This document shows, piece by piece, positions 1 through 64,000 of a stretch of 64,000 bases of DNA (position 1 is its first letter; every line of letters starts with the position of its first letter). Where the stretch lies: positions 196,655 to 260,654 of the forward strand of contig JAGOOG010000001.1 in the NCBI GenBank assembly GCA_017992605.1, read 5' to 3'. The position numbers were made by a program, and so were the translations under genes. The stretch comes from Deltaproteobacteria bacterium (lineage in GTDB: Bacteria > Desulfobacterota > Desulfomonilia > UBA1062). The notes beneath the pieces were generated by a model. It saw only the letters and a list, made by a program, of their open reading frames with translations. It had not been told where the DNA came from and searched no databases.

Positions 1-1448
1 ACGATACGCGGATCGCTCAGGTCGTAGTCGAGGATGAGCAGGGGTATCCCTTTCTCGCGGCACTTCTCCCGGAGGATGCCGTTCATGGCCTGGCCGCTTT
101 TGCAGCCCACGTGGTTGGCCACCCAGACCATGTCGAGGTCGAACTGTCTCACCATGCGGAAGATGTCGTCAAGGTAGTTCTCCGCAGGCCCCCGGGTGTG
201 ACGGACCATGGGACCATGCATGACGATCCTGCTCCAGCCGCGCAGCATGGACTCGGGCGTGGCGGTGTCGATGGGTTCGAGGTGGTTGTAGCTCATGCTG
301 TCGTTCAGGATGGTCAGGCCATAGGTGCGCTCCGCCCAGTTGAATATGTCGGGGAAGTGGAGAAAGGGCGGGTTCCAGCACACCGCCCGGTACCGCTCGT
401 TCACCGTGGCAGGGAGGTTTTCTTCGAGATTCTTCCGGGCAAGCGTCACCAGACGCTCGAAGTGCTCCGTCGAGCCCCTGAACTCAGGGGTCACGTTGAA
501 ATGCCAGAGGTGGCTCATCCACACGGCCTCGCTGGCAAGGGGGCTCGGCCTCACCCGGAGCATGTCCCACAGTTCCCGCTCCAGCTCCAGCATGCGGTTG
601 CGGTTCTCGCACATCTGCCTGAAGCGGTCCCAATCCATGCGGCCCGGCGTGTGTTCCTCGAGGAATGCGATCATGCCTTTGACGTCCTCGACGAACAGGT
701 CCACGGCGCGCTCGGTATGAAAGTGATACGGAACATCGAGGCGGTAGATGGGTACGCCGAAGGCCCGCTGGAAGTAGGTGTACGAAGCCGCTCCTGCGTC
801 ACAGGGCAGGTTGGAGCTCACGACGGCCTTGCCCCCGGGCAGGTGACCCTTAAGCACCATGCCGATGGTCGCCTTGGGCAGGCTGCAGGAATCGGGATTG
901 ATCCCCTCGTTCTCCGCCTCGTCGATGTACTCCAGGCATATCTCTGGGTCCAGCATGGGAAGGACTATGCCCATGGCCTCGAGGAGATAGCACCTCAACC
1001 CCATGGCATGGGCGATGTCGGGGGGCACGAGGTCTTCGTTCACGACAAGACGCTCGGGGTCGAAGAACATCTCGCACAGCAGCCACACCGTCCCGGCGAC
1101 GATGGTGTGCATGGTCATGCAGATCGCCTCGTTATAACGGCCTGTCCTTCCCTTCAGGAACCTCCTCGACAGGGCGTTCACCTTCAGCAGTGTCAGGATC
1201 CAGGGGCTCCGTATGAGGGTCCGTACGAATCTGGCCGGGCCGAGGGTGATGGCACACTCGACGAGAAATCCGACGATGGTCGTATAATTGAGCACCCAGT
1301 ACTTCATGTACACGGCCAGGTCCTTCGATGTGTGCGCGTGGAGGAGGTATTCCGCGAGGGAGTTGTGCCAGAGTCTCCGGCCTGTTTCTCTGAGATTGGC
1401 GAGTAGATATGTCACGTTCCCGACCATGTTCTTCACGGCGTCCCTCAT
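1..1448 (-). CDS. 2-hydroxyacyl-CoA dehydratase / benzoyl-CoA reductase family, large subunit (partial, runs off left edge)
   Basis: At least 482 residues are readable from ATG 1448-1446; the 3' end lies outside the window. After an N-terminal helical extension of about 130 residues comes the family core: a segment reading GIVLPML near residue 160, SSNLPCDAG near 210, and HVGCKSGQAMNG followed by GIPLLILDYD near the edge. The last is the Cys-containing pattern of the HgdB/BcrB/BcrC fold that binds a [4Fe-4S] cluster. Its large size and N-terminal extension match the BcrB-like gene at 5725-7128. It is probably the partner of the smaller subunit encoded 10 bp upstream. The ribosome site is weak, which suggests coupled translation. 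The substrate cannot be read from the sequence. Confidence 0.8.
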   Translation of the reverse strand, partial: MRDAVKNMVGNVTYLLANLRETGRRLWHNSLAEYLLHAHTSKDLAVYMKYWVLNYTTIVGFLVECAITLGPARFVRTLIRSPWILTLLKVNALSRRFLKGRTGRYNEAICMTMHTIVAGTVWLLCEMFFDPERLVVNEDLVPPDIAHAMGLRCYLLEAMGIVLPMLDPEICLEYIDEAENEGINPDSCSLPKATIGMVLKGHLPGGKAVVSSNLPCDAGAASYTYFQRAFGVPIYRLDVPYHFHTERAVDLFVEDVKGMIAFLEEHTPGRMDWDRFRQMCENRNRMLELERELWDMLRVRPSPLASEAVWMSHLWHFNVTPEFRGSTEHFERLVTLARKNLEENLPATVNERYRAVCWNPPFLHFPDIFNWAERTYGLTILNDSMSYNHLEPIDTATPESMLRGWSRIVMHGPMVRHTRGPAENYLDDIFRMVRQFDLDMVWVANHVGCKSGQAMNGILREKCREKGIPLLILDYDLSDPRI

Positions 1449-1458
1449 TTTCAGGCCG

Positions 1459-2592
1459 CTATCTGCCGAGGCTCTCGATGAATGCCTGGACGCGGGTGCG
1501 CAGCTGGCCTTCTCCCCCGGCGGCGTACTCCCGCTCCAGTTTCAGGACAGGTACGCCATTCTTCCTGAGCGCGGCGACGAGGGGCATGGCGTCCACTCCC
1601 CAGAGGTCGCAGAACTTGATGATCTCGATGACGACACCGTCCACGCGGAATTCCTCAACCGTGTCGAGGATGGTCTTCAGCCTGCGGTCGAAGTCCTCCA
1701 TCATTCGCGGGCACAGGGTCTTCCTGAAGGTGTGCGCGGCCAGGCGCCTGATGGGGTCTCCGTCCGGTTCCACCGGGAGGAGCCCTGGGATGGAGCCCGT
1801 GCAAAACCGGTCGGCCACCACGAGCGCGCCCTGGGATTCGATGGCGGCGAGGAACGCAGGATCGTGGAGGTGCGCGCCCACCAGCATGAGGCGCGCACGA
1901 CAGTCGGCAGTGCCTTCCTCGTGTTCGATCCGGCGGTAGAGCGACAGGACGGCCGGGAGGATAAGGTCCGTGGGGGAGGCGAGACACGCCATGACGACCC
2001 GGTGGAAGTCGGCCCCTGTCAAGGGGGGGCGCGGTCTTTTCCTCAGTGCGCCCAGGGAGAGCACGACACCGGAGAAGGTGTTCCAGCAGTCGATGGCCTC
2101 CTCGAGGGAGGCAGTGCCCATGTCGACTTCGAAGTGGTCGGAGAGCCTCTGTGCCAGTATCTCCAGCTCATCGGCGAGCCACGCGGTGGTGACGTCGTTC
2201 ACCTTGCGGGGCACGTCGATGACATGGCTGAAGGCGGGTTTCGTGAGATATTCCAGGTTGTCCACGAGGCGCTGCGTGTGTGCGCACGAGGGGACGAAGA
2301 CCCACCCCCGGATGAGGTCGTAGCGGTTGTCAACGGCGAACTCGAGGAGGCTGCGCGTGTAGGAGCAGGTCAGCGCCGACATGTAGTTGTCAGCGATCTC
2401 TGTGCCCGCGACGCCGGGTGCCCTCAGGCGGACCGGGAAGAGCCGGTCCGCCATGAGCAGCGCCTCGGGCACGAAGGAGCAGGAATAGCCGATGGGTATG
2501 CGGCCGTCCCGGGAGGCCTGCTCCACGAGGGCGTTCTGGGGGCTTTCCAGGAGTTCCTCGAACAGGCGCATGGTCCCTGCTGGCACGGTCAT
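1459..2592 (-). CDS. 2-hydroxyacyl-CoA dehydratase / benzoyl-CoA reductase family, small subunit
   Basis: A protein of 377 residues. I chose ATG 2592-2590 because GGGGAG sits 7 bp upstream and the upstream gene stops 4 bp earlier; a longer frame to 2661 would overlap that gene. Family features are GYSCSFVPE near residue 35 (Cys ahead of the first Rossmann unit), ALTCSYTRSLLEF, FVPSCAHTQR and KFCDLWG near the C-terminus, then a LEREY motif. These Cys positions fit the cluster-binding subunit of HgdB/BcrC-like proteins. It forms a small/large pair with the partial gene downstream, distinct from the second pair at 5725-8258. Which pair takes electrons from which activator ATPase is unknown. Confidence 0.8.
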   Translation of the reverse strand: MTVPAGTMRLFEELLESPQNALVEQASRDGRIPIGYSCSFVPEALLMADRLFPVRLRAPGVAGTEIADNYMSALTCSYTRSLLEFAVDNRYDLIRGWVFVPSCAHTQRLVDNLEYLTKPAFSHVIDVPRKVNDVTTAWLADELEILAQRLSDHFEVDMGTASLEEAIDCWNTFSGVVLSLGALRKRPRPPLTGADFHRVVMACLASPTDLILPAVLSLYRRIEHEEGTADCRARLMLVGAHLHDPAFLAAIESQGALVVADRFCTGSIPGLLPVEPDGDPIRRLAAHTFRKTLCPRMMEDFDRRLKTILDTVEEFRVDGVVIEIIKFCDLWGVDAMPLVAALRKNGVPVLKLEREYAAGGEGQLRTRVQAFIESLGR

Positions 2593-2596
2593 GGCA

Positions 2597-3385
2597 TCAC
2601 TCCCCGGCCTTGCCCAGGAGACCCATGCCTCCGAGAATGTCGGCGACGACACCCAGTGCAAAAGAGGTCTCCGGAAGTTCCGTCAGAGACCTCCCCCTGA
2701 AGTCGAATTCCCTTATGAGGTCGTCTTCGGCGATCCATCCGTAGATGGGCAGCCCTGTCCTTGTCCTGATGTCGTCGACCTCAGAGAGATCTTTGACCCT
2801 GTTGAGCACGAGGCCCATGCTCGTGAAGTCCACCGCCCTGTTGTCGGCGGCCACGTGGGCGATGGACCCGGCGACGCCGATACCCTTGGCCGAGGTGTCC
2901 GAGACGAGGACCAGGTGGTCCACGGTCTTCATGACCCGGCGGTTGATCTGTTCCACCCCCGCCTCACCGTCGATGACGACCACGTCGAACGACCCCGCCA
3001 GCTCCACGATGATGTCCTTGAGGAGCGAATTGACCTTGCAGAAACACCCCTCGTCCTCGGGTCGCCCGATGGCGAGCATGGCGAACCCGTCCTGTTCGTG
3101 CAGCGCGCCGAACACCTCGTAATCGAGCTGTCTGAGGGTCTGGGGGGCTGCCTGAGGCATGCCCTGCCTAAGCCTGTCGATGAGGTCCTTCCTGATGTCG
3201 TCCACTGTCCTTAAGACCGTCACGCCCAGGGCCACGGCTAGGCCGCAGGCAGGGTCCGCATCGATGGCCAGGACCTTTCTGCGACCGTTCCCACTCAGGA
3301 GCTTCACCATGATGGCAGCGACGGAGGTCTTGCCCACGCCCCCCTTGCCGCACAGCGCTATTCTCGTCGTATCAGGCACGTCCAA
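2597..3385 (-). CDS. CooC-like P-loop ATPase (MinD/ParA superfamily, nickel-insertion type)
   Basis: A protein of 262 residues opening with a deviant Walker A motif, CGKGGVGKTS, at residues 12-21. AIDADPACGL follows near 40-49, and a VVVIDGEAG switch/Walker B region lies further on. A CFC motif at residues 114-116 matches in kind and position the CxC (Cys112/Cys114) by which the CODH maturation ATPase CooC1 dimerises and binds nickel. CooC proteins serve carbon monoxide dehydrogenase, but no CODH catalytic subunit is in the window. The neighbour is instead a truncated acetyl-CoA-synthase-like protein, with which it overlaps by 14 bp. I infer a metal-delivery or ATP-switch role for this cluster. 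A generic MinD-like function is the alternative. Confidence 0.75.
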   Translation of the reverse strand: MDVPDTTRIALCGKGGVGKTSVAAIMVKLLSGNGRRKVLAIDADPACGLAVALGVTVLRTVDDIRKDLIDRLRQGMPQAAPQTLRQLDYEVFGALHEQDGFAMLAIGRPEDEGCFCKVNSLLKDIIVELAGSFDVVVIDGEAGVEQINRRVMKTVDHLVLVSDTSAKGIGVAGSIAHVAADNRAVDFTSMGLVLNRVKDLSEVDDIRTRTGLPIYGWIAEDDLIREFDFRGRSLTELPETSFALGVVADILGGMGLLGKAGE

Positions 3386-4109
3386 CCTCCCTGTTTCTCC
3401 TCTGCATGGAGCGTCTTACGGCCTTGAGCTGTTCTGCATCCGCGCACACGTCCTGGTACTCGCAGTCCTCGCAGTCGGCGGTCATCTCGGCGGCCATCTT
3501 GTCCATGGCTGCGACGATCCTGCCGGCCGGGGCGACCACATCGCGCAGCGCCCTCACGTCTTCCGGCGACGAGGTGACCACGATGACCTCGATGGATCTC
3601 ACGTAGCCCTTGGTGCGGAACAGGTTCATGACGGACGAGGCAAGGATGGGCGCTGAAAAACCGGATCGGATGGCCTCGGCACTGATCCTGCACCACTCCT
3701 TCTGGTACTGGGACACGGCCCTGATCATGAACCCCTTCAGGTCGAGGTCGTACCTGAGAAGGTCAAGGTCCCGGTAGCGATCGTGGGTGTTGTCCTCGGT
3801 GAAGCCCTCCACCCCGGCCAGGACCACCTTGCCGAAGGGAAGGGACCGTTCCCCGGTCTCGGAGAAGTCCGGGCCGACAAGGGTGATGGTCCCGTCCTCG
3901 ACCAGGGACAGGTCTCCGGTCCACAGGAGGCTGCTGACGGACTCCTTATCCGGACTTCCCAGTTCGAGACCCAGGTCTTCCTTCATGACGATGCCCCTGC
4001 GACCACCCGACGGCCAGCGAACCTGTACATCCCCGGCCCGGCAGAGCCTCTGCGGCCTGGCATCGACGAATTGGCGGACCTGGCGGATGATGTCCTCAAA
4101 GAGCTCCAT
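3372..4109 (-). CDS. truncated acetyl-CoA synthase (CdhC/AcsB)-like protein
   Basis: A protein of 245 residues. The segment LELGSPDKESVSSLLWT, then EDGTITLVGPDF and LPFGKVVLAGVEGF, resembles the middle domain of the acetyl-CoA synthase beta subunit. WCRISAEAIRSGFS follows in the same order as in that family. Where full enzymes carry the A-cluster ligands, this one has CEDCEYQDVC near residues 213-222 (C-x2-C-x5-C) and then ends within about 25 residues. It therefore lacks the Cys-Gly-Cys segment that holds the proximal nickel, and carbonyl chemistry of the normal kind is unlikely. The start has AGGGA upstream and overlaps the ATPase gene by 14 bp. A structural or Fe-S role beside the dehydratase subunits is inference. 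Confidence 0.7.
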   Translation of the reverse strand: MELFEDIIRQVRQFVDARPQRLCRAGDVQVRWPSGGRRGIVMKEDLGLELGSPDKESVSSLLWTGDLSLVEDGTITLVGPDFSETGERSLPFGKVVLAGVEGFTEDNTHDRYRDLDLLRYDLDLKGFMIRAVSQYQKEWCRISAEAIRSGFSAPILASSVMNLFRTKGYVRSIEVIVVTSSPEDVRALRDVVAPAGRIVAAMDKMAAEMTADCEDCEYQDVCADAEQLKAVRRSMQRRNREVGRA

Positions 4110-4902
4110 GGTTTCCCTGGCCGGCCCCTGCAGAAAGATCGCGGGCCATTACCGCCGCCCCGAGGGCGCCTATGATCTGGGGGTCGACCTCCAGTGCGGT
4201 CAGCCTCACGCCGAGGGCCTCCTGCAGCGCGGCGAACATGCCGGTGTTCTTGGCGACTCCGCCGGTCATGGTTATCTCGCGGTCGAGTTCGATGCCGCGT
4301 GCCAGCGACGCGACCCGGTGAGCCATGGCCCGGTGAAGGCCGGCGACGATATCCGGCAGGGCCCTGCCATCGTTGATGAGCGAGATGATCTCGGTCTCTG
4401 CAAAGACCACGCACTGGTTGGAGATGGTCACCGGGTTTCCTGATGACAGCGAGATGCCGCCCATGTCCTCAAGGGGGACGCCCAGGGCCCCTGCCATGAT
4501 CTCGAGGAACCTCCCGGTTCCGGACGCGCACTTGTCGTTGTAGGCATAGCGGATGACATTGCCCTGAGCGTCGAGCCTGATGGCCTTGGCATCCTGGCCC
4601 CCTATGTCGATGACCATGCGCACTCGTGGGAGGAGCCATTGGGCCCCCCTGCCGTGACAGGCGATCTCCGACTCGACGGCCCTGGCAAAGGGTATGGAGT
4701 TCCTGCCGTACCCCGTGCCCATGCAGCATGAGATATCGCCCATGGTGAGGCCGGCAGAGGCAAGGGCCCCCCCCATGGCGTCCCTGGCGGAATCCTCCGG
4801 TTCGGGGCGCGCGAAGATGACGTTCGAGGCGAGGATCTGGCCGTTCTCCAGGATAACCGCCTTGGCGCTCAGGGAACCTACATCGCAGCCCGCAGTAATC
4901 AT
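4096..4902 (-). CDS. BadF/BadG/BcrA/BcrD-type activator ATPase (second copy)
   Basis: A protein of 268 residues of the ASKHA fold (acetate kinase/Hsp70-like). It reads AGCDVGSLSAKAV at the N-terminus (phosphate 1 loop), MGTGYGR near 61-67, VIDIGGQDAK near 97-106, and ITMTGGVAKN near 220. Cys125 (in CASGTGRFLE) and Cys164 (in SNQC) correspond to the two cysteines that, in the dimeric activator HgdC, bridge one [4Fe-4S] cluster. Such proteins hydrolyse ATP to push one low-potential electron into the dehydratase or reductase. I chose ATG 4902 because a longer frame to 5316 only shadows the neighbouring gene and the two genes share ATGA. It is similar along its whole length to the copy at 4899-5687. 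Confidence 0.9.
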   Translation of the reverse strand: MITAGCDVGSLSAKAVILENGQILASNVIFARPEPEDSARDAMGGALASAGLTMGDISCCMGTGYGRNSIPFARAVESEIACHGRGAQWLLPRVRMVIDIGGQDAKAIRLDAQGNVIRYAYNDKCASGTGRFLEIMAGALGVPLEDMGGISLSSGNPVTISNQCVVFAETEIISLINDGRALPDIVAGLHRAMAHRVASLARGIELDREITMTGGVAKNTGMFAALQEALGVRLTALEVDPQIIGALGAAVMARDLSAGAGQGNHGAL

Positions 4903-5687
4903 CTCGATGCTCCTTCCATTCTTTCCCTGGCGAAGACGGCGGCACCCAGGGCGCCGATGATCTGGGGGTCCTGGCGGAGCCTGCGGATATTGACACCGAG
5001 GAGTTTTTCGAGGGAGGAAATGACGCCCATGTTCTTGGCGACCCCGCCTGTCATGCACACATCCTTCTCGGTGCCGACGCTCCGGGCGAGGATGGCGACC
5101 CTGCCGGCCATGGCCCGGTTGACCGAAGCGGCTATGTCGGCCTTGGATTTCTTCGCGTTGAGGTGGTGTACCACCTCGGCCTGAGCCCAGACCGTGCAGG
5201 TGGAGGCCAGCTGGAGGGCTTCTCCTGCCTGGTTCGAGAGCCTTCCGAGTTCGTCGAGACTCAGGCCCATGAGCTTTGCCATGACCTCCAGGAACCTGCC
5301 CGTGCCGGCGGCGCACTTGTCGTTCGTGAAGAACTTCACCACATTGCCCCTGGCATCGACCTTTATGGCCTTGCAGTCCTGGCCGCCGATGTCGATGACG
5401 GTCCTCACCGAAGGCAGGAGCCAGTGGGCGCCCTTGGCATGGCAGGCTATCTCGGACACCACCTTGCCCACGAAGGGAACGCGGTCCCTTCCATAGCCGG
5501 TCCCCACGCAGAACTTGATATCACCGATGGACAGCCCCGATGCGGCGAGCGCCTTTTCCATGACCTCACGGGCCGATTCCTCGGGCCTGAAAGTGGAGTT
5601 GACGATTGCATGGCCGAGGATGCTCTTCTGGTTGAGTATGACTGCCTTGGTCGTCAACGAGCCGACGTCGCATCCGGCAACTATCAT
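4899..5687 (-). CDS. BadF/BadG/BcrA/BcrD-type activator ATPase (first copy)
   Basis: A protein of 262 residues with the same layout as its neighbour: AGCDVGSLTTKAV, VGTGYGR, VIDIGGQDCK, Cys125 in CAAGTGRFLE, Cys164 in ASTC and VCMTGGVAKN. Both cluster-bridging cysteines are present in both copies, so each could form a homodimer or they could pair as BcrA-BcrD. The gene follows the BcrC-like and BcrB-like genes in the order C, B, ATPase, ATPase, as in bcrCBAD and bzdNOPQ operons. Both ATPases are short (about 265 residues), nearer the Azoarcus bzdP/Q size than Thauera BcrA. They may also serve the second dehydratase-type pair downstream. Confidence 0.9.
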   Translation of the reverse strand: MIVAGCDVGSLTTKAVILNQKSILGHAIVNSTFRPEESAREVMEKALAASGLSIGDIKFCVGTGYGRDRVPFVGKVVSEIACHAKGAHWLLPSVRTVIDIGGQDCKAIKVDARGNVVKFFTNDKCAAGTGRFLEVMAKLMGLSLDELGRLSNQAGEALQLASTCTVWAQAEVVHHLNAKKSKADIAASVNRAMAGRVAILARSVGTEKDVCMTGGVAKNMGVISSLEKLLGVNIRRLRQDPQIIGALGAAVFARERMEGASR

Positions 5688-5724
5688 GACGTGGTCCTCC
5701 TCTGATTCGTGAATCCCCGCTCAT

Positions 5725-7128
5725 TCATGAGACGATCCCCCTCAGGTGAAGGAACTCGCCCATCTTCTCGATGGCCACGTCCCAGGACTGCACCCGGTCA
5801 TCGAAGGAATCCGAGTACATGATCAGGGTCGGGACACCGCGCCGCTCAAGGTCCCGGGCATAGGATTTCACCATGCCCCACGTATTCCTGCACCCGATGG
5901 TACCGAAATAGGCGACAAAGTCGGCGTTCAGGAGCCGGGTCATGACGAGGGTATCGTCCAGCCACATGTTGGGGGCGTCGTAGGGCCCGCGTATGGACTT
6001 CACCATGGGCATGCGGGAGTTCTGTACGGCAAGGGTTTCGATGAGGTCCTCGATGCCCCCGTTGCGTATGCGGTAGACGGCATCCTGCCGCTCGAGAGCG
6101 TATGCGGCTCCCTCTTCCCAGAATGTGCTCAGGATGCAGCCGAGGTGGGAGATCTCCTGCCGGTCGAGGAACGACCAGAACCCGAGATCCGTCGTGTAGT
6201 GATCTATGTAGGAAAAGAAGCCTCTGGCCCGCTCCTTTCCCGAGCTGGTACCGGCCTTCCCGGCGGCAGCGTTCTCCCTGACCTGCCTGAGCATGACCCT
6301 GAGCAGGTCGGTATAGTCATTCGTCCCGCCCATGAGGAAGTTGCCCGAGTATAGGAACAGGGTGAAGATGCTCGGCACCGGCGAGGGTACGATACGCTGG
6401 AGCTCGGTGAACTCGTTTATGAGTTCGGCCTGCACGGCGAGTTCGGCCACCACCTCCCTGAGGCGGTCGATGTCGAGGGTCCTGCCCGTCTGCTCCTCGA
6501 GGAACCGGACAAGACTCCAGAAATCCTGCCGGTGGAACTCGAGGGCCCTCCCGTCGGTGAGCGTGGGGGGGAAGCAGAGCTGGAAGAAGGGGATGTCCAT
6601 GTAAGCGGCGGCGAACGAGTACGAGTTTGCGTTGGTGTCGCAGATGCCCGGCGAGTCGCACACGATCATGTCCGGCCTGACCCCGAGACCCGCCAGGTAC
6701 GCGCCCAGGGCCCCGCGCTGGGATGAGCACGAGGTCTCGGTGAAGCCGACCTCGCAGCAGTAGTCGAGGTATTCCCCGGTCCCGCGCTGGAGAATGAAGG
6801 TGCCGAAGACGGTCATGGGTTCCAGCAGGAGCGGTACCACGTCGAAGGCATACAGGACGGGCGGCGCGAAGCAGAAGGTGGTCATGGCCACCTTCTTCCC
6901 CTCGTCATGGGCCTTCAGAACGTTGTTCAGGTATTTAGCGAGCAGCTTCATGAGCAGGATGCCTGCCTCGCCCTGGCTGATGATCGCGTCCAGGGCATCC
7001 CTGAAATGGGGTATGAGGGCGAGCAGCGAGTCGTATTCCTTCCTCGTGCCCTCATAGGTGCTGGAGGCATTGTGGATGATTGTCCAGACATTCCAGTCGT
7101 ATTGGTATTCCCTCGTCTCCTTCTTCAT
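5725..7128 (-). CDS. BcrB/BzdO-like subunit, 2-hydroxyacyl-CoA dehydratase family
   Basis: A protein of 467 residues, the size of BcrB-type subunits. An N-terminal helical extension of about 90 residues precedes the core TTFCFAPPVLYAF, where the Cys heads the first Rossmann unit. CCEVGFTETSCSSQRGALGA and VCDSPGICDTNANSY follow, and FGTIGCRNTWGMVKSY lies near the C-terminus. These recurring Cys motifs are those of subunits that bind a [4Fe-4S] cluster with a vacant iron site or receive electrons from the activator. It overlaps the BcrC-like gene by ATGA. No membrane segment is seen, so it should be cytoplasmic. A true 2-hydroxyacyl-CoA dehydratase subunit is an equally fair reading. Confidence 0.85.
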   Translation of the reverse strand: MKKETREYQYDWNVWTIIHNASSTYEGTRKEYDSLLALIPHFRDALDAIISQGEAGILLMKLLAKYLNNVLKAHDEGKKVAMTTFCFAPPVLYAFDVVPLLLEPMTVFGTFILQRGTGEYLDYCCEVGFTETSCSSQRGALGAYLAGLGVRPDMIVCDSPGICDTNANSYSFAAAYMDIPFFQLCFPPTLTDGRALEFHRQDFWSLVRFLEEQTGRTLDIDRLREVVAELAVQAELINEFTELQRIVPSPVPSIFTLFLYSGNFLMGGTNDYTDLLRVMLRQVRENAAAGKAGTSSGKERARGFFSYIDHYTTDLGFWSFLDRQEISHLGCILSTFWEEGAAYALERQDAVYRIRNGGIEDLIETLAVQNSRMPMVKSIRGPYDAPNMWLDDTLVMTRLLNADFVAYFGTIGCRNTWGMVKSYARDLERRGVPTLIMYSDSFDDRVQSWDVAIEKMGEFLHLRGIVS

Positions 7129-8258
7129 GCGATCCTCTCCATGAACGCATCGATGCGCATCCTGATCCTGCCGGTCTCGACCAGGGGTCCGTACTCACGC
7201 TCCATGCGCATGCAGGGGATGCCCCGGGCTTCCAGGTCACGCTCGTAGATGCCGTTCTCCGAGCCGTGCAGGTCGCAGAACCTGATGTTCTGGAGGATGA
7301 TGCCGTCCACCCGGGCACGGCGGGCACGCTCCTCGATGAAGGCGAGCCGTTCCCTGTAGTAACCGAACATGCGCGGGCAGAACTTGTGGCTCAGGTACCT
7401 CTCGGCAAGGGCCCTGACAGGGTCGGTCTTTTCGTCCACGAGGTCGTGGTAGGACCGGGAACCGAAGCACATGGTGTCGCTCACCACCACGCCGCCCGAG
7501 GACTCGATGAGCCTCATGAAATCGAGGTCGTCGCTGGAGCTTCCCACCACCATGAGGCGCTTCCTGCCGCTGGTCACGGAGGGTTCCTTTTTCAAGCCCG
7601 CAACGATCTTCTTGAGCTCACCGGTGTAGTCTTTCCGGGGCATGGCGAACCCGGCCAGCACGACGGCCGCGGCATCTTCGCCGGTCAGCGGGGTGTCGGC
7701 GGAGGACCTCATGTCGTCGAGCTCGATGAGCAGCCTGCGGCCACGGTTGTAGAGCCTGATGGACTTGCCCAGAGAGGCGGGGGATATGCTCACCCCGAAG
7801 TGCCCCTCGAGGTGCTTCATGAAGGCGCGCAACTCGTCCGCGTACCAGGCGACGCTGTAATCCGCCACCTTGTGGGGAACCCCCATATAGTGGAAGAATT
7901 TCGGGACGGTGCCGGCATAGTCTTCACCGGCCTTTCTCCAGCACTCGTCGAGCCTCCTCATGGAATCGCAGCCGTTGACGATGACCACCCCGTCAAGAAA
8001 GGAATAGTCGCCCTGTCCGGCGAGCTGGAGGATGCACTTGGGGAAGCTGCAGATCACGGGGCCGAAATAGGTGTCACCGATGGAGAGCGTGGTGGTATTG
8101 ATTCCACGGAGCCTGAACGGCAGCATGCCAGCGGCATGGATGATCTCGTCGGGCACGAAGGTGCAGGGATAGCCGATGACCTTCTTCCCCTCATCCTTCC
8201 ATTCCTGTACGGAGGTGTTGCCGATGCCCTGTGCGACAGTTCTCATCGCATCGATCAT
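7125..8258 (-). CDS. BcrC/BzdN-like subunit, 2-hydroxyacyl-CoA dehydratase family
   Basis: A protein of 377 residues. GYPCTFVPDEIIHAAGMLPFRLRG near residues 29-52 is the classic opening of HgdB/BcrC/BadD proteins. VICSFPKC, VIVNGCDSMRRL and RFCDLHGSENG (near 340) carry the remaining conserved cysteines, and the protein ends in a typical MRMEREY segment. It begins at ATGA, shared with the upstream helical protein, and ends by overlapping the BcrB-like gene. It is therefore the first catalytic gene of a translationally coupled set of four. The family membership is firm; benzoyl-CoA reductase versus dehydratase cannot be decided by eye. Confidence 0.85.
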   Translation of the reverse strand: MIDAMRTVAQGIGNTSVQEWKDEGKKVIGYPCTFVPDEIIHAAGMLPFRLRGINTTTLSIGDTYFGPVICSFPKCILQLAGQGDYSFLDGVVIVNGCDSMRRLDECWRKAGEDYAGTVPKFFHYMGVPHKVADYSVAWYADELRAFMKHLEGHFGVSISPASLGKSIRLYNRGRRLLIELDDMRSSADTPLTGEDAAAVVLAGFAMPRKDYTGELKKIVAGLKKEPSVTSGRKRLMVVGSSSDDLDFMRLIESSGGVVVSDTMCFGSRSYHDLVDEKTDPVRALAERYLSHKFCPRMFGYYRERLAFIEERARRARVDGIILQNIRFCDLHGSENGIYERDLEARGIPCMRMEREYGPLVETGRIRMRIDAFMERIA

Positions 8259-9457
8259 GACTCACCCCCCGTGGGGAGCAACGACGATTTCAGGGACGGC
8301 ACGGATGCGTCCAGAACAGGTCTTGCCGCCTCTGCGATCTCGGGGACCATCCAGGCGACGGCAGCCCTGATCTCCTCGGTGTCGAGGGAGTCGGCCACGC
8401 TCGTGAGGAAGGCCGAAAATACCTCGGGTCTGGTGTCGTGAAGACCATTCAGGACACGGACAAGGGTGTTGACTGCACGGGCGATCTCGTAGGTGTCGAG
8501 GTCTGAAAGGCCCTGCGAGACAGCATGAGCGAGGGCCTCCCGGTCCAGCTCGTCGAAAAGGCGGGCCCTGCGCGAGAAGGCCCTGAGGAGGGGGGTTGTC
8601 AGGGAACCATAGGAGGAGATCGTTTCGAGCACGAGTTCGGGGTGTTCTCTGAGCACATCGGCCAGGGCACCGGCCAGGGCCTCCCGGTCCTCGGCCAGGG
8701 CAATGCGGGCCTTTGTCAGCAGCGTCGGATCGACTGTCGGCAGCCCCTCTTTGAGCAGCGCGGTGAGGTAGACCTGGAGCAGGGGCTTACCTGCCCTTGC
8801 CAGGAGGAGGTTCCCGGTATGCAGGCGCCTGATGAACTCTGCAGAGGAGTTCACGAGCCCTGCGACCTCCCGGGCATCGACACCCCTGAGGAGAGAGAGC
8901 AGGAGGTCGGCCAGGAGGTCGGGGCCCACGTTCTTCTCGATGGGCGTCAGGAAGGTCCGCACGGAAGCGATGCCCGTATTGACCAGGGCGAGCAGGGTGC
9001 CCATGATGCTCCCCACCTTGGCCGGGTATTTCCAGAGCTGCCCGTTGAAGGCCTCCAGGGTCGCGACGAAACACCTCCGGGAGTTTTCCACCATCTCGCG
9101 GAACTCCCCGAAGTCGGTGTTCTTCATGAACCCATGAAACGCTTCTCTGCGGGATGCGGCATGGCAGACAGGGTCGGCTGCATGCTCGGCGTTGACCTGC
9201 CTGGCCCATGCGGTGAGGAGTCTCCCGGCATGGGCCGATATGCCGACGCCGTTCCCCCCGGGCCTGAAGACCTTAGAAACCACCCACCTGGCAGGGGACG
9301 CGACCCTCCTCCTGAGGCCACCCTTGTCGGCCCAGGTCTCTATGAGATCCCTGGCGATTTCGGCGATCAGTGTCTTCGCACCCGGTGAGCGGATGGTTTC
9401 CCCCACGATACCGGCCAGGACCTCAACCGGCCGCGTCCGGTTTTCAGCGGCATTCAT
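8255..9457 (-). CDS. uncharacterised all-helical protein, large paralogue of the 10138-11226 pair
   Basis: A protein of 400 residues predicted almost wholly alpha-helical, with no signal peptide, clear membrane segment or catalytic motif that I recognise. A segment near residues 170-200 (DLLADLLLSLLRGVDAREVAGLVNSS begins this stretch) aligns by eye with LLAGFVESLLADIDKDDLARLV in the 139-residue protein at 10807-11226. A further unit near 355-385 (FSAFLTSVADSLDTEEIRAA) looks like another copy of the same repeat. It is translationally coupled to the BcrC-like gene. A lipid- or acyl-CoA-related scaffold is only a guess; the function is unknown. Confidence 0.7.
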   Translation of the reverse strand: MNAAENRTRPVEVLAGIVGETIRSPGAKTLIAEIARDLIETWADKGGLRRRVASPARWVVSKVFRPGGNGVGISAHAGRLLTAWARQVNAEHAADPVCHAASRREAFHGFMKNTDFGEFREMVENSRRCFVATLEAFNGQLWKYPAKVGSIMGTLLALVNTGIASVRTFLTPIEKNVGPDLLADLLLSLLRGVDAREVAGLVNSSAEFIRRLHTGNLLLARAGKPLLQVYLTALLKEGLPTVDPTLLTKARIALAEDREALAGALADVLREHPELVLETISSYGSLTTPLLRAFSRRARLFDELDREALAHAVSQGLSDLDTYEIARAVNTLVRVLNGLHDTRPEVFSAFLTSVADSLDTEEIRAAVAWMVPEIAEAARPVLDASVPSLKSSLLPTGGES

Positions 9458-9476
9458 AATCCATTCTCCGTTCCTT

Positions 9477-10124
9477 CTATTTCAGTTCGTCCAGGGCTTC
9501 TCTGCCGGCCTCTGTCATGTGCGATTCGAACATGAGGTGGCTCATGGTCGTCAGCGTCGCGATCGCCTCTTCCCGGGTGAATTTCTTCTCCATGAGATAG
9601 CTGTGGCCGAGGTGCATGGCCATTCCCACGACTGCGTAGGCCATGGTGAGCGGGTTCACCCCCTCTATGATGCCGATGTCCAGCCAGCTCTGGATGTCGT
9701 CGGCCAGGTCCTGGGCGATGTCGCTATAGTGCTTCCAGATGGTGATGTCCATCTCTTCGTCCACGCCGAAGCTTCCCCGCAGGATCATGAGAAACTGCTG
9801 GCGGTGGGAGGAAATGTAATCGAAATAGGCGCCGTAACTCGCGTTGAGCTTTTCCACCCTGTCGCCGTGGTCCCAGATGTTCACCGGCTCCCGGAGCTTC
9901 TTTATGCGGCGGCGCAGTTCGTAGAGATTCTGATGGGCGATCTGGGCGAACAGGTCGCGCTTGTCCTTGAAATAGTTGTAGAATGTCCCTGCCGACATGC
10001 CCACGGCCTTGACGATGTCCATGACCTGGGTGTTGTGGTACCCGTGGCGGCTGAACAGGTCCTCGGCCGCCCCGACGATCATGTCCCGCGTATACTGCCG
10101 TTTTCTCTCGATGAGGCTGGGCAT
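9477..10124 (-). CDS. TetR-family regulator (inside the operon)
   Basis: A protein of 215 residues from ATG 10124, chosen because GAAGGA lies 9 bp upstream; the 9-codon-longer frame would overlap the preceding gene. The N-terminal helix-turn-helix covers about residues 15-55 and includes HNTQVMDIVKAVGMSAGTFYNYF. The rest is the helical ligand domain. The recognition helix is the same as that of the second TetR protein at 14111-14767 apart from a single residue next to it (Tyr for His). TetR proteins next to acyl-CoA dehydrogenases commonly sense acyl-CoA esters, so feedback control of this operon is likely. It lies between two helical-protein genes, an unusual place for a regulator. Confidence 0.9.
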   Translation of the reverse strand: MPSLIERKRQYTRDMIVGAAEDLFSRHGYHNTQVMDIVKAVGMSAGTFYNYFKDKRDLFAQIAHQNLYELRRRIKKLREPVNIWDHGDRVEKLNASYGAYFDYISSHRQQFLMILRGSFGVDEEMDITIWKHYSDIAQDLADDIQSWLDIGIIEGVNPLTMAYAVVGMAMHLGHSYLMEKKFTREEAIATLTTMSHLMFESHMTEAGREALDELK

Positions 10125-10137
10125 CCCGACGGTTCCT

Positions 10138-10794
10138 TCAGGGGGTCGCACCTGGGCCGCGCCCCAGTCTTTTCATCAGCCTGCTCCTCGCAAACGACCA
10201 TGCCCACGAGGCGAGGTGCCACTTCTGATCGAGCATGGCGCCTGCAAGGGTTGCTGTCGCCCTGCGTGTCTCTTCGGCGTCGATCCCGGAGAGAACCCTT
10301 GCCAGGAAGGCCCTCAGAGTCAGGGGATCGACCGCATTGACGCCCCGGGTTATCCTGTTCAGACAGCCCGAGACGACGGCAGGGCCCTTTCTCAGCAAAG
10401 CCCTGCCGGCCTCGGTCCTGATGTCGGCCGATGCCTCCCAGAGCGACGACGCCAGGTTAGCCCAGGCAACACCGCACTTCCTGAGGCCGTCCCGGTCGAT
10501 CTCCCCGACAAGGCCCATGAGGAACGATCTGAGCATCTCGGGCGGATACTTCTCCTTGAGCTGAACGGCAAGCTCCGTCGACGCCGCCACCATGCCGTTG
10601 ACAACGACCGGCAGCGAGCTGACGAGGGCAAAGAAGACCTCGGGGTCCTCGCGCAGCATGGTCCTCACCATGGCGCTGCCCGTGGACGGGCTCATCTCGT
10701 TGATGTTCGTGCGGAGGATGTCCTTGAGCAGCGTGGACCTGAGCATGACGCCGAGGATGCCTGACTTGTCTCCCGCATGGGGGCCGGTACGCAT
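10138..10794 (-). CDS. uncharacterised helical protein (medium paralogue)
   Basis: A protein of 218 residues, mostly helical. The start is ATG 10794 with a strong GAGGAGG ribosome site. Residues 38-120 (from TGSAMVRTMLREDPEVFF through DRDGLRKC) align with residues 40-120 of the next protein: FVRTLLEKD / MVRTMLRED, ELIVQVREKFP / ELAVQLKEKYP, and DIDKDDL / EIDRDGL. A second copy-like unit (FLARVLSGIDAEETRRA) lies near residue 180. No enzyme motif or membrane segment was recognised. It lies between the internal TetR gene and the smaller paralogue. Confidence 0.75.
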   Translation of the reverse strand: MRTGPHAGDKSGILGVMLRSTLLKDILRTNINEMSPSTGSAMVRTMLREDPEVFFALVSSLPVVVNGMVAASTELAVQLKEKYPPEMLRSFLMGLVGEIDRDGLRKCGVAWANLASSLWEASADIRTEAGRALLRKGPAVVSGCLNRITRGVNAVDPLTLRAFLARVLSGIDAEETRRATATLAGAMLDQKWHLASWAWSFARSRLMKRLGRGPGATP

Positions 10795-10806
10795 GACGTC
10801 ACCTCC

Positions 10807-11226
10807 TCAGGATTGTCCTGCCTTGTCCTGCACCGTTTTCCACGCCGCATGGACGATCGGGCCGAGGTCCCTCGCGAGGTCGTTGAATCCGGTGACGAGA
10901 CGGGCCAGGTCATCCTTGTCGATGTCGGCAAGGAGGGATTCGACGAAGCCAGCGAGCAGCGGCGCCGGGAATTTCTCCCGCACCTGAACGATGAGCTCGC
11001 AGGCCGCCTTTATGAGGGAGTTGGCGATGGCGGGAAGCGCGCCCGTCACGGCAAGCGGGACCTCGATGTCCTTTTCCAGCAGGGTACGCACGAACAGCGG
11101 GCCGTGCTCGGGATCGATGTCCTTCAGGAAGAGCCTCAGGCTCTCCTTGAAGGCGGTCTTGCCGAGGACCTCACCCAGGACGTCGGCCTTGGTCTCTATG
11201 AAACCTCTGCGTGCATGGTCTTCCAC
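10807..11226 (-). CDS. uncharacterised helical protein (small paralogue)
   Basis: A protein of 139 residues beginning at GTG 11226, with GAGGTG upstream that overlaps the end of the acyl-CoA dehydrogenase gene. It is all-helical and clearly homologous to the 218-residue neighbour and to parts of the 400-residue protein. It may represent the basic unit of the family: an amphipathic helix pair, a conserved ELxxQxxEKxP stretch, then LxxxDIDxDDLARL. Placement between acyl-CoA dehydrogenases and reductase subunits suggests a role with those enzymes, but the sequence names none. Confidence 0.75.
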   Translation of the reverse strand: MEDHARRGFIETKADVLGEVLGKTAFKESLRLFLKDIDPEHGPLFVRTLLEKDIEVPLAVTGALPAIANSLIKAACELIVQVREKFPAPLLAGFVESLLADIDKDDLARLVTGFNDLARDLGPIVHAAWKTVQDKAGQS

Positions 11227-11235
11227 GGCATCACC

Positions 11236-12510
11236 TCAGATGGTCTCGCAGTTGAAGAAGTAGCGGGCCGCCTCCATCTGGCAGAGCTGTTTGCCGCCCA
11301 TCCAGAGCTGGATGATCTTGATGTCCCGCCAGTGCTTCTCGATGTCCCATTCGCGGTCCGCGCCGTAATGGCCAAGAACGTCCATGGCCCGCCCGAAAAT
11401 GTCCACGGCCCGGTCCGACATGAAGTCCTTGATGTTGCGGATCCTGCCCACCACGTCTTCGGAGATCAGGGGTTTCCCGTAGGGCTTGTTGCGACGGTCG
11501 CCGATCATGGCGGCCTCGTAGCCGAGGATGCGGCAGATGTCGATGTCGCCGGCTATCCGGCCTATGAAGGCGGCGACGGCGTCGTTCTCCTTGAGGGGGC
11601 GGTTGCCATACGTGCGGGTGGACACGAACTCACCGAGACGTTCGTACAGGTTCATCATGGCGCCGGTCAGGAAGGCGCAGCTCATGACCTGGCCGAAGGA
11701 GATGATCTGATAGAAGGCCTCGGCGTCTCTGCCCGGTCCGTGGGCCCGGTACCACGAGGGCACGCGCACGTCCTCGAACCAGATGTCGCTGTTCTTGTCC
11801 GCGGCCATGCCCGCCTTCTCGTACGCGCCTCCCTGGGTGACGCCGGGCAGAGCCGCAGGGACATAGATGAAGGCGAAGTCCCGGGGATCGGAGGAGCCCG
11901 GGTTCGTGGTGCACGGAACGCCGAAGAGGCTGGCAACACCGCCCGAGTTGGTCGGCCAGAGCTTGTGGCCGTTGATGACCCACTGGTCTCCTTCGAGGCG
12001 GGCCGTGGTGCGGATGGTCTTGCCTCCGAGCAGTCCCAGGTTCTCGATGTCGGCCCCGCCCTGGGGCTCTGTCATGGCGTTGGCGGCGAACACGGCCTTC
12101 CTGGCGTTGCAGAACATGGGCGCGAACTCGGCGATGAGCCGGTCGTTCACGTAGGGTTCCACCGTGATCACGATGAGAGGCCAGAACGTGACGGCCAGCG
12201 CCACGGCCATGCCCGTGTCGGCCCTGCCGAGTTCCTCGCAGAGCATGTAGCCCACCCGGAATACGGAGTCGGACTTGGCCAGGCCCCAGCCGCCGTGCTC
12301 CTGGGGGAAGAGGGCCTTCTGGAGGCCGAGGTCGACCATGAGGCGGTCAAAGGCAGGCCCTATGAGGCGATGATCCTTCCAGTCCTCGTCGTACCTGCGG
12401 CGCTCGGGCATGACCCACGTTTCGAGGTGATTCCTCATGACGCGGCGGAAGTGTCGGTCAAAGGGGGATATGTATTCCTCAGGCCTGGAAAAATCGTCGA
12501 TACCCTTCAT
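11236..12510 (-). CDS. acyl-CoA dehydrogenase family protein
   Basis: A protein of 424 residues with the acyl-CoA dehydrogenase layout: N-terminal helices, a FAANAMTEPQGGAD flavin/substrate motif near 140-155, the beta domain to about 245, and a C-terminal helical domain. The C-terminal signature reads WDIEKHWRDIKIIQLWMGG, where the usual enzyme has RDAKIxxIYEGT. The Glu that abstracts the alpha proton in most family members is thus replaced. I see no clear Glu at the alternative position used by isovaleryl-CoA dehydrogenase. It is FAD-dependent and oxidises acyl-CoA or a cyclic analogue; the substrate is unknown. It is paired with the gene at 12526-13767. Confidence 0.85.
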   Translation of the reverse strand: MKGIDDFSRPEEYISPFDRHFRRVMRNHLETWVMPERRRYDEDWKDHRLIGPAFDRLMVDLGLQKALFPQEHGGWGLAKSDSVFRVGYMLCEELGRADTGMAVALAVTFWPLIVITVEPYVNDRLIAEFAPMFCNARKAVFAANAMTEPQGGADIENLGLLGGKTIRTTARLEGDQWVINGHKLWPTNSGGVASLFGVPCTTNPGSSDPRDFAFIYVPAALPGVTQGGAYEKAGMAADKNSDIWFEDVRVPSWYRAHGPGRDAEAFYQIISFGQVMSCAFLTGAMMNLYERLGEFVSTRTYGNRPLKENDAVAAFIGRIAGDIDICRILGYEAAMIGDRRNKPYGKPLISEDVVGRIRNIKDFMSDRAVDIFGRAMDVLGHYGADREWDIEKHWRDIKIIQLWMGGKQLCQMEAARYFFNCETI

Positions 12511-12525
12511 AACACGCCCCTCCCG

Positions 12526-13767
12526 TCACAACTCGGTGCAGTCGTAGAAGAACCTGGCTGTGTCCATCTTCACCGGAACCTCGGCAGCGACGCCGCAGAG
12601 CACGGACTGGATGGTCTTGACGTCGCGCCAGTGCTTCTCAACGTGCCACTCCTTGGCGTAGCCCGCCGATCCCATGAGTTCGAGCCCCCGGTTCATGGCC
12701 CGCATGACGCCCTGCTGGATGCGGGAGCCGATCATGCCTGCATAGGTGAAGGTGCGCCTGAGAGATGGACCGCCAAGCGCTCCCGGCCGTGCGATCAACG
12801 AGGCAAGGTCATGGGCCAGGATCTTTGCAAGGGCGATCTCCTCTGCCACGTCTGCGAGGACCGATGCACAGAGGGGGTTTTCCTTGAGTCTTGTGCCGCC
12901 CTTGATGACCCGGTTGTCGCTCCAGTCCGCGAGCAGCTCGAAGAAGTTTGTGGCCGCGCCGACGCTCACACCGCCGAGCAGCAGATTCAGCCAGGAGTAG
13001 AGTTCTTCGACCGCGCCGGGATAATCGATCACGTGGTCCTTGGGGATCTCGACGCCGTCAAGGCTCACCTCTGCGTTTGTGCATGCGTTGAGGCCGGTGG
13101 TGAGCAGGGCGCCGCCCCTCCTGATCCCCCGGGCATCCCCCGGGATCAGGGCGATGCAGGGCATGCCCTTCGCGTCGGCACACACCGTGCAGAAGAGGTC
13201 GGCCCGGGAGCCTGCGAAGAGCGGCCGCAGACCGGCCCCGGTTATGGTGCACGATCCCCCCTCCAGGGTCGCCCTGGCAGCTATGGACCGTCCCAGGAAG
13301 AGGGCGGATTCTTTCCCGCTGAACCCTGCGCCGGGCAGGATGACGGCAGGTGTTCTCGGCTGGTCCCCGCTACCTGATGACGGGAAGGAGCGGCAGAGGA
13401 CCTCGCTGGAGTTGTGTTCCATGCAGAAGAGGGTGCAGATGGAACAAGACGCTGCCAACAGGGCGCCTGCCGAGGCGTCGGCCCTGCCGATTTCGCAGGC
13501 GAGGGTCAGCAGGCCCGGTGCACGGCCGGGGCTGTTCCACCCGAACCCGCCCTGTTCTGCAGGAATGCAGAGCTTTTCGAGGCCGATGTCCATGCAGAGC
13601 ATCCGGCGCTTGGTCTCGAAGAGATGGTCGTACCCCTGACGGTACTCCATGCGCTTCGAGACGATCTCCCTGTCCGCCCACTGGCGCACGAGCCTGACCA
13701 CACCGACACACTCCTCGTCCATCCATTCCCTGGGGCAGACGAAAAGATCATCCACGATCCTGTTCAT
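12526..13767 (-). CDS. acyl-CoA dehydrogenase family protein, divergent; first gene of the operon
   Basis: A protein of 413 residues. ATG 13767 is preferred because GGAGG sits 5 bp upstream; a frame to 13809 exists without a good site. The N- and C-terminal helical domains resemble the neighbouring dehydrogenase (WHVEKHWRDVKTIQSVLCG at the end). The middle domain is poorly conserved and the TEP.GG flavin motif is not evident. The C-terminal catalytic Glu is also absent. It may be a non-catalytic or specialised partner in a hetero-oligomer with the 424-residue protein. Its 5' leader of about 240 nt is unusually long. Confidence 0.8.
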   Translation of the reverse strand: MNRIVDDLFVCPREWMDEECVGVVRLVRQWADREIVSKRMEYRQGYDHLFETKRRMLCMDIGLEKLCIPAEQGGFGWNSPGRAPGLLTLACEIGRADASAGALLAASCSICTLFCMEHNSSEVLCRSFPSSGSGDQPRTPAVILPGAGFSGKESALFLGRSIAARATLEGGSCTITGAGLRPLFAGSRADLFCTVCADAKGMPCIALIPGDARGIRRGGALLTTGLNACTNAEVSLDGVEIPKDHVIDYPGAVEELYSWLNLLLGGVSVGAATNFFELLADWSDNRVIKGGTRLKENPLCASVLADVAEEIALAKILAHDLASLIARPGALGGPSLRRTFTYAGMIGSRIQQGVMRAMNRGLELMGSAGYAKEWHVEKHWRDVKTIQSVLCGVAAEVPVKMDTARFFYDCTEL

Positions 13768-13861
13768 GGCGCCTCCGGACATCTCGGGATCGAGACAGGG
13801 TAGAGACAACTGTGATAAAGGGGCCTGACCGTGCGTTCCCGTGGAGCATGAGGCCCATCAT

Positions 13862-13881
13862 CCCGGGTTGAAATACCCGGG
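13862..13881. repeat. 7-bp inverted repeat in the operon leader
   Basis: CCCGGGT (13862-13868) and ACCCGGG (13875-13881) are separated by 6 bases. It lies about 95 bp upstream of the first dehydrogenase gene, inside the predicted leader. There is no T tract after it, so a leader hairpin or a second protein-binding site is likelier than a terminator. Confidence 0.5.
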
Positions 13882-13990
13882 TGACAGCAGCCATCCCCGC
13901 ACGGAATCCTCATGGAGAAACCTCTCGATCAATATGCCAGTGCAATCATACGCCTGTCCGGTTCACAGGGGGGCAGGCATCATGCATGGA

Positions 13991-14006
13991 TAATGAAGAT
14001 TCATTA
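13991..14006. promoter_or_regulatory. 16-bp palindromic operator candidate (TetR site)
   Basis: TAATGAA-GA-TTCATTA has perfect 7-bp arms. It begins 6 bp downstream of the predicted -10 box of the long operon, so a bound repressor would cover the transcription start. The pattern resembles sites bound by acyl-CoA-sensing TetR regulators such as Bacillus FadR (TGAATGA...TCATTCA). Either or both TetR proteins encoded here could bind it. Confidence 0.65.
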
Positions 14007-14012
14007 CACTGA

Positions 14013-14041
14013 AAGATAATTACTATTCACCTGTGTGTCAA
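14013..14041 (-). promoter_or_regulatory. sigma-70-type promoter of the dehydratase/reductase operon
   Basis: Read on the minus strand: TTGACA (14041-14036), a 17-bp spacer, then TATCTT (14018-14013). The -35 is perfect and the -10 matches four of six positions. It points at the acyl-CoA dehydrogenase gene about 240 bp downstream. The 13,768-14,110 gap contains this promoter, the palindrome and the hairpin, and no gene that I can support. Confidence 0.6.
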
Positions 14042-14110
14042 GACTCAAGACAACATGATCCTGCACGCCGCAAGAAATTTCTTTGATTTCAGGTAGTAAG
14101 GGGTTTCCCG

Positions 14111-14767
14111 TCAGGCGTTTTGCCTTGCAAGTTCGAGGGCTTTCTTTCCCTGTTCGGTGAGATACGCCTCGAACATGGCCAGAATCATCGTGATGAGGTT
14201 CTCGATGATCTCCTGGCGGGAGTGTTTCTTTTCCACGAGGTAGGAGTGGATGAGCTGCAGGGTCATGCCGCACACCGCCGTGCCGAAAAGCATGGGATCG
14301 ATGCCCTCGATGACGCCGTCGAGGGTCCATCGCTGGAGGTCTTCACCTGCGTCCTGGGCAAAGCCCACGAAGTAGTCCCACACGCTGCCGTCGAGTTTCT
14401 CGTCCACGCCGAAGCTGACGCGCAGGAGCATGAGGATCTGCTGCGGGTTGGCGTCCACGAAATCGAAGATGGCATTGAACGTGTCCTGCAGGATCTTGGC
14501 GCGTTCAAGGGGATTCCAGATGTCTACGGGTTCCCGCAGGCTCCTGACCGTCACCCGCAGGGTCTCCAGGCTCTCGATGGTGATCTGCTCGAAGAGGTCG
14601 CGCTTGTCCTTGAAATGATTGTAGAAAGTTCCCGCTGACATGCCCACGGCCTTGACGATGTCCATGACCTGGGTGTTGTGGTATCCGTACTTGCTGAAGA
14701 GCTCGCAGGCGGCAATGATGATGCGGTCTCTTGTCTCTTCGCGTCTTTTCTCTGAGGTCTTTGCCAT
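14111..14767 (-). CDS. TetR-family regulator (upstream of the operon promoter)
   Basis: A protein of 218 residues with an N-terminal helix-turn-helix containing HNTQVMDIVKAVGMSAGTFYNHF near residues 30-52. The rest is an all-helical ligand domain with a Phe/Trp-rich pocket region. It is a full-length paralogue of the regulator at 9477-10124, and the DNA-reading helices are nearly the same. It is transcribed toward the operon and stops about 70 bp before its promoter. No convincing terminator lies between, so some read-through is possible. Likely a repressor responding to an acyl-CoA. Confidence 0.9.
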   Translation of the reverse strand: MAKTSEKRREETRDRIIIAACELFSKYGYHNTQVMDIVKAVGMSAGTFYNHFKDKRDLFEQITIESLETLRVTVRSLREPVDIWNPLERAKILQDTFNAIFDFVDANPQQILMLLRVSFGVDEKLDGSVWDYFVGFAQDAGEDLQRWTLDGVIEGIDPMLFGTAVCGMTLQLIHSYLVEKKHSRQEIIENLITMILAMFEAYLTEQGKKALELARQNA

Positions 14768-15042
14768 GGTCCTGCCCTGGTACCGGCTCGTGGCCGGCCA
14801 AACAGTACTGAACCATATGTCCTTGGCCCACGGATGTCAAGATAAATGCTCGGGAATCAGCCTGATGAAACGCCCTGTGCGCCATAGTCCCCCCGGGGTA
14901 CCCACGAGGTCGCGCCGGCCGGCCAGGCTTTCTCCAGCAGGAGCAAGGGTATGGACTGCCCCCTGAAATTGTGTTACTCATCCTGAATGCCTTATCGAAA
15001 CAGCTACAGACGGATCAAAATCACGTATGAGGGGGAAAACCT

Positions 15043-15801
15043 ATGAGGCGTTACAGTCTTTTCACGGCAGTCTGTTTCATGTTCATTTTCATAACGGCAA
15101 CCATTGCTCCATCATATCTCTATGCAGCGGAGAAGAAGGTCGTGGTCGCAACGGACGCCACCTGGCCTCCCATGGAGATGCTGGATGCCAGCAAGAACAT
15201 CATCGGCTTCGACATTGACTTCATGAATGCGGTGGCCAAGGAGGCGGGGTTCAAGGTCGAGTTCAAGAACACCGCGTGGGACGGCATCTTCGCCGGGCTC
15301 GACACGAACAACTACGATGCGGTCATCTCCTCGGTCACCATCACGGAAGAGCGCCAGAAGAAATACGACTTTTCGCTTCCCTACATCAATGCCGGCCAGG
15401 TCCTCGTGGTCCCCAAGACCACCAAGGGCGTGAAGGCGCTGGCCGACATGAAGGGAAAGAAGATCGGCGCCCAGATCGGGACCACCGGTGCCATGGAGAT
15501 CCAGAAGGTCAAGGGCGTTGAGCTCAAAAACTACGACGAGATCGGACTCGCCTTCGAGGACATGGCCTCGGGCAGGATCCACGGCGTGGTGTGCGATACG
15601 CCGGTGGCTGCAGACTATGCGCTCCAGAGGGCTGAATACAAGGCCAAGTTCATGATCGTGGGAGAGCCTTTCACCCAGGAACAGTACGGCGTCGTGGTGA
15701 AGAAGGGCAACAAGCAGCTCGTGGACCTTCTGAACAAGGGGATCAAGGCCGTTCAGAGCAAGGGCATCAACAAAGAGCTTGAAAAGAAGTGGCTGAGATA
15801 A
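15043..15801 (+). CDS. polar amino-acid ABC transporter, periplasmic binding protein
   Basis: A protein of 252 residues of the family 3 solute-binding fold (GlnH/ArtJ/HisJ type). A signal peptide of about 27 residues ends at YLYAA. Mature landmarks are ATDATWPPMEM near 36-46, GFDIDFMNAVAKEAG, and the ligand-contact region AVISSVTITEERQKKYDFSLPY near 93-114. A later GTTGA motif fits the amino-acid/carboxylate contact. The ribosome site GAGGGGG is strong. It is followed directly by permease and ATPase genes, so it is the capture subunit of one importer. The substrate is probably a polar or basic amino acid; the exact one is not readable. Confidence 0.9.
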   Translation: MRRYSLFTAVCFMFIFITATIAPSYLYAAEKKVVVATDATWPPMEMLDASKNIIGFDIDFMNAVAKEAGFKVEFKNTAWDGIFAGLDTNNYDAVISSVTITEERQKKYDFSLPYINAGQVLVVPKTTKGVKALADMKGKKIGAQIGTTGAMEIQKVKGVELKNYDEIGLAFEDMASGRIHGVVCDTPVAADYALQRAEYKAKFMIVGEPFTQEQYGVVVKKGNKQLVDLLNKGIKAVQSKGINKELEKKWLR

Positions 15802-16607
15802 CCCCGAAGAGATTCGGAAAGAAGAAGATCGAGGAACCGAAGAAGGTTCTCATCGATGTCGGCGACGGGGCCGCCATCCCCACCAAGGAGGATGTCGGCC
15901 TCTTCACCGCGTGGCGGGTGGCCTTCTTCGGTGCCATTGCACTGACCGTTTTTCTCTGCGTCTACAAGCCTGATCCCTACCTCGAAATCATGAGGTTCGT
16001 CCCGGACGGGATCCTGGTGACCTTCGAGGTCACGGTGCTGTCCATCCTGCTTGCCCTGGTCATAGGCCTGTTCACGGGCCTAGGAAGGATATCCAGGAAT
16101 CCCGTCATCAACGGCATCGCATCGCTTTACGTCGAGGTCATCCGGGGTATTCCCCTGCTCGTACAGCTTTTCTACATCTATTTCGGGCTGGGGCGCTTCG
16201 TCCAGCTGCCGCCGCTGCCGAGCGCGGTCATCGCCATGGCCGTATGCTACGGCGCCTACATGGGAGAGATATTCAGGGCCGGCATACAGTCGATCCCCAA
16301 GGGCCAGACCGAGGCCGCACGATCTCTCGGCATGACACCGGCCCAGTCCATGTACCACGTCATCCTGCCCCAGGCGGTCAAGACCATTCTGCCGCCGGTG
16401 GGGAACGAGTTCGTGGCCCTGCTCAAGGATTCCTCCCTCGTGTCGATCCTGGCCGTGGCCGATCTGCTCAGGCGAGGCAGGGAGTTCGCGTCCCAGAGCT
16501 TCACGTATTTCGAGACCTATACCATGGTTGCGCTCGTGTACCTCATGATCACCCTGTTTTTCTCGAAGCTCATCAGCCACATGGAGGAAAAGATCAGTGC
16601 AGAATAA
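15789..16607 (+). CDS. polar amino-acid ABC transporter, permease
   Basis: A protein of 272 residues starting at GTG 15789, overlapping the binding-protein gene by 13 bp. A charged N-terminal tail of about 45 residues precedes a first membrane segment ([16 protein letters not shown]). A further hydrophobic set and the EAA loop follow, the loop reading [22 protein letters not shown] near 175-196, where the ATPase docks. [17 protein letters not shown] is typical of HisM/GlnP permeases. A single permease gene implies a homodimer in the membrane. The long cytoplasmic N-terminal tail is longer than usual for this family. Confidence 0.9.
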
Positions 16608-17343
16608 CGGCCGGAAGAAGATGGTGGAGATGAAGGGTGTCACCAAGTACTTCGGGGCGCTCAAGGCCCTCGATAACGTGTCGCTCGACGTGTTCGAAGG
16701 CGAGAAGGTCGTCATCATAGGCCCGTCGGGATCAGGCAAGAGCACCCTGCTGCGTTCCATCAACCGGCTGGAGGAAGTCAATGCCGGTTCCATCGTAGTC
16801 GACGGCTTCGACATCTACGACCAGAACGTGAACATCAACAAGGTGCGCGAAGAGGTCGGCATGGTCTTCCAGCAGTTCAACGTGTTCCCGCACAAGACGG
16901 TGCTGCAGAATTTGACCCTCGCCCAGACCGTGGTCCGGAAGCGTTCGAAGGACGAGGCGGAAAAGGTCGCCTATGCCCTGCTCGACAAGGTGGGCATCCG
17001 CGAAAAGGCCAACGTGTACCCGACCAAGCTCTCCGGGGGACAGCAGCAGCGCGTGGCCATCGCGCGCGCCCTGGCCATGCAGCCGAGGCTCATGCTCTTC
17101 GACGAACCGACCTCGGCCCTTGACCCCGAGATGATCGGCGAGGTGCTCGATGTCATGGTGAACCTGGCAAAGGAGGGCATGACCATGATCGTGGTGACCC
17201 ACGAGATGGGCTTCGCCCGGGAGGTCGCTGACCGTGTCATCTTCATGGACTACGGCGTGATCCTCGAAGAGGGGTCCCCGGAGCACTTCTTCGCCAATCC
17301 CAACCACGAGCGCGCCCAGCAGTTCATGAGGCAGATCCTGTAG
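16597..17343 (+). CDS. polar amino-acid ABC transporter, ATP-binding protein (GlnQ type)
   Basis: A protein of 248 residues from GTG 16597, backed by GGAGG 9 bp upstream; ATG 16621 is a second possibility. Walker A is GPSGSGKST near 44-52, the Q loop is [12 protein letters not shown], the signature is LSGGQQQR, and Walker B is [12 protein letters not shown]. The H loop is VVTHEMGF. These are all the catalytic parts of an importer ATPase. It overlaps the permease by 11 bp, completing a compact three-gene operon. G-rich sequence follows, with no clear terminator before the tRNA gene. Confidence 0.95.
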
Positions 17344-17425
17344 GGGGGGCGGTCGCAACCCGGTCACCGGGGCGCTTATAACCCGTTGACAACCCGCCGA
17401 TTACTGTGCAAAAGAAATCACCTGT

Positions 17426-17497
17426 GCCAGCGTAGCTCAGTGGTAGAGCAGCTGATTCGTAATCAGCAGGTCCAGGGTTCAAGTCCCTGCGCTGGCT
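17426..17497 (+). tRNA. tRNA-Thr (anticodon CGU)
   Basis: The sequence folds as a cloverleaf: acceptor GCCAGCG/CGCTGGC, D arm GCTCAGTGGTAGAGC, anticodon stem GCTGA/TCAGC with loop TTCGTAA, and T arm CAGGG-TTCAAGT-CCCTG. The anticodon is CGU, which reads ACG threonine codons. CCA is not encoded; the discriminator base is T. Confidence 0.95.
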
Positions 17498-17579
17498 TTG
17501 GATTCACTGACTGCCAGAAAGCAACCCGAATCAAAATGCATAATCCGTGTCTTGAGGAACTATAGGCCAGGAGAACCAC

Positions 17580-17885
17580 ATGAGCATTTCAGAATGGCTG
17601 GATAAGAAAGATTCGGAAGGCGTAGACGTGTCTCACATAGAAGTGCCTGACGATCTCGCTTATGACGAGGTCCCGGATGAGACGATCTATTTCAAGCAAA
17701 TCAGGCCTTGCGGAATCCTCTGTCCCGGCAATCATCCTTTTTCCACTGTCGAGCGATTCGGACACTGGTACCATAGCCGGGGGCAAGACAAGAAGGCAGG
17801 CATTCATTCCTCAGACATGAGGTGGCACTTGTTCACCAAGGATCGGGAGCTTGCCCTCGAGACAGCCGTATCGCACATAGAGTAG
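17580..17885 (+). CDS. small hypothetical protein
   Basis: A protein of 101 residues with a good ribosome site (AGGAG 7 bp before ATG). It has an acidic N-terminal half, then IRPCGILCPGN with two Cys and an aromatic/His-rich stretch (FGHWYHSRG, MRWHLF). No family is recognised. It has no signal peptide and no membrane segment. It stands alone after the tRNA gene and could be a recently acquired or lineage-specific gene. Confidence 0.55.
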   Translation: MSISEWLDKKDSEGVDVSHIEVPDDLAYDEVPDETIYFKQIRPCGILCPGNHPFSTVERFGHWYHSRGQDKKAGIHSSDMRWHLFTKDRELALETAVSHIE

Positions 17886-17943
17886 GTTGATCCGGCCACA
17901 TGCGATGACCTGCAGGAGCAGCCATTGGCAATTCAGAACAATG

Positions 17944-18084
17944 TCATCCCTGGTTCTGATACGACACGGTCATCGCCCTCATGTTCACGAACACGAAGGG
18001 CATGAAAAACCCGCCAAGGCCGCCCATGGCACCGACGACGCCCTTCACCGCGGCGTTTCCGGGTCCGAGGAACAGGGAAAGGAT
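17944..18084 (-). pseudogene. C-terminal fragment of an MFS nitrate/nitrite transporter (NarK-like)
   Basis: On the minus strand an open stretch reads FLGPGNAAVKGVVGAMGGLG, then GFFMPFVFVNMRAM, and stops at 17946-17944. GNxAV and VGAxGGLGGFFxP are a signature of NarK/NasA transporters. Only about 45 residues remain; the frame closes within 20 bp upstream, where the lipoprotein gene begins. It has no start codon context and cannot make a transporter. I read it as the debris of a deleted gene. Confidence 0.5.
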
Positions 18085-18089
18085 CCCCC

Positions 18090-18506
18090 TCAATAATACT
18101 CAATGGTATCTTCTCGATCAGCCAGGATAGTAAAACTGACAACAGCCTCTCCACCTCTTCCGGTCGTTGTACTCCCTATCTCGGAATCGACATAAATAGT
18201 GGCATAGTACATTTCAGACAGATCACTCAAGGGTTTGACGAACAGGTACAGGTCAGTCCCGGTTTGTGCTGTAAATGAATATCTCCAGGGTTCATTCTTG
18301 ATGTGTATTTCCTGAAACTCACTTGTGTTGCCGTCCTCGTCGATAAAGTTGATCATGAATTGATTGTCTAAATGCGAACTCGTAACCTCATATGTTACAT
18401 TATGCATGTCAGCGGGCAGGGGACTATTACCGGAACCACCTCCTGAGCTGCAGGCAGCAGAGCCGACAACAATGATCAATGCGAGGAACGTCCTGGGAAT
18501 CTTCAT
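18090..18506 (-). CDS. small putative lipoprotein
   Basis: A protein of 138 residues from ATG 18506. The N-terminus MKIPRTFLALIIVVGSAACS is a lipoprotein signal with Cys at 19, followed by a Ser/Gly linker (SSGGGSG). The mature part is beta-rich with no recognised family. The frame could extend upstream to 18689, but that part lacks a ribosome site and would bury the signal peptide. Base composition is more AT-rich than the neighbours, which suggests later arrival. Its end abuts the NarK-like fragment. Confidence 0.6.
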   Translation of the reverse strand: MKIPRTFLALIIVVGSAACSSGGGSGNSPLPADMHNVTYEVTSSHLDNQFMINFIDEDGNTSEFQEIHIKNEPWRYSFTAQTGTDLYLFVKPLSDLSEMYYATIYVDSEIGSTTTGRGGEAVVSFTILADREDTIEYY

Positions 18507-18847
18507 TACCAATACCCTATATGAGATGGAGATACATGCATACCGAATAATTGCGAAGAGAGATGAATTGAGTATCAATGGTTTCTCCGCCAGCCTGCAT
18601 GCAACAGACCGATAATCATACACCATGCCACTCGCTCTGTTGCATCGATGCACTCTGAAGATATGACTCGTGATATCAAGGATCTCCATTTTCGCCTTGC
18701 TTTCCGATCAGGTCGAGGGCATTATGCATCAATCAAGAAAAGCACCATCTGCATTTCATGAAAGCCGGCACCAGCAGCGAGCATCTCGGTCGAACAGGCA
18801 AAGCAGGAATCTTCATGCACTTCGGACAGGATCAAGAGGATATGGTC
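18507..18847. other. gap without a supported gene
   Basis: About 340 bp between the lipoprotein start and the 80-residue gene. Short open frames on both strands overlap here but none has a ribosome site plus a protein-like composition. The left part is AT-rich and may hold the lipoprotein promoter. I see no repeat or RNA gene. Confidence 0.4.
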
Positions 18848-19090
18848 ATGAAAGAGAACACAGTAACCAAGGAACTTGGCTACCGCGGTTATCTTATTCA
18901 GCCGTCTTCTTACCAGAGGTTCGAGGATAAATACTGGCGTGCGAGATGCAGTATCATGCACCCCGATGCATACGGCAACCTGCTCACCCAGGAGTTCGTC
19001 ATAACGGACAGGCTTCTGCAGTCTGAACATGAGGCCGATCTGCACGCCATACGGTGGGCCAAGAAGCGCATCGATGTTGTAACGGGGTGA
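18848..19090 (+). CDS. small hypothetical protein
   Basis: A protein of 80 residues. ATG 18848 is chosen because AAGAGG lies 8 bp upstream; the frame continues upstream without a better site. It reads ELGYRGYLIQPSSY, then RARCSIMHPDAYGN and EADLHAIRWAKKRID: a mixed alpha/beta protein with an even amino-acid composition typical of a real gene. No family is recognised. It is convergent with the RAM-domain gene 11 bp away. Confidence 0.5.
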   Translation: MKENTVTKELGYRGYLIQPSSYQRFEDKYWRARCSIMHPDAYGNLLTQEFVITDRLLQSEHEADLHAIRWAKKRIDVVTG

Positions 19091-19101
19091 GTTGCCACCT
19101 G

Positions 19102-19383
19102 TTACCGCTCGAATCCTACCGAGAACATGCCCTCGAGATCGTGCCGCGAGTACGCGCGGAAGGCGAGCATGGTCTCCGACCCGGTGATGCCGGGAACCTT
19201 GAGCATCTTGTTGGTAACCAGGTCTGCGAGGTCATCGGTGCTTCCTACCCGGGCAATGGCGATGAGGTCGAATCTGCCGCTCACCGAAAAGATTTCCGAC
19301 ATGCCCGGCATGTCGGCCAGTTTCTCTGCGATCTCGTTGACGCGTTCGCGGGCCACGTTCAACAGGATGATGGCGGTTACCAT
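19102..19383 (-). CDS. stand-alone Lrp/AsnC ligand-binding (RAM) domain protein
   Basis: A protein of 93 residues from ATG 19383, with GGGAGG upstream. It is the beta-alpha-beta-beta-alpha-beta regulator of amino-acid metabolism domain alone: VTAIILLNV, NEIAEKLADMPGMSEIFSVSGRFDLIA, and GITGSETMLAFRAY. The helix-turn-helix of Lrp/AsnC is missing. Such single-domain proteins form dimers to octamers that bind amino acids, and may modulate full-length Lrp proteins. No partner Lrp is in the window. Confidence 0.85.
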   Translation of the reverse strand: MVTAIILLNVARERVNEIAEKLADMPGMSEIFSVSGRFDLIAIARVGSTDDLADLVTNKMLKVPGITGSETMLAFRAYSRHDLEGMFSVGFER

Positions 19384-19507
19384 ATGGATTCCTCCCTTGG
19401 GCACTGTAATGGAAAATCCACCGGCATGCAACGAGAGGAGGGGGCTTCCTGATGAACTCGCAGGGAGTGGTCCCCGATCACGGTGCATCACGGAAGGCTG
19501 ATGCGCC

Positions 19508-20446
19508 TCACTGAGCGCCGCAGATCGATCGCAGCGCCGCGATGTCCTCCGGGGTCAGCTCGAGCGCATCGGATACGTTCATGCGGTGCATGACAGAGCG
19601 GGGATTGTCGTTGTGTTTCAACCCAAGCGCGTGTCCAAGTTCGTGGGCTAGCACCCGCACGAGCTTGTTGCGGTCATTGAAATGGAATATGGATATGCTC
19701 TTCCTGCCGTCTCGCACCTCGTAACATCCCACGCTGAACTCGTCGCCCAGCTCTTTTCCCGTGGTGTTGAAGCTGTCTACCTCGAGATTCAGGTTCGCGG
19801 CCATCTCGTTGATCACCACGAGCATGCTGTTCAAGGTCTCGCGGGTGTCTTCGAGGCTTTCCCTGCGCTGCTTAAGGTCCTCGTGGGCGAGATCCAGCGC
19901 CGCCCTCTCTTCATCGAGATGCCGGGAGGTGTCACAGAAGGGCGTTCCCCTGGAGGAAGCGGCTCTTTGTGCTGCGTTGAGATTCCTGACCCGTGCGTTG
20001 TATGCCTCGACATCACTGGTGAAGGAGGCCCGCTGCTCCTGGTGCTCCGATTTCAGCAGCTCGTAGTGTGCCTTGAGCGCATCGTAGGAGGCCCTGGTGT
20101 TCTCGATGCGCACATTGATTCCCCTGAGCCTGTCCGCGGCGGCCTGTCGATGGTCGTACACGAGGTCTATCGCAATGTCACCGTTGATGTCTTCCTGGAA
20201 CAGGTCGCGACCGGCAGCGGCTTCCCAGAGTGATGCAGCTTCCTCGACGGCCTCGGAGACCTCCTGCATGCTCAGCCCGAACCGTGCATCCACCGAGGCG
20301 ATGCGATAGGTCGCGGGGTACGTGCAGGTGGCGCTGGGTTTGTGCGAATAGAAGCCTGCCAGGGAGAACATGATCAAGAACGGCAGCAAGAACACGGCAG
20401 AGCGTGCAGAACCCGGCACAGGTGGTATCGTCATCCCTGACTTCAT
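19508..20446 (-). CDS. matrixin-type zinc metalloprotease with coiled-coil insert
   Basis: About 312 residues from ATG 20446, or 308 from 20434; neither start has a good ribosome site. An N-terminal hydrophobic segment (AVFLLPFLIMFSLAGF) is a signal or membrane anchor. The C-terminal zinc site HELGHALGLKHND near 278-290 has the three His and the catalytic Glu, followed by the SVMHRM Met-turn: a metzincin of the matrixin class. Between them lies a charged helical stretch of roughly 110 residues that looks like a coiled coil. The protein is presumably periplasmic or surface-exposed; the substrate is unknown. Confidence 0.8.
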   Translation of the reverse strand: MKSGMTIPPVPGSARSAVFLLPFLIMFSLAGFYSHKPSATCTYPATYRIASVDARFGLSMQEVSEAVEEAASLWEAAAGRDLFQEDINGDIAIDLVYDHRQAAADRLRGINVRIENTRASYDALKAHYELLKSEHQEQRASFTSDVEAYNARVRNLNAAQRAASSRGTPFCDTSRHLDEERAALDLAHEDLKQRRESLEDTRETLNSMLVVINEMAANLNLEVDSFNTTGKELGDEFSVGCYEVRDGRKSISIFHFNDRNKLVRVLAHELGHALGLKHNDNPRSVMHRMNVSDALELTPEDIAALRSICGAQ

Positions 20447-20578
20447 AAAGACAGGTTTCGGGAAATTGTCGAAAGTCCTTGAGCCTCTTCTCCCCAGGAC
20501 AGTCAATCGAGGGGCAAGGGGATCAATTCGTTCAGGAAATACGGGTTATTACAGGTGAGCACAGGCAAGAAAAAGAAA

Positions 20579-20602
20579 GGGGGGCAGACGATGCTGCCCC
20601 CC
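20579..20602 (-). terminator. rho-independent terminator of the RHH gene
   Basis: GGGGGGCAG and CTGCCCCCC form a 9-bp stem with a 6-base loop. On the minus strand it is followed by TTTCTTTTTCTT. It lies 22 bp after the stop of the 79-residue protein. Confidence 0.85.
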
Positions 20603-20623
20603 GACGATTCGTGGATGGGGTGG

Positions 20624-20863
20624 TCATTCCTCTTTCTGTATCGATTTCAGCTTGAGGAGGTCGATGTCGGTCTGAGGCTGGTATTTCTTGATGAGGCCGC
20701 CGATGGCCTCGTTCACGAGAAGGGAGAGTTCCTTGCCGGTAAGGGCGGAAAGAACCGTGAGCGCCTTGGCGTAACGCTCCTCGATGTAGTAGTTTCTCTT
20801 GATGAGCGTGGCGTTCCTGTCGCTGTTCCTCAGGTCGAGCGGTTTTCTGCCTCTTGTCCCCAT
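20624..20863 (-). CDS. small ribbon-helix-helix-like DNA-binding protein
   Basis: A protein of 79 residues with a strong GGGAGG ribosome site. A basic N-terminus (GTRGRKPLDLRNSDRNATLIKRNYYI) could provide the beta ribbon. RYAKALTVLSALTGKELSLLVNEAIGGLIKKY then gives two helices with the turn typical of Arc/CopG folds. It may be a regulator or an antitoxin; no toxin gene is adjacent. It has its own terminator and is transcribed away from the patatin gene. Confidence 0.6.
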   Translation of the reverse strand: MGTRGRKPLDLRNSDRNATLIKRNYYIEERYAKALTVLSALTGKELSLLVNEAIGGLIKKYQPQTDIDLLKLKSIQKEE

Positions 20864-21168
20864 GTGTGCTCACCTCCCTGTTTATAATACTGAATAATTC
20901 TTATATACCAGAATCTTTCCAACCGGTAAAGCCAGTAAAGCCTTCGATAGGGTCAGAAAACGATATCTATATGAAATGCTGGAAATCTTCAGAACCGGAA
21001 GGGTGCATCACATGCAATGCGAGTTCCGCAGTCTCTTCTCTCCATCCCCTCGGGCCCTCGTCTTACGAGACGCCGCTTGACGCGTTCCGCAAATAGGGGT
21101 ATCTGGGCACCCCAGAATCCATGCGATCCGAACGCGGCAGGGACCGCGTCTTGTGTCAGGAGAAATCT
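20864..21168. other. divergent intergenic region
   Basis: About 305 bp between the RHH gene and the patatin gene. The left 60 bp are AT-rich (TTTATAATACTGAATAATTC) and probably hold the RHH promoter. A short tandem repeat, GTAAAGCC twice with one base between, occurs near 20926. I found no gene or RNA here. Confidence 0.4.
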
Positions 21169-22098
21169 ATGAAAGAAACAGGCGATCCTCGTAACCGGCA
21201 TCTTGGAACCATCCTCCGGCTCGTCATTGTGATGTCCGCCGTGGCGCTGATGCTCTGCGGCTGTCCATCGAAACCGACACCTCCTCCCCCGGAAACGAAG
21301 GCGCCCCCGAAGCCCGCAAAGGTTGCGGTCGTACTGGGAGCGGGCGCATCGAAGGGCTTTGCCCATATAGGCGTTCTGAAGGTTCTCGAGGGCCAGAGGG
21401 TGCCTATCCACATGGTGGTCGGGACCAGTGCCGGAAGCCTTGTCGGGAGCCTCTACGCCTTCGGGCTCGACGCGTTCCAGATCCAGGACATGGCCTTGAA
21501 GATAGAGAAGAAAGATGTGATAGACTACACGGTTCCTGACAACGGGTTCATCAAGGGCGAAAAGCTCGAGGACTTCATAAACAGGACCGTTCGCAATACC
21601 CCCATCGAAAAGCTCGGCATACGGTTCTATGCGGTGGCGACGGATATCGTGAAGGGGGAGGAGGCGGTGTTCGTCTCCGGCAATACGGGCAAGGCCGTCA
21701 GGGCGAGCTGCTCGGTGCCCGGCGTATTCCAGCCGGTCAAGATGTCCGGCAGGACGTACGTGGACGGCGGGGTCGTGAGCCCGGTGGCCGTGGATGTGGC
21801 GAGACGCAACGGCGCCGATGTGATCATCGCTGTGGACATATCGGGCGGCATCGACGGCGAGGACCCCAAGGGCACCATGGACACCATCCTGCAGTCCGTG
21901 GACATCATGTATGCCCGGATCAGCGAGAACCAGCTCAAGAAGGCCGACGTGGTAATCAGGCCCAATGTCAGGAACATCGGCTCGACCGAGATGGAAAAAC
22001 GGCACCAGGCCATCCTGGAGGGGGAGAAGGCCGCCTTCGCGGCACTGCCCGGCATACAGAAGATCATGGACAGCCTTCGGCAGGAGAAGAGGCTGTAA
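21169..22098 (+). CDS. patatin-like phospholipase, lipoprotein
   Basis: A protein of 309 residues from ATG 21169, with AGGAG upstream. The N-terminal signal ends in LMLCGC, so the protein is probably lipid-anchored; a Pro-rich linker follows. The oxyanion loop is GAGASKGFAHIG, the nucleophile Ser is in GTSAGS, and the partner Asp is in VDGGV, giving the complete Ser-Asp dyad of the RssA/patatin family. It likely hydrolyses acyl esters of lipids in the cell envelope. No operon partner is evident. Confidence 0.9.
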   Translation: MKETGDPRNRHLGTILRLVIVMSAVALMLCGCPSKPTPPPPETKAPPKPAKVAVVLGAGASKGFAHIGVLKVLEGQRVPIHMVVGTSAGSLVGSLYAFGLDAFQIQDMALKIEKKDVIDYTVPDNGFIKGEKLEDFINRTVRNTPIEKLGIRFYAVATDIVKGEEAVFVSGNTGKAVRASCSVPGVFQPVKMSGRTYVDGGVVSPVAVDVARRNGADVIIAVDISGGIDGEDPKGTMDTILQSVDIMYARISENQLKKADVVIRPNVRNIGSTEMEKRHQAILEGEKAAFAALPGIQKIMDSLRQEKRL

Positions 22099-22242
22099 GG
22101 CAGCGATCTCGATACACAGGCAGGGATCTGGACCGCCTGGATCGGTTGCAGAGGGAGGCAGGGGTCTCCTCGCCATTGACCTCAGGCCGTATTCGTCTAT
22201 GATGTGGGGAAACCACGTGCACGGTACATTCAGGAGGAAGTC

Positions 22243-22512
22243 ATGAGTCTCCACGAAGAAGAGAAGATTTTCAAGGAAGTGGTGTATTACTTCAAATGCG
22301 AGAAATGCAAGAGCGACATCTTCTGGTCTGAGGTGAAACCCTCCGTGCAGCGCGCGGCGCGTGTCTTCAAGTGGGTCAGGGCAGGATGTCCTGCGCCGGA
22401 CTGCGAGCACTCCCTGACGCTGAGTAACCCTGACAAGATATATGAGCGTGAAGAGGCCAAACGCCTGTACGATGAAATGAAGGCAAAGGGCTCCAGGGTG
22501 TACTGGGTGTAG
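22243..22512 (+). CDS. small zinc-ribbon-like hypothetical protein
   Basis: A protein of 89 residues from ATG 22243, with AGGAGG 5 bp before. Two Cys pairs, CEKCKSD near 23-26 and CPAPDC near 52-57, could bind one zinc. A charged C-terminal helix (REEAKRLYDEMKAKG) follows. No catalytic motif. A nucleic-acid or protein adaptor is possible; the function is unknown. Confidence 0.6.
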   Translation: MSLHEEEKIFKEVVYYFKCEKCKSDIFWSEVKPSVQRAARVFKWVRAGCPAPDCEHSLTLSNPDKIYEREEAKRLYDEMKAKGSRVYWV

Positions 22513-22708
22513 GGTCTCCTGAACCGTGACTCGTCAGAACCGACCATCGTCGAGTCCATGTCCGGATGCAACCCAGAGCCCCGGTTCCACTATCGACACG
22601 AACGGGTTTGAGGGGAGATCAGGGACCCGGTGAAGGGTTCCATCGCCGGAACAGAGATGAAGACGGCATCATGCCGATCAAGCGGCGTGTACCACGAAGG
22701 GGGGCTTC

Positions 22709-23839
22709 ATGAACACCACGGGCGAGACATCTCTCGACAGCGACAGGCGAGTACCTGCGGCCGTACGACCCGCATATTCCTTCGTTCTGTTCTTCCTTGT
22801 CCTTGCAGCGGCGGCCTGCTTGAGCTGTACGAAAAAGGCAGAGGAGGAGAAAACTGAAAAGACAGTCAATGTCAGGACCGTCACGGTAGCCAGGGAAACG
22901 GTGAGACCATACATAGAAGCGGTCGGCAGCCTCGAGCCCGACAAGGAGGTCGTCGTCAGTTCCGAGGTGGATGGCGTCATCCGTGAAATCCTGGTGGATG
23001 AGGGGGACCGGGTGAGCAGGGGCATGGTCCTGGCGAGGGTGAGCGATACCGACTATCTCCTCGGTGTGCGGGCAGCCGAGGCGGTTTGGAAACAGGCACG
23101 TGCAAACCTCGAGAACGCCCGGACCGTGTTCAGTCGCATGGAGGCCCTCTATCAAGAGAAGGTCGTTTCGAAACAGGAATACGACAATGCAGTAACCCGG
23201 CTCGATGTGGCAGGCCAGGATGCGGACCGGGCGTCGGCAGCCCTGTCTCTGTCCAGGGAAAGGTTCGCAAAGACCGTGATACGCTCACCCATGGACGGGG
23301 CCGTGAATACGAAAACGGCCACGGCAGGCGACTTCATAGGTGCGGGCCGTCCGCTCATGAGGGTCATCAGCATCGACCCGGCCAAACTGGGCTTCTCCGT
23401 GGCCGAGAAGGACATCGGGGCCCTGAAGTCCGGCCAGGAGGTCGTGTTCGTGGTCGACCCGTATCCGTCAAGGGAGTTCAGCGGCACCCTGACGACCATC
23501 TATCCGAGCCTGGACGAGCGAAGCCGCACGCTCAAGGCCGAAGCCTCGGTCCCGAACAGGACCGGCGAGCTGAAACCGGGCATTTTCGCCCGGGTAAGGG
23601 TCTACACCGGTGAACCGAGACAGGCGATAACCATCCCGATCACGTCGATCCTGTACGAAGGGACGAAGACGAGGATCTTCGTGGCCGAGAACGATACTGC
23701 CCGCGAGAGGGTCGTCAGCATCGGCGGGAAATACGGCGAGATGATGGAGGTTCTTGATGGGCTGCAGGAAAAGGAGCGGCTCGTGGTCGTGGGGCAGAAC
23801 ACCCTCACCGACGGGGTGAAGATCAGGGTGGTCGAGTAG
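22709..23839 (+). CDS. RND efflux periplasmic adaptor (HlyD/AcrA family), lipoprotein
   Basis: A protein of 376 residues. The signal region VLFFLVLAAAACLSC suggests a lipid anchor. Domains follow the MFP order: barrel-sandwich half (VVVSSEVDGVIREILVDEGDRVSRGMVL), a helical hairpin near 120-180, the second half (TVIRSPMDGAVNTKTATAGDFIGAG), then beta-barrel and membrane-proximal domains. It links the inner-membrane pump encoded next to an outer-membrane channel. No TolC-type gene is adjacent, so the channel must be encoded elsewhere. Confidence 0.92.
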   Translation: MNTTGETSLDSDRRVPAAVRPAYSFVLFFLVLAAAACLSCTKKAEEEKTEKTVNVRTVTVARETVRPYIEAVGSLEPDKEVVVSSEVDGVIREILVDEGDRVSRGMVLARVSDTDYLLGVRAAEAVWKQARANLENARTVFSRMEALYQEKVVSKQEYDNAVTRLDVAGQDADRASAALSLSRERFAKTVIRSPMDGAVNTKTATAGDFIGAGRPLMRVISIDPAKLGFSVAEKDIGALKSGQEVVFVVDPYPSREFSGTLTTIYPSLDERSRTLKAEASVPNRTGELKPGIFARVRVYTGEPRQAITIPITSILYEGTKTRIFVAENDTARERVVSIGGKYGEMMEVLDGLQEKERLVVVGQNTLTDGVKIRVVE

Positions 23840-23875
23840 CGAGGGCCCTGGTTTTGAAGAAAATGACGAGGAATC

Positions 23876-26800
23876 ATGTGGATCTCTGACATCTCCATCA
23901 AAAGGCCTGTCTTTGCGACCATGGTCATCATGGCGCTGGTGGTCCTGGGCATCGTCAGCTACCCCGAGATCGGCGTGGACCTCTTCCCCAAGGTAGACTT
24001 TCCGATCGTGAGCATACGCACCGTTCTGGAGGGCGCCAGCCCCGAGGTCATCGATATCGACGTCACCGACAGGATCGAGGAGGCGGTCAACACCATAAAC
24101 GGTGTGAAGAACATCACCTCCACGAGCGGCGAGGGCTACTCCAGCACCATCGTGGAGTTCGAGCTCGAGCGTGATATCGACCTCGCGGTCCAGGACGTGC
24201 GCGAGCAGATAGCAGCGGTGCGCAGGAGACTGCCGGACGATATCGACGAACCGGTCATCCAGAAGGTGAATCCGGACGCGACGCCGGTCCTCTGGCTGAA
24301 CCTGGCCGGAGAGAAGAGCATACCCGAGCTCTCCACCTATGCCGACGAGATCCTCAAGGAACAGCTCCAGAGGATCGAGGGGGTGGGATCCCTGTGGCTC
24401 GGCGGCCTCCAGCGCAGGCAGATACGCATCTGGCTCGACCAGAAAAAGCTCAGGGCCTACGGGATAGGTCCGAGGGACGTCGCCGCGGTCATAGGCATGG
24501 AAAACGTGGAGCTTCCCGGAGGACGCATCGAGAGCCTCACCAAGGAGTACTCCGTCAAGGTGATGGGAAACATACGGGACGCCTCGGAGTTCAACGACCT
24601 GGTCATTGCATCCTACGAGGGCAACCCGGTGCGGGTCAGGGACATCGGCAGGGCCGAGGACGGCGTCGAGGAACTGCGCTCCTACACCCAGTTCAACGGC
24701 ACGCCCTGTGTGGGCATAGGGGTCAGGAAACAGACCGGCACCAACACGGTGGAGGTCATCAACCGCGTCAAGAAGGAACTGGAGCGCATAGACAAGACCC
24801 TGCCGCCCGGCATGAAGATCAACATCGCCTTCGACCAGTCCATATTCATTCAGGATTCCATCAAGGAGGTCCAGCACCACCTCGTCATAGGCTCCATCCT
24901 GGCCGTGGCGGCGGTCTTCATCTTCCTCCGGAATGTCCGCACCACTCTCATCAGCGCCCTGGCGCTGCCCGTGTCCATCATCTCCACCTTCACCCTGATC
25001 CGGGCCTTCGACTTTACCTTCAACAACCTGTCCATGCTGGCGCTGACCCTTTCGGTGGGCATTCTCATCGACGACGCCATCATCGTCATAGAGAACATCT
25101 ACCGCCACATCGAGGAAGGCATGGCACCACGGGAAGCGGCATCCTTCGCCACCTCTGAGATCGGCATGGCAGTCACCGCCACCACCCTGGCCATCGCGGT
25201 CATCTTCCTCCCGGTGGCCTTCATGAAGGGCATCATCGGCAGGTTCTTCATGCAGTTCGCCCTGACCGTCGTGTTCTCAGTCGGCGTGTCCCTGCTGGTT
25301 TCGCTGACCCTGACCCCCATGCTCTCCTCCATTTTCCTCAAGCCCGGACACGCGGGGGCGGCCAGGAAGGGAACAACGTTCACCCGCGTATCTGATGCCC
25401 TCGAACGATGGTACAAGAAGATAGAAAAAGGGTACCGGCCCATCCTGGCCTTTGCACTGGACCACCGCGGGGCGGTCCTCATCGGATCCCTGGTCGTCTT
25501 CGTCCTGAGCATGTACATGGTGAGGTTCATCGGCAAGGAGTTCGTGCCCCCCGAGGACCAGGCGCAATTCATCGTGAGGCTGGAGTCTCCCATCGACTAT
25601 TCCTTCGGCCAGGCCGAACACATGTTCATGCAGGCCGAGAAGGTCGTCAGGGACAGACCCGAGGTCGTCGGGGCATTCTTTGCCCATGGACTCGGCCAGG
25701 GAGGATCCGGCCAGGTGAACAAGGCCACGATATTCACCAGGCTCGTGCCGAGGGACCGGAGGGACAAGAAGCAGCACGAGATCATGGCCGAACTCCGCAA
25801 GAGCCTCAACACGATTCCCGGCATCAAGGCCACCACCGAGATGGTCTCCATGCTGGGAGGGGGCATCAGGGAGGTGCCCATCCAGTACATCATCAGCAGC
25901 CCCGACATGGGAGGTCTCCAGAAGAACACCCGCGAGGTCATGAAGGAGCTCGCCAAGGTGCCGGGAGTGGTGGACGTCGATACCTCGCTGGAGACCGGAA
26001 TGCCTGATCTCAAGGTCTACATTGACCGCGAGAAGGCCGCCGACCTCGGGGTGAGCGCCGCCTCCATTGCAGAGGCAGTCAACCTCCTGGTCAGCGGCGA
26101 GGTCGAGATCACCAAGTTCAAGGACGAGACGAGGTCGAGGCGCTACGACGTGCGCATGAGGCTCAACCCCGAAGACCGCAGGAATCCTGAAGACCTCTCA
26201 AGGATCCATGTGCGGGCCCGGGACGGCACGCTGGTGGAGCTGTCGAACCTCATCACCGTCGTCGAGGGGGGAGGGCCGAGCAGTATCAGCCGGTACAACC
26301 GGCAGCGGTCCCTGTGGGTCTTCGCCAACCTCGAGGACAAACCCCTGGCCGAGGCCATGAAAAGCCTGGACGGCATATCGTCGAGGACTCTCCCGGCAGG
26401 GTACAACACCGCGTATGTGGGACAGGCCGACACCATGGCGGAATCCTTCAGGTACCTCATGCTCGCGCTCATGCTCGGCATCATCCTGGCCTACATGGTC
26501 CTGGCGGCACAGTTCGAGAGCTTCCTGCACCCCGTCACGGTCCTCCTCGCCATGCCGCTGTCCTTCATCGGCGCCTTCGGGGCGCTCCTCATCACGGGCA
26601 AGACCATCAGCATCGTGAGCTTCATCGGGCTCATCCTTCTCATGGGTCTCGTGAAGAAGAACTCGATCCTGCTGGTGGACTACACCAACACCCTCAGGGC
26701 AAGGGGCATGTCCCGCCGCGAGGCCATCCTCCAGGCCGGTCCGGTGCGGCTGAGACCCATCCTCATGACCACCTTCGCCATGGTCTTCGGCATGCTGCCC

Positions 26801-26968
26801 GTGGCCCTGGGCATCGGGGAGGGATCGGACATACGTTCGCCCATGGGCATCATCGTCATAGGCGGCCTGCTGACATCCCTGTTTCTCACCCTGGCCGTGG
26901 TGCCCGCGGCATACGATGTCTTCGACGACTGGAAGGAATGGGTCAGACGCAAGATGAAGGGTGCATGA
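23876..26968 (+). CDS. RND multidrug efflux transporter (HAE-1/AcrB-like)
   Basis: A protein of 1030 residues, full length for the family: 12 membrane segments and two large periplasmic loops. The proton relay is present, with two Asp in VGILIDDAIIVIENIYRH in TM4 and the Lys in LMGLVKKNSILLVDYTN in TM10. The N-terminus ISIKRPVFATMV is typical of AcrB/MexB relatives. Asp-type relay residues and the overall motifs favour organic substrates over metal ions. It forms an operon with the adaptor 36 bp upstream. Confidence 0.95.
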   Translation: MWISDISIKRPVFATMVIMALVVLGIVSYPEIGVDLFPKVDFPIVSIRTVLEGASPEVIDIDVTDRIEEAVNTINGVKNITSTSGEGYSSTIVEFELERDIDLAVQDVREQIAAVRRRLPDDIDEPVIQKVNPDATPVLWLNLAGEKSIPELSTYADEILKEQLQRIEGVGSLWLGGLQRRQIRIWLDQKKLRAYGIGPRDVAAVIGMENVELPGGRIESLTKEYSVKVMGNIRDASEFNDLVIASYEGNPVRVRDIGRAEDGVEELRSYTQFNGTPCVGIGVRKQTGTNTVEVINRVKKELERIDKTLPPGMKINIAFDQSIFIQDSIKEVQHHLVIGSILAVAAVFIFLRNVRTTLISALALPVSIISTFTLIRAFDFTFNNLSMLALTLSVGILIDDAIIVIENIYRHIEEGMAPREAASFATSEIGMAVTATTLAIAVIFLPVAFMKGIIGRFFMQFALTVVFSVGVSLLVSLTLTPMLSSIFLKPGHAGAARKGTTFTRVSDALERWYKKIEKGYRPILAFALDHRGAVLIGSLVVFVLSMYMVRFIGKEFVPPEDQAQFIVRLESPIDYSFGQAEHMFMQAEKVVRDRPEVVGAFFAHGLGQGGSGQVNKATIFTRLVPRDRRDKKQHEIMAELRKSLNTIPGIKATTEMVSMLGGGIREVPIQYIISSPDMGGLQKNTREVMKELAKVPGVVDVDTSLETGMPDLKVYIDREKAADLGVSAASIAEAVNLLVSGEVEITKFKDETRSRRYDVRMRLNPEDRRNPEDLSRIHVRARDGTLVELSNLITVVEGGGPSSISRYNRQRSLWVFANLEDKPLAEAMKSLDGISSRTLPAGYNTAYVGQADTMAESFRYLMLALMLGIILAYMVLAAQFESFLHPVTVLLAMPLSFIGAFGALLITGKTISIVSFIGLILLMGLVKKNSILLVDYTNTLRARGMSRREAILQAGPVRLRPILMTTFAMVFGMLPVALGIGEGSDIRSPMGIIVIGGLLTSLFLTLAVVPAAYDVFDDWKEWVRRKMKGA

Positions 26969-27007
26969 AGGCCTCCTCGATGGTATGATCGAACGGGGGT
27001 GGCCGCC

Positions 27008-27298
27008 ATGAAGATGATGTTTATCGTGTATTCCCGGGCTGCGGACTACGATGTCATCTCCGCCATCAAGGAGTCCGGCATCAGGGGGTATACCAAGATG
27101 GAAAAGGCCTGCGGCGAAGGCGTTGAGACCGAGCCCAAGCTGCACACCCATACCTGGCCGGGCGAAAACTGCGTGCTCTTTCTCGCCCTGGAAGACCACG
27201 AGGTCCCCGAAGTCACGGAGATCGTCCGCCGTCTCAAGGGGGAACATCCCCGGGCGGGCCTGAAGGCCTTCGTCATGCCCATGGAGGAGATCATATGA
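27008..27298 (+). CDS. PII-like small protein associated with RND efflux
   Basis: A protein of 96 residues (ATG 27008; GTG 26999 is in frame). The ferredoxin-like beta-alpha-beta pattern (MKMMFIVYSRAADYDVISAIKESGIRGYTKMEKACG, shown only in part by these ends) fits PII/CutA-like proteins. A His-Trp stretch (HTHTWPGENC) sits where a trimer could bind a ligand. The T-loop Tyr of true PII is absent. It follows the pump gene by 39 bp and is likely in the same operon. PII-like proteins after RND genes are seen in other bacteria; the ligand is unknown. Confidence 0.6.
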   Translation: MKMMFIVYSRAADYDVISAIKESGIRGYTKMEKACGEGVETEPKLHTHTWPGENCVLFLALEDHEVPEVTEIVRRLKGEHPRAGLKAFVMPMEEII

Positions 27299-27657
27299 CG
27301 ATGAAGGACCTCCTCTACGAGAAGATCGAACAGCGGCTCGTCGCAAAGGAGCTCGACTTGGAGAAATCCACCAGGCTCGCCGAGTGGAGGGCCTCCGAGC
27401 ACACCGGGAGTTTCAGGGGCGACAGCGAGACGCTCTATGTGCATGTAAGCGGCGAGTACTTCCTGGTGTACGAGGGCGGCATGAATGCGGCCTTCCACGA
27501 TCTGCCCGGCGTGGAGTCATGGTTCGGGGGAAGCCACACCAGGCCGCTGCAGATCGAGGAGGCCCTTGCATGGTGCGAGGAGACCGGCAACTACGACGCG
27601 GTCAGGGACCACCTCCCGTTCTTCATGCTCTCCATGAAGAGACCGGAGAAGGCCTGA
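27295..27657 (+). CDS. hypothetical protein coupled to the PII-like gene
   Basis: A protein of 120 residues whose ATG overlaps the preceding stop (ATGA), so it is translationally coupled. The N-terminal helix is charged (DLLYEKIEQRLVAKELDLEKSTRLAEW). A beta-rich centre (LYVHVSGEYFLVYEGG) and the acidic segment QIEEALAWCEETGNYDAV follow. No known family. It is the last gene of the efflux operon, convergent with the outer-membrane protein gene 6 bp away. Confidence 0.6.
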   Translation: MTMKDLLYEKIEQRLVAKELDLEKSTRLAEWRASEHTGSFRGDSETLYVHVSGEYFLVYEGGMNAAFHDLPGVESWFGGSHTRPLQIEEALAWCEETGNYDAVRDHLPFFMLSMKRPEKA

Positions 27658-27663
27658 AGCTCC

Positions 27664-28182
27664 TCACAGGTTGAATCCCACACGCACCATGAGCGTGACG
27701 AGATCGCTGTCGATGGTGTCGTCGCTGTCGAACATGGCGTGGTATTTGAGATCGAGCCCGAGATTCACGTTGCTCTGGATGGGGAACTCCACCCCTGCAC
27801 CGATGTAAAGCCCGGTCTCTGTTTCGGAATCATCATCCCAATCCAGAAAATACATCCCGAGCCCGGCACCGCCGTAGAGGTTGACCCCCCTTGCCATCTG
27901 GGCGTTCAGCCTCGGGCCGAAGAGCAGGGCCGTGTTGTCGATATCGTTGAAATCGTTGTGTTCCGGGTCGTGGTTCGACCTGGTCAGGGATGCCTCGAGG
28001 CTCAGGAGCTGGTCAAGATTATATCCGCCGTAAATTCCATATGCAATCGCGTCGTCATAGCCGTCGTCGTCGGTAATGAATTCCGGGCCGAGCTGCAGCC
28101 CCAGGTACAGGCCGCTCGCCGCAAAGGCCTGCCCTGCCGTGAGGATACAACATGCGAGTGCCAGAAGGGTGATCTTTTTCAT
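27664..28182 (-). CDS. outer-membrane beta-barrel protein
   Basis: A protein of 172 residues. The signal peptide is MKKITLLALACCILTAGQAFA, cut before ASG. The mature part alternates amphipathic beta strands (SGLYLGLQLGPEF, YGIYGGYNL, VNLYGGAGLGMYFL, TGLYIGAGVEFPI) and ends in VGFNL, close to the usual aromatic C-terminal strand for BamA. Eight strands of OmpX/OmpW type are likely. The loops are rich in Asp. Its ribosome site AAGGAG is strong. Confidence 0.85.
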   Translation of the reverse strand: MKKITLLALACCILTAGQAFAASGLYLGLQLGPEFITDDDGYDDAIAYGIYGGYNLDQLLSLEASLTRSNHDPEHNDFNDIDNTALLFGPRLNAQMARGVNLYGGAGLGMYFLDWDDDSETETGLYIGAGVEFPIQSNVNLGLDLKYHAMFDSDDTIDSDLVTLMVRVGFNL

Positions 28183-28319
28183 GGTAGTGCTCCTTTCGCT
28201 GAGTTTCGCGGGTTGTTCTTATCCGGTCGGTATACCTTGTGTTACGTATCAGGCTAAGGCGTGCAGGTCAAGAGGCTTCGCTCGCGGGTCCCGCACCGGC
28301 ACGTGGCACGGGAGGGGGG

Positions 28320-28346
28320 CGGGGCAGGGCCCGAGGCCCTGCCCCG
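28320..28346 (-). terminator. GC-rich hairpin after hcp
   Basis: CGGGGCAGGGC and GCCCTGCCCCG form an 11-bp stem with a 5-base loop, 10 bp after the hcp stop. No U tract follows on the minus strand, so termination may be only partial or need Rho. Confidence 0.6.
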
Positions 28347-28355
28347 TAAGCCGGT

Positions 28356-29987
28356 TCAGCTGCCCGCCATGATTGCCGCGACGTCTGCATCCGGCGTAGT
28401 TATGGGCTTGATGTCGAACTTCTCCACGAGCACCTTTGCGACGTTGGGTGACAGGAAGGCGGGCAGGGTCGGACCGAGCCTGATCCCCTTGACGCCGAGA
28501 TAGAGCAGGGCCAGGAGTACGGCCACTGCCTTCTGCTCGTACCAGGCTATGTCGAAGGAGAGGGGCAGCTTGTTGATGTCGTCCAGCCCGAAGACCTCCT
28601 TGAGCTTGAGCGCTATGACGGCCAGCGAGTAGGAGTCGTTGCACTGGCCGGCATCGAGCACCCGGGGGATGCCGCCTATATCGCCGAGTTCCAGCTTGTT
28701 GTAGCGGTACTTGGCGCAGCCCGCGGTGAGGATGACCGCATCCTTGGGCAGCTGCTCGGCCACCCTGGTGAAGTAATCCCGCTCCCTGTGCCTTCCGTCG
28801 CACCCGGCCATGACCACGAACCGCTTGATGGCGCCCTTCTTGACGGCATCCACCACCTTGTCCGCCAGGGCGAGGACCTGGTTGTGGGCGAAGCCGGCCG
28901 GAATCTCCCCGGTCTCGATCTGTTTCGGTGCCGGGCACGACCTGGCGAGGCGGATTATCTCGCTGAAGTCCTTGGGCCTGCCGTTGCCGCGGTCGGGTAT
29001 GTGCCGTGTCCCGGGATAGCCCGTGGTGCCGGTCGTGAAGATGCGGTCCGCGTAGCTCTCCTTGACCGGGACGATGCAGTTGGTGGTCATGAGAATGGGA
29101 CCCCCGAAGGACTCGAACTCCTCGCGCTGGTGCCACCACGAGCCGCCGTAGTTGCCCACGAGGTTGTCGTACTTCTTGAAGAAGGGGTAGGCATTGGCTG
29201 GCAGCATCTCGCCATGGGTGTACACGTCGATGCCCGAGCCTTTCGTCTGCTCCAGGAGCTCTTCGAGGTCCTTGAGGTCGTGGCCAGAGACGAGGATGCC
29301 CGGGTTGGCCCGAACGCCGATATTGACGCTGGTGATCTCGGGGTTGCCGTAGGTGGCGGTGTTGGCCTTGTCCAGCAGGGCCATGGTGTCGACCGCTGTC
29401 TTGCCCGCCTTCATGACAAGTCCCACGAGCTCGTCGACGGATTTCTCCTTGGCGGTCGCGGCGAGCGCTTCGATCAGGAAGCGATAGATCTCCTCGTCCT
29501 CGAAGCCCAGGATCATGGCATGGTGGGCATAGGCCGCGATGCCCTTCAGGCCGTAGATGACGAGCTCGCGCAGGGAGCGTACGTCCTCATGGGCGGTGGC
29601 GAGCACACCGACCTCCTTGGCCTTGGCACCGAACTCGTTTTCAGTGCCCTTCCAGAGGGCCGCGTCGTGGGTGATGCCCCTGGCGGCATCGCCTGCCTTC
29701 GTCCTGAGGGCATCACGGACGCTGAATGCCTTTTCGATGTAGGCGATGATGCGCGCCGTGTCGAAGTTCGTGTTCGTGAGCGTGGCAAAGAGAGCATCGG
29801 CGAGGAACCTGCCGTGGGCAAGGTCGAGAGATCCCTTTTCGAGAGATTTTTCGCCGTAGAGGGCCGCCCCCTTGAGCACATGGACGAGCAGGTCCATGAG
29901 GTTGGCTGTTTCTTCCGTCTTTCCACAGACACCCCGTACCGTGCATCCCTGATTCTTGGCCGTTTCCTGGCACTGGTAACAGAACAT
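28356..29987 (-). CDS. hcp: hybrid-cluster protein (hydroxylamine reductase / nitrosative-stress protein)
   Basis: A protein of 543 residues from ATG 29987, with GAGGAGG upstream; an open frame continues far upstream but is only a shadow. N-terminal cysteines Cys3, 6, 15 and 21 (C-x2-C-x8-C-x5-C) are the cubane-cluster pattern of the Desulfovibrio-type class. Hybrid-cluster ligand regions are visible: [43 protein letters not shown] and [11 protein letters not shown]. Hcp reduces NO or hydroxylamine in anaerobes. The palindrome in the divergent region suggests control by an FNR-family nitrosative-stress regulator; no Hcr gene is adjacent. Confidence 0.95.
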
Positions 29988-30053
29988 ATCGTTCCTCCTC
30001 GATAGGTTTTTTTCAAAGATGATCAACGGATACCTGATAATTGATACGACGTA

Positions 30054-30069
30054 CTTGACCTGAGTCAAG
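30054..30069. promoter_or_regulatory. HcpR/FNR-like palindrome between hcp and the YCII gene
   Basis: CTTGAC-CTGA-GTCAAG has perfect 6-bp arms. It lies 67 bp from the hcp start and 66 bp from the divergent gene start, almost midway. TTGAC-N4-GTCAA is the type of site assigned to HcpR/DNR regulators, which control hcp in delta-proteobacteria. Confidence 0.65.
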
Positions 30070-30134
30070 CCGGTACAGATTTTTTCCGGGCCAGGTGGTA
30101 TCCTTGCAGAAAAGGTTTCACAGGAGGCAACGGT

Positions 30135-30461
30135 ATGCATTTTCTGATCATCGCCCGCGACGGCACCGACGAGAAGGCACCCGAGCGACGGCTCGCGCAC
30201 AGACAGAGGCACTTCGCATCCATCACCAGGCTTCGGGACGAGGGCAGGGCGCTCTATGGGGCAGCCCTGGTCGACGAAAAAGGGACCATGGAGGGTTCTG
30301 CCCTGATCATGGATTTCGGGACCAAGGAGGAACTCGACCAATACTTGGAGAATGAACCCTACGTGACCGGCGGGGTATGGCAGGACATAGAGGTCAGACC
30401 CTGCCGTGTGCCCGAGTTGTTCTTGTCCGTCAACCCCGGTTGCTGCATGCGACAAAATTGA
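30135..30461 (+). CDS. YCII-domain protein
   Basis: A protein of 108 residues with a strong AGGAGG site. The ferredoxin-like fold of YciI is seen: [22 protein letters not shown] with the conserved His, [30 protein letters not shown], then VRPCRV. Family members carry a conserved Asp-His pair of unknown chemistry. It is divergent from hcp and shares the palindrome, so it may belong to the same stress regulon. It ends in a Cys-Cys tail (NPGCCMRQN). Confidence 0.85.
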
Positions 30462-30590
30462 ACCATATCGGACCGGCAGCACAACATTGTGTATTCAAAC
30501 CGGATGCTGCACCGTCGTCATGATCCGGGGACGTGCTCTTTGACCTGTTTGCAGAATGCGTCAACCATGGCGCCGGATTTGCAGGCGAGC

Positions 30591-31994
30591 ATGGACATGG
30601 ACGATCAACGAGACGACCACTGGCACGAGGAATGCGGCATAGTCGGCATATACGGAGACGAACGGGCGGCCGAGAAGGTATACCTGGGTCTCTACGCACT
30701 CCAGCACCGGGGCCAGGAGAGCGCGGGCATAGCGGCTGCAGACGGTTCCTGCCTTGCGTTCCACATGGGACTGGGTCTCGTGTGGTCCGTGTTCGCAGAC
30801 CCCACGGTCATGCCGAGGCTCAGGGGGCGTGCCGCCATAGGCCATAACCGCTATTCCACCAGGGGCACATCCACCATCACCAATGCGCAGCCCATTGTCA
30901 TCGAGTGCAGGACAGGCACGATCGCTGTGGCCCACAACGGCACGATAACCAACGCCTCCCGGCTCCGAAGGGACATGCAGGACACCGGCTCCATCTTCCA
31001 GACCACGTCGGACAGCGAGATCGTCCTGCATCTCATAGCAAGGTCACAGGAGACGGACCTCGTCTCGTCGGTCATGGACGCGCTCAAGAGGCTTGTGGGC
31101 GCATACTGCTTCGTTTTTCTGACGCCGGAGATGCTCATCGCGGCACGGGACCCCTTGGGATTCAGGCCCCTGAGCATAGGCAGGCACAAAGATGCGTACC
31201 TGCTCGCGTCAGAGACCTGCGCATTCGACATCATGGGTGCGGAATACACGAGATCGGTGGAACCGGGCGAGGTTGTCGTGATCGACAGGTCAGGCATGAG
31301 ATCCCTCAGGCTCCCCGAATCCCCGCGGAAGAGCTTCTGCATCTTCGAGCACATCTATTTTTCCAGGCCGGACAGCCTTGTCTTCGGGGAGAAGGTGGAC
31401 AAGATCCGCAGGAGGCTCGGCAAGAAACTCGCCGAAGACGCCCCTGCGGACGCCGACATCGTGATCGCGGTTCCTGATTCGGGAAACACCGCAGCCCTTG
31501 GCTTTGCACGGGTATCGGGGCTCCGTTACGAGATCGGTCTCATCAGGAACCACTACGTGGGCCGCACCTTCATAGCCCCCCATCAGGACAAACGCAAGCT
31601 GGACGTGAAGGTGAAGCTCAACCCGGTCAGGGGGGTCATCGACGGGAAGAGGGTCGTGCTCGTTGACGACTCCATCGTGCGCGGGACCACCATGCGCCAG
31701 ATCGTGAGGATCCTCAGGTCCGACGGCGCCCGCGAGGTCCACGTGAGGATCAGTTCACCCCCCATAAAGCACCCCTGCTTCTACGGCATCGACATATCCC
31801 GTCACTCGGAGCTCATCGCCAGCGAGAAGACCGTCGAAGAGATCAGGGGGTACCTGGAGGCTGACTCCCTGGGATACCTCACCATACCCGGCATGCTCGG
31901 CACGGTGGACAATCCCGGCGACTACTGTACCGCGTGCTTCAGCGGGGACTACTGCACGCCTGTCCCGGAGGAATTCGACAAGTACTGCATCTGA
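30591..31994 (+). CDS. purF: amidophosphoribosyltransferase (Fe-S type)
   Basis: About 467 residues from ATG 30591 (ATG 30597 also possible). It makes phosphoribosylamine from PRPP and glutamine, the first purine step. A propeptide of about 14 residues precedes the nucleophile Cys in ECGIVGIYG, which must be exposed by processing. RGQESAG and NRYST complete the glutaminase; VVLVDDSIVRGTT is the PRPP loop. Late cysteines in YCTACFSGDYC plus the earlier FCIF and PCFYG fit the [4Fe-4S] ligands of Bacillus-type PurF. No other purine gene is adjacent. Confidence 0.95.
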   Translation: MDMDDQRDDHWHEECGIVGIYGDERAAEKVYLGLYALQHRGQESAGIAAADGSCLAFHMGLGLVWSVFADPTVMPRLRGRAAIGHNRYSTRGTSTITNAQPIVIECRTGTIAVAHNGTITNASRLRRDMQDTGSIFQTTSDSEIVLHLIARSQETDLVSSVMDALKRLVGAYCFVFLTPEMLIAARDPLGFRPLSIGRHKDAYLLASETCAFDIMGAEYTRSVEPGEVVVIDRSGMRSLRLPESPRKSFCIFEHIYFSRPDSLVFGEKVDKIRRRLGKKLAEDAPADADIVIAVPDSGNTAALGFARVSGLRYEIGLIRNHYVGRTFIAPHQDKRKLDVKVKLNPVRGVIDGKRVVLVDDSIVRGTTMRQIVRILRSDGAREVHVRISSPPIKHPCFYGIDISRHSELIASEKTVEEIRGYLEADSLGYLTIPGMLGTVDNPGDYCTACFSGDYCTPVPEEFDKYCI

Positions 31995-32113
31995 AAACGA
32001 TGATCCGCGACACCCACGAAATATCCTGTTCCCAGATGGCACACAGGTTGCTTATAATGTGCCGGTTCACGAGAAGGCCCGCAGAGGCCAATACCAAGAG
32101 GAGGTAACAAGAG

Positions 32114-33337
32114 ATGGGTTTCATCGGAGAAGATCTGTTCCATTTCCAGGCGACCATCGGACAGTCCGGATCGACATTTGAGGAGTTCGTGCGCGAGAAT
32201 TACGTGGACAAGTGGGTCAACGACGACATCTACAACGCCATGAACGTGCGCACGACGCTCGTGACCGCCATAAACAACTATCTCGTGAATGAAGGCCTCC
32301 TGAATCTCGAGCGCGTACAGATGAGCCCGGTGACCGACCCCCTGGCCCACGACGTGGAGCACGTGCCGACCATCCACTACAAGGGCATGCCCTACGTGGC
32401 CACGCACTCCATGATCTACATGAAGTTCCTCGCCTGCTTCAACCCAAAGCTCAAGGGCGTCTTCATCGACTCGCCGAACATCAGGCTCGAGATCGAGAGC
32501 CCCCAGAGAAAACAGCGGGGAAAGTACCTCATCGACTTCTCGCAGATCGACGTCGAACTCCGCAGGAACAGGGGCATCGATTTCGAGCAGTACAAGGGTC
32601 AGCCGGAGAAGGTGAAGAAGTATCTCAAGGAAGACTACGAGAAGGCCATCGACTTCTTCGAGCGCATGATCATTGCCGCGACGGGGGCTATTGCCGAGAA
32701 CAACGAGGACAACCTGAAGGGTCTCGGCGTGGCCATCGAGGTGCCGAAGCAGCCGTTCCCCCGGGTGAGACACGACGAGGCGGTGAAGAGGTACGGCAAG
32801 GCTGACCTCGACGCCAGAATCGGCGAGGACGTCAAGGGACCGTTCTTCTGGATCACGGGACTCATGAGGGAGAACTACGACCTCATATACCCCTACATCC
32901 TCCAGGACGGGACCAGGCTGCCCATTTCGTCCTTCACCTCCGACATGGTCTTCAACTACGACATCTGTGCCAAGTCCATCCTGAGGAAGACGGGCAAGTT
33001 CACCCCGGCCCTGGAGATTCTCTCGGGCGCCATCAGGGAGTGGCTCTACGAACCCATCATTTGCAGGCTCATCGACAACAGGATCATCCCCGAGACACCG
33101 GTCTTCGACAGCGGCATGCTGGAGAACATCGCCAACCTCGACGGGTACGGGCCGTTCCTGACCGCGGTGCAGATGAAGGACAAGAAGGGAAAGCCCTATT
33201 TCCCCGAGACCATGGGGGCCGGCATAGGCGTGGAAAGGTCCCTGTATGCGCTGCTCAAGGGGGCGAAGATAGAGAAGATCGACGACATCACGTGCTTCGG
33301 AAAGAACCCCGACACGTACCCGATATTCCTTTTCTGA
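32114..33337 (+). CDS. stand-alone class II aminoacyl-tRNA synthetase-like protein (AsnA/AspRS-AsnRS catalytic domain)
   Basis: A protein of 407 residues with a GGAGGT ribosome site. It is almost wholly a class II catalytic domain: MNVRTTLVTAINNYL opens it, NIRLE fits the motif 2 arginine, and GAGIGVERSLYALL near 375-388 is motif 3. No anticodon-binding OB domain is visible, and the C-terminus ends in YPIFLF. This resembles archaeal asparagine synthetase A relatives, which amidate aspartate using ATP and ammonia. An AspRS paralogue with another role is possible. Its position just before nitrogen genes favours asparagine or a related amide. Confidence 0.65.
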   Translation: MGFIGEDLFHFQATIGQSGSTFEEFVRENYVDKWVNDDIYNAMNVRTTLVTAINNYLVNEGLLNLERVQMSPVTDPLAHDVEHVPTIHYKGMPYVATHSMIYMKFLACFNPKLKGVFIDSPNIRLEIESPQRKQRGKYLIDFSQIDVELRRNRGIDFEQYKGQPEKVKKYLKEDYEKAIDFFERMIIAATGAIAENNEDNLKGLGVAIEVPKQPFPRVRHDEAVKRYGKADLDARIGEDVKGPFFWITGLMRENYDLIYPYILQDGTRLPISSFTSDMVFNYDICAKSILRKTGKFTPALEILSGAIREWLYEPIICRLIDNRIIPETPVFDSGMLENIANLDGYGPFLTAVQMKDKKGKPYFPETMGAGIGVERSLYALLKGAKIEKIDDITCFGKNPDTYPIFLF

Positions 33338-33358
33338 GAAAGAATTCCATGCGAATGT

Positions 33359-33388
33359 TCCCTCCGTCTCCGTCCAAGGACGGAGGGA
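33359..33388. repeat. overlapping alternative hairpins
   Basis: TCCCTCCGTC (33359-33368) pairs with GACGGAGGGA (33379-33388). CTCCGTCC (33368-33375) can instead pair with GGACGGAG (33378-33385). The two foldings exclude each other. No T tract follows, so it is either a weak terminator of the upstream gene or leader structure for yvcK. Confidence 0.5.
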
Positions 33389-33442
33389 CTGCACAGACAC
33401 GGTTGACGTCGCCCGCCAGGAAATATATGGATAAGCCAGCGC

Positions 33443-34429
33443 ATGAAGGCAAGACCCGGATCACATGAGAAGGTGGTGACGATAGGCGGCGGAACCGGCA
33501 GCCATGTCGTCCTGTCGGGACTGAAATCCTACCCCGTGGAAATTTCGGCCATAATCGGGATGTTCGATGACGGCGGTTCGACAGGTGTCCTGCGGAGGGA
33601 ACTCAAGGTGATGCCGCCCGGCGACGTCAGGCAGTGCCTGGTCGCATTGTCTGCTCCCGATCACGCGATGAAGGAACTTTTCGAGTACCGGTTCTACGAG
33701 GGGTCCCTGTCGGGGCACAGCGTGGGGAACATCATCCTGTCCGCACTGGAGAAGAATGCCGGGAGCATCTCGAGGGCCATCGATATCACGAGGACCCTCA
33801 TGAACATAACCCACCAGGTCATACCGGTCACCCTTCAGGAGACGACACTGTGTTCGCTCTTCGACGATGGGCAGCGCGTTCTCGGGCAGAATGCCATCAA
33901 CAGATCCTCCCTTGTCGGCCGGCCGTTCCGGTTGAGGCTGGTTCCAGCCGTTGAGCTCAACGCAGATGCCCGTGCTGCCATCATGGGCGCAGACAAGATA
34001 GTGATCAACCCGGGCGATCTGTATACCAGCATCATTCCCAACTTCCTCGTGGACGGCATAAGGGAGGCACTGTCGCAGGCTCACGCGACAGTGATATACG
34101 TTGCGAACCTCATGACCATCAATGGACACACCGATGGGCTGTCCGTGGTGGATCACCAGAAAATACTCGCTGAATACATGCACCCGAAGGGCATTGACTG
34201 CGTCATATACAATACCGCGATTCCCGATGAGACGTTGTTCCATGCGTACACCTCGCAGAATCAGCACCCGGTCATCCTGGGAGATCAGGATGCGGCCCCG
34301 GGCATAAGGTTCATCGGGGAAGACCTGATCGACAGCAAGGTCTATGAAAAGAGAAGGGGCGACACGTTGCAGAGGTCGTTCATCCGTCACAATGCGGACA
34401 AGCTTGCACGCATTCTCTATGAGCTGTGA
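33443..34429 (+). CDS. yvcK: YvcK/CofD family protein (UDP-GlcNAc-binding gluconeogenesis factor)
   Basis: A protein of 328 residues. VTIGGGTGSHVVLSGLK near 12-28 is the nucleotide loop, and FDDGGSTGVLRREL near 41-54 is the family signature. PPGDVRQCL and GHSVGNIIL follow. In Bacillus the protein binds UDP-GlcNAc and is needed for growth on gluconeogenic carbon and for envelope synthesis. The close CofD transferases need F420 genes, none of which is here. It is not tightly linked to its neighbours. Confidence 0.85.
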   Translation: MKARPGSHEKVVTIGGGTGSHVVLSGLKSYPVEISAIIGMFDDGGSTGVLRRELKVMPPGDVRQCLVALSAPDHAMKELFEYRFYEGSLSGHSVGNIILSALEKNAGSISRAIDITRTLMNITHQVIPVTLQETTLCSLFDDGQRVLGQNAINRSSLVGRPFRLRLVPAVELNADARAAIMGADKIVINPGDLYTSIIPNFLVDGIREALSQAHATVIYVANLMTINGHTDGLSVVDHQKILAEYMHPKGIDCVIYNTAIPDETLFHAYTSQNQHPVILGDQDAAPGIRFIGEDLIDSKVYEKRRGDTLQRSFIRHNADKLARILYEL

Positions 34430-34523
34430 TGGTTCCCGGTCCTGCGGTCCCGTCTGCGCCCGTCATGCACCCGATGCCACCTCTGCCGTTCTCAACAAAT
34501 ATGGTGAAAGAAGGTGTCTTGAA

Positions 34524-34533
34524 ACAATATTGT
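34524..34533. promoter_or_regulatory. ACAATATTGT palindrome, copy 1 (upstream of GSIII)
   Basis: The site reads TTGAAACAATATTGTACA in context, with a perfect 10-bp core. Its centre is about 84 bp upstream of the -12 element of a sigma-54-like promoter. The same core occurs at 41055 and 50156. Confidence 0.65.
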
Positions 34534-34598
34534 ACAGCCGATTGCGGGGCAATGATCAGATATCGACATGATATCAAATGGTTGGCAGCATCTCGAAT

Positions 34599-34614
34599 TG
34601 GCATCTTCCTTGAT
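34599..34614 (+). promoter_or_regulatory. weak sigma-54-like promoter of GSIII
   Basis: TGGCAT-N5-TTGAT: a good -24 element, but the -12 reads GA instead of GC. It would give a leader of about 36 nt before ATG 34662. Accepted as a candidate only because its spacing to the palindrome matches that at amtB. Confidence 0.35.
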
Positions 34615-34661
34615 AGAAGGTGTGCGGACCACACAGAACCACACAGCCCACGGAGGGAAGC

Positions 34662-36830
34662 ATGAAAGCGAGCAACACAGGTGCAGCCTATGAAAGAACC
34701 TATGCCATCACCAAGGAGAAGGAGGTCCAGATTTCGAGGTACTTCGGAGAGGACACCTTCAATCTCAAGGCGATGCACGAAAAGCTGCCAAAGGACATCT
34801 ACAGGCGCGTCATCGAGATCATAAACGAAGGCCGGATGATGGACCTCGATACGGCCAACTCCGTGGCCCACGCCATAAAGGAGTGGGCCATAGAGAAAGG
34901 TGCCACGCACTACTGCCACTGGTTCCAGCCCATGACCGGCGCCACGGCGGAGAAGCACGATTCATTCATCGAGTTCACGGACTCCGGGGGTGTCATCGAG
35001 CGGTTTTCGGGCAAGCAGCTCATCCAGGGTGAACCGGATGCATCGAGTTTCCCCAGCGGGGGTCTGAGGTCGACCTTCGAGGCGAGGGGATACACGGCGT
35101 GGGACCCCACGAGCCCCGCCTTCATCATCAAGAACGGTCTGGGCACCACCCTGTGCATCCCGACCATCTTCATCTCGTACACCGGCGAGGCCCTGGACAA
35201 GAAGACCCCGCTGCTGCGGTCCATGGAGGCCATCAACAAGAACGCGCTGAACATGCTGCACATACTCGGCAACAGGGAATCGAAGAAGGTGTTCGCCACC
35301 CTCGGACCGGAACAGGAATACTTCCTCGTCGATCAGGATTACTACTACAAGCGGCAGGACCTCGTCCTGAGCGGCCGGAGCCTCTTCGGGGCTGCGCCGC
35401 CCAAGGGCCAGCAGCTCGAAGACCAGTACTTCGGCAGCATCAAGGAGAGGATCCTGTCCTTCATGCACGACGTGGAGGAGGAGCTCTACAAGCTCGGCAT
35501 ACCGGCCAAGACGAGACACAACGAGGTTGCGCCCAGCCAGTTCGAGATCGCGCCCATCTTCGAGGAGGCCAACCTGGCGGCCGATCACAACCAGCTCGTC
35601 ATGGAGACCATGAAGCGCATAGCGCCGCTGCACAAGCTCAGGCTGCTTCTCCATGAAAAGCCCTTCGCCGGCATCAACGGATCGGGCAAGCACCTGAACT
35701 GGTCGCTGTCCGACGACCTGGGCAACAACCTGCTCAACCCCGGCAACACGCCGCAGGACAACATCCAGTTCCTCGTGTTCCTCGTGGCGACCATCAGGGC
35801 CGTGTACACCCATGCGGACCTGCTCAGGGCCTCCGTCGCATCGGCGGGCAACGACCACCGGCTCGGCGCCAACGAGGCACCGCCGGCCATCATCTCGGTG
35901 TTCCTGGGCGAGCAGCTCACGCGGATACTGGAGGACATCGAGAAGGGGAAGATCACCAAGGCCACCGACGCCGCCATCATCAATCTCGGTATCTCCAAGC
36001 TCCCGGTACTCAGCAAGGACAGCACCGACCGAAACAGGACATCACCCTTCGCATTCACCGGGAACAAGTTCGAGTTCAGGGCCGTGGGTTCCTCGCAGTC
36101 GATATCCTTCCCGGCAACGGTGCTCAACACCATAGTGGCAGAGAGCCTCGACACAATCGCCGGGAAGATCAAGGCGAAGGGCGGCAATGTCAATCAGGCG
36201 ACCCTGGACGTGGTCAGGGAAGAGATAGCGGCCGGCAAGGGCGTCCTCTTCATGGGAGACAACTACACAAGAGAGTGGGAGGACGAGGCTGCCAGGAGAA
36301 AGCTCCCGAACAAGAAGACGGGAGCCGAGGCACTGAAGGACCTCGGCACCGACAAGGCCGTCAGGCTTTTCGAGAAGTACGGCGTGCTCACGGCGGGCGA
36401 GCTCAAGTCGCGGTACCACATACGCCTCGAGAGGTACATCAAGGAGATCGACATCGAGGCGGTCACGCTCTCCAACATGGTGCAGAACCAGATCATACCG
36501 GCTGCCGTGCAGTATCAGAAGGTCCTGGCCGATTCCTTCAGGTCCACGAAGGACGTGATAGGAGACGACAGGTCTCTCAAGCTGCAAAAAGAGCTCGTCA
36601 GGACTGTCAGTACCCTGATCGCGGAGACACAGAAGCTCCTCGACGACCTCGGCTCCAAGATCAGGAAGGCGAACGCCATCGGCTCGGGAGAAAAGAAGGC
36701 CGCGTTCTTCTGCAGCGAGGTCAAGAAGACCATGCTCGAGCTCAGAGACAGGGTCGACAGCCTCGAACACTACGTCGACAACGAACTCTGGCCCGTCCCC
36801 AAGTACTGGGAGATGCTCTTCATCTGTTAG
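34662..36830 (+). CDS. glnN: glutamine synthetase type III
   Basis: A protein of 722 residues, the length of GSIII (about 700-730), from ATG 34662 with GGAGG upstream. GSIII-specific landmarks are TRHNEVAPSQFEIAPIFEEANLAADHNQL near 285-313, then INGSGKHLNWSLSD near 340, and NDHRLGANEAPPAI near 405, which carry ligands for glutamate, metal and ATP. The type works as a dodecamer and makes glutamine from glutamate, ammonia and ATP, without adenylylation. The upstream palindrome and weak sigma-54 promoter suggest nitrogen control. A second synthetase (type I) lies at 55521. Confidence 0.95.
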   Translation: MKASNTGAAYERTYAITKEKEVQISRYFGEDTFNLKAMHEKLPKDIYRRVIEIINEGRMMDLDTANSVAHAIKEWAIEKGATHYCHWFQPMTGATAEKHDSFIEFTDSGGVIERFSGKQLIQGEPDASSFPSGGLRSTFEARGYTAWDPTSPAFIIKNGLGTTLCIPTIFISYTGEALDKKTPLLRSMEAINKNALNMLHILGNRESKKVFATLGPEQEYFLVDQDYYYKRQDLVLSGRSLFGAAPPKGQQLEDQYFGSIKERILSFMHDVEEELYKLGIPAKTRHNEVAPSQFEIAPIFEEANLAADHNQLVMETMKRIAPLHKLRLLLHEKPFAGINGSGKHLNWSLSDDLGNNLLNPGNTPQDNIQFLVFLVATIRAVYTHADLLRASVASAGNDHRLGANEAPPAIISVFLGEQLTRILEDIEKGKITKATDAAIINLGISKLPVLSKDSTDRNRTSPFAFTGNKFEFRAVGSSQSISFPATVLNTIVAESLDTIAGKIKAKGGNVNQATLDVVREEIAAGKGVLFMGDNYTREWEDEAARRKLPNKKTGAEALKDLGTDKAVRLFEKYGVLTAGELKSRYHIRLERYIKEIDIEAVTLSNMVQNQIIPAAVQYQKVLADSFRSTKDVIGDDRSLKLQKELVRTVSTLIAETQKLLDDLGSKIRKANAIGSGEKKAAFFCSEVKKTMLELRDRVDSLEHYVDNELWPVPKYWEMLFIC

Positions 36831-36887
36831 GAACACGGTATGAGAAGGTCGCCAACGGGCGGCGAGTGAAGATCGCCGACCGTTCTT

Positions 36888-39709
<2,822 letters not shown>

Positions 39710-39727
39710 TTATGCGTCGAGTTCCTG

Positions 39728-40933
39728 CTACCTCAGGTAATACCCGGTCTCGCCGTGGATGCTCTGGTCAAGGCCCTGTTCCTCATCTTCCTCGTCCACC
39801 CTCAGGCCGTTGAACTTTCTTATCGCAAGGAGGACGAGCGACGTCGCGACGAAGGAGAACACGATGACGGCCATCGCCCCGGCCAGCTGCACCAGGAACT
39901 GGTGAGGATCGCCGTAGAAGAGACCCGTGCCGCCCACCGATGCGAAAAGGCCTGTGGCAAGTGCACCCCAGAGCCCACCGACGCCATGGACCCCGACCAC
40001 GTCGAGGGAGTCATCGTAACCCAGTTTTTCCTTGGCCAGGATGGCAAAATAACAGAGCATGCCGGCGACAAACCCTATGGCCAGGGCAGGCACCGGGGTG
40101 ACGAAACCCGCACCAGGGGTTATGGCCACCAGGCCCGCCACCGCACCCGAGGCGAATCCGAGACTCGTCGGCTTCTTCCTGACGACCTGCTCGAAGACGA
40201 TCCATGACAGCGCCGCAGCCGCGGTCGCGACGTGGGTGTTGAAAAAGGCGAGGCCGGCTACACCGTTTGCCGCCACGGCACTCCCGGCATTGAACCCGAA
40301 CCATCCGAACCAGAGCAGACCGGCGCCAAGCATGGTGAGGGTGATGTTGTTGGGGTAGAAGGGTTCCTGGCCGAAACCCCTTCTTCTGCCGATGATGAGC
40401 GCCGCCGCAAGGGCCGCCACACCGGAGTTGATATGGATGACCGTTCCGCCCGCGAAGTCGAGGGCCCCCATCGTTCCCAGCCATCCTCCGCCCCATACCC
40501 AGTGGCATACCGGAACATAGACGAGGATCGACCAGAACACGGTGAAGAGTATGAAGGCCGAGAATTTCATGCGTTCGGCAAAGGCCCCCGTGATGAGCGC
40601 CGGCGTGATGATGGCGAACATGAGCTGGAAGGCCGAGAACACGATGTGAGGTACATGTTCGGAATAGGGCCCTGGTTCCATGCCAACCTCAGAAAGCCCC
40701 ACCCAGTCCAGTGAGCCGATAACGCCCCGGATGTCGGGACCGAAGGCGAGGCTGTATCCGCACACGACCCAAAGCACGGACACTATGCCGATGCACATGA
40801 AGCTGTGCATCATGGTGCCGAGCACGTTCTTGGAGCGTACCATGCCGCCGTAGAAGAGCCCGAGGCCGGGTGTCATGAGCATGACGAGTGCCGTTGAAAC
40901 AAGCATCCACGATGTATCTCCCGAGTCGATCAT
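39728..40933 (-). CDS. amtB: ammonium transporter
   Basis: A protein of 401 residues with 11 membrane segments. Characteristic stretches are MLMTPGLGLFYGGMVR near 18-33, GAFAERMKF, WFGWFGFNAGSA near 205, and DVVGVHGVGGLWGALATGLFA near 310, which carries one of the pore histidines. There is no cleaved signal peptide; the first helix starts at residue 8. It admits ammonium for GSIII and GSI and is presumably gated by the PII protein downstream. A near-consensus sigma-54 promoter lies 37 bp before its ATG. Confidence 0.97.
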   Translation of the reverse strand: MIDSGDTSWMLVSTALVMLMTPGLGLFYGGMVRSKNVLGTMMHSFMCIGIVSVLWVVCGYSLAFGPDIRGVIGSLDWVGLSEVGMEPGPYSEHVPHIVFSAFQLMFAIITPALITGAFAERMKFSAFILFTVFWSILVYVPVCHWVWGGGWLGTMGALDFAGGTVIHINSGVAALAAALIIGRRRGFGQEPFYPNNITLTMLGAGLLWFGWFGFNAGSAVAANGVAGLAFFNTHVATAAAALSWIVFEQVVRKKPTSLGFASGAVAGLVAITPGAGFVTPVPALAIGFVAGMLCYFAILAKEKLGYDDSLDVVGVHGVGGLWGALATGLFASVGGTGLFYGDPHQFLVQLAGAMAVIVFSFVATSLVLLAIRKFNGLRVDEEDEEQGLDQSIHGETGYYLR

Positions 40934-40969
40934 AGCGCATCCTCCTGTCAGGTTCTTGGTCGGGCTCGG

Positions 40970-40985
40970 AGCAACGGTCGTGCCA
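40970..40985 (-). promoter_or_regulatory. sigma-54 promoter of amtB-glnK-glnD
   Basis: On the minus strand TGGCAC-GACCG-TTGCT matches the consensus TGGCAC-N5-TTGCW exactly, with GG and GC separated by 10 bases. The predicted start near 40959 gives a leader of about 26 nt with AGGAGG. Such promoters need an enhancer-binding activator. Confidence 0.9.
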
Positions 40986-41054
40986 GAGGTGGCAAAGGCT
41001 CATAACACGATGAAATAATGATTGAAATGGAAGCATCAAAATGCAGCAATGTAA

Positions 41055-41064
41055 ACAATATTGT
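41055..41064. promoter_or_regulatory. ACAATATTGT palindrome, copy 2 (between amtB and the activator gene)
   Basis: The context is GTAAACAATATTGTATAAA. Its centre lies about 88 bp upstream of the amtB -12 element, at about -100 from the predicted start, a typical enhancer distance. It is also 115 bp from the divergent activator gene. Confidence 0.7.
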
Positions 41065-41178
41065 ATAAATCAAACGATAAAGGCACTTTATTGAATAAAA
41101 AAGCTTCAAAGGTTTCGAAAATGTGTTATGAGGTGCATGCAGACATGCCGAAACCATGCACAGAGAGGGAAGACATCC

Positions 41179-42699
41179 ATGAAGCCATTCAGCTATGACG
41201 ACCTGCAGGTTCTTCACGAGATAGCAAGGACGATCGCCTCGCCCATGGATCTGCGGGTGCAGCTCGAGACGGTACTCAAGAACCTCAGTTCAAGCACGGG
41301 GATGAACCGGGGCATGATTTCCATCCTCGACCGGGACTCCGGTGTGGCGATCCTCGATGTTGCGCACGGGGTCGATATCGACGGTCTTGAGATCACCTAC
41401 ATGCCTGGAGAGGGCATTACCGGCCAGGTGGCACAGACGGGCAAGCCCATCGTGGTCACCAACATGGGAAAGGATAAGCAGTTCCTCGACCGCACCGGTG
41501 CGAGACGAAACCTTAACCAGTGCGAACTCGCCTTTCTCTGTGTCCCCATCATCTACGACGAGAAGGTTGTCGGGGTCCTCTCGGCGGACAAGGTGGCCCG
41601 TGAGGTCGACAGCCAGGAATACGAGCTGCAGCTGCTGGGCGAAGTCGCCGAGCTCATTGCAAAGGCGGTGCATATCCGCGCTGTAGAGGAGGAAAACAGG
41701 AGGCTCAGGAACATCATCGGAAAGAGTCTCCGCCCTTCCGAAGAGCTTATCGGCAACTCCAAGACCATGAAGGAGGTCTTCGGACTCGTGTCGCAGGTGG
41801 CGGACTCAAGCACCACCGTGCTCGTCCATGGTGAAACGGGCACCGGCAAGGAACTCGTGGCTCGTGCCATCCACAAGAGCAGCCCCAGGTCGAACGGTCC
41901 CTTTGTGGAGGTGAACTGCGCCGCCATGCCGGACACCCTCATAGAGAGCGAGCTTTTTGGGCACGAGAGGGGCGCCTTCACGGGTGCGAACCAGAAGCGA
42001 CGGGGCAGGTTCGAGGAGGCCAACGGGGGAACCATATTCCTCGACGAGGTGGGAGAACTCTCCCCCCTGGCCCAGGCCAAGCTGCTGCGCGTCATCCAGG
42101 AGAGACAGTTTCAGCCGCTCGGGTCGAACTCGATCGTCAAGGTGAACGTGCGGATCATCACCGCCACCAATCGAGACCTCGACCAGGACGTGGCCTCCGG
42201 CAAGTTCAGGACTGACCTGTATTACCGCCTCAACGTGTTCCCCATTTACATGCCGCCGCTGCGCGAACGCGGGGGAGACATCCTCCTCCTGGCAGACTAC
42301 TTCGTCGAGAAATACTCCAGGCAGGTGAAAAAGGCGGTCAAGCGCATCTCCACCCCGGCCATCGATTTTCTCCTCGCCTACCACTGGCCGGGAAACGTCA
42401 GGGAACTCGAGAACTGCATCGAGCGGGCCGTGCTGCTTGCCGGCGGCGATACCATCGACAGCATACATCTGCCCCCGACCCTCCAGATGAAGATGGCACA
42501 GCCCGCGAAGAAACACCGCGGAAAACTCGAGAGCCTGGTCAACTCGTACGAGCGCTCCCTTATCGTGGATGCCATGAAGGACGCCAAGGGAAACCAGAGT
42601 CATGCCGCGAGGCTTCTGGGGACCACCAAGAGGATCATCCAGTACAAGGTGGAAAAGTACGGCATAGATACGAGGAGATTCAAGGCGAAGAAGGCCTAG
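41179..42699 (+). CDS. GAF-domain sigma-54 enhancer-binding activator (NifA/NtrC-like)
   Basis: A protein of 506 residues from ATG 41179, with GAGGGA upstream. An N-terminal GAF domain covers about residues 15-165. The AAA+ domain follows with Walker A GETGTGKE near 217, the sigma-54 contact loop GAFTGA near 264, Walker [13 protein letters not shown], and the arginine-finger region. A Fis-type helix-turn-helix ([25 protein letters not shown]) ends the protein. There is no receiver domain, so it is likely ligand-controlled rather than phosphorylated. In NifA the GAF domain senses 2-oxoglutarate. Divergent from amtB, it is the prime candidate to bind the ACAATATTGT sites. Confidence 0.9.
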
Positions 42700-42970
42700 C
42701 AGGGCTTCCCATGGCCCATCAGGTCCCCTGAGTCGGCATGGATTCGAGCAGGGCCGGACTGTAGGACATCAACCTATAAGGGGTAGGACAACACCCCTCC
42801 ATTAATTGAGACTCCCCCCGACATTCAAGCAGCTGTTTCTCGACTATAGTCCATGGTGTTCAGAAAAGCGACGACACGAGCTTGCCCATGAAACATCGGC
42901 CGTGAATTGAGCGCCACGGCGAATCATGCTGTGCGGCTTGATTAATACAACAAGGAAAAGGAGAATGAAA

Positions 42971-44944
42971 ATGGCTGCTACGAATGAACAAGATTTCTAT
43001 GACAAGGTATTCCCCGTTCCGGACAGAGTGAGGGAAAAATCCCACATCAAAAGCAGGGCCGAGTATGAAAGACTCTACAAGGAATCCATCGAGAACCCCG
43101 ATGCGTTCTGGTCGAAGCAGGCGCTCCTGAGGCTGAGCTGGTTCAAGGAGTTCGACAAGAACAAGGTCTCCGACTGGTCCTTCGGTGAGGACCTCCACGT
43201 GAAATGGTTCGAGGGCGGGAAGCTCAACGTCAGCTACAACTGCCTGGACAGGCACCTGGAGACGAAGAAGACGAAGGCCGCCATCATCTTCGAGGGCAAC
43301 GACCCCAATGACTGGAAGGTCTACACCTACGGGGACATGTACCGTGAGGTCAACAAGTTCGCCAATGTGCTCAAGGATCTCGGTGTCAAGAAGGGCGACG
43401 TCGTCACCATCTACCTCCCCATGATACCCGAGCTGGCCATCACGATGCTCGCCTGCACGAGGATAGGTGCCATGCACGCCATCGTGTTCGGCGGGTTCTC
43501 GTCCGAAGCGCTCAGGGACCGGATCAACGACTGCAAGTCCCAGCTCATCATAACCTGTGACGGGACGTATCGAGGTGCAAAGGCTGTTCCCCAGAAGGAC
43601 AACGCGGACAAAGCCATCGAGCAGTGCCCTTCGATCAAGACCCAGATCGTCGTCAACCGAACCGGTACCAAGGTCACCATGAAAGAAGGCCGTGACATAT
43701 GGTACGAGGGGCTGATGGAAAAGGCGGCAGGGTACTGTGCACCGGAGAAGATGGACGCAGAGGATCCGTTGTTCATCCTTTACACCTCGGGATCCACCGG
43801 AAAGCCCAAGGGGGTCCTCCACACGACTGCCGGCTACCTCCTCTACGCCTCCATGACCCAGGAGCTCGCCTTCGATGTGACGGACGAGGACGTCTACTGG
43901 TGCACCGCTGACATCGGGTGGGTCACCGGACACAGCTACGTGGTGTACGGCCCTCTCTGCAACGGGTACACGAGCATCCTGTTCGAGGGTGTTCCCAGCT
44001 ATCCCGGGTTCGACAGGTTCTGGTCCGTCGTGGAGAAATACCAAGTCAACAATTTCTACACCGCTCCCACAGCCATCAGAGCGGTCGCCAAAGAGGGCGA
44101 CGAATGGGTCGAGAAACACGACCTCTCCTCCCTGCGTGTCCTGGGCTCAGTGGGTGAACCGCTCAATCCCGAGGCATGGTGGTGGTACTACAACAAGGTG
44201 GGCGGCGGCAGGTGCACCATAGCCGATACGTGGTGGCAGACCGAGACAGGCGGTCACATGATCCTGCCATTGCCCGGCGCCATCGACATCAAGCCCGCCA
44301 AGGCCATGGTGCCCTTCTTCGGCATCGTGCCCGCACTGCTCAGCGAGGACGGCAAGGAAATAGAAGGTCCCGGCAAGGGCGCGCTGTGCATCAAGAAGGC
44401 GTGGCCGGGCATGCTCAGGGGCATCTACGGAGACCAGGCACTGCTCAGGGAGAACTACTTCTCCCAGTTCCCGGGGTACTACTTCTCGGGCGACGGTGCC
44501 GAGCGCGACAAGGACGGCGACTACAAGATCACCGGAAGGGTCGACGACGTCATCAACGTCTCGGGGCACCGCATGGGGACTGCCGAGGTTGAGAGTGCAC
44601 TGACGCTCCACCCTGACGTCGCCGAGTCGGCCGTGGTGGGCTTCCCCCACGAGATCAAGGGGCAGGGCATCTACGCCTTCGTGACGCTCAACACGGGCGT
44701 GCAGAAGTCGGATACACTCAAGAAGGACCTCATAGCACTGGTGCGCAAGGAGATCGGCCCCATTGCCACACCCGACCAGATTCAGTGGGCCGACGGACTT
44801 CCCAAGACACGCTCCGGCAAGATCATGCGCAGGGTTCTCAGGAAGCTTGCCGCCAACGACTTCACCGACCTCGGGGACACGTCCACCATGGCGGACTCCG
44901 GTGTCGTCGACGACCTCGTGGCGGGCAGGAGGCAAATCGGTTAG
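42971..44944 (+). CDS. acs: acetyl-CoA synthetase (AMP-forming)
   Basis: A protein of 657 residues from ATG 42971, 8 bp after AAGGAG (ATG 42965 is in frame but too close to that site). It makes acetyl-CoA from acetate, ATP and CoA. Motifs: YTSGSTGKPKGVLHT near 275 (P loop), WWQTETGGHM near 420, SGDGAERDKDGDYKITGRVDDVINVSGHRM near 505-535, and PKTRSGKIMRR near 620. The Lys of the last is the residue acetylated to switch the enzyme off. A Pat-type acetyltransferase is encoded convergently next door. No sirtuin gene is in the window. Confidence 0.95.
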   Translation: MAATNEQDFYDKVFPVPDRVREKSHIKSRAEYERLYKESIENPDAFWSKQALLRLSWFKEFDKNKVSDWSFGEDLHVKWFEGGKLNVSYNCLDRHLETKKTKAAIIFEGNDPNDWKVYTYGDMYREVNKFANVLKDLGVKKGDVVTIYLPMIPELAITMLACTRIGAMHAIVFGGFSSEALRDRINDCKSQLIITCDGTYRGAKAVPQKDNADKAIEQCPSIKTQIVVNRTGTKVTMKEGRDIWYEGLMEKAAGYCAPEKMDAEDPLFILYTSGSTGKPKGVLHTTAGYLLYASMTQELAFDVTDEDVYWCTADIGWVTGHSYVVYGPLCNGYTSILFEGVPSYPGFDRFWSVVEKYQVNNFYTAPTAIRAVAKEGDEWVEKHDLSSLRVLGSVGEPLNPEAWWWYYNKVGGGRCTIADTWWQTETGGHMILPLPGAIDIKPAKAMVPFFGIVPALLSEDGKEIEGPGKGALCIKKAWPGMLRGIYGDQALLRENYFSQFPGYYFSGDGAERDKDGDYKITGRVDDVINVSGHRMGTAEVESALTLHPDVAESAVVGFPHEIKGQGIYAFVTLNTGVQKSDTLKKDLIALVRKEIGPIATPDQIQWADGLPKTRSGKIMRRVLRKLAANDFTDLGDTSTMADSGVVDDLVAGRRQIG

Positions 44945-44956
44945 ACCAAAAATGAT

Positions 44957-44981
44957 GGGGTGCGGCCCCGTGCCGCACCCC
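44957..44981. terminator. first hairpin after acs
   Basis: GGGGTGCGGC and GCCGCACCCC form a 10-bp stem with a 5-base loop, 12 bp after the acs stop. No T tract follows. Confidence 0.6.
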
Positions 44982-44989
44982 AGAGAAGG

Positions 44990-45073
44990 ATCCTAGTTGA
45001 TGTGTAACATTCTCCTTTTGCTTTGCACGCAGTAGGGTTACAAAACAACTTTTCTGGGCAGCACAACTAGGAT
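44990..45073. repeat. nested inverted repeats between the two hairpins
   Basis: The outer arms ATCCTAGTTG (44990-44999) and CAACTAGGAT (45064-45073) enclose TGTAAC (45003-45008) and GTTACA (45037-45042). The element folds into one long stem-loop of 84 nt. It may be a small RNA, a processed 3' UTR or a mobile-repeat remnant. Confidence 0.5.
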
Positions 45074-45077
45074 GAGA

Positions 45078-45108
45078 GGGGCCGGGGTCGTCCCGGCCCC
45101 TTCGTTTT
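45078..45108 (+). terminator. rho-independent terminator of the acs region
   Basis: GGGGCCGGG and CCCGGCCCC make a 9-bp stem with a 5-base loop, followed by TTCGTTTT. Confidence 0.85.
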
Positions 45109-45234
45109 GTGCCCGGACACCCTCTGCTGGAAAAGGATTTTCAGTGAAATGCCATGAAGGTTAAAAAGTGCCGCGAGGGGGTCCGGCTACTACCTCCCCC
45201 GGGCAAGCTCGCATTGATCATTGCAATCAGGCTG

Positions 45235-47928
45235 CTACTGAACTCTCAGGGACAAGGAAACCATGTTCCCGCATTTCCCATTCACCTTGAAGCGGCACCG
45301 CTTGAGGACCTTGATGATGGGGTAGTTCTCGCGGATGGTCTCGGCGGTGACCGAGGTGACGCCCCACTGCCGCGCGAGTTCGATGCTCATCTCCGAAAGC
45401 ATGAAGCCCAGCGTCTTTCTCTGCCATATGTCAGAGATAATTACTGCATACTCTGCTTCTTCCCGGGACATGAGCCGTACAAGACGGGCGATCCCGATGA
45501 CCTTCCTGCTCCGAGAGTCCGATGTTTCAGCGATGATGGCGCACTCGGTATCGGGATCGATGTCGCAGAACCGCTGCGCCCTCTCGGGGCTCGGGCTGAA
45601 TGGGGAAAGAAAACGCAGCCACAGGGATTCCTGGGAACACCCGTTCACGAATTCGGTCCAGAGCTCCTTGTCGCTCGGTTTCAAGAGCCTGAAATGCACG
45701 GGGATGTCGTCCACGTTCAGGGTGCGACCGGTCAGGAACGCTTCCAGTGTTTTCACGATGCCGCGTTGTCGACGCGTGGCGAAGCGGTGCATCTCACCGA
45801 GGACCTCGGCAGCCATTTCGGGGGTAGAGTACACGGGGATGCCGGCCTGCTCCATGCGGATGACGCTGTCCATCATGAATTCCTTGCATGCAACACAGCA
45901 GACCACGGGTTTGCCCCTGTAGTCGAGGTCTTTCATGACGTCCACGAAGTCGCAGAGCTTTTCGCCGGGGATGATGACCATGAAGCTCTGCACCGAACTG
46001 CTCCGTGTTCCCATCTCGAGGATTGTCCTGACCTGTTCGGGCGTCATGGAGAACGAACAATCGACAGGGTTCTGGTTGTTCAGGTAATCAGGCATGAGGG
46101 CGGCGAGTTGTTCTTTCAGCTCGGGATCGAACTCGGAGAGCTTGAGCCCGTTCGAGTAGAGCATGTCGGTTGCTGCCACGCCCAGTGAACCCGTGTAGGT
46201 CACGACCATGACGCCGGGTCCTTTGGGGAGGGGCTGCTTGGAGAAGCCTCGCATGAGGGAGAACAGGTGCTCGTTGTCCCTGGCCCTGATGACCCCGCAC
46301 TGCCTGAACGCGGCGTTGTTGATCTCGTCGTTGCCCGCCAGCGATGCCGTATGAGAAGAAACGGCCTTCTTGCCGGCTTCGGTGCGACCCGTCTTGAGCA
46401 CGATGACCGGCTTCCTGCACGACACCCTTCCTGCGACGTCTGCAAAACGTTTTCCGCTCGAGACATCCTCCATGTACATGGCGATGACATCGATAGTGCT
46501 GTCCTGCCCCATATATTCAAGGAAGTCCGTTTCGCTGATGTCCATCTTGTTCCCGATGGTCGCGACGATACCGAAGTCGAGGATGTTCCTGAGGCCTGCC
46601 AGGATTCCGGCCGCGTATACGCCTGCCTGCGAAATGAGGCCCACGTTGCCTTTCCTGAGGGTGTCCACGATGCCTATGGACTGGACCATGTCGTGGTGGG
46701 TGTTTATGATCCCCGAGCAGTTCGGGCCGAGTATCCTGCATCCATGTTCACGGACTGCGGCGCGGATTCGTTCCTGGGCATGTTTCCCCTCATCGCCGAT
46801 CTCGGCGAAGCCCGCCGACTCGATGACGACGTACCGGATTCCCTTGGAGCAGCAGTCCTGGACCGCCTGGGGCACCATGTCTGCAGGCACGATGATGATG
46901 GCCACGTCCACCTGGTCTTCCAGCTCCAGTATGCTCGGATATGCCTTCACGCCGAGGATGCTCTCCTTCTTCGGATTGATCGGGAACAGTCTGCCCTGGA
47001 AGCCGTGGGAGAGGAGGTTGTGGAACACGTTGTATCCGAGTTTTCCCGGCACATCGGATGCGCCGACGACCGCGATGCTTGCCGGATAGAACATCCCGTG
47101 GAGATCATCGCCCGCCCGCCCGCACGTTCCAGGCTGGTCCTGGCTGCATTCGTCGACGAATATCCGTGCGTCCGCCACCGTGCATCCCGAAGGACAGAGG
47201 AAAACGGGGTTCAGGTCCAGTTCCCTGATCTCGGGGGATCCGGTGACAAGGTCCGATACCTTCACGAGCAGGGTCTTCAGGGCATCGATATCGACGCTCA
47301 TGCCCCGGTAGCCCCTCAGGAGGGCGCTTCCCCTGATCTCCTCCATCATCTCCAGGGCGCCCTCCTCGGTAATGGGCAGGATCCTGAAGGTGATGTCCTT
47401 GAGGACCTCAACGAAAACACCCCCCAAACCGAACATGATGACAGGGCCGAAATTCGGGTCGCGGGTCACGCCGACAATGGCCTCGATGCCCTGCCTGAGC
47501 ATCTTCTGGACCGACACGCCCATGACGTGGCGACCACTGAAGCTGCTCATGATATCACGGAAGGCCCGCCGTACTTCCCGCTCATTCCTGAGGTTCAGCT
47601 TGACCCCGCCACAATCGGTCTTGTGGGTCAGATCGGGGGAGACGATCTTCAGGACCAGCGGGTAACCAAGCATCCTTCCCTTCTCAACGGCATCGTCCTC
47701 GGATGTGGCAATGAGACCGCCGGACGTTTCTATGCCCATGGACTCGAGGATGGTTTTGCATTCGTGCTCCATGAGGCAGGTTCTCTTCTCGCGCAAGGCC
47801 CGAGTTATGATGGCCTTCTTGTCCGAATACTGTGGACCCCTGATATCGGCGAACCGTATGGTGCCCGGAGACGTCTGTTCCCATGAGATGAACTCGGGTA
47901 TTTCCGCCAGGAGAACGCTTCTGTTCAT
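45235..47928 (-). CDS. Pat-type protein acetyltransferase with ADP-forming acyl-CoA synthetase domains in permuted order
   Basis: A protein of 897 residues from ATG 47928, with GGGGGTG upstream; GTG 47937 is also in frame. An ATP-grasp domain comes first (about 30-255, with GLGGVFVEVLKD). A CoA-binding Rossmann domain follows (about 280-410, IAVVGASDVPGKLGYNVFHNL), then the ligase domain with SSHTASLAG near 527. A GNAT acetyltransferase ends the protein (about 750-890). In enterobacterial Pat the ATP-grasp part lies after the ligase part. The active-site His of true ADP-forming synthetases is kept, so ligase activity is possible. Convergent with acs, its probable target. Confidence 0.85.
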   Translation of the reverse strand: MNRSVLLAEIPEFISWEQTSPGTIRFADIRGPQYSDKKAIITRALREKRTCLMEHECKTILESMGIETSGGLIATSEDDAVEKGRMLGYPLVLKIVSPDLTHKTDCGGVKLNLRNEREVRRAFRDIMSSFSGRHVMGVSVQKMLRQGIEAIVGVTRDPNFGPVIMFGLGGVFVEVLKDITFRILPITEEGALEMMEEIRGSALLRGYRGMSVDIDALKTLLVKVSDLVTGSPEIRELDLNPVFLCPSGCTVADARIFVDECSQDQPGTCGRAGDDLHGMFYPASIAVVGASDVPGKLGYNVFHNLLSHGFQGRLFPINPKKESILGVKAYPSILELEDQVDVAIIIVPADMVPQAVQDCCSKGIRYVVIESAGFAEIGDEGKHAQERIRAAVREHGCRILGPNCSGIINTHHDMVQSIGIVDTLRKGNVGLISQAGVYAAGILAGLRNILDFGIVATIGNKMDISETDFLEYMGQDSTIDVIAMYMEDVSSGKRFADVAGRVSCRKPVIVLKTGRTEAGKKAVSSHTASLAGNDEINNAAFRQCGVIRARDNEHLFSLMRGFSKQPLPKGPGVMVVTYTGSLGVAATDMLYSNGLKLSEFDPELKEQLAALMPDYLNNQNPVDCSFSMTPEQVRTILEMGTRSSSVQSFMVIIPGEKLCDFVDVMKDLDYRGKPVVCCVACKEFMMDSVIRMEQAGIPVYSTPEMAAEVLGEMHRFATRRQRGIVKTLEAFLTGRTLNVDDIPVHFRLLKPSDKELWTEFVNGCSQESLWLRFLSPFSPSPERAQRFCDIDPDTECAIIAETSDSRSRKVIGIARLVRLMSREEAEYAVIISDIWQRKTLGFMLSEMSIELARQWGVTSVTAETIRENYPIIKVLKRCRFKVNGKCGNMVSLSLRVQ

Positions 47929-48074
47929 GTGTTTCACCCCCGCATAAAGGTTTTCACAGCTGAGAAGAGTCGTATCTCACTTGTCCTTATCACAGTGATC
48001 AGACACGTGATATCGGCGCTCGCCCCGATTTCATGTCGGATCGCGGGTGCCGAGATGCAGGAGATCGTCTGACA

Positions 48075-48080
48075 ATTATA
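48075..48080 (-). promoter_or_regulatory. possible -10 box for the acetyltransferase gene
   Basis: TATAAT on the minus strand in an AT-rich patch of about 40 bp. No good -35 is found at the usual spacing. The gap from 47929 to 48153 holds this patch and the terminator below, and no gene that I can support. Confidence 0.3.
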
Positions 48081-48116
48081 TGTATATTGACTTACAATAA
48101 AACCACAGTGACGACC

Positions 48117-48142
48117 TCCTCCCGGGAGCAGGGCCGGGAGGA
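48117..48142 (-). terminator. hairpin after the response-regulator gene
   Basis: TCCTCCCGG and CCGGGAGGA form a 9-bp stem with an 8-base loop, 11 bp after the stop codon. A TTTTATT stretch follows about 13 bp later on the minus strand, so termination is likely but not classical. Confidence 0.6.
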
Positions 48143-48153
48143 AGAACCGCGTG

Positions 48154-48789
48154 TCAGGAATCGAGCAGGTGGTTGTTCACCGCATAGAGAGTGAGTTCAG
48201 CGTTTTTTGTCATGCCCATCTTCTCCATGATGCGGGTACGATAGGTGCTGACGGTCTTGACGCTCAGGCACAGCTCACCGGCTATCTCCCCGACTGATTT
48301 ACCCGATGCCAGCATCAGCATGACCTGGTGCTCGCGATTCGAGAGCGTTTCATGCCGCAACTTCGTCGAGCTTGAATCGAGTTCGAAGGCCAGTTTTTCG
48401 GCAAGGGACGCAGTGACGTACTTGCCCCCCCGCGCCACCTTCCTGATGGCACCGATGAGCTCCTGGGGAGCACTGGCCTTGGTAAGGTATCCCGACGCAC
48501 CGGAACGGAGCGCCCTGACGGCATACTGTTCTTCTGGGTGCATGCTCAGGATGAGGACGGGAAGCCTCGGCTTGTGTTTCAGGATGTCTTCGAGGGTCTC
48601 GAGGCCACCCCTGCCGGGCATGGAGATGTCGAGCAGGATAACATCGAAGTCGCCCCGGAGCGCCTTCTCCAGTGCCTCCTGTCCATCCCCCGCCTCATCT
48701 TCGACGACGATGTCCTCCAGGTTCGAGAGGATCTGCTTCACCCCTTCCCGAACGACGATATGGTCGTCGGCCACGAGGATGCGTATCAT
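48154..48789 (-). CDS. NarL/FixJ-type response regulator
   Basis: A protein of 211 residues. The receiver domain has the acidic pair near 8-9 (VADDH), the phosphate-accepting Asp in ILLDISMPG near 54, and Lys in YLTKASAP near 103. The C-terminal LuxR-type helix-turn-helix reads LSNREHQVMLMLASGKSVGEIAGELCLSVKTVSTYRTRIMEKMG. Its gene is 1 bp from the kinase gene, so the two are a cognate pair. The signal and targets are unknown; nearby acs and Pat genes make acetate metabolism one possibility. Confidence 0.95.
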   Translation of the reverse strand: MIRILVADDHIVVREGVKQILSNLEDIVVEDEAGDGQEALEKALRGDFDVILLDISMPGRGGLETLEDILKHKPRLPVLILSMHPEEQYAVRALRSGASGYLTKASAPQELIGAIRKVARGGKYVTASLAEKLAFELDSSSTKLRHETLSNREHQVMLMLASGKSVGEIAGELCLSVKTVSTYRTRIMEKMGMTKNAELTLYAVNNHLLDS

Positions 48790-48790
48790 A

Positions 48791-49933
48791 TCAGGTCTCT
48801 CCTTCCGGCAGGGGAATGGAGACCGCCACCGTCGTGCCCCGGCCGCTCTTTGAGGTGATCCTGACCGTACCCTTGAGCAGGTTCACCCGCTCGCGGATTC
48901 CAATGATGCCGAAGGACCCCGAGTTCTCGATCTGTGCGCGCGTTATACCCCTGCCGTTGTCGGCTACCTCGAGGAAGAGTTCATTCCTGTCCTGGATGAG
49001 GCGAATCCACGCCATGGTCGCACGTGCATGCCGGGCGACGTTGGTGAGCGCCTCCTGGGTGATGCGGAAAAGTGTGGTTGCGAGCTCCTTGTCGATGAGG
49101 GCGTCTCTGCAGTCGACGAAGGCCTCGCAGCGGACCCCCGACCTGCCTTCGAAATCCTCTGCGAGCCATTCGACAGCGGCGGTCAGCCCGAGATCGTCCA
49201 GCACGGTCGGCCTCAGCTCGGTCATGATCCGATGCACGCTCTCGATGGTCGCGTCGATGAGCGTGGACATGCGCCTCGTCTTCTCCTTCAACGAGGTCAA
49301 GCCCTCTGGAAGCTGGCTTCCAAGCCAGGAAATGTCCATCTGCAGGGCGGTCAGCGACTGACCGAGTTCATCGTGAATCTCTCGTGCGATGCGCGTGCTC
49401 TCCTTCTCGCGGATGGTCTGGAGGTGCATCGAGAGATTGCGGAGCTGTTCCCGCGACGTCTCGAGCTCTTCCTCTGCGCGCCTCTTCTCGGTGATGTCCT
49501 CGTAGGTGATGACGATCCGTTGTTCCACGAGCTTTTCGCCTATACGGGCCGCCCTCATCCTGCAGAGTATATCCCTCCCATCCTTTCTCCTGCAGTGAAA
49601 CTCGTTCACAAAGGTCCGCTGCCGCGACAGGGTGGTGTAGAAGTACCGGGCGATCTCTTCCGATTCCTTCTCGTTGCGGTAGAAGAGGGAGACGCTCCTG
49701 CCGATGAGCTCTTCGCGGTGCCAGCCGAACGTCTGTTTCACTGCATTGTTGGCGAAGATGATCCTGCGGTTGTGGAGCCCCACGATGGCCTGTGGTACCG
49801 CATCAAGGATGGATGACTCCAGGGCGGCAAGCTCCCTGAGATTCATCCCGGGGTGGTCCTGCTCCAGGGTGTTAACGGGAGTGCCGAGGATGACGCTCTT
49901 CTGACTGATTCTGCCTGGGTCGTCGGTTCCCAT
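48791..49933 (-). CDS. PAS-domain sensor histidine kinase (HisKA_3, NarX/DegS type)
   Basis: A protein of 380 residues. A PAS domain spans about 35-155 (AVPQAIVGLHNRRIIFANNAVKQTFGW) with its C-terminal cap. The dimer/phosphoacceptor helix holds the His in AREIHDELGQSLTALQ near 190. ATP-binding boxes are ALTNVARHARA (N box), VADNGRGI and SFGIIGIRERV. No membrane segment is visible, so it is a cytoplasmic sensor. The PAS lacks an obvious haem or flavin Cys/His motif that I can name. It is the first gene of the pair. Confidence 0.92.
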   Translation of the reverse strand: MGTDDPGRISQKSVILGTPVNTLEQDHPGMNLRELAALESSILDAVPQAIVGLHNRRIIFANNAVKQTFGWHREELIGRSVSLFYRNEKESEEIARYFYTTLSRQRTFVNEFHCRRKDGRDILCRMRAARIGEKLVEQRIVITYEDITEKRRAEEELETSREQLRNLSMHLQTIREKESTRIAREIHDELGQSLTALQMDISWLGSQLPEGLTSLKEKTRRMSTLIDATIESVHRIMTELRPTVLDDLGLTAAVEWLAEDFEGRSGVRCEAFVDCRDALIDKELATTLFRITQEALTNVARHARATMAWIRLIQDRNELFLEVADNGRGITRAQIENSGSFGIIGIRERVNLLKGTVRITSKSGRGTTVAVSIPLPEGET

Positions 49934-50155
49934 AAGCTGCCTTAATCACACCTGATGTATTCGCGACATACAAGATCGCACAGTGAAGACTGCCCCCCAC
50001 GGGGGAACCGGTCATGGACATGAAAACCCTATGACAAAGAAAGCAGGAGGTCAAGGGAGAACATCGGGGCAACGTCATTGCGCGGCCGTGGCGCGTTCGC
50101 TGAGGATCACCGAATTCATGGCTTTATGATGCTGCATCCGACACGGGCATATTGA

Positions 50156-50165
50156 ACAATATTGT
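50156..50165. promoter_or_regulatory. ACAATATTGT palindrome, copy 3 (upstream of glutamate synthase genes)
   Basis: The context is TTGAACAATATTGTTTCA, in which the right arm extends further than in copies 1 and 2. Its centre is about 175 bp upstream of the -12 element of the promoter at 50322, about twice the distance at amtB. Confidence 0.6.
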
Positions 50166-50321
50166 TTCATATCGGGCGCGGTGGACAAGAACGGATCGTT
50201 CGGACGGGATCGTCACGGCTGGGAAACACGCACTACGAGAGGCACCCGCTTCCTTTACTCGAATGAATTCACGATGGATGTTAAGACGAATGACGATGTT
50301 CGTCGCTCACCTGTCATCCCA

Positions 50322-50337
50322 TGGCATACTTCTGGCT
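50322..50337 (+). promoter_or_regulatory. sigma-54-like promoter of the glutamate synthase operon
   Basis: TGGCAT-ACTTC-TGGCT keeps GG and GC separated by 10 bases. There are two mismatches to the consensus. The predicted start near 50348 gives a leader of about 28 nt to GTG 50376, similar to amtB. Confidence 0.6.
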
Positions 50338-50375
50338 TTGTACACGATCAAAAATAACACACAGGAGGAACAAAC

Positions 50376-51506
50376 GTGTGCCGCTTGTTCGCCATCACCA
50401 GTGAGGATGCACTCTCCCCCATGGTGGCCATACGGGCGCTGGACGTCATGAAGGAAGGTCACGACGGCTCGGGGGTGGGGCTGCTCATGACCGATCTCGG
50501 CGGCGACCTGGAGCAGTTCAGGGGGTCCCCCATCATGTCAGGGATTTTTTCCCAGGAAGGAATCAAGAAACTCGACCGGTACATGATGGAACTCGGTCTT
50601 CTCACCAAGTTCAAGTTGTCCATACGACCTTCGAGCGCGCCACCCGAGGGTACCCCGCGTCGGGACGTCTACCTCATCAGGGTTTATGAGTACCCGTATG
50701 AATGGGAGGGGTTGTCAGAGGTTGAAATCGCGTCGCGGCTCATGCACATACGGGTAGACCTGCGGAAGTTGGGCGAAGAGGACCAGTCCATGATGGTCTT
50801 TTCATTCTGGCCGGACACCATCATGATCAAGGAGGTCGGTGACCCCGTGGCGGTGGCGGAGTACCTCGGACTCGACCGGCAGGAGCTCAAGGCCAGGGTC
50901 CTGCTTGCCCAGGGTCGCCAGAACACGAATTACGCCATCACCCTGTATGCCTGCCACCCCTTCTTCATCCAGGGTTATGCCACCATGACCAACGGCGAGA
51001 ACACGGCATTCATTCCGAACAAGGAGTATCTCATGTCCCGCGGATACTCCGGGTACATGGGCTACCAGTCGGACTCCGAGGTCTTCACGCACATTCTCCA
51101 CTATACCAGGAACATCCTCGGCCTCGGCCTCGAGGAATACAAGCACGTGATCACCCCGCTCAAGGACGAGGAACTCATGCGCCACCCGGAGGCGTCTTTT
51201 CTGCGCAACCTGAAGCACTCCTGCAGGTTTCTCACGACCGACGGGCCCAACTGCGTCATCGGGTGCCTGCCCGACAGGACCCTGTTCATGGTCCAGGACA
51301 GCAAAAAACTCAGGCCCGGAGTCGTCGGGGGCAGGCCGGGCATGTTCGCCTTCTCGTCGGAGATGTGCGGACTGGATAAGGCCATACCGGACAGAGACAG
51401 GAAACTGGAGTACCAGCCCATGAAGTACGACGTGGCGTATGTCGACGCCGCGCGAGCGGAGATACGGAAATGGAACCAGTGGGAACCCTGCACCCTTCCT
51501 CACTGA
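50376..51506 (+). CDS. glutamate synthase, glutaminase domain as separate subunit (GltB1-like)
   Basis: A protein of 376 residues from GTG 50376, 6 bp after AGGAGG. The class II amidotransferase nucleophile is Cys2 (MCRLFAI), exposed by removal of the initiator Met. KEGHDGSGVGLLM near 26-38 fits the glutamine-binding motif. The rest corresponds to the first domain of the large glutamate synthase subunit, which archaea and some anaerobes encode separately. It should release ammonia from glutamine and pass it to the FMN subunit encoded next, with which it overlaps by 37 bp. Confidence 0.85.
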   Translation: MCRLFAITSEDALSPMVAIRALDVMKEGHDGSGVGLLMTDLGGDLEQFRGSPIMSGIFSQEGIKKLDRYMMELGLLTKFKLSIRPSSAPPEGTPRRDVYLIRVYEYPYEWEGLSEVEIASRLMHIRVDLRKLGEEDQSMMVFSFWPDTIMIKEVGDPVAVAEYLGLDRQELKARVLLAQGRQNTNYAITLYACHPFFIQGYATMTNGENTAFIPNKEYLMSRGYSGYMGYQSDSEVFTHILHYTRNILGLGLEEYKHVITPLKDEELMRHPEASFLRNLKHSCRFLTTDGPNCVIGCLPDRTLFMVQDSKKLRPGVVGGRPGMFAFSSEMCGLDKAIPDRDRKLEYQPMKYDVAYVDAARAEIRKWNQWEPCTLPH

Positions 51507-53104
51507 GCACCCGGGACCTGCCCTGGCGAGTTCTTTGGAACAAGGACAGGTGCACCCTGTGTGGCAGGTGCACCTCCGCGTGCCCGGTACGTGCCATCGA
51601 ACTGGGCGTGCACCGGAAGCGCACCCTCGATGTCCCCGTGGGGCTCGCAGTGAAACCCTCGAACCTTTATCAGGTCTATCACGGAATCGATCAGACGAGT
51701 GATCCCGCGCGGGCATGTATCGGATGCGGACTCTGCACGCAGGTTTGCCCCAACGACGCAATCTGCCCGGTCCACAGCGAAGAGATCGACAAGCTCAGAT
51801 TCCATGTCAACAAAGGCGGAGAGCCGAGGAGGAGAGGCGGACGGAGAAATGATCCCGGGAGCATCCTGGACCGCATCAAGTTCATCAGGATCTCCATGCT
51901 CACGGACCCTGCCCTGGATGCAGGGAGGCACGAGTTCGAAATCAGGACGCTGCTGGGCCGAATACTCCCACCCGAGGAGCTTCTCAGCGCATCCCGGGAG
52001 AACGCCTGGATACCGCCGGTGCGCGAGATCTATCCCCTTGTGGTCGGGGGCATGTCCTTCGGCGCACTTTCTCCCACCATGTGGGAAGGGCTCCAGATGG
52101 GGGTCGCCTACCTGAACGAGGAACTCGGCATGCCGGTGAGGATGTGCACCGGTGAGGGCGGATGCCCCCCGCGGCTGCTCAAATCCAGGTTCCTCAGATA
52201 CGTAATCCTCCAGATCGCCAGCGGATACTTCGGCTGGGACGAGATCATCCATGCGCTGCCGGAGATGAAGGAGGACCCCTGTGCCATAGAGATCAAGTAC
52301 GGGCAGGGCGCCAAGCCAGGCGACGGCGGCCTGCTCATGTGGTACAAGGTCAACAGGCTCATCGCGGCCATACGCGGTGTCCCCGCGGGCGTGAACCTCC
52401 CGTCGCCCCCAACGCACCAGACCAAGTATTCCATCGAGGAGTCGGTGGCCAAGATGATCCAGTCCATGTACATGGCATGGGGATTCAGGGTGCCCGTGTA
52501 CCCCAAGATATCGGCCACCACGACATCATTGGCCGTGCTGAACAACCTCGCGCGAAATCCTTATGCCGCGGCCCTGGCCATCGACGGAGAGGACGGCGGC
52601 ACCGGAGCCGCCTACAATGTCTCCATGAACCACATGGGGCACCCCATCGCCAGCAGCGTCAGGGACGCCTATCTCACCCTGGTGAAGATCGGCAAGCAGA
52701 ATGAAATTCCCCTGTTCGCAGGAGGGGGTGTCGGCAAGAACGGGAATCTCGCAGCCAACGCGGCAGCGCTCATCATGCTCGGCGCAAGCGGGGTCCAGGT
52801 GGGCAAGTACGTCATGCAGGCAGCCGGGGGATGCGTGGGGTCCGAGTCGGACAGGTGCAATATCTGCAATATCGGCCTGTGCCCCAAAGGCATAACCTCG
52901 CAGGATCCGCGGATCTATCGGCGGCTCGACCCAGAAGACGTGGCCCAGCGGCTCGTGGATGTCTTCCTGAGCTTCGACGTCGAACTCAAGAAGATACTCG
53001 CTCCGCTCGGCAGGTCCACCGCCCTGCCCATCGGGATGTCCGACGCCATCGGTATCGACGACCGCGATGCCGCAGAGCGTCTGAACATACGCTATGTGGT
53101 CTAG
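51470..53104 (+). CDS. glutamate synthase, ferredoxin + FMN-binding synthase subunit (GltB2-like)
   Basis: A protein of 544 residues. Two [4Fe-4S] ferredoxin motifs open it: CTLCGRCTSACPV near 24-36 and CIGCGLCTQVCPN near 83-95. The FMN barrel follows: GMSFGALSPTMWEG near 190, GEGGCPP near 227, PKISATTTS near 345, and DGEDGGTGAA near 375. The [3Fe-4S] ligands lie in CNICNIGLCPKGI near 463-475. It joins 2-oxoglutarate with ammonia and reduces the product to glutamate. The N-terminal ferredoxin part may accept electrons from the third subunit. Confidence 0.9.
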   Translation: MEPVGTLHPSSLSTRDLPWRVLWNKDRCTLCGRCTSACPVRAIELGVHRKRTLDVPVGLAVKPSNLYQVYHGIDQTSDPARACIGCGLCTQVCPNDAICPVHSEEIDKLRFHVNKGGEPRRRGGRRNDPGSILDRIKFIRISMLTDPALDAGRHEFEIRTLLGRILPPEELLSASRENAWIPPVREIYPLVVGGMSFGALSPTMWEGLQMGVAYLNEELGMPVRMCTGEGGCPPRLLKSRFLRYVILQIASGYFGWDEIIHALPEMKEDPCAIEIKYGQGAKPGDGGLLMWYKVNRLIAAIRGVPAGVNLPSPPTHQTKYSIEESVAKMIQSMYMAWGFRVPVYPKISATTTSLAVLNNLARNPYAAALAIDGEDGGTGAAYNVSMNHMGHPIASSVRDAYLTLVKIGKQNEIPLFAGGGVGKNGNLAANAAALIMLGASGVQVGKYVMQAAGGCVGSESDRCNICNIGLCPKGITSQDPRIYRRLDPEDVAQRLVDVFLSFDVELKKILAPLGRSTALPIGMSDAIGIDDRDAAERLNIRYVV

Positions 53105-53122
53105 AGGGAGCCCCGAAACGAG

Positions 53123-55462
53123 ATGACACATCACGACGCCATATTCATAGCTGGCATCGAGGATGAACGGAGGATCGAAACCCGCGTACTCGAGGAGCGC
53201 ATCCAGAGTGCCGTGCAGAACGGATACCACAGGATAGAGGTGCATGCCCACGGTCAGCACGGCATCGGGGGAAGGCTCTGGAACTCGGACGGGAAGCCTG
53301 TCAAGGTCGATGTGTTCGGTTTTCCCGGACAGCGCATCGGTTCCATGGGTTCGCCGAACACGACCATCGAGGTGCACGGCCCTGCTTCGGACGACGTGGG
53401 CTGGCTCAATGCCGGGGCGAACATCGTCGTACACGGCGATGCCACCAACGGTGTCGCCAATGCCATGGCACAGGGAAGGATCTATGTCGCCGGAGACATC
53501 GGCGCCCGCGGCATGACCATGACAAAGAGCAATCCCCGCTTCGACCCGCCTGAACTCTGGGTGCTCGGAGGGGTCGGCGACTCCTTTGCGGAGTTCATGG
53601 CCGGGGGTATTGCGGTCGTGTGCGGAATCGGTTCCAACTATCGAAAGAACCACATCCTGGGTCACCGTCCCTGCGTCGGCATGGTGGGAGGCAGGATCTA
53701 CTTCCATGGTGTGCAGAAAAGCTACAGCGAGGCGGACGCGAAACTGGTGCGCATCACCGACGACGAGTGGGAGTGGCTCAGGGCCGGCCTGAAGGATTTT
53801 CTGGAAACCATAGGCAGAGGGTATCTCTACGAGGAGCTCATCATCGACCGGTCGGCCTGGCAGCTCATAACCGCCAGGCATCCATCGGAGAAGGTCCGTA
53901 CCAGAAGGTTCACCATGAGCCAGTTCCGCAGCGACGTATGGGAAAAGGAAATCGGCCGAGGCGGGCTCATCGGTGATCTCGTCGATGGAGACCGGGGAGT
54001 CCTGCCCGTGATCGCCTCCGGGGAGATGCGCAGATTCGTGCCCGTGTGGGAGAACTGCAAATACATGCCGCCGTGCCAGGCCGCCTGCCCCACCGGTATC
54101 CCGGTCCAGAAGCGCTGGGCCCATATCAGGAACGGCGACCTCGATGCGGCCGTAAATCTCGCCCTGCAGTACACCCCGTTTCCGGCCACGGTCTGCGGAC
54201 ATCTCTGTCCGAATCTCTGCATGGAGGGATGTACCCGTACCCGGGCCCGGATGACCCCCATCGACACCGCACTGCTGGGAAAGGCAAGCCTCACCGCGAG
54301 CGAACCCGTTGCGCGACCGCCGACAGGGAAAAAGGTCGCCATCATCGGAGGCGGCCCCGCCGGGCTCTCCGTGGCCTGGCAGCTCTGGATGAAAGGTCAT
54401 GAGCCTGTCATCTTCGACAGGGCTGAGGATCTGGGGGGCAAGATACGCAGCGCCATCCCCTTCATCAGGATCCCCAGGGAGGTCTTCGAACACGAGCTCC
54501 GGCGCGTCGTGAACAGGGTGACCAGGGTCAGGGTCGAGGGAGACGGCGTCACCGAAGAGCTTTTCATGGACATCCGCCAACGGTATGAGTATACGGTCAT
54601 TGCAGTGGGAGCAGACAATCCACGGGAGCTGAGGATCAAGGGATACGACAGGGCAGTTCCCGCCCTGGATTTCCTGCGGTGCGCGAAGGAAGACACGTAT
54701 GACCTGGGAGACAAGGTGGTCGTCATAGGGGCGGGCAACGTGGGGTGCGACGTGGCGACCGAGGCCTACCGGCTCGGCGCGAAGGAGGTCACCCTCGTGG
54801 ACGTCCAGAAGCCGGCCTCCTTCGGCAAGGAGCGGGAGGCGGCTCAGAAGGCAGGTGCACGTTTCATGTGGCCCGTCACGACCGAGGCCATTACCCGCAA
54901 GGGCGTCGTCCTTTCCACCGGCGAGGTGGTGCCGGCGGACACCGTCGTCGTGTCCATCGGCGACAAACCGGACCTTGGCTTCCTCCCCGACACCATCGAC
55001 ACCTCGGGCGGATTCATCAAGGTGAACGAGGAATATCGCACAACGGACATGAATGTTTTCGCCATCGGTGACAGTGTCAGGCCCGGCCTCATAACGGACG
55101 CCATCGGTGCCGGCAGGAAGGTCGCCGAAAGTATCGATGCGGCCTTCACAGGAGCCGAAGAGTCTCACGACCGGCTCCAGGTCATGGACCCTGCCCGCGT
55201 CAGGCTGGAGTATTATGATCCCACAGCCAGGGAATTCCCGGACATCCGGGCATGTTCGACGGCCTGTGCATCCTGCGGCGATTGCCGCGACTGCGGCCTG
55301 TGCGAATCGATCTGCCCGCAGCAGGCCATTTCACGGAGGTCGCTTCAGGAAGGCAGATACGAATACGTGGTGGACGGCGAACGCTGCATCGGGTGCGGTT
55401 TCTGCGCCGGGGCCTGCCCGTGCGGCATATGGAGCATGAAGGAGAACGATCCCATCGTATAG
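53123..55462 (+). CDS. glutamate synthase, GXGXG domain fused to GltD-type oxidoreductase and ferredoxin (GltB3-GltD fusion)
   Basis: A protein of 779 residues in three parts. Residues 1-250 are the glutamate synthase GXGXG beta-helix domain (HGQHGIGGRLWN, DIGARGMTM). Residues 305-690 match the small subunit: cysteines in CKYMPPCQAACPTGIP and CGHLCPNLCMEGC, FAD loop IIGGGPAGLS, and nucleotide loop VIGAGNVGCDVA. The second beta strand of that last fold ends in Asp (LVDVQ), which favours NADH over NADPH. The C-terminal 75 residues are a two-cluster ferredoxin (CGLCESICPQ, CIGCGFCAGACPCG). The fusion supplies electrons to the FMN subunit. Confidence 0.88.
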   Translation: MTHHDAIFIAGIEDERRIETRVLEERIQSAVQNGYHRIEVHAHGQHGIGGRLWNSDGKPVKVDVFGFPGQRIGSMGSPNTTIEVHGPASDDVGWLNAGANIVVHGDATNGVANAMAQGRIYVAGDIGARGMTMTKSNPRFDPPELWVLGGVGDSFAEFMAGGIAVVCGIGSNYRKNHILGHRPCVGMVGGRIYFHGVQKSYSEADAKLVRITDDEWEWLRAGLKDFLETIGRGYLYEELIIDRSAWQLITARHPSEKVRTRRFTMSQFRSDVWEKEIGRGGLIGDLVDGDRGVLPVIASGEMRRFVPVWENCKYMPPCQAACPTGIPVQKRWAHIRNGDLDAAVNLALQYTPFPATVCGHLCPNLCMEGCTRTRARMTPIDTALLGKASLTASEPVARPPTGKKVAIIGGGPAGLSVAWQLWMKGHEPVIFDRAEDLGGKIRSAIPFIRIPREVFEHELRRVVNRVTRVRVEGDGVTEELFMDIRQRYEYTVIAVGADNPRELRIKGYDRAVPALDFLRCAKEDTYDLGDKVVVIGAGNVGCDVATEAYRLGAKEVTLVDVQKPASFGKEREAAQKAGARFMWPVTTEAITRKGVVLSTGEVVPADTVVVSIGDKPDLGFLPDTIDTSGGFIKVNEEYRTTDMNVFAIGDSVRPGLITDAIGAGRKVAESIDAAFTGAEESHDRLQVMDPARVRLEYYDPTAREFPDIRACSTACASCGDCRDCGLCESICPQQAISRRSLQEGRYEYVVDGERCIGCGFCAGACPCGIWSMKENDPIV

Positions 55463-55520
55463 TATAGAAGGCGTCAGGCAGCGAGGAAGCGCCCATAATC
55501 AATCAATGGAGGATGGATGC

Positions 55521-56852
55521 ATGTTTAACTGCAAGACCAAGAGTGATGTTCTGAAAGCGGTGAAGGAGTATGACATAAGCTTTATCCAGTTCTGGTTCAC
55601 CGACGTGCTCGGCAGGCTGAAGAGCTTCCAGATCACCCCTTCGGAGCTCGATGAGGGCATCGACGAGGGCATGGGCTTCGACGGATCCTCCATCGAGGGA
55701 TTCGCCCGTATCCATGAGAGCGACATGATCGCCAAGCCCGACCTGACCACCTTCCAGATGCTTCCCTGGCGGCCGGCGGAAAAGCCTGTCGCACGGATGT
55801 TCTGCGATATTCTCAACCCCGACGGAACCCCCTATGAGGGTGATACGCGCTATGCACTCAAACGCGTACTCAAGAAGGCCGTCAAGATGGGCTACACGGC
55901 CTATCTCGGTCCCGAGCTCGAGTATTTCTACTTCGCCAACAGCACCTGCCCGGAGATCATCGACCGGGGCGGCTATTTCGACGGTCTTCCCATCGACCTC
56001 GGCACCGATCTCAGGCGGGAGACCATTTTCGCACTCCAGAAGATGGGGATCAGGGTCGAGTACAGCCACCACGAGGTCGCGCCTTCTCAGCACGAGATCG
56101 ATCTGAGGTATGCAGAGGCGCTCAAGATGGCCGATATCGTCATGACCTACCGCACGGCGGTCAAGGAGATAGCACGCCAGAAGGGCGTCTATGCCACCTT
56201 CATGCCCAAGCCCATCTTCGGCGAGAACGGCAGCGGCATGCACGTGCACCAGTCTCTCTTCAAAGGCGACGAGAACGCATTTTTCGACGTCAAGGACAAG
56301 TACCACCTCTCCAAGGTCGGGAAAGGGTACATCGCCGGCATCCTCAGGCACGCACGGGAGCTTGTGGCCGTCACCAACCAGTGGGTGAACTCATACAAGC
56401 GCCTCGTGCCCGGATACGAGGCACCGGTCTACGTGTCATGGGCCCGCAGGAACCGCTCGGCCATGGTCCGCGTCCCGATGTACAAACCGGGCAAGGCCCA
56501 TGCCACCCGAATCGAGTTCAGGGCACCGGACCCTGCATGCAACCCGTACCTGGCCTTCGCGGTCCAGATTGCGGCCGGTCTCGAAGGCGTGATCAAGAAG
56601 TACCCCCTGGCCGATCCCGTCGAGCAGGACATCTATGAAATGGATGAGGAAGCCAGGCAGGAAGCCGGCATCACCTCGTTGCCCGGCAACCTCTTCGAGG
56701 CCATACAGGAGGTGTCCAGGAGTTCCATCGTGAGGGAAGCCCTCGGAGACCATATCTTCCTGAAATTCATCGAGAACAAGAAGAAGGAGTGGGACAACTT
56801 CCGCATCCATGTCAGCAAGTACGAGATTGACACGTATCTTGCGTTACTATAG
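55521..56852 (+). CDS. glnA: glutamine synthetase type I (alpha-type)
   Basis: A protein of 443 residues. ATG 55521 is chosen with GGAGG 8 bp upstream; ATG 55506 precedes that site. MGFDGSSIEGFARIHESDM and HEVAPSQHEIDLRYA carry metal and substrate ligands. FGENGSGMHVHQSL and RSAMVRVP follow, and RIEFRAPDPACNPYLAFA is in the C-terminal half. The adenylylated Tyr segment of the beta type is missing and the length is that of the Bacillus/archaeal alpha type, so covalent control by GlnE is not expected. It follows the glutamate synthase genes by 58 bp and is probably co-transcribed, completing the GS-GOGAT cycle. Confidence 0.95.
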   Translation: MFNCKTKSDVLKAVKEYDISFIQFWFTDVLGRLKSFQITPSELDEGIDEGMGFDGSSIEGFARIHESDMIAKPDLTTFQMLPWRPAEKPVARMFCDILNPDGTPYEGDTRYALKRVLKKAVKMGYTAYLGPELEYFYFANSTCPEIIDRGGYFDGLPIDLGTDLRRETIFALQKMGIRVEYSHHEVAPSQHEIDLRYAEALKMADIVMTYRTAVKEIARQKGVYATFMPKPIFGENGSGMHVHQSLFKGDENAFFDVKDKYHLSKVGKGYIAGILRHARELVAVTNQWVNSYKRLVPGYEAPVYVSWARRNRSAMVRVPMYKPGKAHATRIEFRAPDPACNPYLAFAVQIAAGLEGVIKKYPLADPVEQDIYEMDEEARQEAGITSLPGNLFEAIQEVSRSSIVREALGDHIFLKFIENKKKEWDNFRIHVSKYEIDTYLALL

Positions 56853-56863
56853 ATGACGTTGGC

Positions 56864-56897
56864 AGGCTGCCCTGGGAGGAGACCGACCGGGCAGCCT
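56864..56897 (+). terminator. hairpin between glnA and carA
   Basis: AGGCTGCCC and GGGCAGCCT form a 9-bp stem with a 16-base loop. No T tract follows, so read-through into carA remains possible. Confidence 0.5.
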
Positions 56898-56932
56898 CAC
56901 GAGTATATGCGGCCATCTTCGGGAGCTTGAAT

Positions 56933-58075
56933 GTGATAGGCAAGGCAAGGAGACCAGCTGTCCTGGTGCTGGAAGACGGCACCGTATTCAGGGGCAGTGT
57001 CTTTGCCGGTCATTCAGCGCGATTCGGGGAGGTCGTGTTCAACACCGGCATGACCGGTTACCAGGAGATCCTCACCGACCCCTCCTACAAGGAGCAGATC
57101 CTCGTCATGACCTACCCCCTCATCGGCAACTACGGGGTCAACGACGAGGACGTCGAATCGGCCGGGATCCATCTGGAGGGGTTCATTGTCCGAGAATACC
57201 AGCCCTTTCCGAGCAACTTCAGATCGAAGAGGACCCTGGCGGACTATCTGGAGGAACACCACCGGATCGGCATGGAGGGTGTCGACACCAGGGCCTTGAC
57301 GAGGCACATCCGCACCAGGGGAGCCATGAGGGGGGTGGTGGCCACCGACGTGGACCATATCGATAACCTGATGGACAGGCTGAAAGGGTACCCGGGACTG
57401 GTGGACCGCGATATCGTGCAGGACGTGACGGGCGATGCAGCGTATCTCTGGCACGAGAACCGCAAGATCCCCATGGACACACCTCCTGCCAAGTCAGATC
57501 GTCCCCGTGTCATGGTCGTCGACTGCGGGGTCAAGCTCAACATCCTGAGGATGCTCGACAGGCATGGGTGCGAGGTCGTCGTGGTGCCCGCCCGGACTTC
57601 ATCCCGCCACATCATGGCCATGGATCCCGACGGAGTCCTTCTCTCCAACGGGCCCGGAGATCCCGCCCCGCTGAGGTATCTCGTCGATACGGTCAGGGAT
57701 CTCCTGGGCAGGGTGCCCATTTTCGGGATCTGTCTGGGTCACCAGATCCTGGGACAGGCCCTGGGAGGTTCGACGGCAAAACTCAGGTTCGGTCACCACG
57801 GCGTAAACCAGCCCGTCAAGAACCTCCGCACAGGCAGGGTCGAGATCTCGTCCCAGAACCATGGATTCGTGGTCCTCACTGAAACCCTCCCGAGGGACAC
57901 CCGCGTGACGCATGTGAACCTGAACGACAACACCCTCGAGGGGTTGAGTTTTCCAGGCCTGAAAGCCTTCAGTGTCCAGTACCATCCCGAGGCGGCCCCG
58001 GGCCCGCGTGACTCCGCGTACCTTTTCAGGGAGTACCTGCAACTTATGGGGCGGCATACCCCCCATGGAGCATAG
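56933..58075 (+). CDS. carA: carbamoyl-phosphate synthase small subunit
   Basis: A protein of 380 residues from GTG 56933, 7 bp after GGGAG; TTG 56927 is in frame. The N-terminal domain is typical (TGMTGYQEILTDPSY). The class I amidotransferase follows with nucleophile Cys in GICLGHQILGQALGG near 265 and the His-Glu pair in QYHPEAAPGP near 350. It releases ammonia from glutamine for carbamoyl phosphate, feeding arginine and pyrimidine synthesis. carB is not adjacent; a GlmS-like gene follows instead. Confidence 0.95.
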   Translation: MIGKARRPAVLVLEDGTVFRGSVFAGHSARFGEVVFNTGMTGYQEILTDPSYKEQILVMTYPLIGNYGVNDEDVESAGIHLEGFIVREYQPFPSNFRSKRTLADYLEEHHRIGMEGVDTRALTRHIRTRGAMRGVVATDVDHIDNLMDRLKGYPGLVDRDIVQDVTGDAAYLWHENRKIPMDTPPAKSDRPRVMVVDCGVKLNILRMLDRHGCEVVVVPARTSSRHIMAMDPDGVLLSNGPGDPAPLRYLVDTVRDLLGRVPIFGICLGHQILGQALGGSTAKLRFGHHGVNQPVKNLRTGRVEISSQNHGFVVLTETLPRDTRVTHVNLNDNTLEGLSFPGLKAFSVQYHPEAAPGPRDSAYLFREYLQLMGRHTPHGA

Positions 58076-58190
58076 GGGATTGCCTGTAATGCCTCTCGGA
58101 TGTTATAGAGGGCATGCCGGGGTAACCCCGGGCAAGTCTCTGAATGGAGTGGATGTTATTTTCGACATGACACGGTGGATGAGGAACCTC

Positions 58191-61100
58191 ATGCCGCGCA
58201 GCTGGAATGTGTTCATCGGTAAAGACCCGAGGACCGTCACCGGACCCGCCATCGTTTTCTTCCCCGTCCAGGACACCCTCTGTTGCTGCGGTCTCGCTGG
58301 TTTCGTCTGCATCAGGCGCGCCGAAGCGCACCTCGACATGCGCATCACCGACCGTATTGCCCGGGCGGTCGATACGGTATGCGCAGGCGGAGTCTCAGCC
58401 CTCATCGCCGGAAAGATCCCAAAGCAGTCATACCTGGGCCCGGAATCCCTGCACACGATAGGTGAGGAGGTCTCCCGCATCAAGCGTGACACCGACCTCC
58501 AGCATGCGCTCGGTTGCGGTCGCAGTCTCCTGCGTCTCACCGAGCTCTCGGAAAGGTTGAAGACCTTTGTTGACAGCGAGGACGCAGCCCTCGAGAAAGA
58601 GGCGAGGCGCTATGGTTCAGGGGACCTGGAGGCCATGACGTCGTCACTGGTGGCGCTCAAGGACATCACCTGGACGCTGAGAGAGGATATCATAAGGAAC
58701 TACGAGAGGATCCTCGGTCTGGCCGGCGAGATGATGTACGAAGACTCCGGTTATTACGGCCGATTCCAGAAAATCAACGCGTGTCTCAATGCCCTCGACA
58801 GACTCGAGGTGCGCGGGAGGGACTCGGCAGGTCTGCAGGTGATGGTGCAGTTCGAGAAGGCAGGGTCGATGCAGTCGCTGCGGCATGCCCTGGCACAGCA
58901 GGGGCTTTTGGAATCGTTCATGGCACGGTGCAGGCCCTCGGACCTGATGAACGGGTCCATCCACCTTTCCGGAACGGTCCTGACCTTCACCTACAAGACC
59001 GCCCAGGTGACGGGTAAACTCGGCGAGAACACCGCAAAGCTGAGGAGATACATCAGCGAAGACGCCGTCCTCAAGGAGACCCTGGCGCACAGGTGTTCCA
59101 CCGAGACCTTTCTCACCCATACCCGCTGGGCATCGGTGGGGGCCATCAACGAGATCAACTGCCACCCGGTGAACAGCCACACCGTGGACATCCCTCCCGG
59201 TGAGGAGAACGGCATTCCGGCCGTCATGAAGGAGTACCCGTTCTATGGAAAGGGTGCATGGACGATAAGCGCGGTGCTCAACGGTGATATAGACAACCAC
59301 CACGTGTTGCGCGGCGCCATCGGGGAAGGGGGTGTCTCGGCGAGTCCCGATGTCACCACCGACACCAAGACCATCCCGCTGATGGTCGAACACTACCTCT
59401 ACCAGGGCCATGACCTGAAGGAATCCTTCCGCAGGGCCGTGTGTGACTTCGAAGGATCCCATGCCGTTGCCATGGGGAGCAACATGGAGCCGGGCAAGGT
59501 CTTTCTGGCCCAGAAAGGCAGCGGACAGACCATCTACGTGGGTCTTCTCGACGACGGGTACATGTTCGCATCGGAGGTGTACGGCCTCGTCGAGGAGACA
59601 CGGCGGTTCGTCAAGATGGACGGTGAAACGCCGCGCGTGCCGGGGGACCCGGCGACCCTGGGGCAGCTTTTCATCCTGCATGACGACCGGGGCCCGGGCC
59701 TCGGAGGCATCGAGGCCATGTCCTACGACGGGCACCCCCTGATCCTCGGCGACAGGGACGTCAGCTTTGCGCAGATAACGACCCGAGACATCGACCGGGG
59801 CGAGCACCCCCACTTCCTCATAAAGGAGATACTCGACGCGCCTTCCTCCATCCGCAAGACCCTTCGCGGCAAGTATTTCATCAGCGAGGGCAGGGGGGTG
59901 GTTTTCAACCTCGACGAAGGGGTCGTGGACGGACGGACGCGGGAAGACCTGCGTCAGGGAAGGATCAGGAACATCTTCGTGGTCGGACAGGGCACGGCAG
60001 CGGTTGCGGCTGCCGCCGTCGCAGAGGCCATGGCCGTCTACCTCAGAACCGCACCCGTTCGAGTCCATGCCCGGAAGTCCTCGGATCTGAGCGGGTTCCT
60101 GCTGGACGACGACATGTCTGATACCATCGTGATCGCCATTACCCAGTCGGGGACCACCACGGACACGAACCGTGCCGTGTCCATGGCACGCCTCCGTGGG
60201 GCCAGGCTCATCGCCATCGTCAACCGAAGGCAATCGGACATCACCACCAAGGTGGACGGTGTGTTCTACACGAGCGACGGGCGGGACATCGAGATGTCCG
60301 TGGCGTCCACCAAGGCATTCTATTCCCAGATCGTGGCAGGATACGTGCTTGCGCTCTTCTTTGCGCAGCTGCTGAAAACCATGCCGGACGAAGCCATAGC
60401 ACGCGACATCGAGACCCTCGAGGATGCACCGGATCTCATGATGCGTGTCATACGGGGCAGGGATGCCATCCGCAAGTCCGCGTGGAACCTGGTCCGGAGA
60501 AAACAGTACTGGGCCGTGGTAGGCAGCGGCATCAACAAGGTGGCCTCGGACGAGGTCCGCATCAAGCTTTCCGAGCTCTGCTACAAGACCATTTCGTCGG
60601 ACGTCATAGAGGACAAGAAACACATCGACCTGTCCTCCGAGCCGCTCATCCTCGTATGCGCCGCCGGGAGCCCCGAGATCGTGATCGACGACATCGTCAA
60701 GGATGTCGCCATCTTCAAGGCGCATGCAGCCACCGTGGTGGTCATCACCGACGAGGGAGAAGACCGCTTCGACGGCATCTCCGACGCCGTCGTCAGGGTG
60801 CCCCGTGCAGGATTCCCGCTCTCCGTTATCTTCAATACCCTGGCCGGCCACCTCTGGGGGTACTACGCAGCATGCAGCCTGGACGAGCTGGCATCTACCA
60901 TGAAGGGTTTCAGAACGAGCCTGGCCGAAATAACACGGGGGCACCAGAGCAGGGAATACACGGTCTACGAGAGCATCGCTGACAGGGAGCTCCACAGGGC
61001 AATCGACACGTATGCCGCCGAGTTCAAGAGATGGCGTGCAAGGGGCGAACTCGCATCCATGAGCAACGAGGTGGCCTCGGACATCGCGCTGCTCTTCAAA

Positions 61101-61874
61101 TACGCAAAGGGAAAGCTGCCCGTGGAAGATTTCTGGATGGAGTTCGAGGACAGGCGTGTCTCCTCCTCACCCATCGACATGCTCGACCTCACCCTGAAGC
61201 GTGCCGTGGACGAGCTCTCCCGTCCGGTCGACGCCATACGTCACCAGGCGAAGACCGTCACCGTCGGCACCAGCAGGAAGACGGAGACGCCACGGGGACC
61301 TGTCTTCGAGGTGTTCGGGGAGCTCGGGTTCACCCCGGAAAGCATCCGTGCCAAGGACGTCCTGACGCTCAAGAAACTGCAGTCCGCCATCGACAGGGTC
61401 AATGGTTACACCCTCTACGAAGTCGAGGGGCTCGACGAAGACGGCATGCCCACCGAAGATTCCACGCTCGCCATTGTCAAGCGGATGGGCTCCGCCACCG
61501 GGATGACGTCGCGCTACGACAGGCCGGCACCCCTGAAGGGAACCAAGAACACCATCGTCCGCACGCGCAAGGTGTACGCAGGGACCGGTCGCTCAGATGA
61601 TGCCTCCATAGTCATCATCCCCATCCAGGGACCGAGACGTATCATAACCCACCTGCTCCTGCTGCAGGTGGATTTCGACGAACGGATAGGGACCGAGCAG
61701 AAGAAGGACGTCATGGGCGTGAAGACAAACGACCTCATGAACCTCATCAACGAATACAACATCCCCTGGAAGGACGCATACCTCGAAGGGCTTGCGGTCA
61801 AGTTCCTTCTCGGTGAGGACGTAGAGGTCATCAAGAACAGGATATTCGAGCAGATCGGGAACCCTGCGGAATGA
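58191..61874 (+). CDS. giant GlmS-like protein (class II amidotransferase + two SIS domains + C-terminal extension)
   Basis: About 1227 residues if started at ATG 58191; ATG 58167 and others upstream are possible, and no site is strong. The usual GlmS has about 610. CCCGLAGFV near 30-38 looks like the nucleophile Cys of a glutaminase, but it is not at residue 2. About 175 inserted residues separate it from RGRDSAGLQV. THTRWASVGAINE, LNGDIDNHHVLR and TDTKTIPLM complete that domain. SIS1 has ITQSGTTTDTNRA and EMSVASTKAFYSQ; SIS2 has VGSGINKVASDE and DKKHIDL. About 325 further residues are unassigned. Probably an amino-sugar synthase variant. Confidence 0.75.
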   Translation: MPRSWNVFIGKDPRTVTGPAIVFFPVQDTLCCCGLAGFVCIRRAEAHLDMRITDRIARAVDTVCAGGVSALIAGKIPKQSYLGPESLHTIGEEVSRIKRDTDLQHALGCGRSLLRLTELSERLKTFVDSEDAALEKEARRYGSGDLEAMTSSLVALKDITWTLREDIIRNYERILGLAGEMMYEDSGYYGRFQKINACLNALDRLEVRGRDSAGLQVMVQFEKAGSMQSLRHALAQQGLLESFMARCRPSDLMNGSIHLSGTVLTFTYKTAQVTGKLGENTAKLRRYISEDAVLKETLAHRCSTETFLTHTRWASVGAINEINCHPVNSHTVDIPPGEENGIPAVMKEYPFYGKGAWTISAVLNGDIDNHHVLRGAIGEGGVSASPDVTTDTKTIPLMVEHYLYQGHDLKESFRRAVCDFEGSHAVAMGSNMEPGKVFLAQKGSGQTIYVGLLDDGYMFASEVYGLVEETRRFVKMDGETPRVPGDPATLGQLFILHDDRGPGLGGIEAMSYDGHPLILGDRDVSFAQITTRDIDRGEHPHFLIKEILDAPSSIRKTLRGKYFISEGRGVVFNLDEGVVDGRTREDLRQGRIRNIFVVGQGTAAVAAAAVAEAMAVYLRTAPVRVHARKSSDLSGFLLDDDMSDTIVIAITQSGTTTDTNRAVSMARLRGARLIAIVNRRQSDITTKVDGVFYTSDGRDIEMSVASTKAFYSQIVAGYVLALFFAQLLKTMPDEAIARDIETLEDAPDLMMRVIRGRDAIRKSAWNLVRRKQYWAVVGSGINKVASDEVRIKLSELCYKTISSDVIEDKKHIDLSSEPLILVCAAGSPEIVIDDIVKDVAIFKAHAATVVVITDEGEDRFDGISDAVVRVPRAGFPLSVIFNTLAGHLWGYYAACSLDELASTMKGFRTSLAEITRGHQSREYTVYESIADRELHRAIDTYAAEFKRWRARGELASMSNEVASDIALLFKYAKGKLPVEDFWMEFEDRRVSSSPIDMLDLTLKRAVDELSRPVDAIRHQAKTVTVGTSRKTETPRGPVFEVFGELGFTPESIRAKDVLTLKKLQSAIDRVNGYTLYEVEGLDEDGMPTEDSTLAIVKRMGSATGMTSRYDRPAPLKGTKNTIVRTRKVYAGTGRSDDASIVIIPIQGPRRIITHLLLLQVDFDERIGTEQKKDVMGVKTNDLMNLINEYNIPWKDAYLEGLAVKFLLGEDVEVIKNRIFEQIGNPAE

Positions 61875-61917
61875 CGCGGGAGGACCGCAGCAGTGAAACG
61901 ACCATACGGAGGGAAAG

Positions 61918-63168
61918 ATGGACCTGAAGCCCCGATGTGGTGAAAGGATCGCAGAACTCATCGAGAAGGGGGTCGACATCCCCAACCCCCTCAGCCTGGA
62001 TGTAGGGGAAGAAGTCGACCTCGACCGGATTTCGGCCTACAAGGTCAGGATATACCCCGGGTGCAGGATATACGGCAAGGACACCGTCATATCGTCCGGG
62101 TCACAGATAGGCCGCGAAGGTCCTGTCACCATCGAAGGCTGCCAGCTGGGCCGCGACGTCGAGCTCAAAGGCGGCTTTTTCAGCAAGTCCGTGTTCCTGG
62201 ACAGGTCGAACATGGGGCTCGGTGCCCACGTCCGCGAGGGATGCATCCTCGAGGAGGAGGCGGGTGGAGCCCACTGCGTGGGCCTCAAGCAGACCATACT
62301 CTTCCCGTTCGTGACGCTGGGCAGCCTCATCAATTTCTGCGACTGCCTCATGGCCGGGGGCACGAGCCGGAAGGATCACAGCGAGGTGGGGAGCTCCTAC
62401 ATCCACTTCAATTTCACCCCTGACGGCGACAAGGCCACCGCCTCCCTCATCGGCGACGTCCCCCGGGGAGTCATGCTGAACCAGCCTGCCATATTCCTCG
62501 GAGGACAGGGCGGGATCGTCGGGCCGGTGCGCATGGGCTTCGGGAACGTGGTGGCTGCAGGCACGGTGCTCAGGGAGGACTGCCTTGCCGACAGCAGGCT
62601 GATCCCGGGCAGGAGCACGTCCGGAAAGGTCAAGGAGTATCGGTCCGCGCTGTACCCGAACCTGATTCGCGTCGCGGAGAACAACATCATCTATCTCGCA
62701 AACCTCGCGGCCTTGAGCGAGTGGTATGTCCACGTCCGCAAACAGTTTCTCGATGGCCAGGAGTTCGGCCCGCTCATCCATGCGGGGCTCCTCGACAGGC
62801 TCTCGTCTGCCCGAAAGGAACGTCTCAAGAGATACGAGGCCTTCGCCAGGCGTGCCTCGGCCGCGGATCCATCCGGGTCTGAGGAAACACGGCGCCTGAG
62901 AAAGGAACTTGGTGGGACCGTCGACAAGATACAGGCACTATGTGAAGACAAGGGTGTGCCGGATTCACCCGCGGCGGCATCGAGAGACACATTCCTCGCC
63001 GCAATGGAACGGGCGAGGCAGGGTGGTCCCGGCAGCTACATCGAGACAATACAGGCCCTGCCTGCAGAGGTTTCTTCAGCGGGCACCCGGTGGCTCCGGG
63101 GCGTTGTCGAACACTTCTGCGCGGAGGCATCCCGGGCCATGCCCGGCCTGAGGCTGTTCGGGAAGTGA
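61918..63168 (+). CDS. left-handed beta-helix protein (GlmU-like acyltransferase fold without nucleotidyltransferase)
   Basis: A protein of 416 residues with GGAGGG upstream. Hexapeptide-type turns run from about residue 45 to 240 ([20 protein letters not shown], then [13 protein letters not shown] and [17 protein letters not shown]). [34 protein letters not shown] follows in the same region, abbreviated here to its ends. The C-terminal 150 residues are helical. There is no GlmU pyrophosphorylase domain at the N-terminus. It lies between a GlmS-like gene and glmM, so it may handle an amino-sugar or its nucleotide; no catalytic residue can be named with certainty. Confidence 0.65.
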
Positions 63169-63205
63169 CATCGAGACCGATGACAATCGAGAGGGGGGAC
63201 ACATA

Positions 63206-64000
63206 ATGGGCAAACTCTTTGGCACGGATGGAATACGGGGAGAGGCAAACCGCTATCCCATGACCGCGGATATCGCGTTCAAGGTCGGTCAGGCCGTGAC
63301 GTACCTTCTGCGGAAGCAGAACCACCGCACACGGGTCATCATCGGCAAGGACACGCGCATATCGGGCTACATGCTCGAAAGCTCCCTTGAGGCAGGCATC
63401 ACCTCCATGGGCGGCAATCCCTACCTGGTCGGCGTGCTGCCCACGCCCGGAATCGCCTTCATCGCGACCAGCATGCGCGCCGATGCGGGCATCGTCATAT
63501 CGGCCTCCCACAATCCCTACGAGGACAACGGGATCAAGATCTTCGGCGGCAACGGGTTCAAGCTGTCCGACGAGCAGGAGAACACCATCGAGGACCTCAT
63601 GCTGGGGGGGAAGCTCTCTGACTACCTGCCCCCGTCCAGGGACATGGGCCAGGCCTTCCGCATGTATGACGCGAACGGCCGGTACGTCGTCTTTCTGAAG
63701 AACACCTTCCCCCGCGACCTGTCCATGGAGGGGATGAAGATGGTCCTCGACACGGCCAACGGCGCCACCTACCGGGTTGCACCGGAAGCCTTCACCGAAT
63801 TCGGCGCCGATGTGGAGGTCATCCACAACGTGCCCAACGGGGTGAACATAAACGACGGGTGCGGCTCCCAGCACACCGGCGACCTGAAGGAGAAGGTCCT
63901 TGAAACGGGTGCCGCCATTGGGCTGGCCTTTGACGGAGACGGCGACCGCCTCATTGCGGTGGATGAAAAGGGCAGGGAGATCACCGGAGACCAGATCCTC
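63206..64000 (+). CDS. glmM: phosphoglucosamine mutase (partial, runs off right edge)
   Basis: The first 265 residues are present, from ATG 63206 with GAGGGGGG upstream. [20 protein letters not shown] is the classical start. The phosphoserine loop is [14 protein letters not shown] near 96-109, and the metal-binding loop DGDGDR lies near 247. It converts glucosamine 6-phosphate to glucosamine 1-phosphate on the way to UDP-GlcNAc. Length and motifs fit GlmM rather than phosphomannomutase. It is the third gene of the amino-sugar group, 37 bp after the beta-helix gene. Confidence 0.93.

Follow-up and report, generated by a model that had tools for sequence, protein, structure and literature searches.

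A conserved short protein homologous to the acetyl-CoA synthase middle domain, encoded with benzoyl-CoA-reductase-like genes and lacking the nickel site

In this report, we describe a protein of 245 amino acids (ACSs) that, as judged from sequence and from a predicted model, shares homology with the middle domain of acetyl-CoA synthase (ACS), ends before the ACS nickel site and is encoded within an operon for an ATP-driven, benzoyl-CoA-reductase-like system. The window, that is, the whole stretch of DNA that was analysed, comprises 64,000 nt from Deltaproteobacteria bacterium (assembly GCA_017992605.1, contig JAGOOG010000001.1, positions 196,655-260,654 of the forward strand; source genome G000), and the short form recurs in 46 further loci of anaerobic bacteria from about ten families of one phylum. 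The evidence on its role leans to a system-specific subunit, short of proof, and we tentatively favour the reading that ACSs serves a reductase resembling class I benzoyl-CoA reductase as an accessory or electron-relay Fe-S subunit specific to that system.

Sequence profiles and structure prediction agree on the identity of the domain. Pfam CdhC (PF03598) matches ACSs residues 41-180 above its curated cut-off (E = 5.7e-10), and a PDB search with a profile of 29 short forms gave ACS chains as the only confident matches (best 9c0s, E = 2.9e-19); the relation to CdhC/AcsB proposed in an earlier, sequence-only reading of this DNA is therefore borne out. The NCBIfam ACS models are matched in their middle stretch only (profile positions 18-177 of 460-464 and 310-485 of 705-710), far under the curated equivalog cut-offs (33 of 356 bits and 30 of 800 bits). 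The AlphaFold2 model (pLDDT 88.4, pTM 0.79) shows the ACS middle domain and, after it, two helices joined by a loop that holds a cysteine motif, and only ACS was matched by it below E = 0.001 in Foldseek (best 6e-11). In a structural comparison with VIA, which covered the top 1000 Foldseek chains, residues 27-206 of the model matched residues 317-495 of Moorella ACS at Z = 19.8 (rmsd 2.2, 172 residues) and the best unrelated chain reached Z = 3.7; the middle domain is nearly the whole folded part of ACSs. A PD-(D/E)XK match over the cysteine motif (E = 0.048) fell under the cut-off and was read as a chance likeness of cysteine motifs.

With the middle (A2) domain of ACS (AcsB/CdhC), ACSs has in common this fold, the profile match and the first cysteines after the domain; unlike ACS, it has no N-terminal domain and no nickel domain, and the short forms carry three, or alternatively four, cysteines. 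The loop of ACSs lies between helices H182-209 and H219-244 of the model, and its C213, C216 and C222 fall on conserved ACS cysteine columns in a joint MAFFT alignment with five full-length ACS, positions that we take to be C506, C509 and C518 of Moorella ACS. By this alignment the triad represents three of the four cysteines of the A-cluster cubane, the fourth, downstream one being missing. Moorella ACS has its fourth cubane ligand, C528, and its nickel ligands, C595-G-C597, further downstream, and ACSs terminates upstream of all of these. The Cys-Gly-Cys that binds two nickel ions, seen in methanogen ACS as Cys278 and Cys280 flanking Gly279 (PMC11474084), is absent from all 245 residues of ACSs, as the sequence-only reading had stated. 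This absence, together with linkage to activators and CooC rather than to CODH, argues against any ACS chemistry, in support of the earlier expectation that the known chemistry should be impossible.

The triad is invariant in 47/47 short forms, some of which share only 22% identity with the window ACSs, and on these alignments its conservation is more than chance. In the clade of the window the loop holds three cysteines only, with D or E always directly before the first; the exceptions are one member with an extra cysteine 2 residues upstream and one with a cysteine 10 residues upstream. Short forms outside this clade have an added cysteine 4-6 residues upstream, giving C-x3-5-C-x2-C-x5-C, so that these four-Cys relatives likely possess a complete [4Fe-4S] motif. 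Thus, the earlier description of an A-cluster-like cysteine set stands in part: three cubane ligands align, but the fourth is missing, and relatives use a different, upstream fourth cysteine. In the tree, the three-Cys forms group in a single supported clade (96/90; 28 rows), and a very long, fully supported branch sets the five ACS apart, although the long branches leave deep placements unsure.

Table 1. Features of the ACSs operon in the window (positions from the first nucleotide of the window)
Feature	Positions	Strand	Evidence
Second HgdB-like subunit, cut by the window edge; the whole 507-aa protein is present in L064, where a third activator follows	1-1448	-	
Second HgdC-like subunit	1459-2661	-	PF06050 1.3e-74
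CooC-like P-loop ATPase; Walker A GKGGVGKT, CxC at C114/C116 (about 3038-3046)	2597-3385	-	CooC1 3kje 2.5e-16
ACSs, short ACS-middle-domain protein, 245 aa	3372-4109	-	Pfam, NCBIfam, PDB profile, AlphaFold2, Foldseek
ACSs C213-x2-C216-x5-C222, predicted Fe-S loop between two helices	3444-3473	-	Invariant 47/47; model
ACSs residues 27-206, predicted to fold as ACS middle domain	3492-4031	-	VIA Z 19.8 to 1oao 317-495
Activator ATPase A (BcrA/BcrD/HgdC type)	4096-4908	-	TIGR00241 2.3e-66; cluster cysteines 127, 166
Activator ATPase B	4899-5687	-	TIGR00241 1e-70
HgdB/BzdO-like catalytic subunit; Cys134, 163, 413 conserved	5725-7128	-	PF06050 4.2e-39
HgdC/BzdN-like subunit; six double-cubane-type cysteines	7125-8258	-	PF06050 9.4e-89; BzdN 8s02 1.4e-45
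Conserved all-helical operon protein	8255-9457	-	No significant Pfam/NCBIfam family; helical model
TetR-type regulator	9477-10151	-	PF00440 2.7e-16
Two mutually related small proteins (10138-10794 and 10807-11226)	10138-11226	-	Profile hits
Two acyl-CoA-dehydrogenase-like genes (11236-12510 and 12526-13809)	11236-13809	-	PF00441/PF02770 (first); profile hits (both)

In the direction of transcription, the operon (Table 1) runs through two acyl-CoA dehydrogenases, two small genes, TetR, the helical protein, HgdC, HgdB, two activators, ACSs, CooC and a second HgdC and HgdB, and a third activator extends it beyond the window (L064); the ACSs gene overlaps its neighbours. By sequence, the reductase set is laid out like class I benzoyl-CoA reductase (BzdNOPQ/BcrCBAD), with a BzdN-like subunit, a BzdO-like subunit and two activator genes retaining the cluster cysteines. 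The cysteines of the window HgdC-like subunit align with BzdN residues 36, 73, 100, 263, 293 and 327, described as ligands of the [8Fe-9S] cluster (PMC11971306), and all six are kept in 43/43 HgdC-like neighbours. The HgdB-like neighbours keep three cysteines, like BzdO, and no BzdO chain was returned by a PDB search with the BzdO-like subunit; both activator cluster cysteines are invariant (65/65). This retention of BzdN/BzdO-type cluster cysteines in the partner subunits supports the reading of ACSs as a reductase subunit. The operon differs from BzdNOPQ/BcrCBAD in its extra ACS-type protein and CooC-like ATPase, and every window subunit scores below the bcr/bzd NCBIfam equivalog cut-offs. 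The six-Cys pattern of the HgdC-like partner is also that of the double-cubane-cluster protein (DCCP), from which the window differs in having a two-subunit catalytic component and a score below the double_cubane cut-off. Two further candidates for the same system were set aside, namely the benzene-activation cluster of Desulfobacterota (PMC13101534), which has different genes, and the mlp cluster (PMC10418091), which is different.

The longer form of the operon includes three conserved proteins without a known family, namely the helical protein, whose model had no PDB match, and the two small proteins. Just past the operon lies an amino-acid-type ABC transporter (binding protein, permease and ATPase; 15043-17340, + strand), and the window further contains a Matrixin-like (Peptidase_M10) metalloprotease (19511-20506, - strand) and an HlyD-type adaptor with an AcrB-type RND efflux pump (22709-26968, + strand).

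The sequence-only reading had called the protein truncated; a degenerate truncation is not what we find, and ACSs instead represents a stable, widespread family. Across a sample of 395 genomes of the phylum, short forms and ACS are separated by a score gap without overlap (E below 1e-50 and above 1e-22, respectively), and their open frames are mostly 240-350 aa and 730-790 aa. Short forms occur in families f1, f3, f11, f13, f15, f32, f33, f37, f50 and f62, with a divergent one in f2 (L043); two named short-form loci are labelled Deltaproteobacteria, one scan of genome contigs gave only two close relatives, and a plasmid search gave no match. A frameshift hiding the C-terminal half, which had been raised as a possible objection, is excluded by the overlap of the CooC-like reading frame with the end of ACSs, by the ends of the relatives, which stop at the same point, and by the absence of another ACS C-terminal domain from G000. 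Likewise, a split ACS was rejected, since no separate ACS nickel domain was found in the 14 genomes checked, G000 included. ACS has CODH and CFeSP partners, whereas G000 (98.5% complete) contains no full ACS, no CdhD match for CFeSP and only a weak CODH match (26.5 of 478 bits). A cryptic CODH partner was thus rejected for G000 and most of its family by the CODH search; CODH is present in two members of that family (G013 and G023) and in many distant genomes, some of which hold the short form plus genuine ACS and CODH. A functionless ACS remnant, or half of a split ACS with its nickel domain elsewhere, would agree with a homology that spans the middle domain only, but is scarcely credible given the lack of other ACS domains in the 14 genomes, the lack of CODH and CFeSP in G000 and the conservation of invariant residues over about ten families.

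Two side observations concern short or weak matches elsewhere. The weak CODH match in the window (28419-28898; G000:C34:225073-225552, - strand) covers the C-terminal part of CODH within a 712-codon frame. Most genomes of the G000 family have weak matches of this kind as well, lying in frames of about 545-570 codons; these matches are possibly hybrid-cluster-like. In G088, G065, G272 and others, ACS matches lie in frames of only about 405-430 aa, some with internal stops.

In the 46 further loci we again find the order HgdC, HgdB, activator(s) and ACSs, in many cases together with CooC, or a rearranged version of this order. We counted neighbours within 7.5 kb at the 34 well-flanked loci, those with at least 2.5 kb on each side. 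Both HgdB and HgdC are near the short form at 30/34 of them (18/20 three-Cys and 12/14 four-Cys loci), which answers the search for the short form beside reductase genes that the earlier reading had proposed. Any one of the reductase components (activator, HgdB or HgdC) is near at 32/34. The two exceptions, L104 and L042, form with the less well flanked L041 one four-Cys clade in f13, in which an acyl-CoA dehydrogenase adjoins the short form without HgdB or HgdC; this clade argues against a reductase subunit. L104 and L042 also encode a DctP-type binding protein close to the short form, and L104 has a CoA-transferase III gene there too. Two or more activators are near in 20/20 three-Cys versus 2/14 four-Cys loci, most four-Cys forms having a single one, and CooC is near in 19/20 and 7/14, respectively, counts that are not independent of ancestry because the three-Cys state arose once; since the three-Cys forms are one clade, their association with activator type represents one event, not many. 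The operon and the lack of CODH in G000 support the earlier view that ACSs in the window is coupled with activator ATPases and a CooC-like gene and not with CODH.

The CooC-like neighbours keep a deviant Walker A motif and the CxC motif (34/34 aligned). The window ATPase resembles the nickel-insertion ATPases CooC/AcsF in both motifs and in its best PDB match, CooC1, and differs from them in its setting, a reductase operon whose genome contains neither CODH nor full ACS; its client must therefore be something else. G000 contains two other reductase loci: in L109, HgdC, HgdB, two activators and CooC are present and ACSs is missing, and L110 has neither CooC nor ACSs. Thus, CooC and ACSs are two separate add-ons to this reductase type rather than one unit, and a CooC dedicated to ACSs alone was rejected. 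The coupling to CooC proposed by the sequence-only reading holds insofar as a CooC-like gene adjoins ACSs, but it is not specific to ACSs, given L109 and several ACS-like operons without CooC. The CooC-like ATPase of L109 (G000:C3; L109 4976-10480) keeps the CxC, and CooC-type ATPases may serve benzoyl-CoA-reductase-like systems more widely.

These observations bear on two alternatives that involve the CooC-like ATPase. According to the main rival, which we consider somewhat unlikely, ACSs would be a dedicated Fe-S assembly or loading factor, whose three-Cys hairpin passes a labile [4Fe-4S] cluster to the reductase or its activators with help from the CooC-like ATPase. The near-constant presence of this CxC-bearing ATPase at three-Cys loci (19/20) suits such a role, and three cysteines with an open site would resemble scaffold proteins; gene neighbourhood cannot tell a subunit from a dedicated assembly factor. 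However, nearby CooC is missing from half of the well-flanked four-Cys loci, it occurs without a short form in L109, so that the two genes separate freely, and other reductases in the same cell have no ACSs in their operons. In addition, BzdNO made in E. coli obtains both its [8Fe-9S] and its [4Fe-4S] cluster, apparently with no such factor supplied (PMC11971306), and hence no dedicated factor seems needed for such clusters. In a second alternative, CooC would deliver nickel to the open site of the three-Cys cluster, generating a one-nickel cluster distinct from the A-cluster. CooC1 is a nickel-binding ATPase that binds Zn or Ni through its CxC cysteines (PMC6006190), a motif kept in all 34 aligned neighbours, and the three-Cys clade nearly always has CooC; we nevertheless regard this variant as very improbable, because the ACS nickel ligands are gone from ACSs except for the aligned bridging position, because nickel binding by all CooC is unclear even for CooC proper (PMC6006190) and because CooC is also present in the L109 operon.

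A subunit role is favoured because ACSs is system-specific, because its gene overlaps its neighbours and because its cysteine motif tracks activator type; the two other G000 reductase loci without ACSs also fit a subunit better than a general maturation factor. Our working model is that ACSs would be a stand-alone ACS middle domain with a short C-terminal helical hairpin carrying a Cys-ligated Fe-S cluster, acting as an accessory subunit of an ATP-dependent reductase that comprises an HgdC/BzdN-like double-cubane subunit, an HgdB/BzdO-like active-site subunit and paired activators. Its most likely task would be docking on the CoA-thioester reductase or its activator, a contact that we infer, and it may relay low-potential electrons through its cluster, presumably a [4Fe-4S] cluster whose fourth ligand in the three-Cys clade could come from the invariant D/E directly before C213, from solvent or from a partner protein. 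Three-Cys clusters are, on the other hand, seen more typically in scaffold or substrate-binding roles than in simple relays. Interaction of CoA with the ACS middle domain has been reported (PMC12289521); by analogy, ACSs may keep this CoA-binding surface, which would suit docking on a CoA-ester enzyme. The same reported contact, the share of the middle domain in the folded part of ACSs and partner enzymes that by family act on CoA esters would equally accord with a CoA-thioester docking or regulatory subunit in which the Fe-S motif is purely structural. We think this unlikely, since the invariance of the triad over deep divergence and the tracking of activator type by the three- and four-Cys forms point to something beyond a structural site.

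Since Pfam already detects the domain, the homology by itself is no novelty; what is new is a separate short-form family, its two cysteine types and its linkage to reductases. Among the open-access papers searched, a scope outside which most subscription journals lie, none described a stand-alone ACS domain lacking nickel within reductase operons. Across the structure libraries searched, the ACSs fold is otherwise found only in ACS, and a conserved, nickel-free, stand-alone copy tied to ATP-dependent radical reductases and found in a CODH-less genome shows that the ACS middle domain has an independent life; it appears from the sequences that an ancient carbon-fixation fold has been put to another use. 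A bolder and quite improbable proposal is that the middle domain, either older than nickel ACS or split off from it, works together with a CooC-type ATPase as a subunit that provides ATP-driven radical reductases with a dedicated metallocluster, perhaps a three-Cys cluster taking an extra metal; if true, it would define a new cluster class where the ACS and benzoyl-CoA-reductase systems meet. For annotation, a CdhC match plus a CooC match does not imply Wood-Ljungdahl metabolism. ACSs offers a handle on the middle domain's own role, be it docking, CoA contact or electron transfer, and marks benzoyl-CoA-reductase-like systems with a component absent from current models.

Follow-up and report, generated by a model that had tools for sequence, protein, structure and literature searches.

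Removable propeptides occur among the class II amidotransferases, in glutamate synthase (GltB) and in some PurF proteins; we know of no description of propeptide removal in GlmS, in which the rule is a Met-Cys start. The catalytic residues of GlmS are Cys1, Glu488, His504 and Lys603 according to the portion of PMC9272926 consulted, and an excerpt of PMC7000685 gives feedback inhibition by UDP-GlcNAc as the main feature that separates eukaryotic GFAT from the prokaryotic enzyme. In the excerpts of the PMC literature on GlmS and amidotransferase propeptides consulted here, we found no account of a long GlmS family. By its sequence, the protein described below is part of such a family, widespread and so far unnamed.

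The window, by which we mean the whole 64,000-nucleotide stretch of deltaproteobacterial DNA analysed here, contains a reading frame that is open from 57972 and runs uninterrupted to 61874 (all coordinate ranges given below are on the plus strand). Read from 58191, the start used in the preliminary description and in our residue numbering, it encodes 1227 residues. An ATG at 58167 would give 1235 residues (58167..61874) and places the start at Cys-40, close to the commonest ATG position of the relatives (-42, 23 of 57); going by this comparison, 58167 is more likely than 58191 to be the start. The ORF is genuine, and since its entire architecture is kept across 67 aligned members, that architecture is not a product of chance. 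The protein had been called a double-size GlmS-like protein with recognisable glutaminase and SIS regions, and this holds: at about twice the canonical length, it contains the GlmS regions, as identified by Pfam and NCBIfam, by alignment and by their catalytic residues.

Like GlmS and GFAT (TIGR01135, PRK00331), the long form combines a class II glutaminase domain with two SIS domains in identical order. Alignment and fold comparison equate Cys33 (codon 58287..58289) with Cys1 of GlmS. The rest of the putative glutaminase domain (R208, R312, W313, H325, N364, G365 and D391) spans 58761..59700, with an approximate end, and the two SIS domains of the isomerase (Q652, S653, T656, S706, K708, E788, K792, E795 and H811) occupy 59793..60881; both assignments draw on Pfam, alignment and fold. 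The remaining catalytic residues also have equivalents, with E795 corresponding to Glu488, H811 to His504 and K1021 to Lys603. In an alignment of 67 members (A2), the glutaminase equivalents of Cys1, R26, R73, W74, H86, N98, G99 and D123 are invariant in 67/67, as are the isomerase equivalents of T302, Q348, S349, T352, S401, E481, K485, E488, H504 and K603. The catalytic residues are likewise kept in 54/54 long members aligned directly to 15 canonical GlmS proteins of the same phylum; this alignment holds 54 of 77 long members, 23 having been dropped by strict cutting patterns, and the Lys603 segment was joined to the core by script, a join that VIA-align supports within about two residues. 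Measured against the canonical proteins, all 54 long members share four changes: Tyr28 is replaced by Arg, Ser303 by Ala and Ser604 by Thr, and Gly505 is lost. Because of the Tyr28 to Arg change and the missing Gly505, details of the channel or of the substrate may differ.

Structure prediction agrees with this assignment. We modelled a relative of the window protein (L044) with AlphaFold from Cys-31 on (1200 residues, without the last 11 C-terminal residues), and the window tail (residues 898-1227) separately; mean pLDDT was 85 for the former and 91 for the latter. In VIA-align, residues 32..1013 of the L044 model match residues 1..608 of E. coli GlmS (1jxa_A) with Z 43.8 and rmsd 6.5 over 597 residues, so that the overall glutaminase and isomerase fold is that of GlmS/GFAT. 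Taken singly, the domains superpose more closely: the glutaminase on 1xff with Z 29.9 and rmsd 1.6 over 238 residues, and the isomerase on 2zj3 with Z 44.0 and rmsd 2.3 over 361 residues, the isomerase alone giving 2.1-2.3 across the VIA-align rows. Confidence in the L044 model is low at the 8 residues before Cys and at the C-tail. In every sequence and fold test made here, the predicted protein works like GlmS.

The long form differs from GlmS/GFAT in what is added. Between the first strand and the first helix of the glutaminase, alignment and model place a helical insertion (58311..58760, limits approximate), which AlphaFold predicts to be a bundle of helices. About 175 inserted residues had been proposed after CGLAG; the insertion is there, and its net size is nearer 150 residues, as Cys and the Arg of RGRDS are 175 residues apart in the window protein and 25 apart in canonical GlmS. 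More loops are inserted between RGRDS and HTRWAS, also within the glutaminase domain. A second helical insertion of about 110-114 residues (60882..61214, from the AlphaFold models) separates the second SIS domain from a displaced GlmS C-tail, RPVDAIRHQAKTVTVG (residues 1011-1026, 61221..61268), which alignment and fold both identify. This segment is nearly invariant in the long family and corresponds to the canonical C-tail QPRNLAKSVTVE, the carrier of catalytic Lys603; the last residues of canonical GlmS, DQPRNLAKSVTVE, are its counterpart. Lys1021 (codon 61251-61253) would thus be Lys603. The register at the end of the C-tail differs by about two residues between VIA rows and pLDDT there is under 50 in L044; it is therefore chiefly the sequence that puts Lys1021 in the active site. 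The preliminary description had held the C-terminus to be new; the extra helical residues and the PAS/GAF-like domain discussed below bear this out in part, and the canonical C-tail motif, which it had missed, is retained.

Sequence databases recognise the protein poorly. It scores 225.2 bits against the NCBIfam GlmS equivalog TIGR01135, below the curated cut-off of 418.05, and is also under the PRK00331 cut-off; in Pfam a single SIS domain is recognised and the match to the glutaminase is borderline. Since it falls under the TIGR01135 cut-off and breaks the Met-Cys rule, with Cys lying 32 residues into the ORF from 58191, we file it as a new long GlmS variant outside the TIGR01135 equivalog. 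With all NCBIfam GlmS models under their cut-offs and Pfam this weak, genomes that encode the long form can appear to lack glmS.

The window genome, which is 98.5% complete, contains no locus over the TIGR01135 cut-off, whereas 14/14 control genomes do have one. The long GlmS is the genome's only match to its own protein and its only glucosamine-6-phosphate synthase candidate; the search for a canonical glmS proposed in the preliminary description thus leaves the long form only. Within the protein's own family group (f1), 0/24 genomes exceed the cut-off. In 60 genomes comprising its own and those of relatives, the long form occurs in 36 and canonical GlmS over the cut-off in 19, with both in one (G038) and neither in six (G012, G015, G016, G022, G043 and G051); among the long matches, G003, G018 and G034 are incomplete and G006 is spread over two contigs. 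Of 197 genomes sampled evenly from the phylum, each at least 90% complete, the long form occurs in 25, the canonical in 163 (one of these below the curated cut-off), both in one (G199) and neither in 10. Under independence about 21 genomes would be expected to have both (Fisher p 7e-22, with kinship between genomes ignored), and canonical GlmS is absent from 24/25 long-form genomes. With 25 long, 163 canonical and a single genome with both among the 197, the long form replaces canonical GlmS. A family-profile scan of species genomes found at least 528 encoding loci; the best 80 of these are, by record title, mostly from Deltaproteobacteria, Syntrophus, Smithella and Syntrophaceae, and include records titled Planctomycetota, Eremiobacterota, Armatimonadetes, Riflebacteria and others.

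Reading along the window, the order is split glutamate synthase (50376, 51470 and 53123; named by eye, with NCBIfam support for the last), glnA (55506..56852, NCBIfam), carA (56927..58075, Pfam and NCBIfam), long glmS, a gene for a left-handed beta-helix (LbH) protein (61918..63168) and glmM (63206..64000, extending past the window; named by eye from its sequence). By Pfam, NCBIfam and direct comparison, the LbH protein resembles only the acetyltransferase half of GlmU. Among the best 80 of the at least 528 loci, many of them short, the LbH gene is present in 42 (in 30 of the 42 within 500 bases and on the same strand), glmM in 24 and both in 22. A locus whose protein is only 42% identical (L093) retains the order long glmS, LbH, glmM. 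A search of the window for RNA families returned only a tRNA; no glmS ribozyme was seen.

It had been suggested that the protein might make a different amino sugar, and a broader form of this idea is that another keto-sugar phosphate is the substrate and canonical GlmS function is met elsewhere. SIS enzymes are diverse, the score is under the GlmS cut-off, and several neighbours of the SIS active site have changed (Ala in place of Ser303, Arg in place of Tyr28, Gly505 missing). Against these points, every catalytic residue checked is kept, those of the isomerase included; the genome has no other GlmS over the cut-off, and 24/25 long-form genomes in the phylum sample lack a canonical one; coexistence of the two forms is rare; and the LbH gene and glmM lie downstream, glmM as the second gene. 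We consider a different product improbable and the claim of a different amino sugar is not borne out.

Before Cys33, alignment defines a conserved leader (residues 1-32, 58191..58286) with the motif hhhG[RK]xPxxVxxPAIIhFPxxxxxLxC. A gap-free leader of 31 residues precedes Cys in 58/70 near-complete members, as well as in the window protein, with Gly at -23 in 55/59, Pro at -20 in 54/59 and Pro at Cys-8 in 59/59, the last count being partly built in because loci without that Pro were classed as leader-less by definition. The 12 leader-less loci all begin at Cys, with a start codon before it in 11 and Val in its place in L106; in a second group (f2), 10/10 have a start codon directly before Cys. 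Members of the family more distant from this clade begin Met-Cys.

Such a leader could be an artefact of a wrong start, a frameshift or a fusion, Cys being truly N-terminal, and it is the case that the true start codon is not fixed and several ATGs are candidates. Yet 0/57 leader members have ATG, GTG or TTG right before Cys, 20/57 have no start codon at all in the preceding 25 codons, and the leader is conserved with fixed spacing in 58/70 loci, which counts strongly against this reading. We regard an artefact as scarcely credible and have dropped a frameshift or wrong start. The internal position of Cys reported earlier is confirmed: 32 residues precede it with no adjoining start codon, and the leader-bearing relatives are alike in this. 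A role as membrane anchor or signal was dropped after inspection by eye.

On a tree of 85 rows (77 of them long members, leader columns excluded), the leader requires 3 changes, compared with 25 when labels are shuffled; the tree was made by a quick method and has some long branches. One member inside the leader clade (L059) starts with Met-Cys after its own purine-rich ribosome-binding site, and its upstream DNA holds no remnant of a leader in any frame. In G198, a genome outside the tree's rows that falls within the leader clade or near it, the gene starts in almost the same way. These leader-less starts suggest that the free Cys is the working state and that the leader is dispensable.

The preliminary description argued that an internal Cys implies either cleavage or direct use of ammonia. 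That choice stands, and the invariant glutaminase residues together with the Met-Cys starts of leader-less relatives favour exposure of Cys. On this comparative evidence we think it rather likely that the leader is removed, in which case the nearest parallels would be GltB and some PurF, where extra translated residues also precede the Cys nucleophile; unlike those propeptides, the leader of long GlmS has a conserved sequence and a precisely fixed length, and its cleavage is inferred. That it removes itself is a guess based on the fixed spacing. If the leader were instead retained, Cys would be blocked, the glutaminase silent or weak, and the isomerase would use free ammonia, perhaps from an ammonia-rich syntrophic habitat. 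In favour of this, the leader is long, has no gaps and is as well conserved as a structural part would be (mean top-residue share 0.54 over residues 1-40, about that of the body); neither a cleavage-site nor a protease signature was seen next to Cys among 59 leader sequences, the residue before Cys being variable (C in 20, N in 19 and F in 10 of 59); and the gene belongs to a cluster for ammonia assimilation that includes glnA and split glutamate synthase. However, the equivalents of R26, R73, W74, N98, G99 and D123 are invariant where decay would be expected of a silent glutaminase, and members that lack the leader and start Met-Cys lie within the leader clade or near it. Retention of the leader thus seems unlikely.

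Beyond the C-tail lies a predicted domain of about 190 residues (61296..61865), consisting of a helix, a long hairpin, a helix, strands and helices. Pfam had no match to the window tail, and its matches among 63 members were scattered and weak, at chance level; a comparison with the PDB sequence set also gave chance-level matches only. By structure comparison, it comes closest, among solved structures, to the N-terminal segment of the large 180-kDa glutamate dehydrogenase (L-GDH180, 7jsr, residues 174-361), which aligns with residues 142..328 of the tail model in VIA-align with Z 9.9 over 164 residues. Identity is 7% and the catalytic domains of L-GDH180 are unrelated to long GlmS. This row stands clear of the others, the next being numerous GAF and PAS domains with Z 6-7, where a Z under 8 may reflect a common arrangement; in Foldseek the best match is a PDE GAF domain (E 0.005). 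Given this PAS/GAF-like match, the domain probably regulates long GlmS activity. The regulatory role raised in the preliminary description gains support from the model, as a reasonable inference and not as a result.

Taken together, it is likely, as judged from sequence and models, that the window protein is a long, divergent GlmS, the sole glucosamine-6-phosphate synthase of the cell, with a leader that is cut off and a tail domain that adjusts its activity. In this scheme, Cys33 of the class II glutaminase domain would hydrolyse glutamine, and the two-SIS isomerase domain (Glu795, His811 and Lys1021) would transfer the ammonia to fructose 6-phosphate. Since Cys needs a free amino group and the distance from Pro to Cys never varies, the conserved leader before Cys33 would be cut off, with the enzyme itself as the most likely agent. 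With less certainty, the PAS/GAF-like domain may sense a metabolite and adjust activity; it is attached to the C-tail, the segment by which the isomerase site is closed. Several observations sit uneasily with this explanation: conservation like that of the body is odd for a piece that is discarded; no cleavage signature is seen; AlphaFold confidence is low near Cys and at the C-tail, where the register also differs; Tyr28 is replaced by Arg and Gly505 is lost; and scores fall below the TIGR01135 and PRK00331 cut-offs. A bolder version, in which an undescribed, broad GlmS family hides its nucleophile behind a self-removing leader of fixed geometry and has its activity set by a PAS/GAF-like metabolite sensor fused beside the catalytic C-tail, is possible and on balance somewhat doubtful.

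GlmS catalyses the first step towards UDP-GlcNAc and the cell wall. Long GlmS is a large family that stands in for the canonical enzyme among Syntrophales-type bacteria and other uncultured ones. With its sensor-like domain, such a family would be a candidate for bacterial control at the protein level, and it would be well suited to testing whether a leader activates a class II amidotransferase. If the bolder version is true, a bacterial GlmS would be under such control, unlike the bacterial enzymes known so far.

Upstream of the long glmS gene, the window carries a glutamine-handling cluster at 50376-56852, in which glutamate synthase is spread over three genes and followed by glnA and carA, the gene names within it being assigned partly by eye. 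The three comprise an amidotransferase gene whose product starts MCRLF, the ferredoxin-FMN part, and the GXGXG part fused to a GltD-like part with an extra ferredoxin. The catalytic Cys is also internal in the PurF of the window (30489-31994), where it lies ~48 residues into the ORF (...HWHEECGIVGIYG); a propeptide before the catalytic Cys is known for some PurF.

Neither the long nor the canonical GlmS was found in six of the 60 genomes of the own-and-relatives set (G012, G015, G016, G022, G043 and G051), among them G012 (99% complete) and G051 (98%). Across this set and the 197-genome phylum sample, both forms occur together only in G199 and G038. Another genome, G010, encodes a 427-aa SIS-only GlmS-like protein (G010:C37:88470-89510) beside its long GlmS.

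None of the 24 genomes of f1, the long GlmS's own family group, reached the TIGR01173 (GlmU) cut-off, and 21 of them have a strong match below it; nearly all of these matches are ORFs of ~335-393 aa spanning roughly profile positions 3-330. GlmU above the cut-off is retained in 15/18 genomes of f2, a group where the start codon immediately precedes the Cys of the long GlmS in 10/10 members. In the window, a separate gene (61918-63168) adjoining the long glmS encodes a protein consisting only of the left-handed beta-helix. Judged from these sequences, GlmU looks to be split into separate proteins in f1, an observation with which locus L116 (G000:C35:188-1159) is associated.
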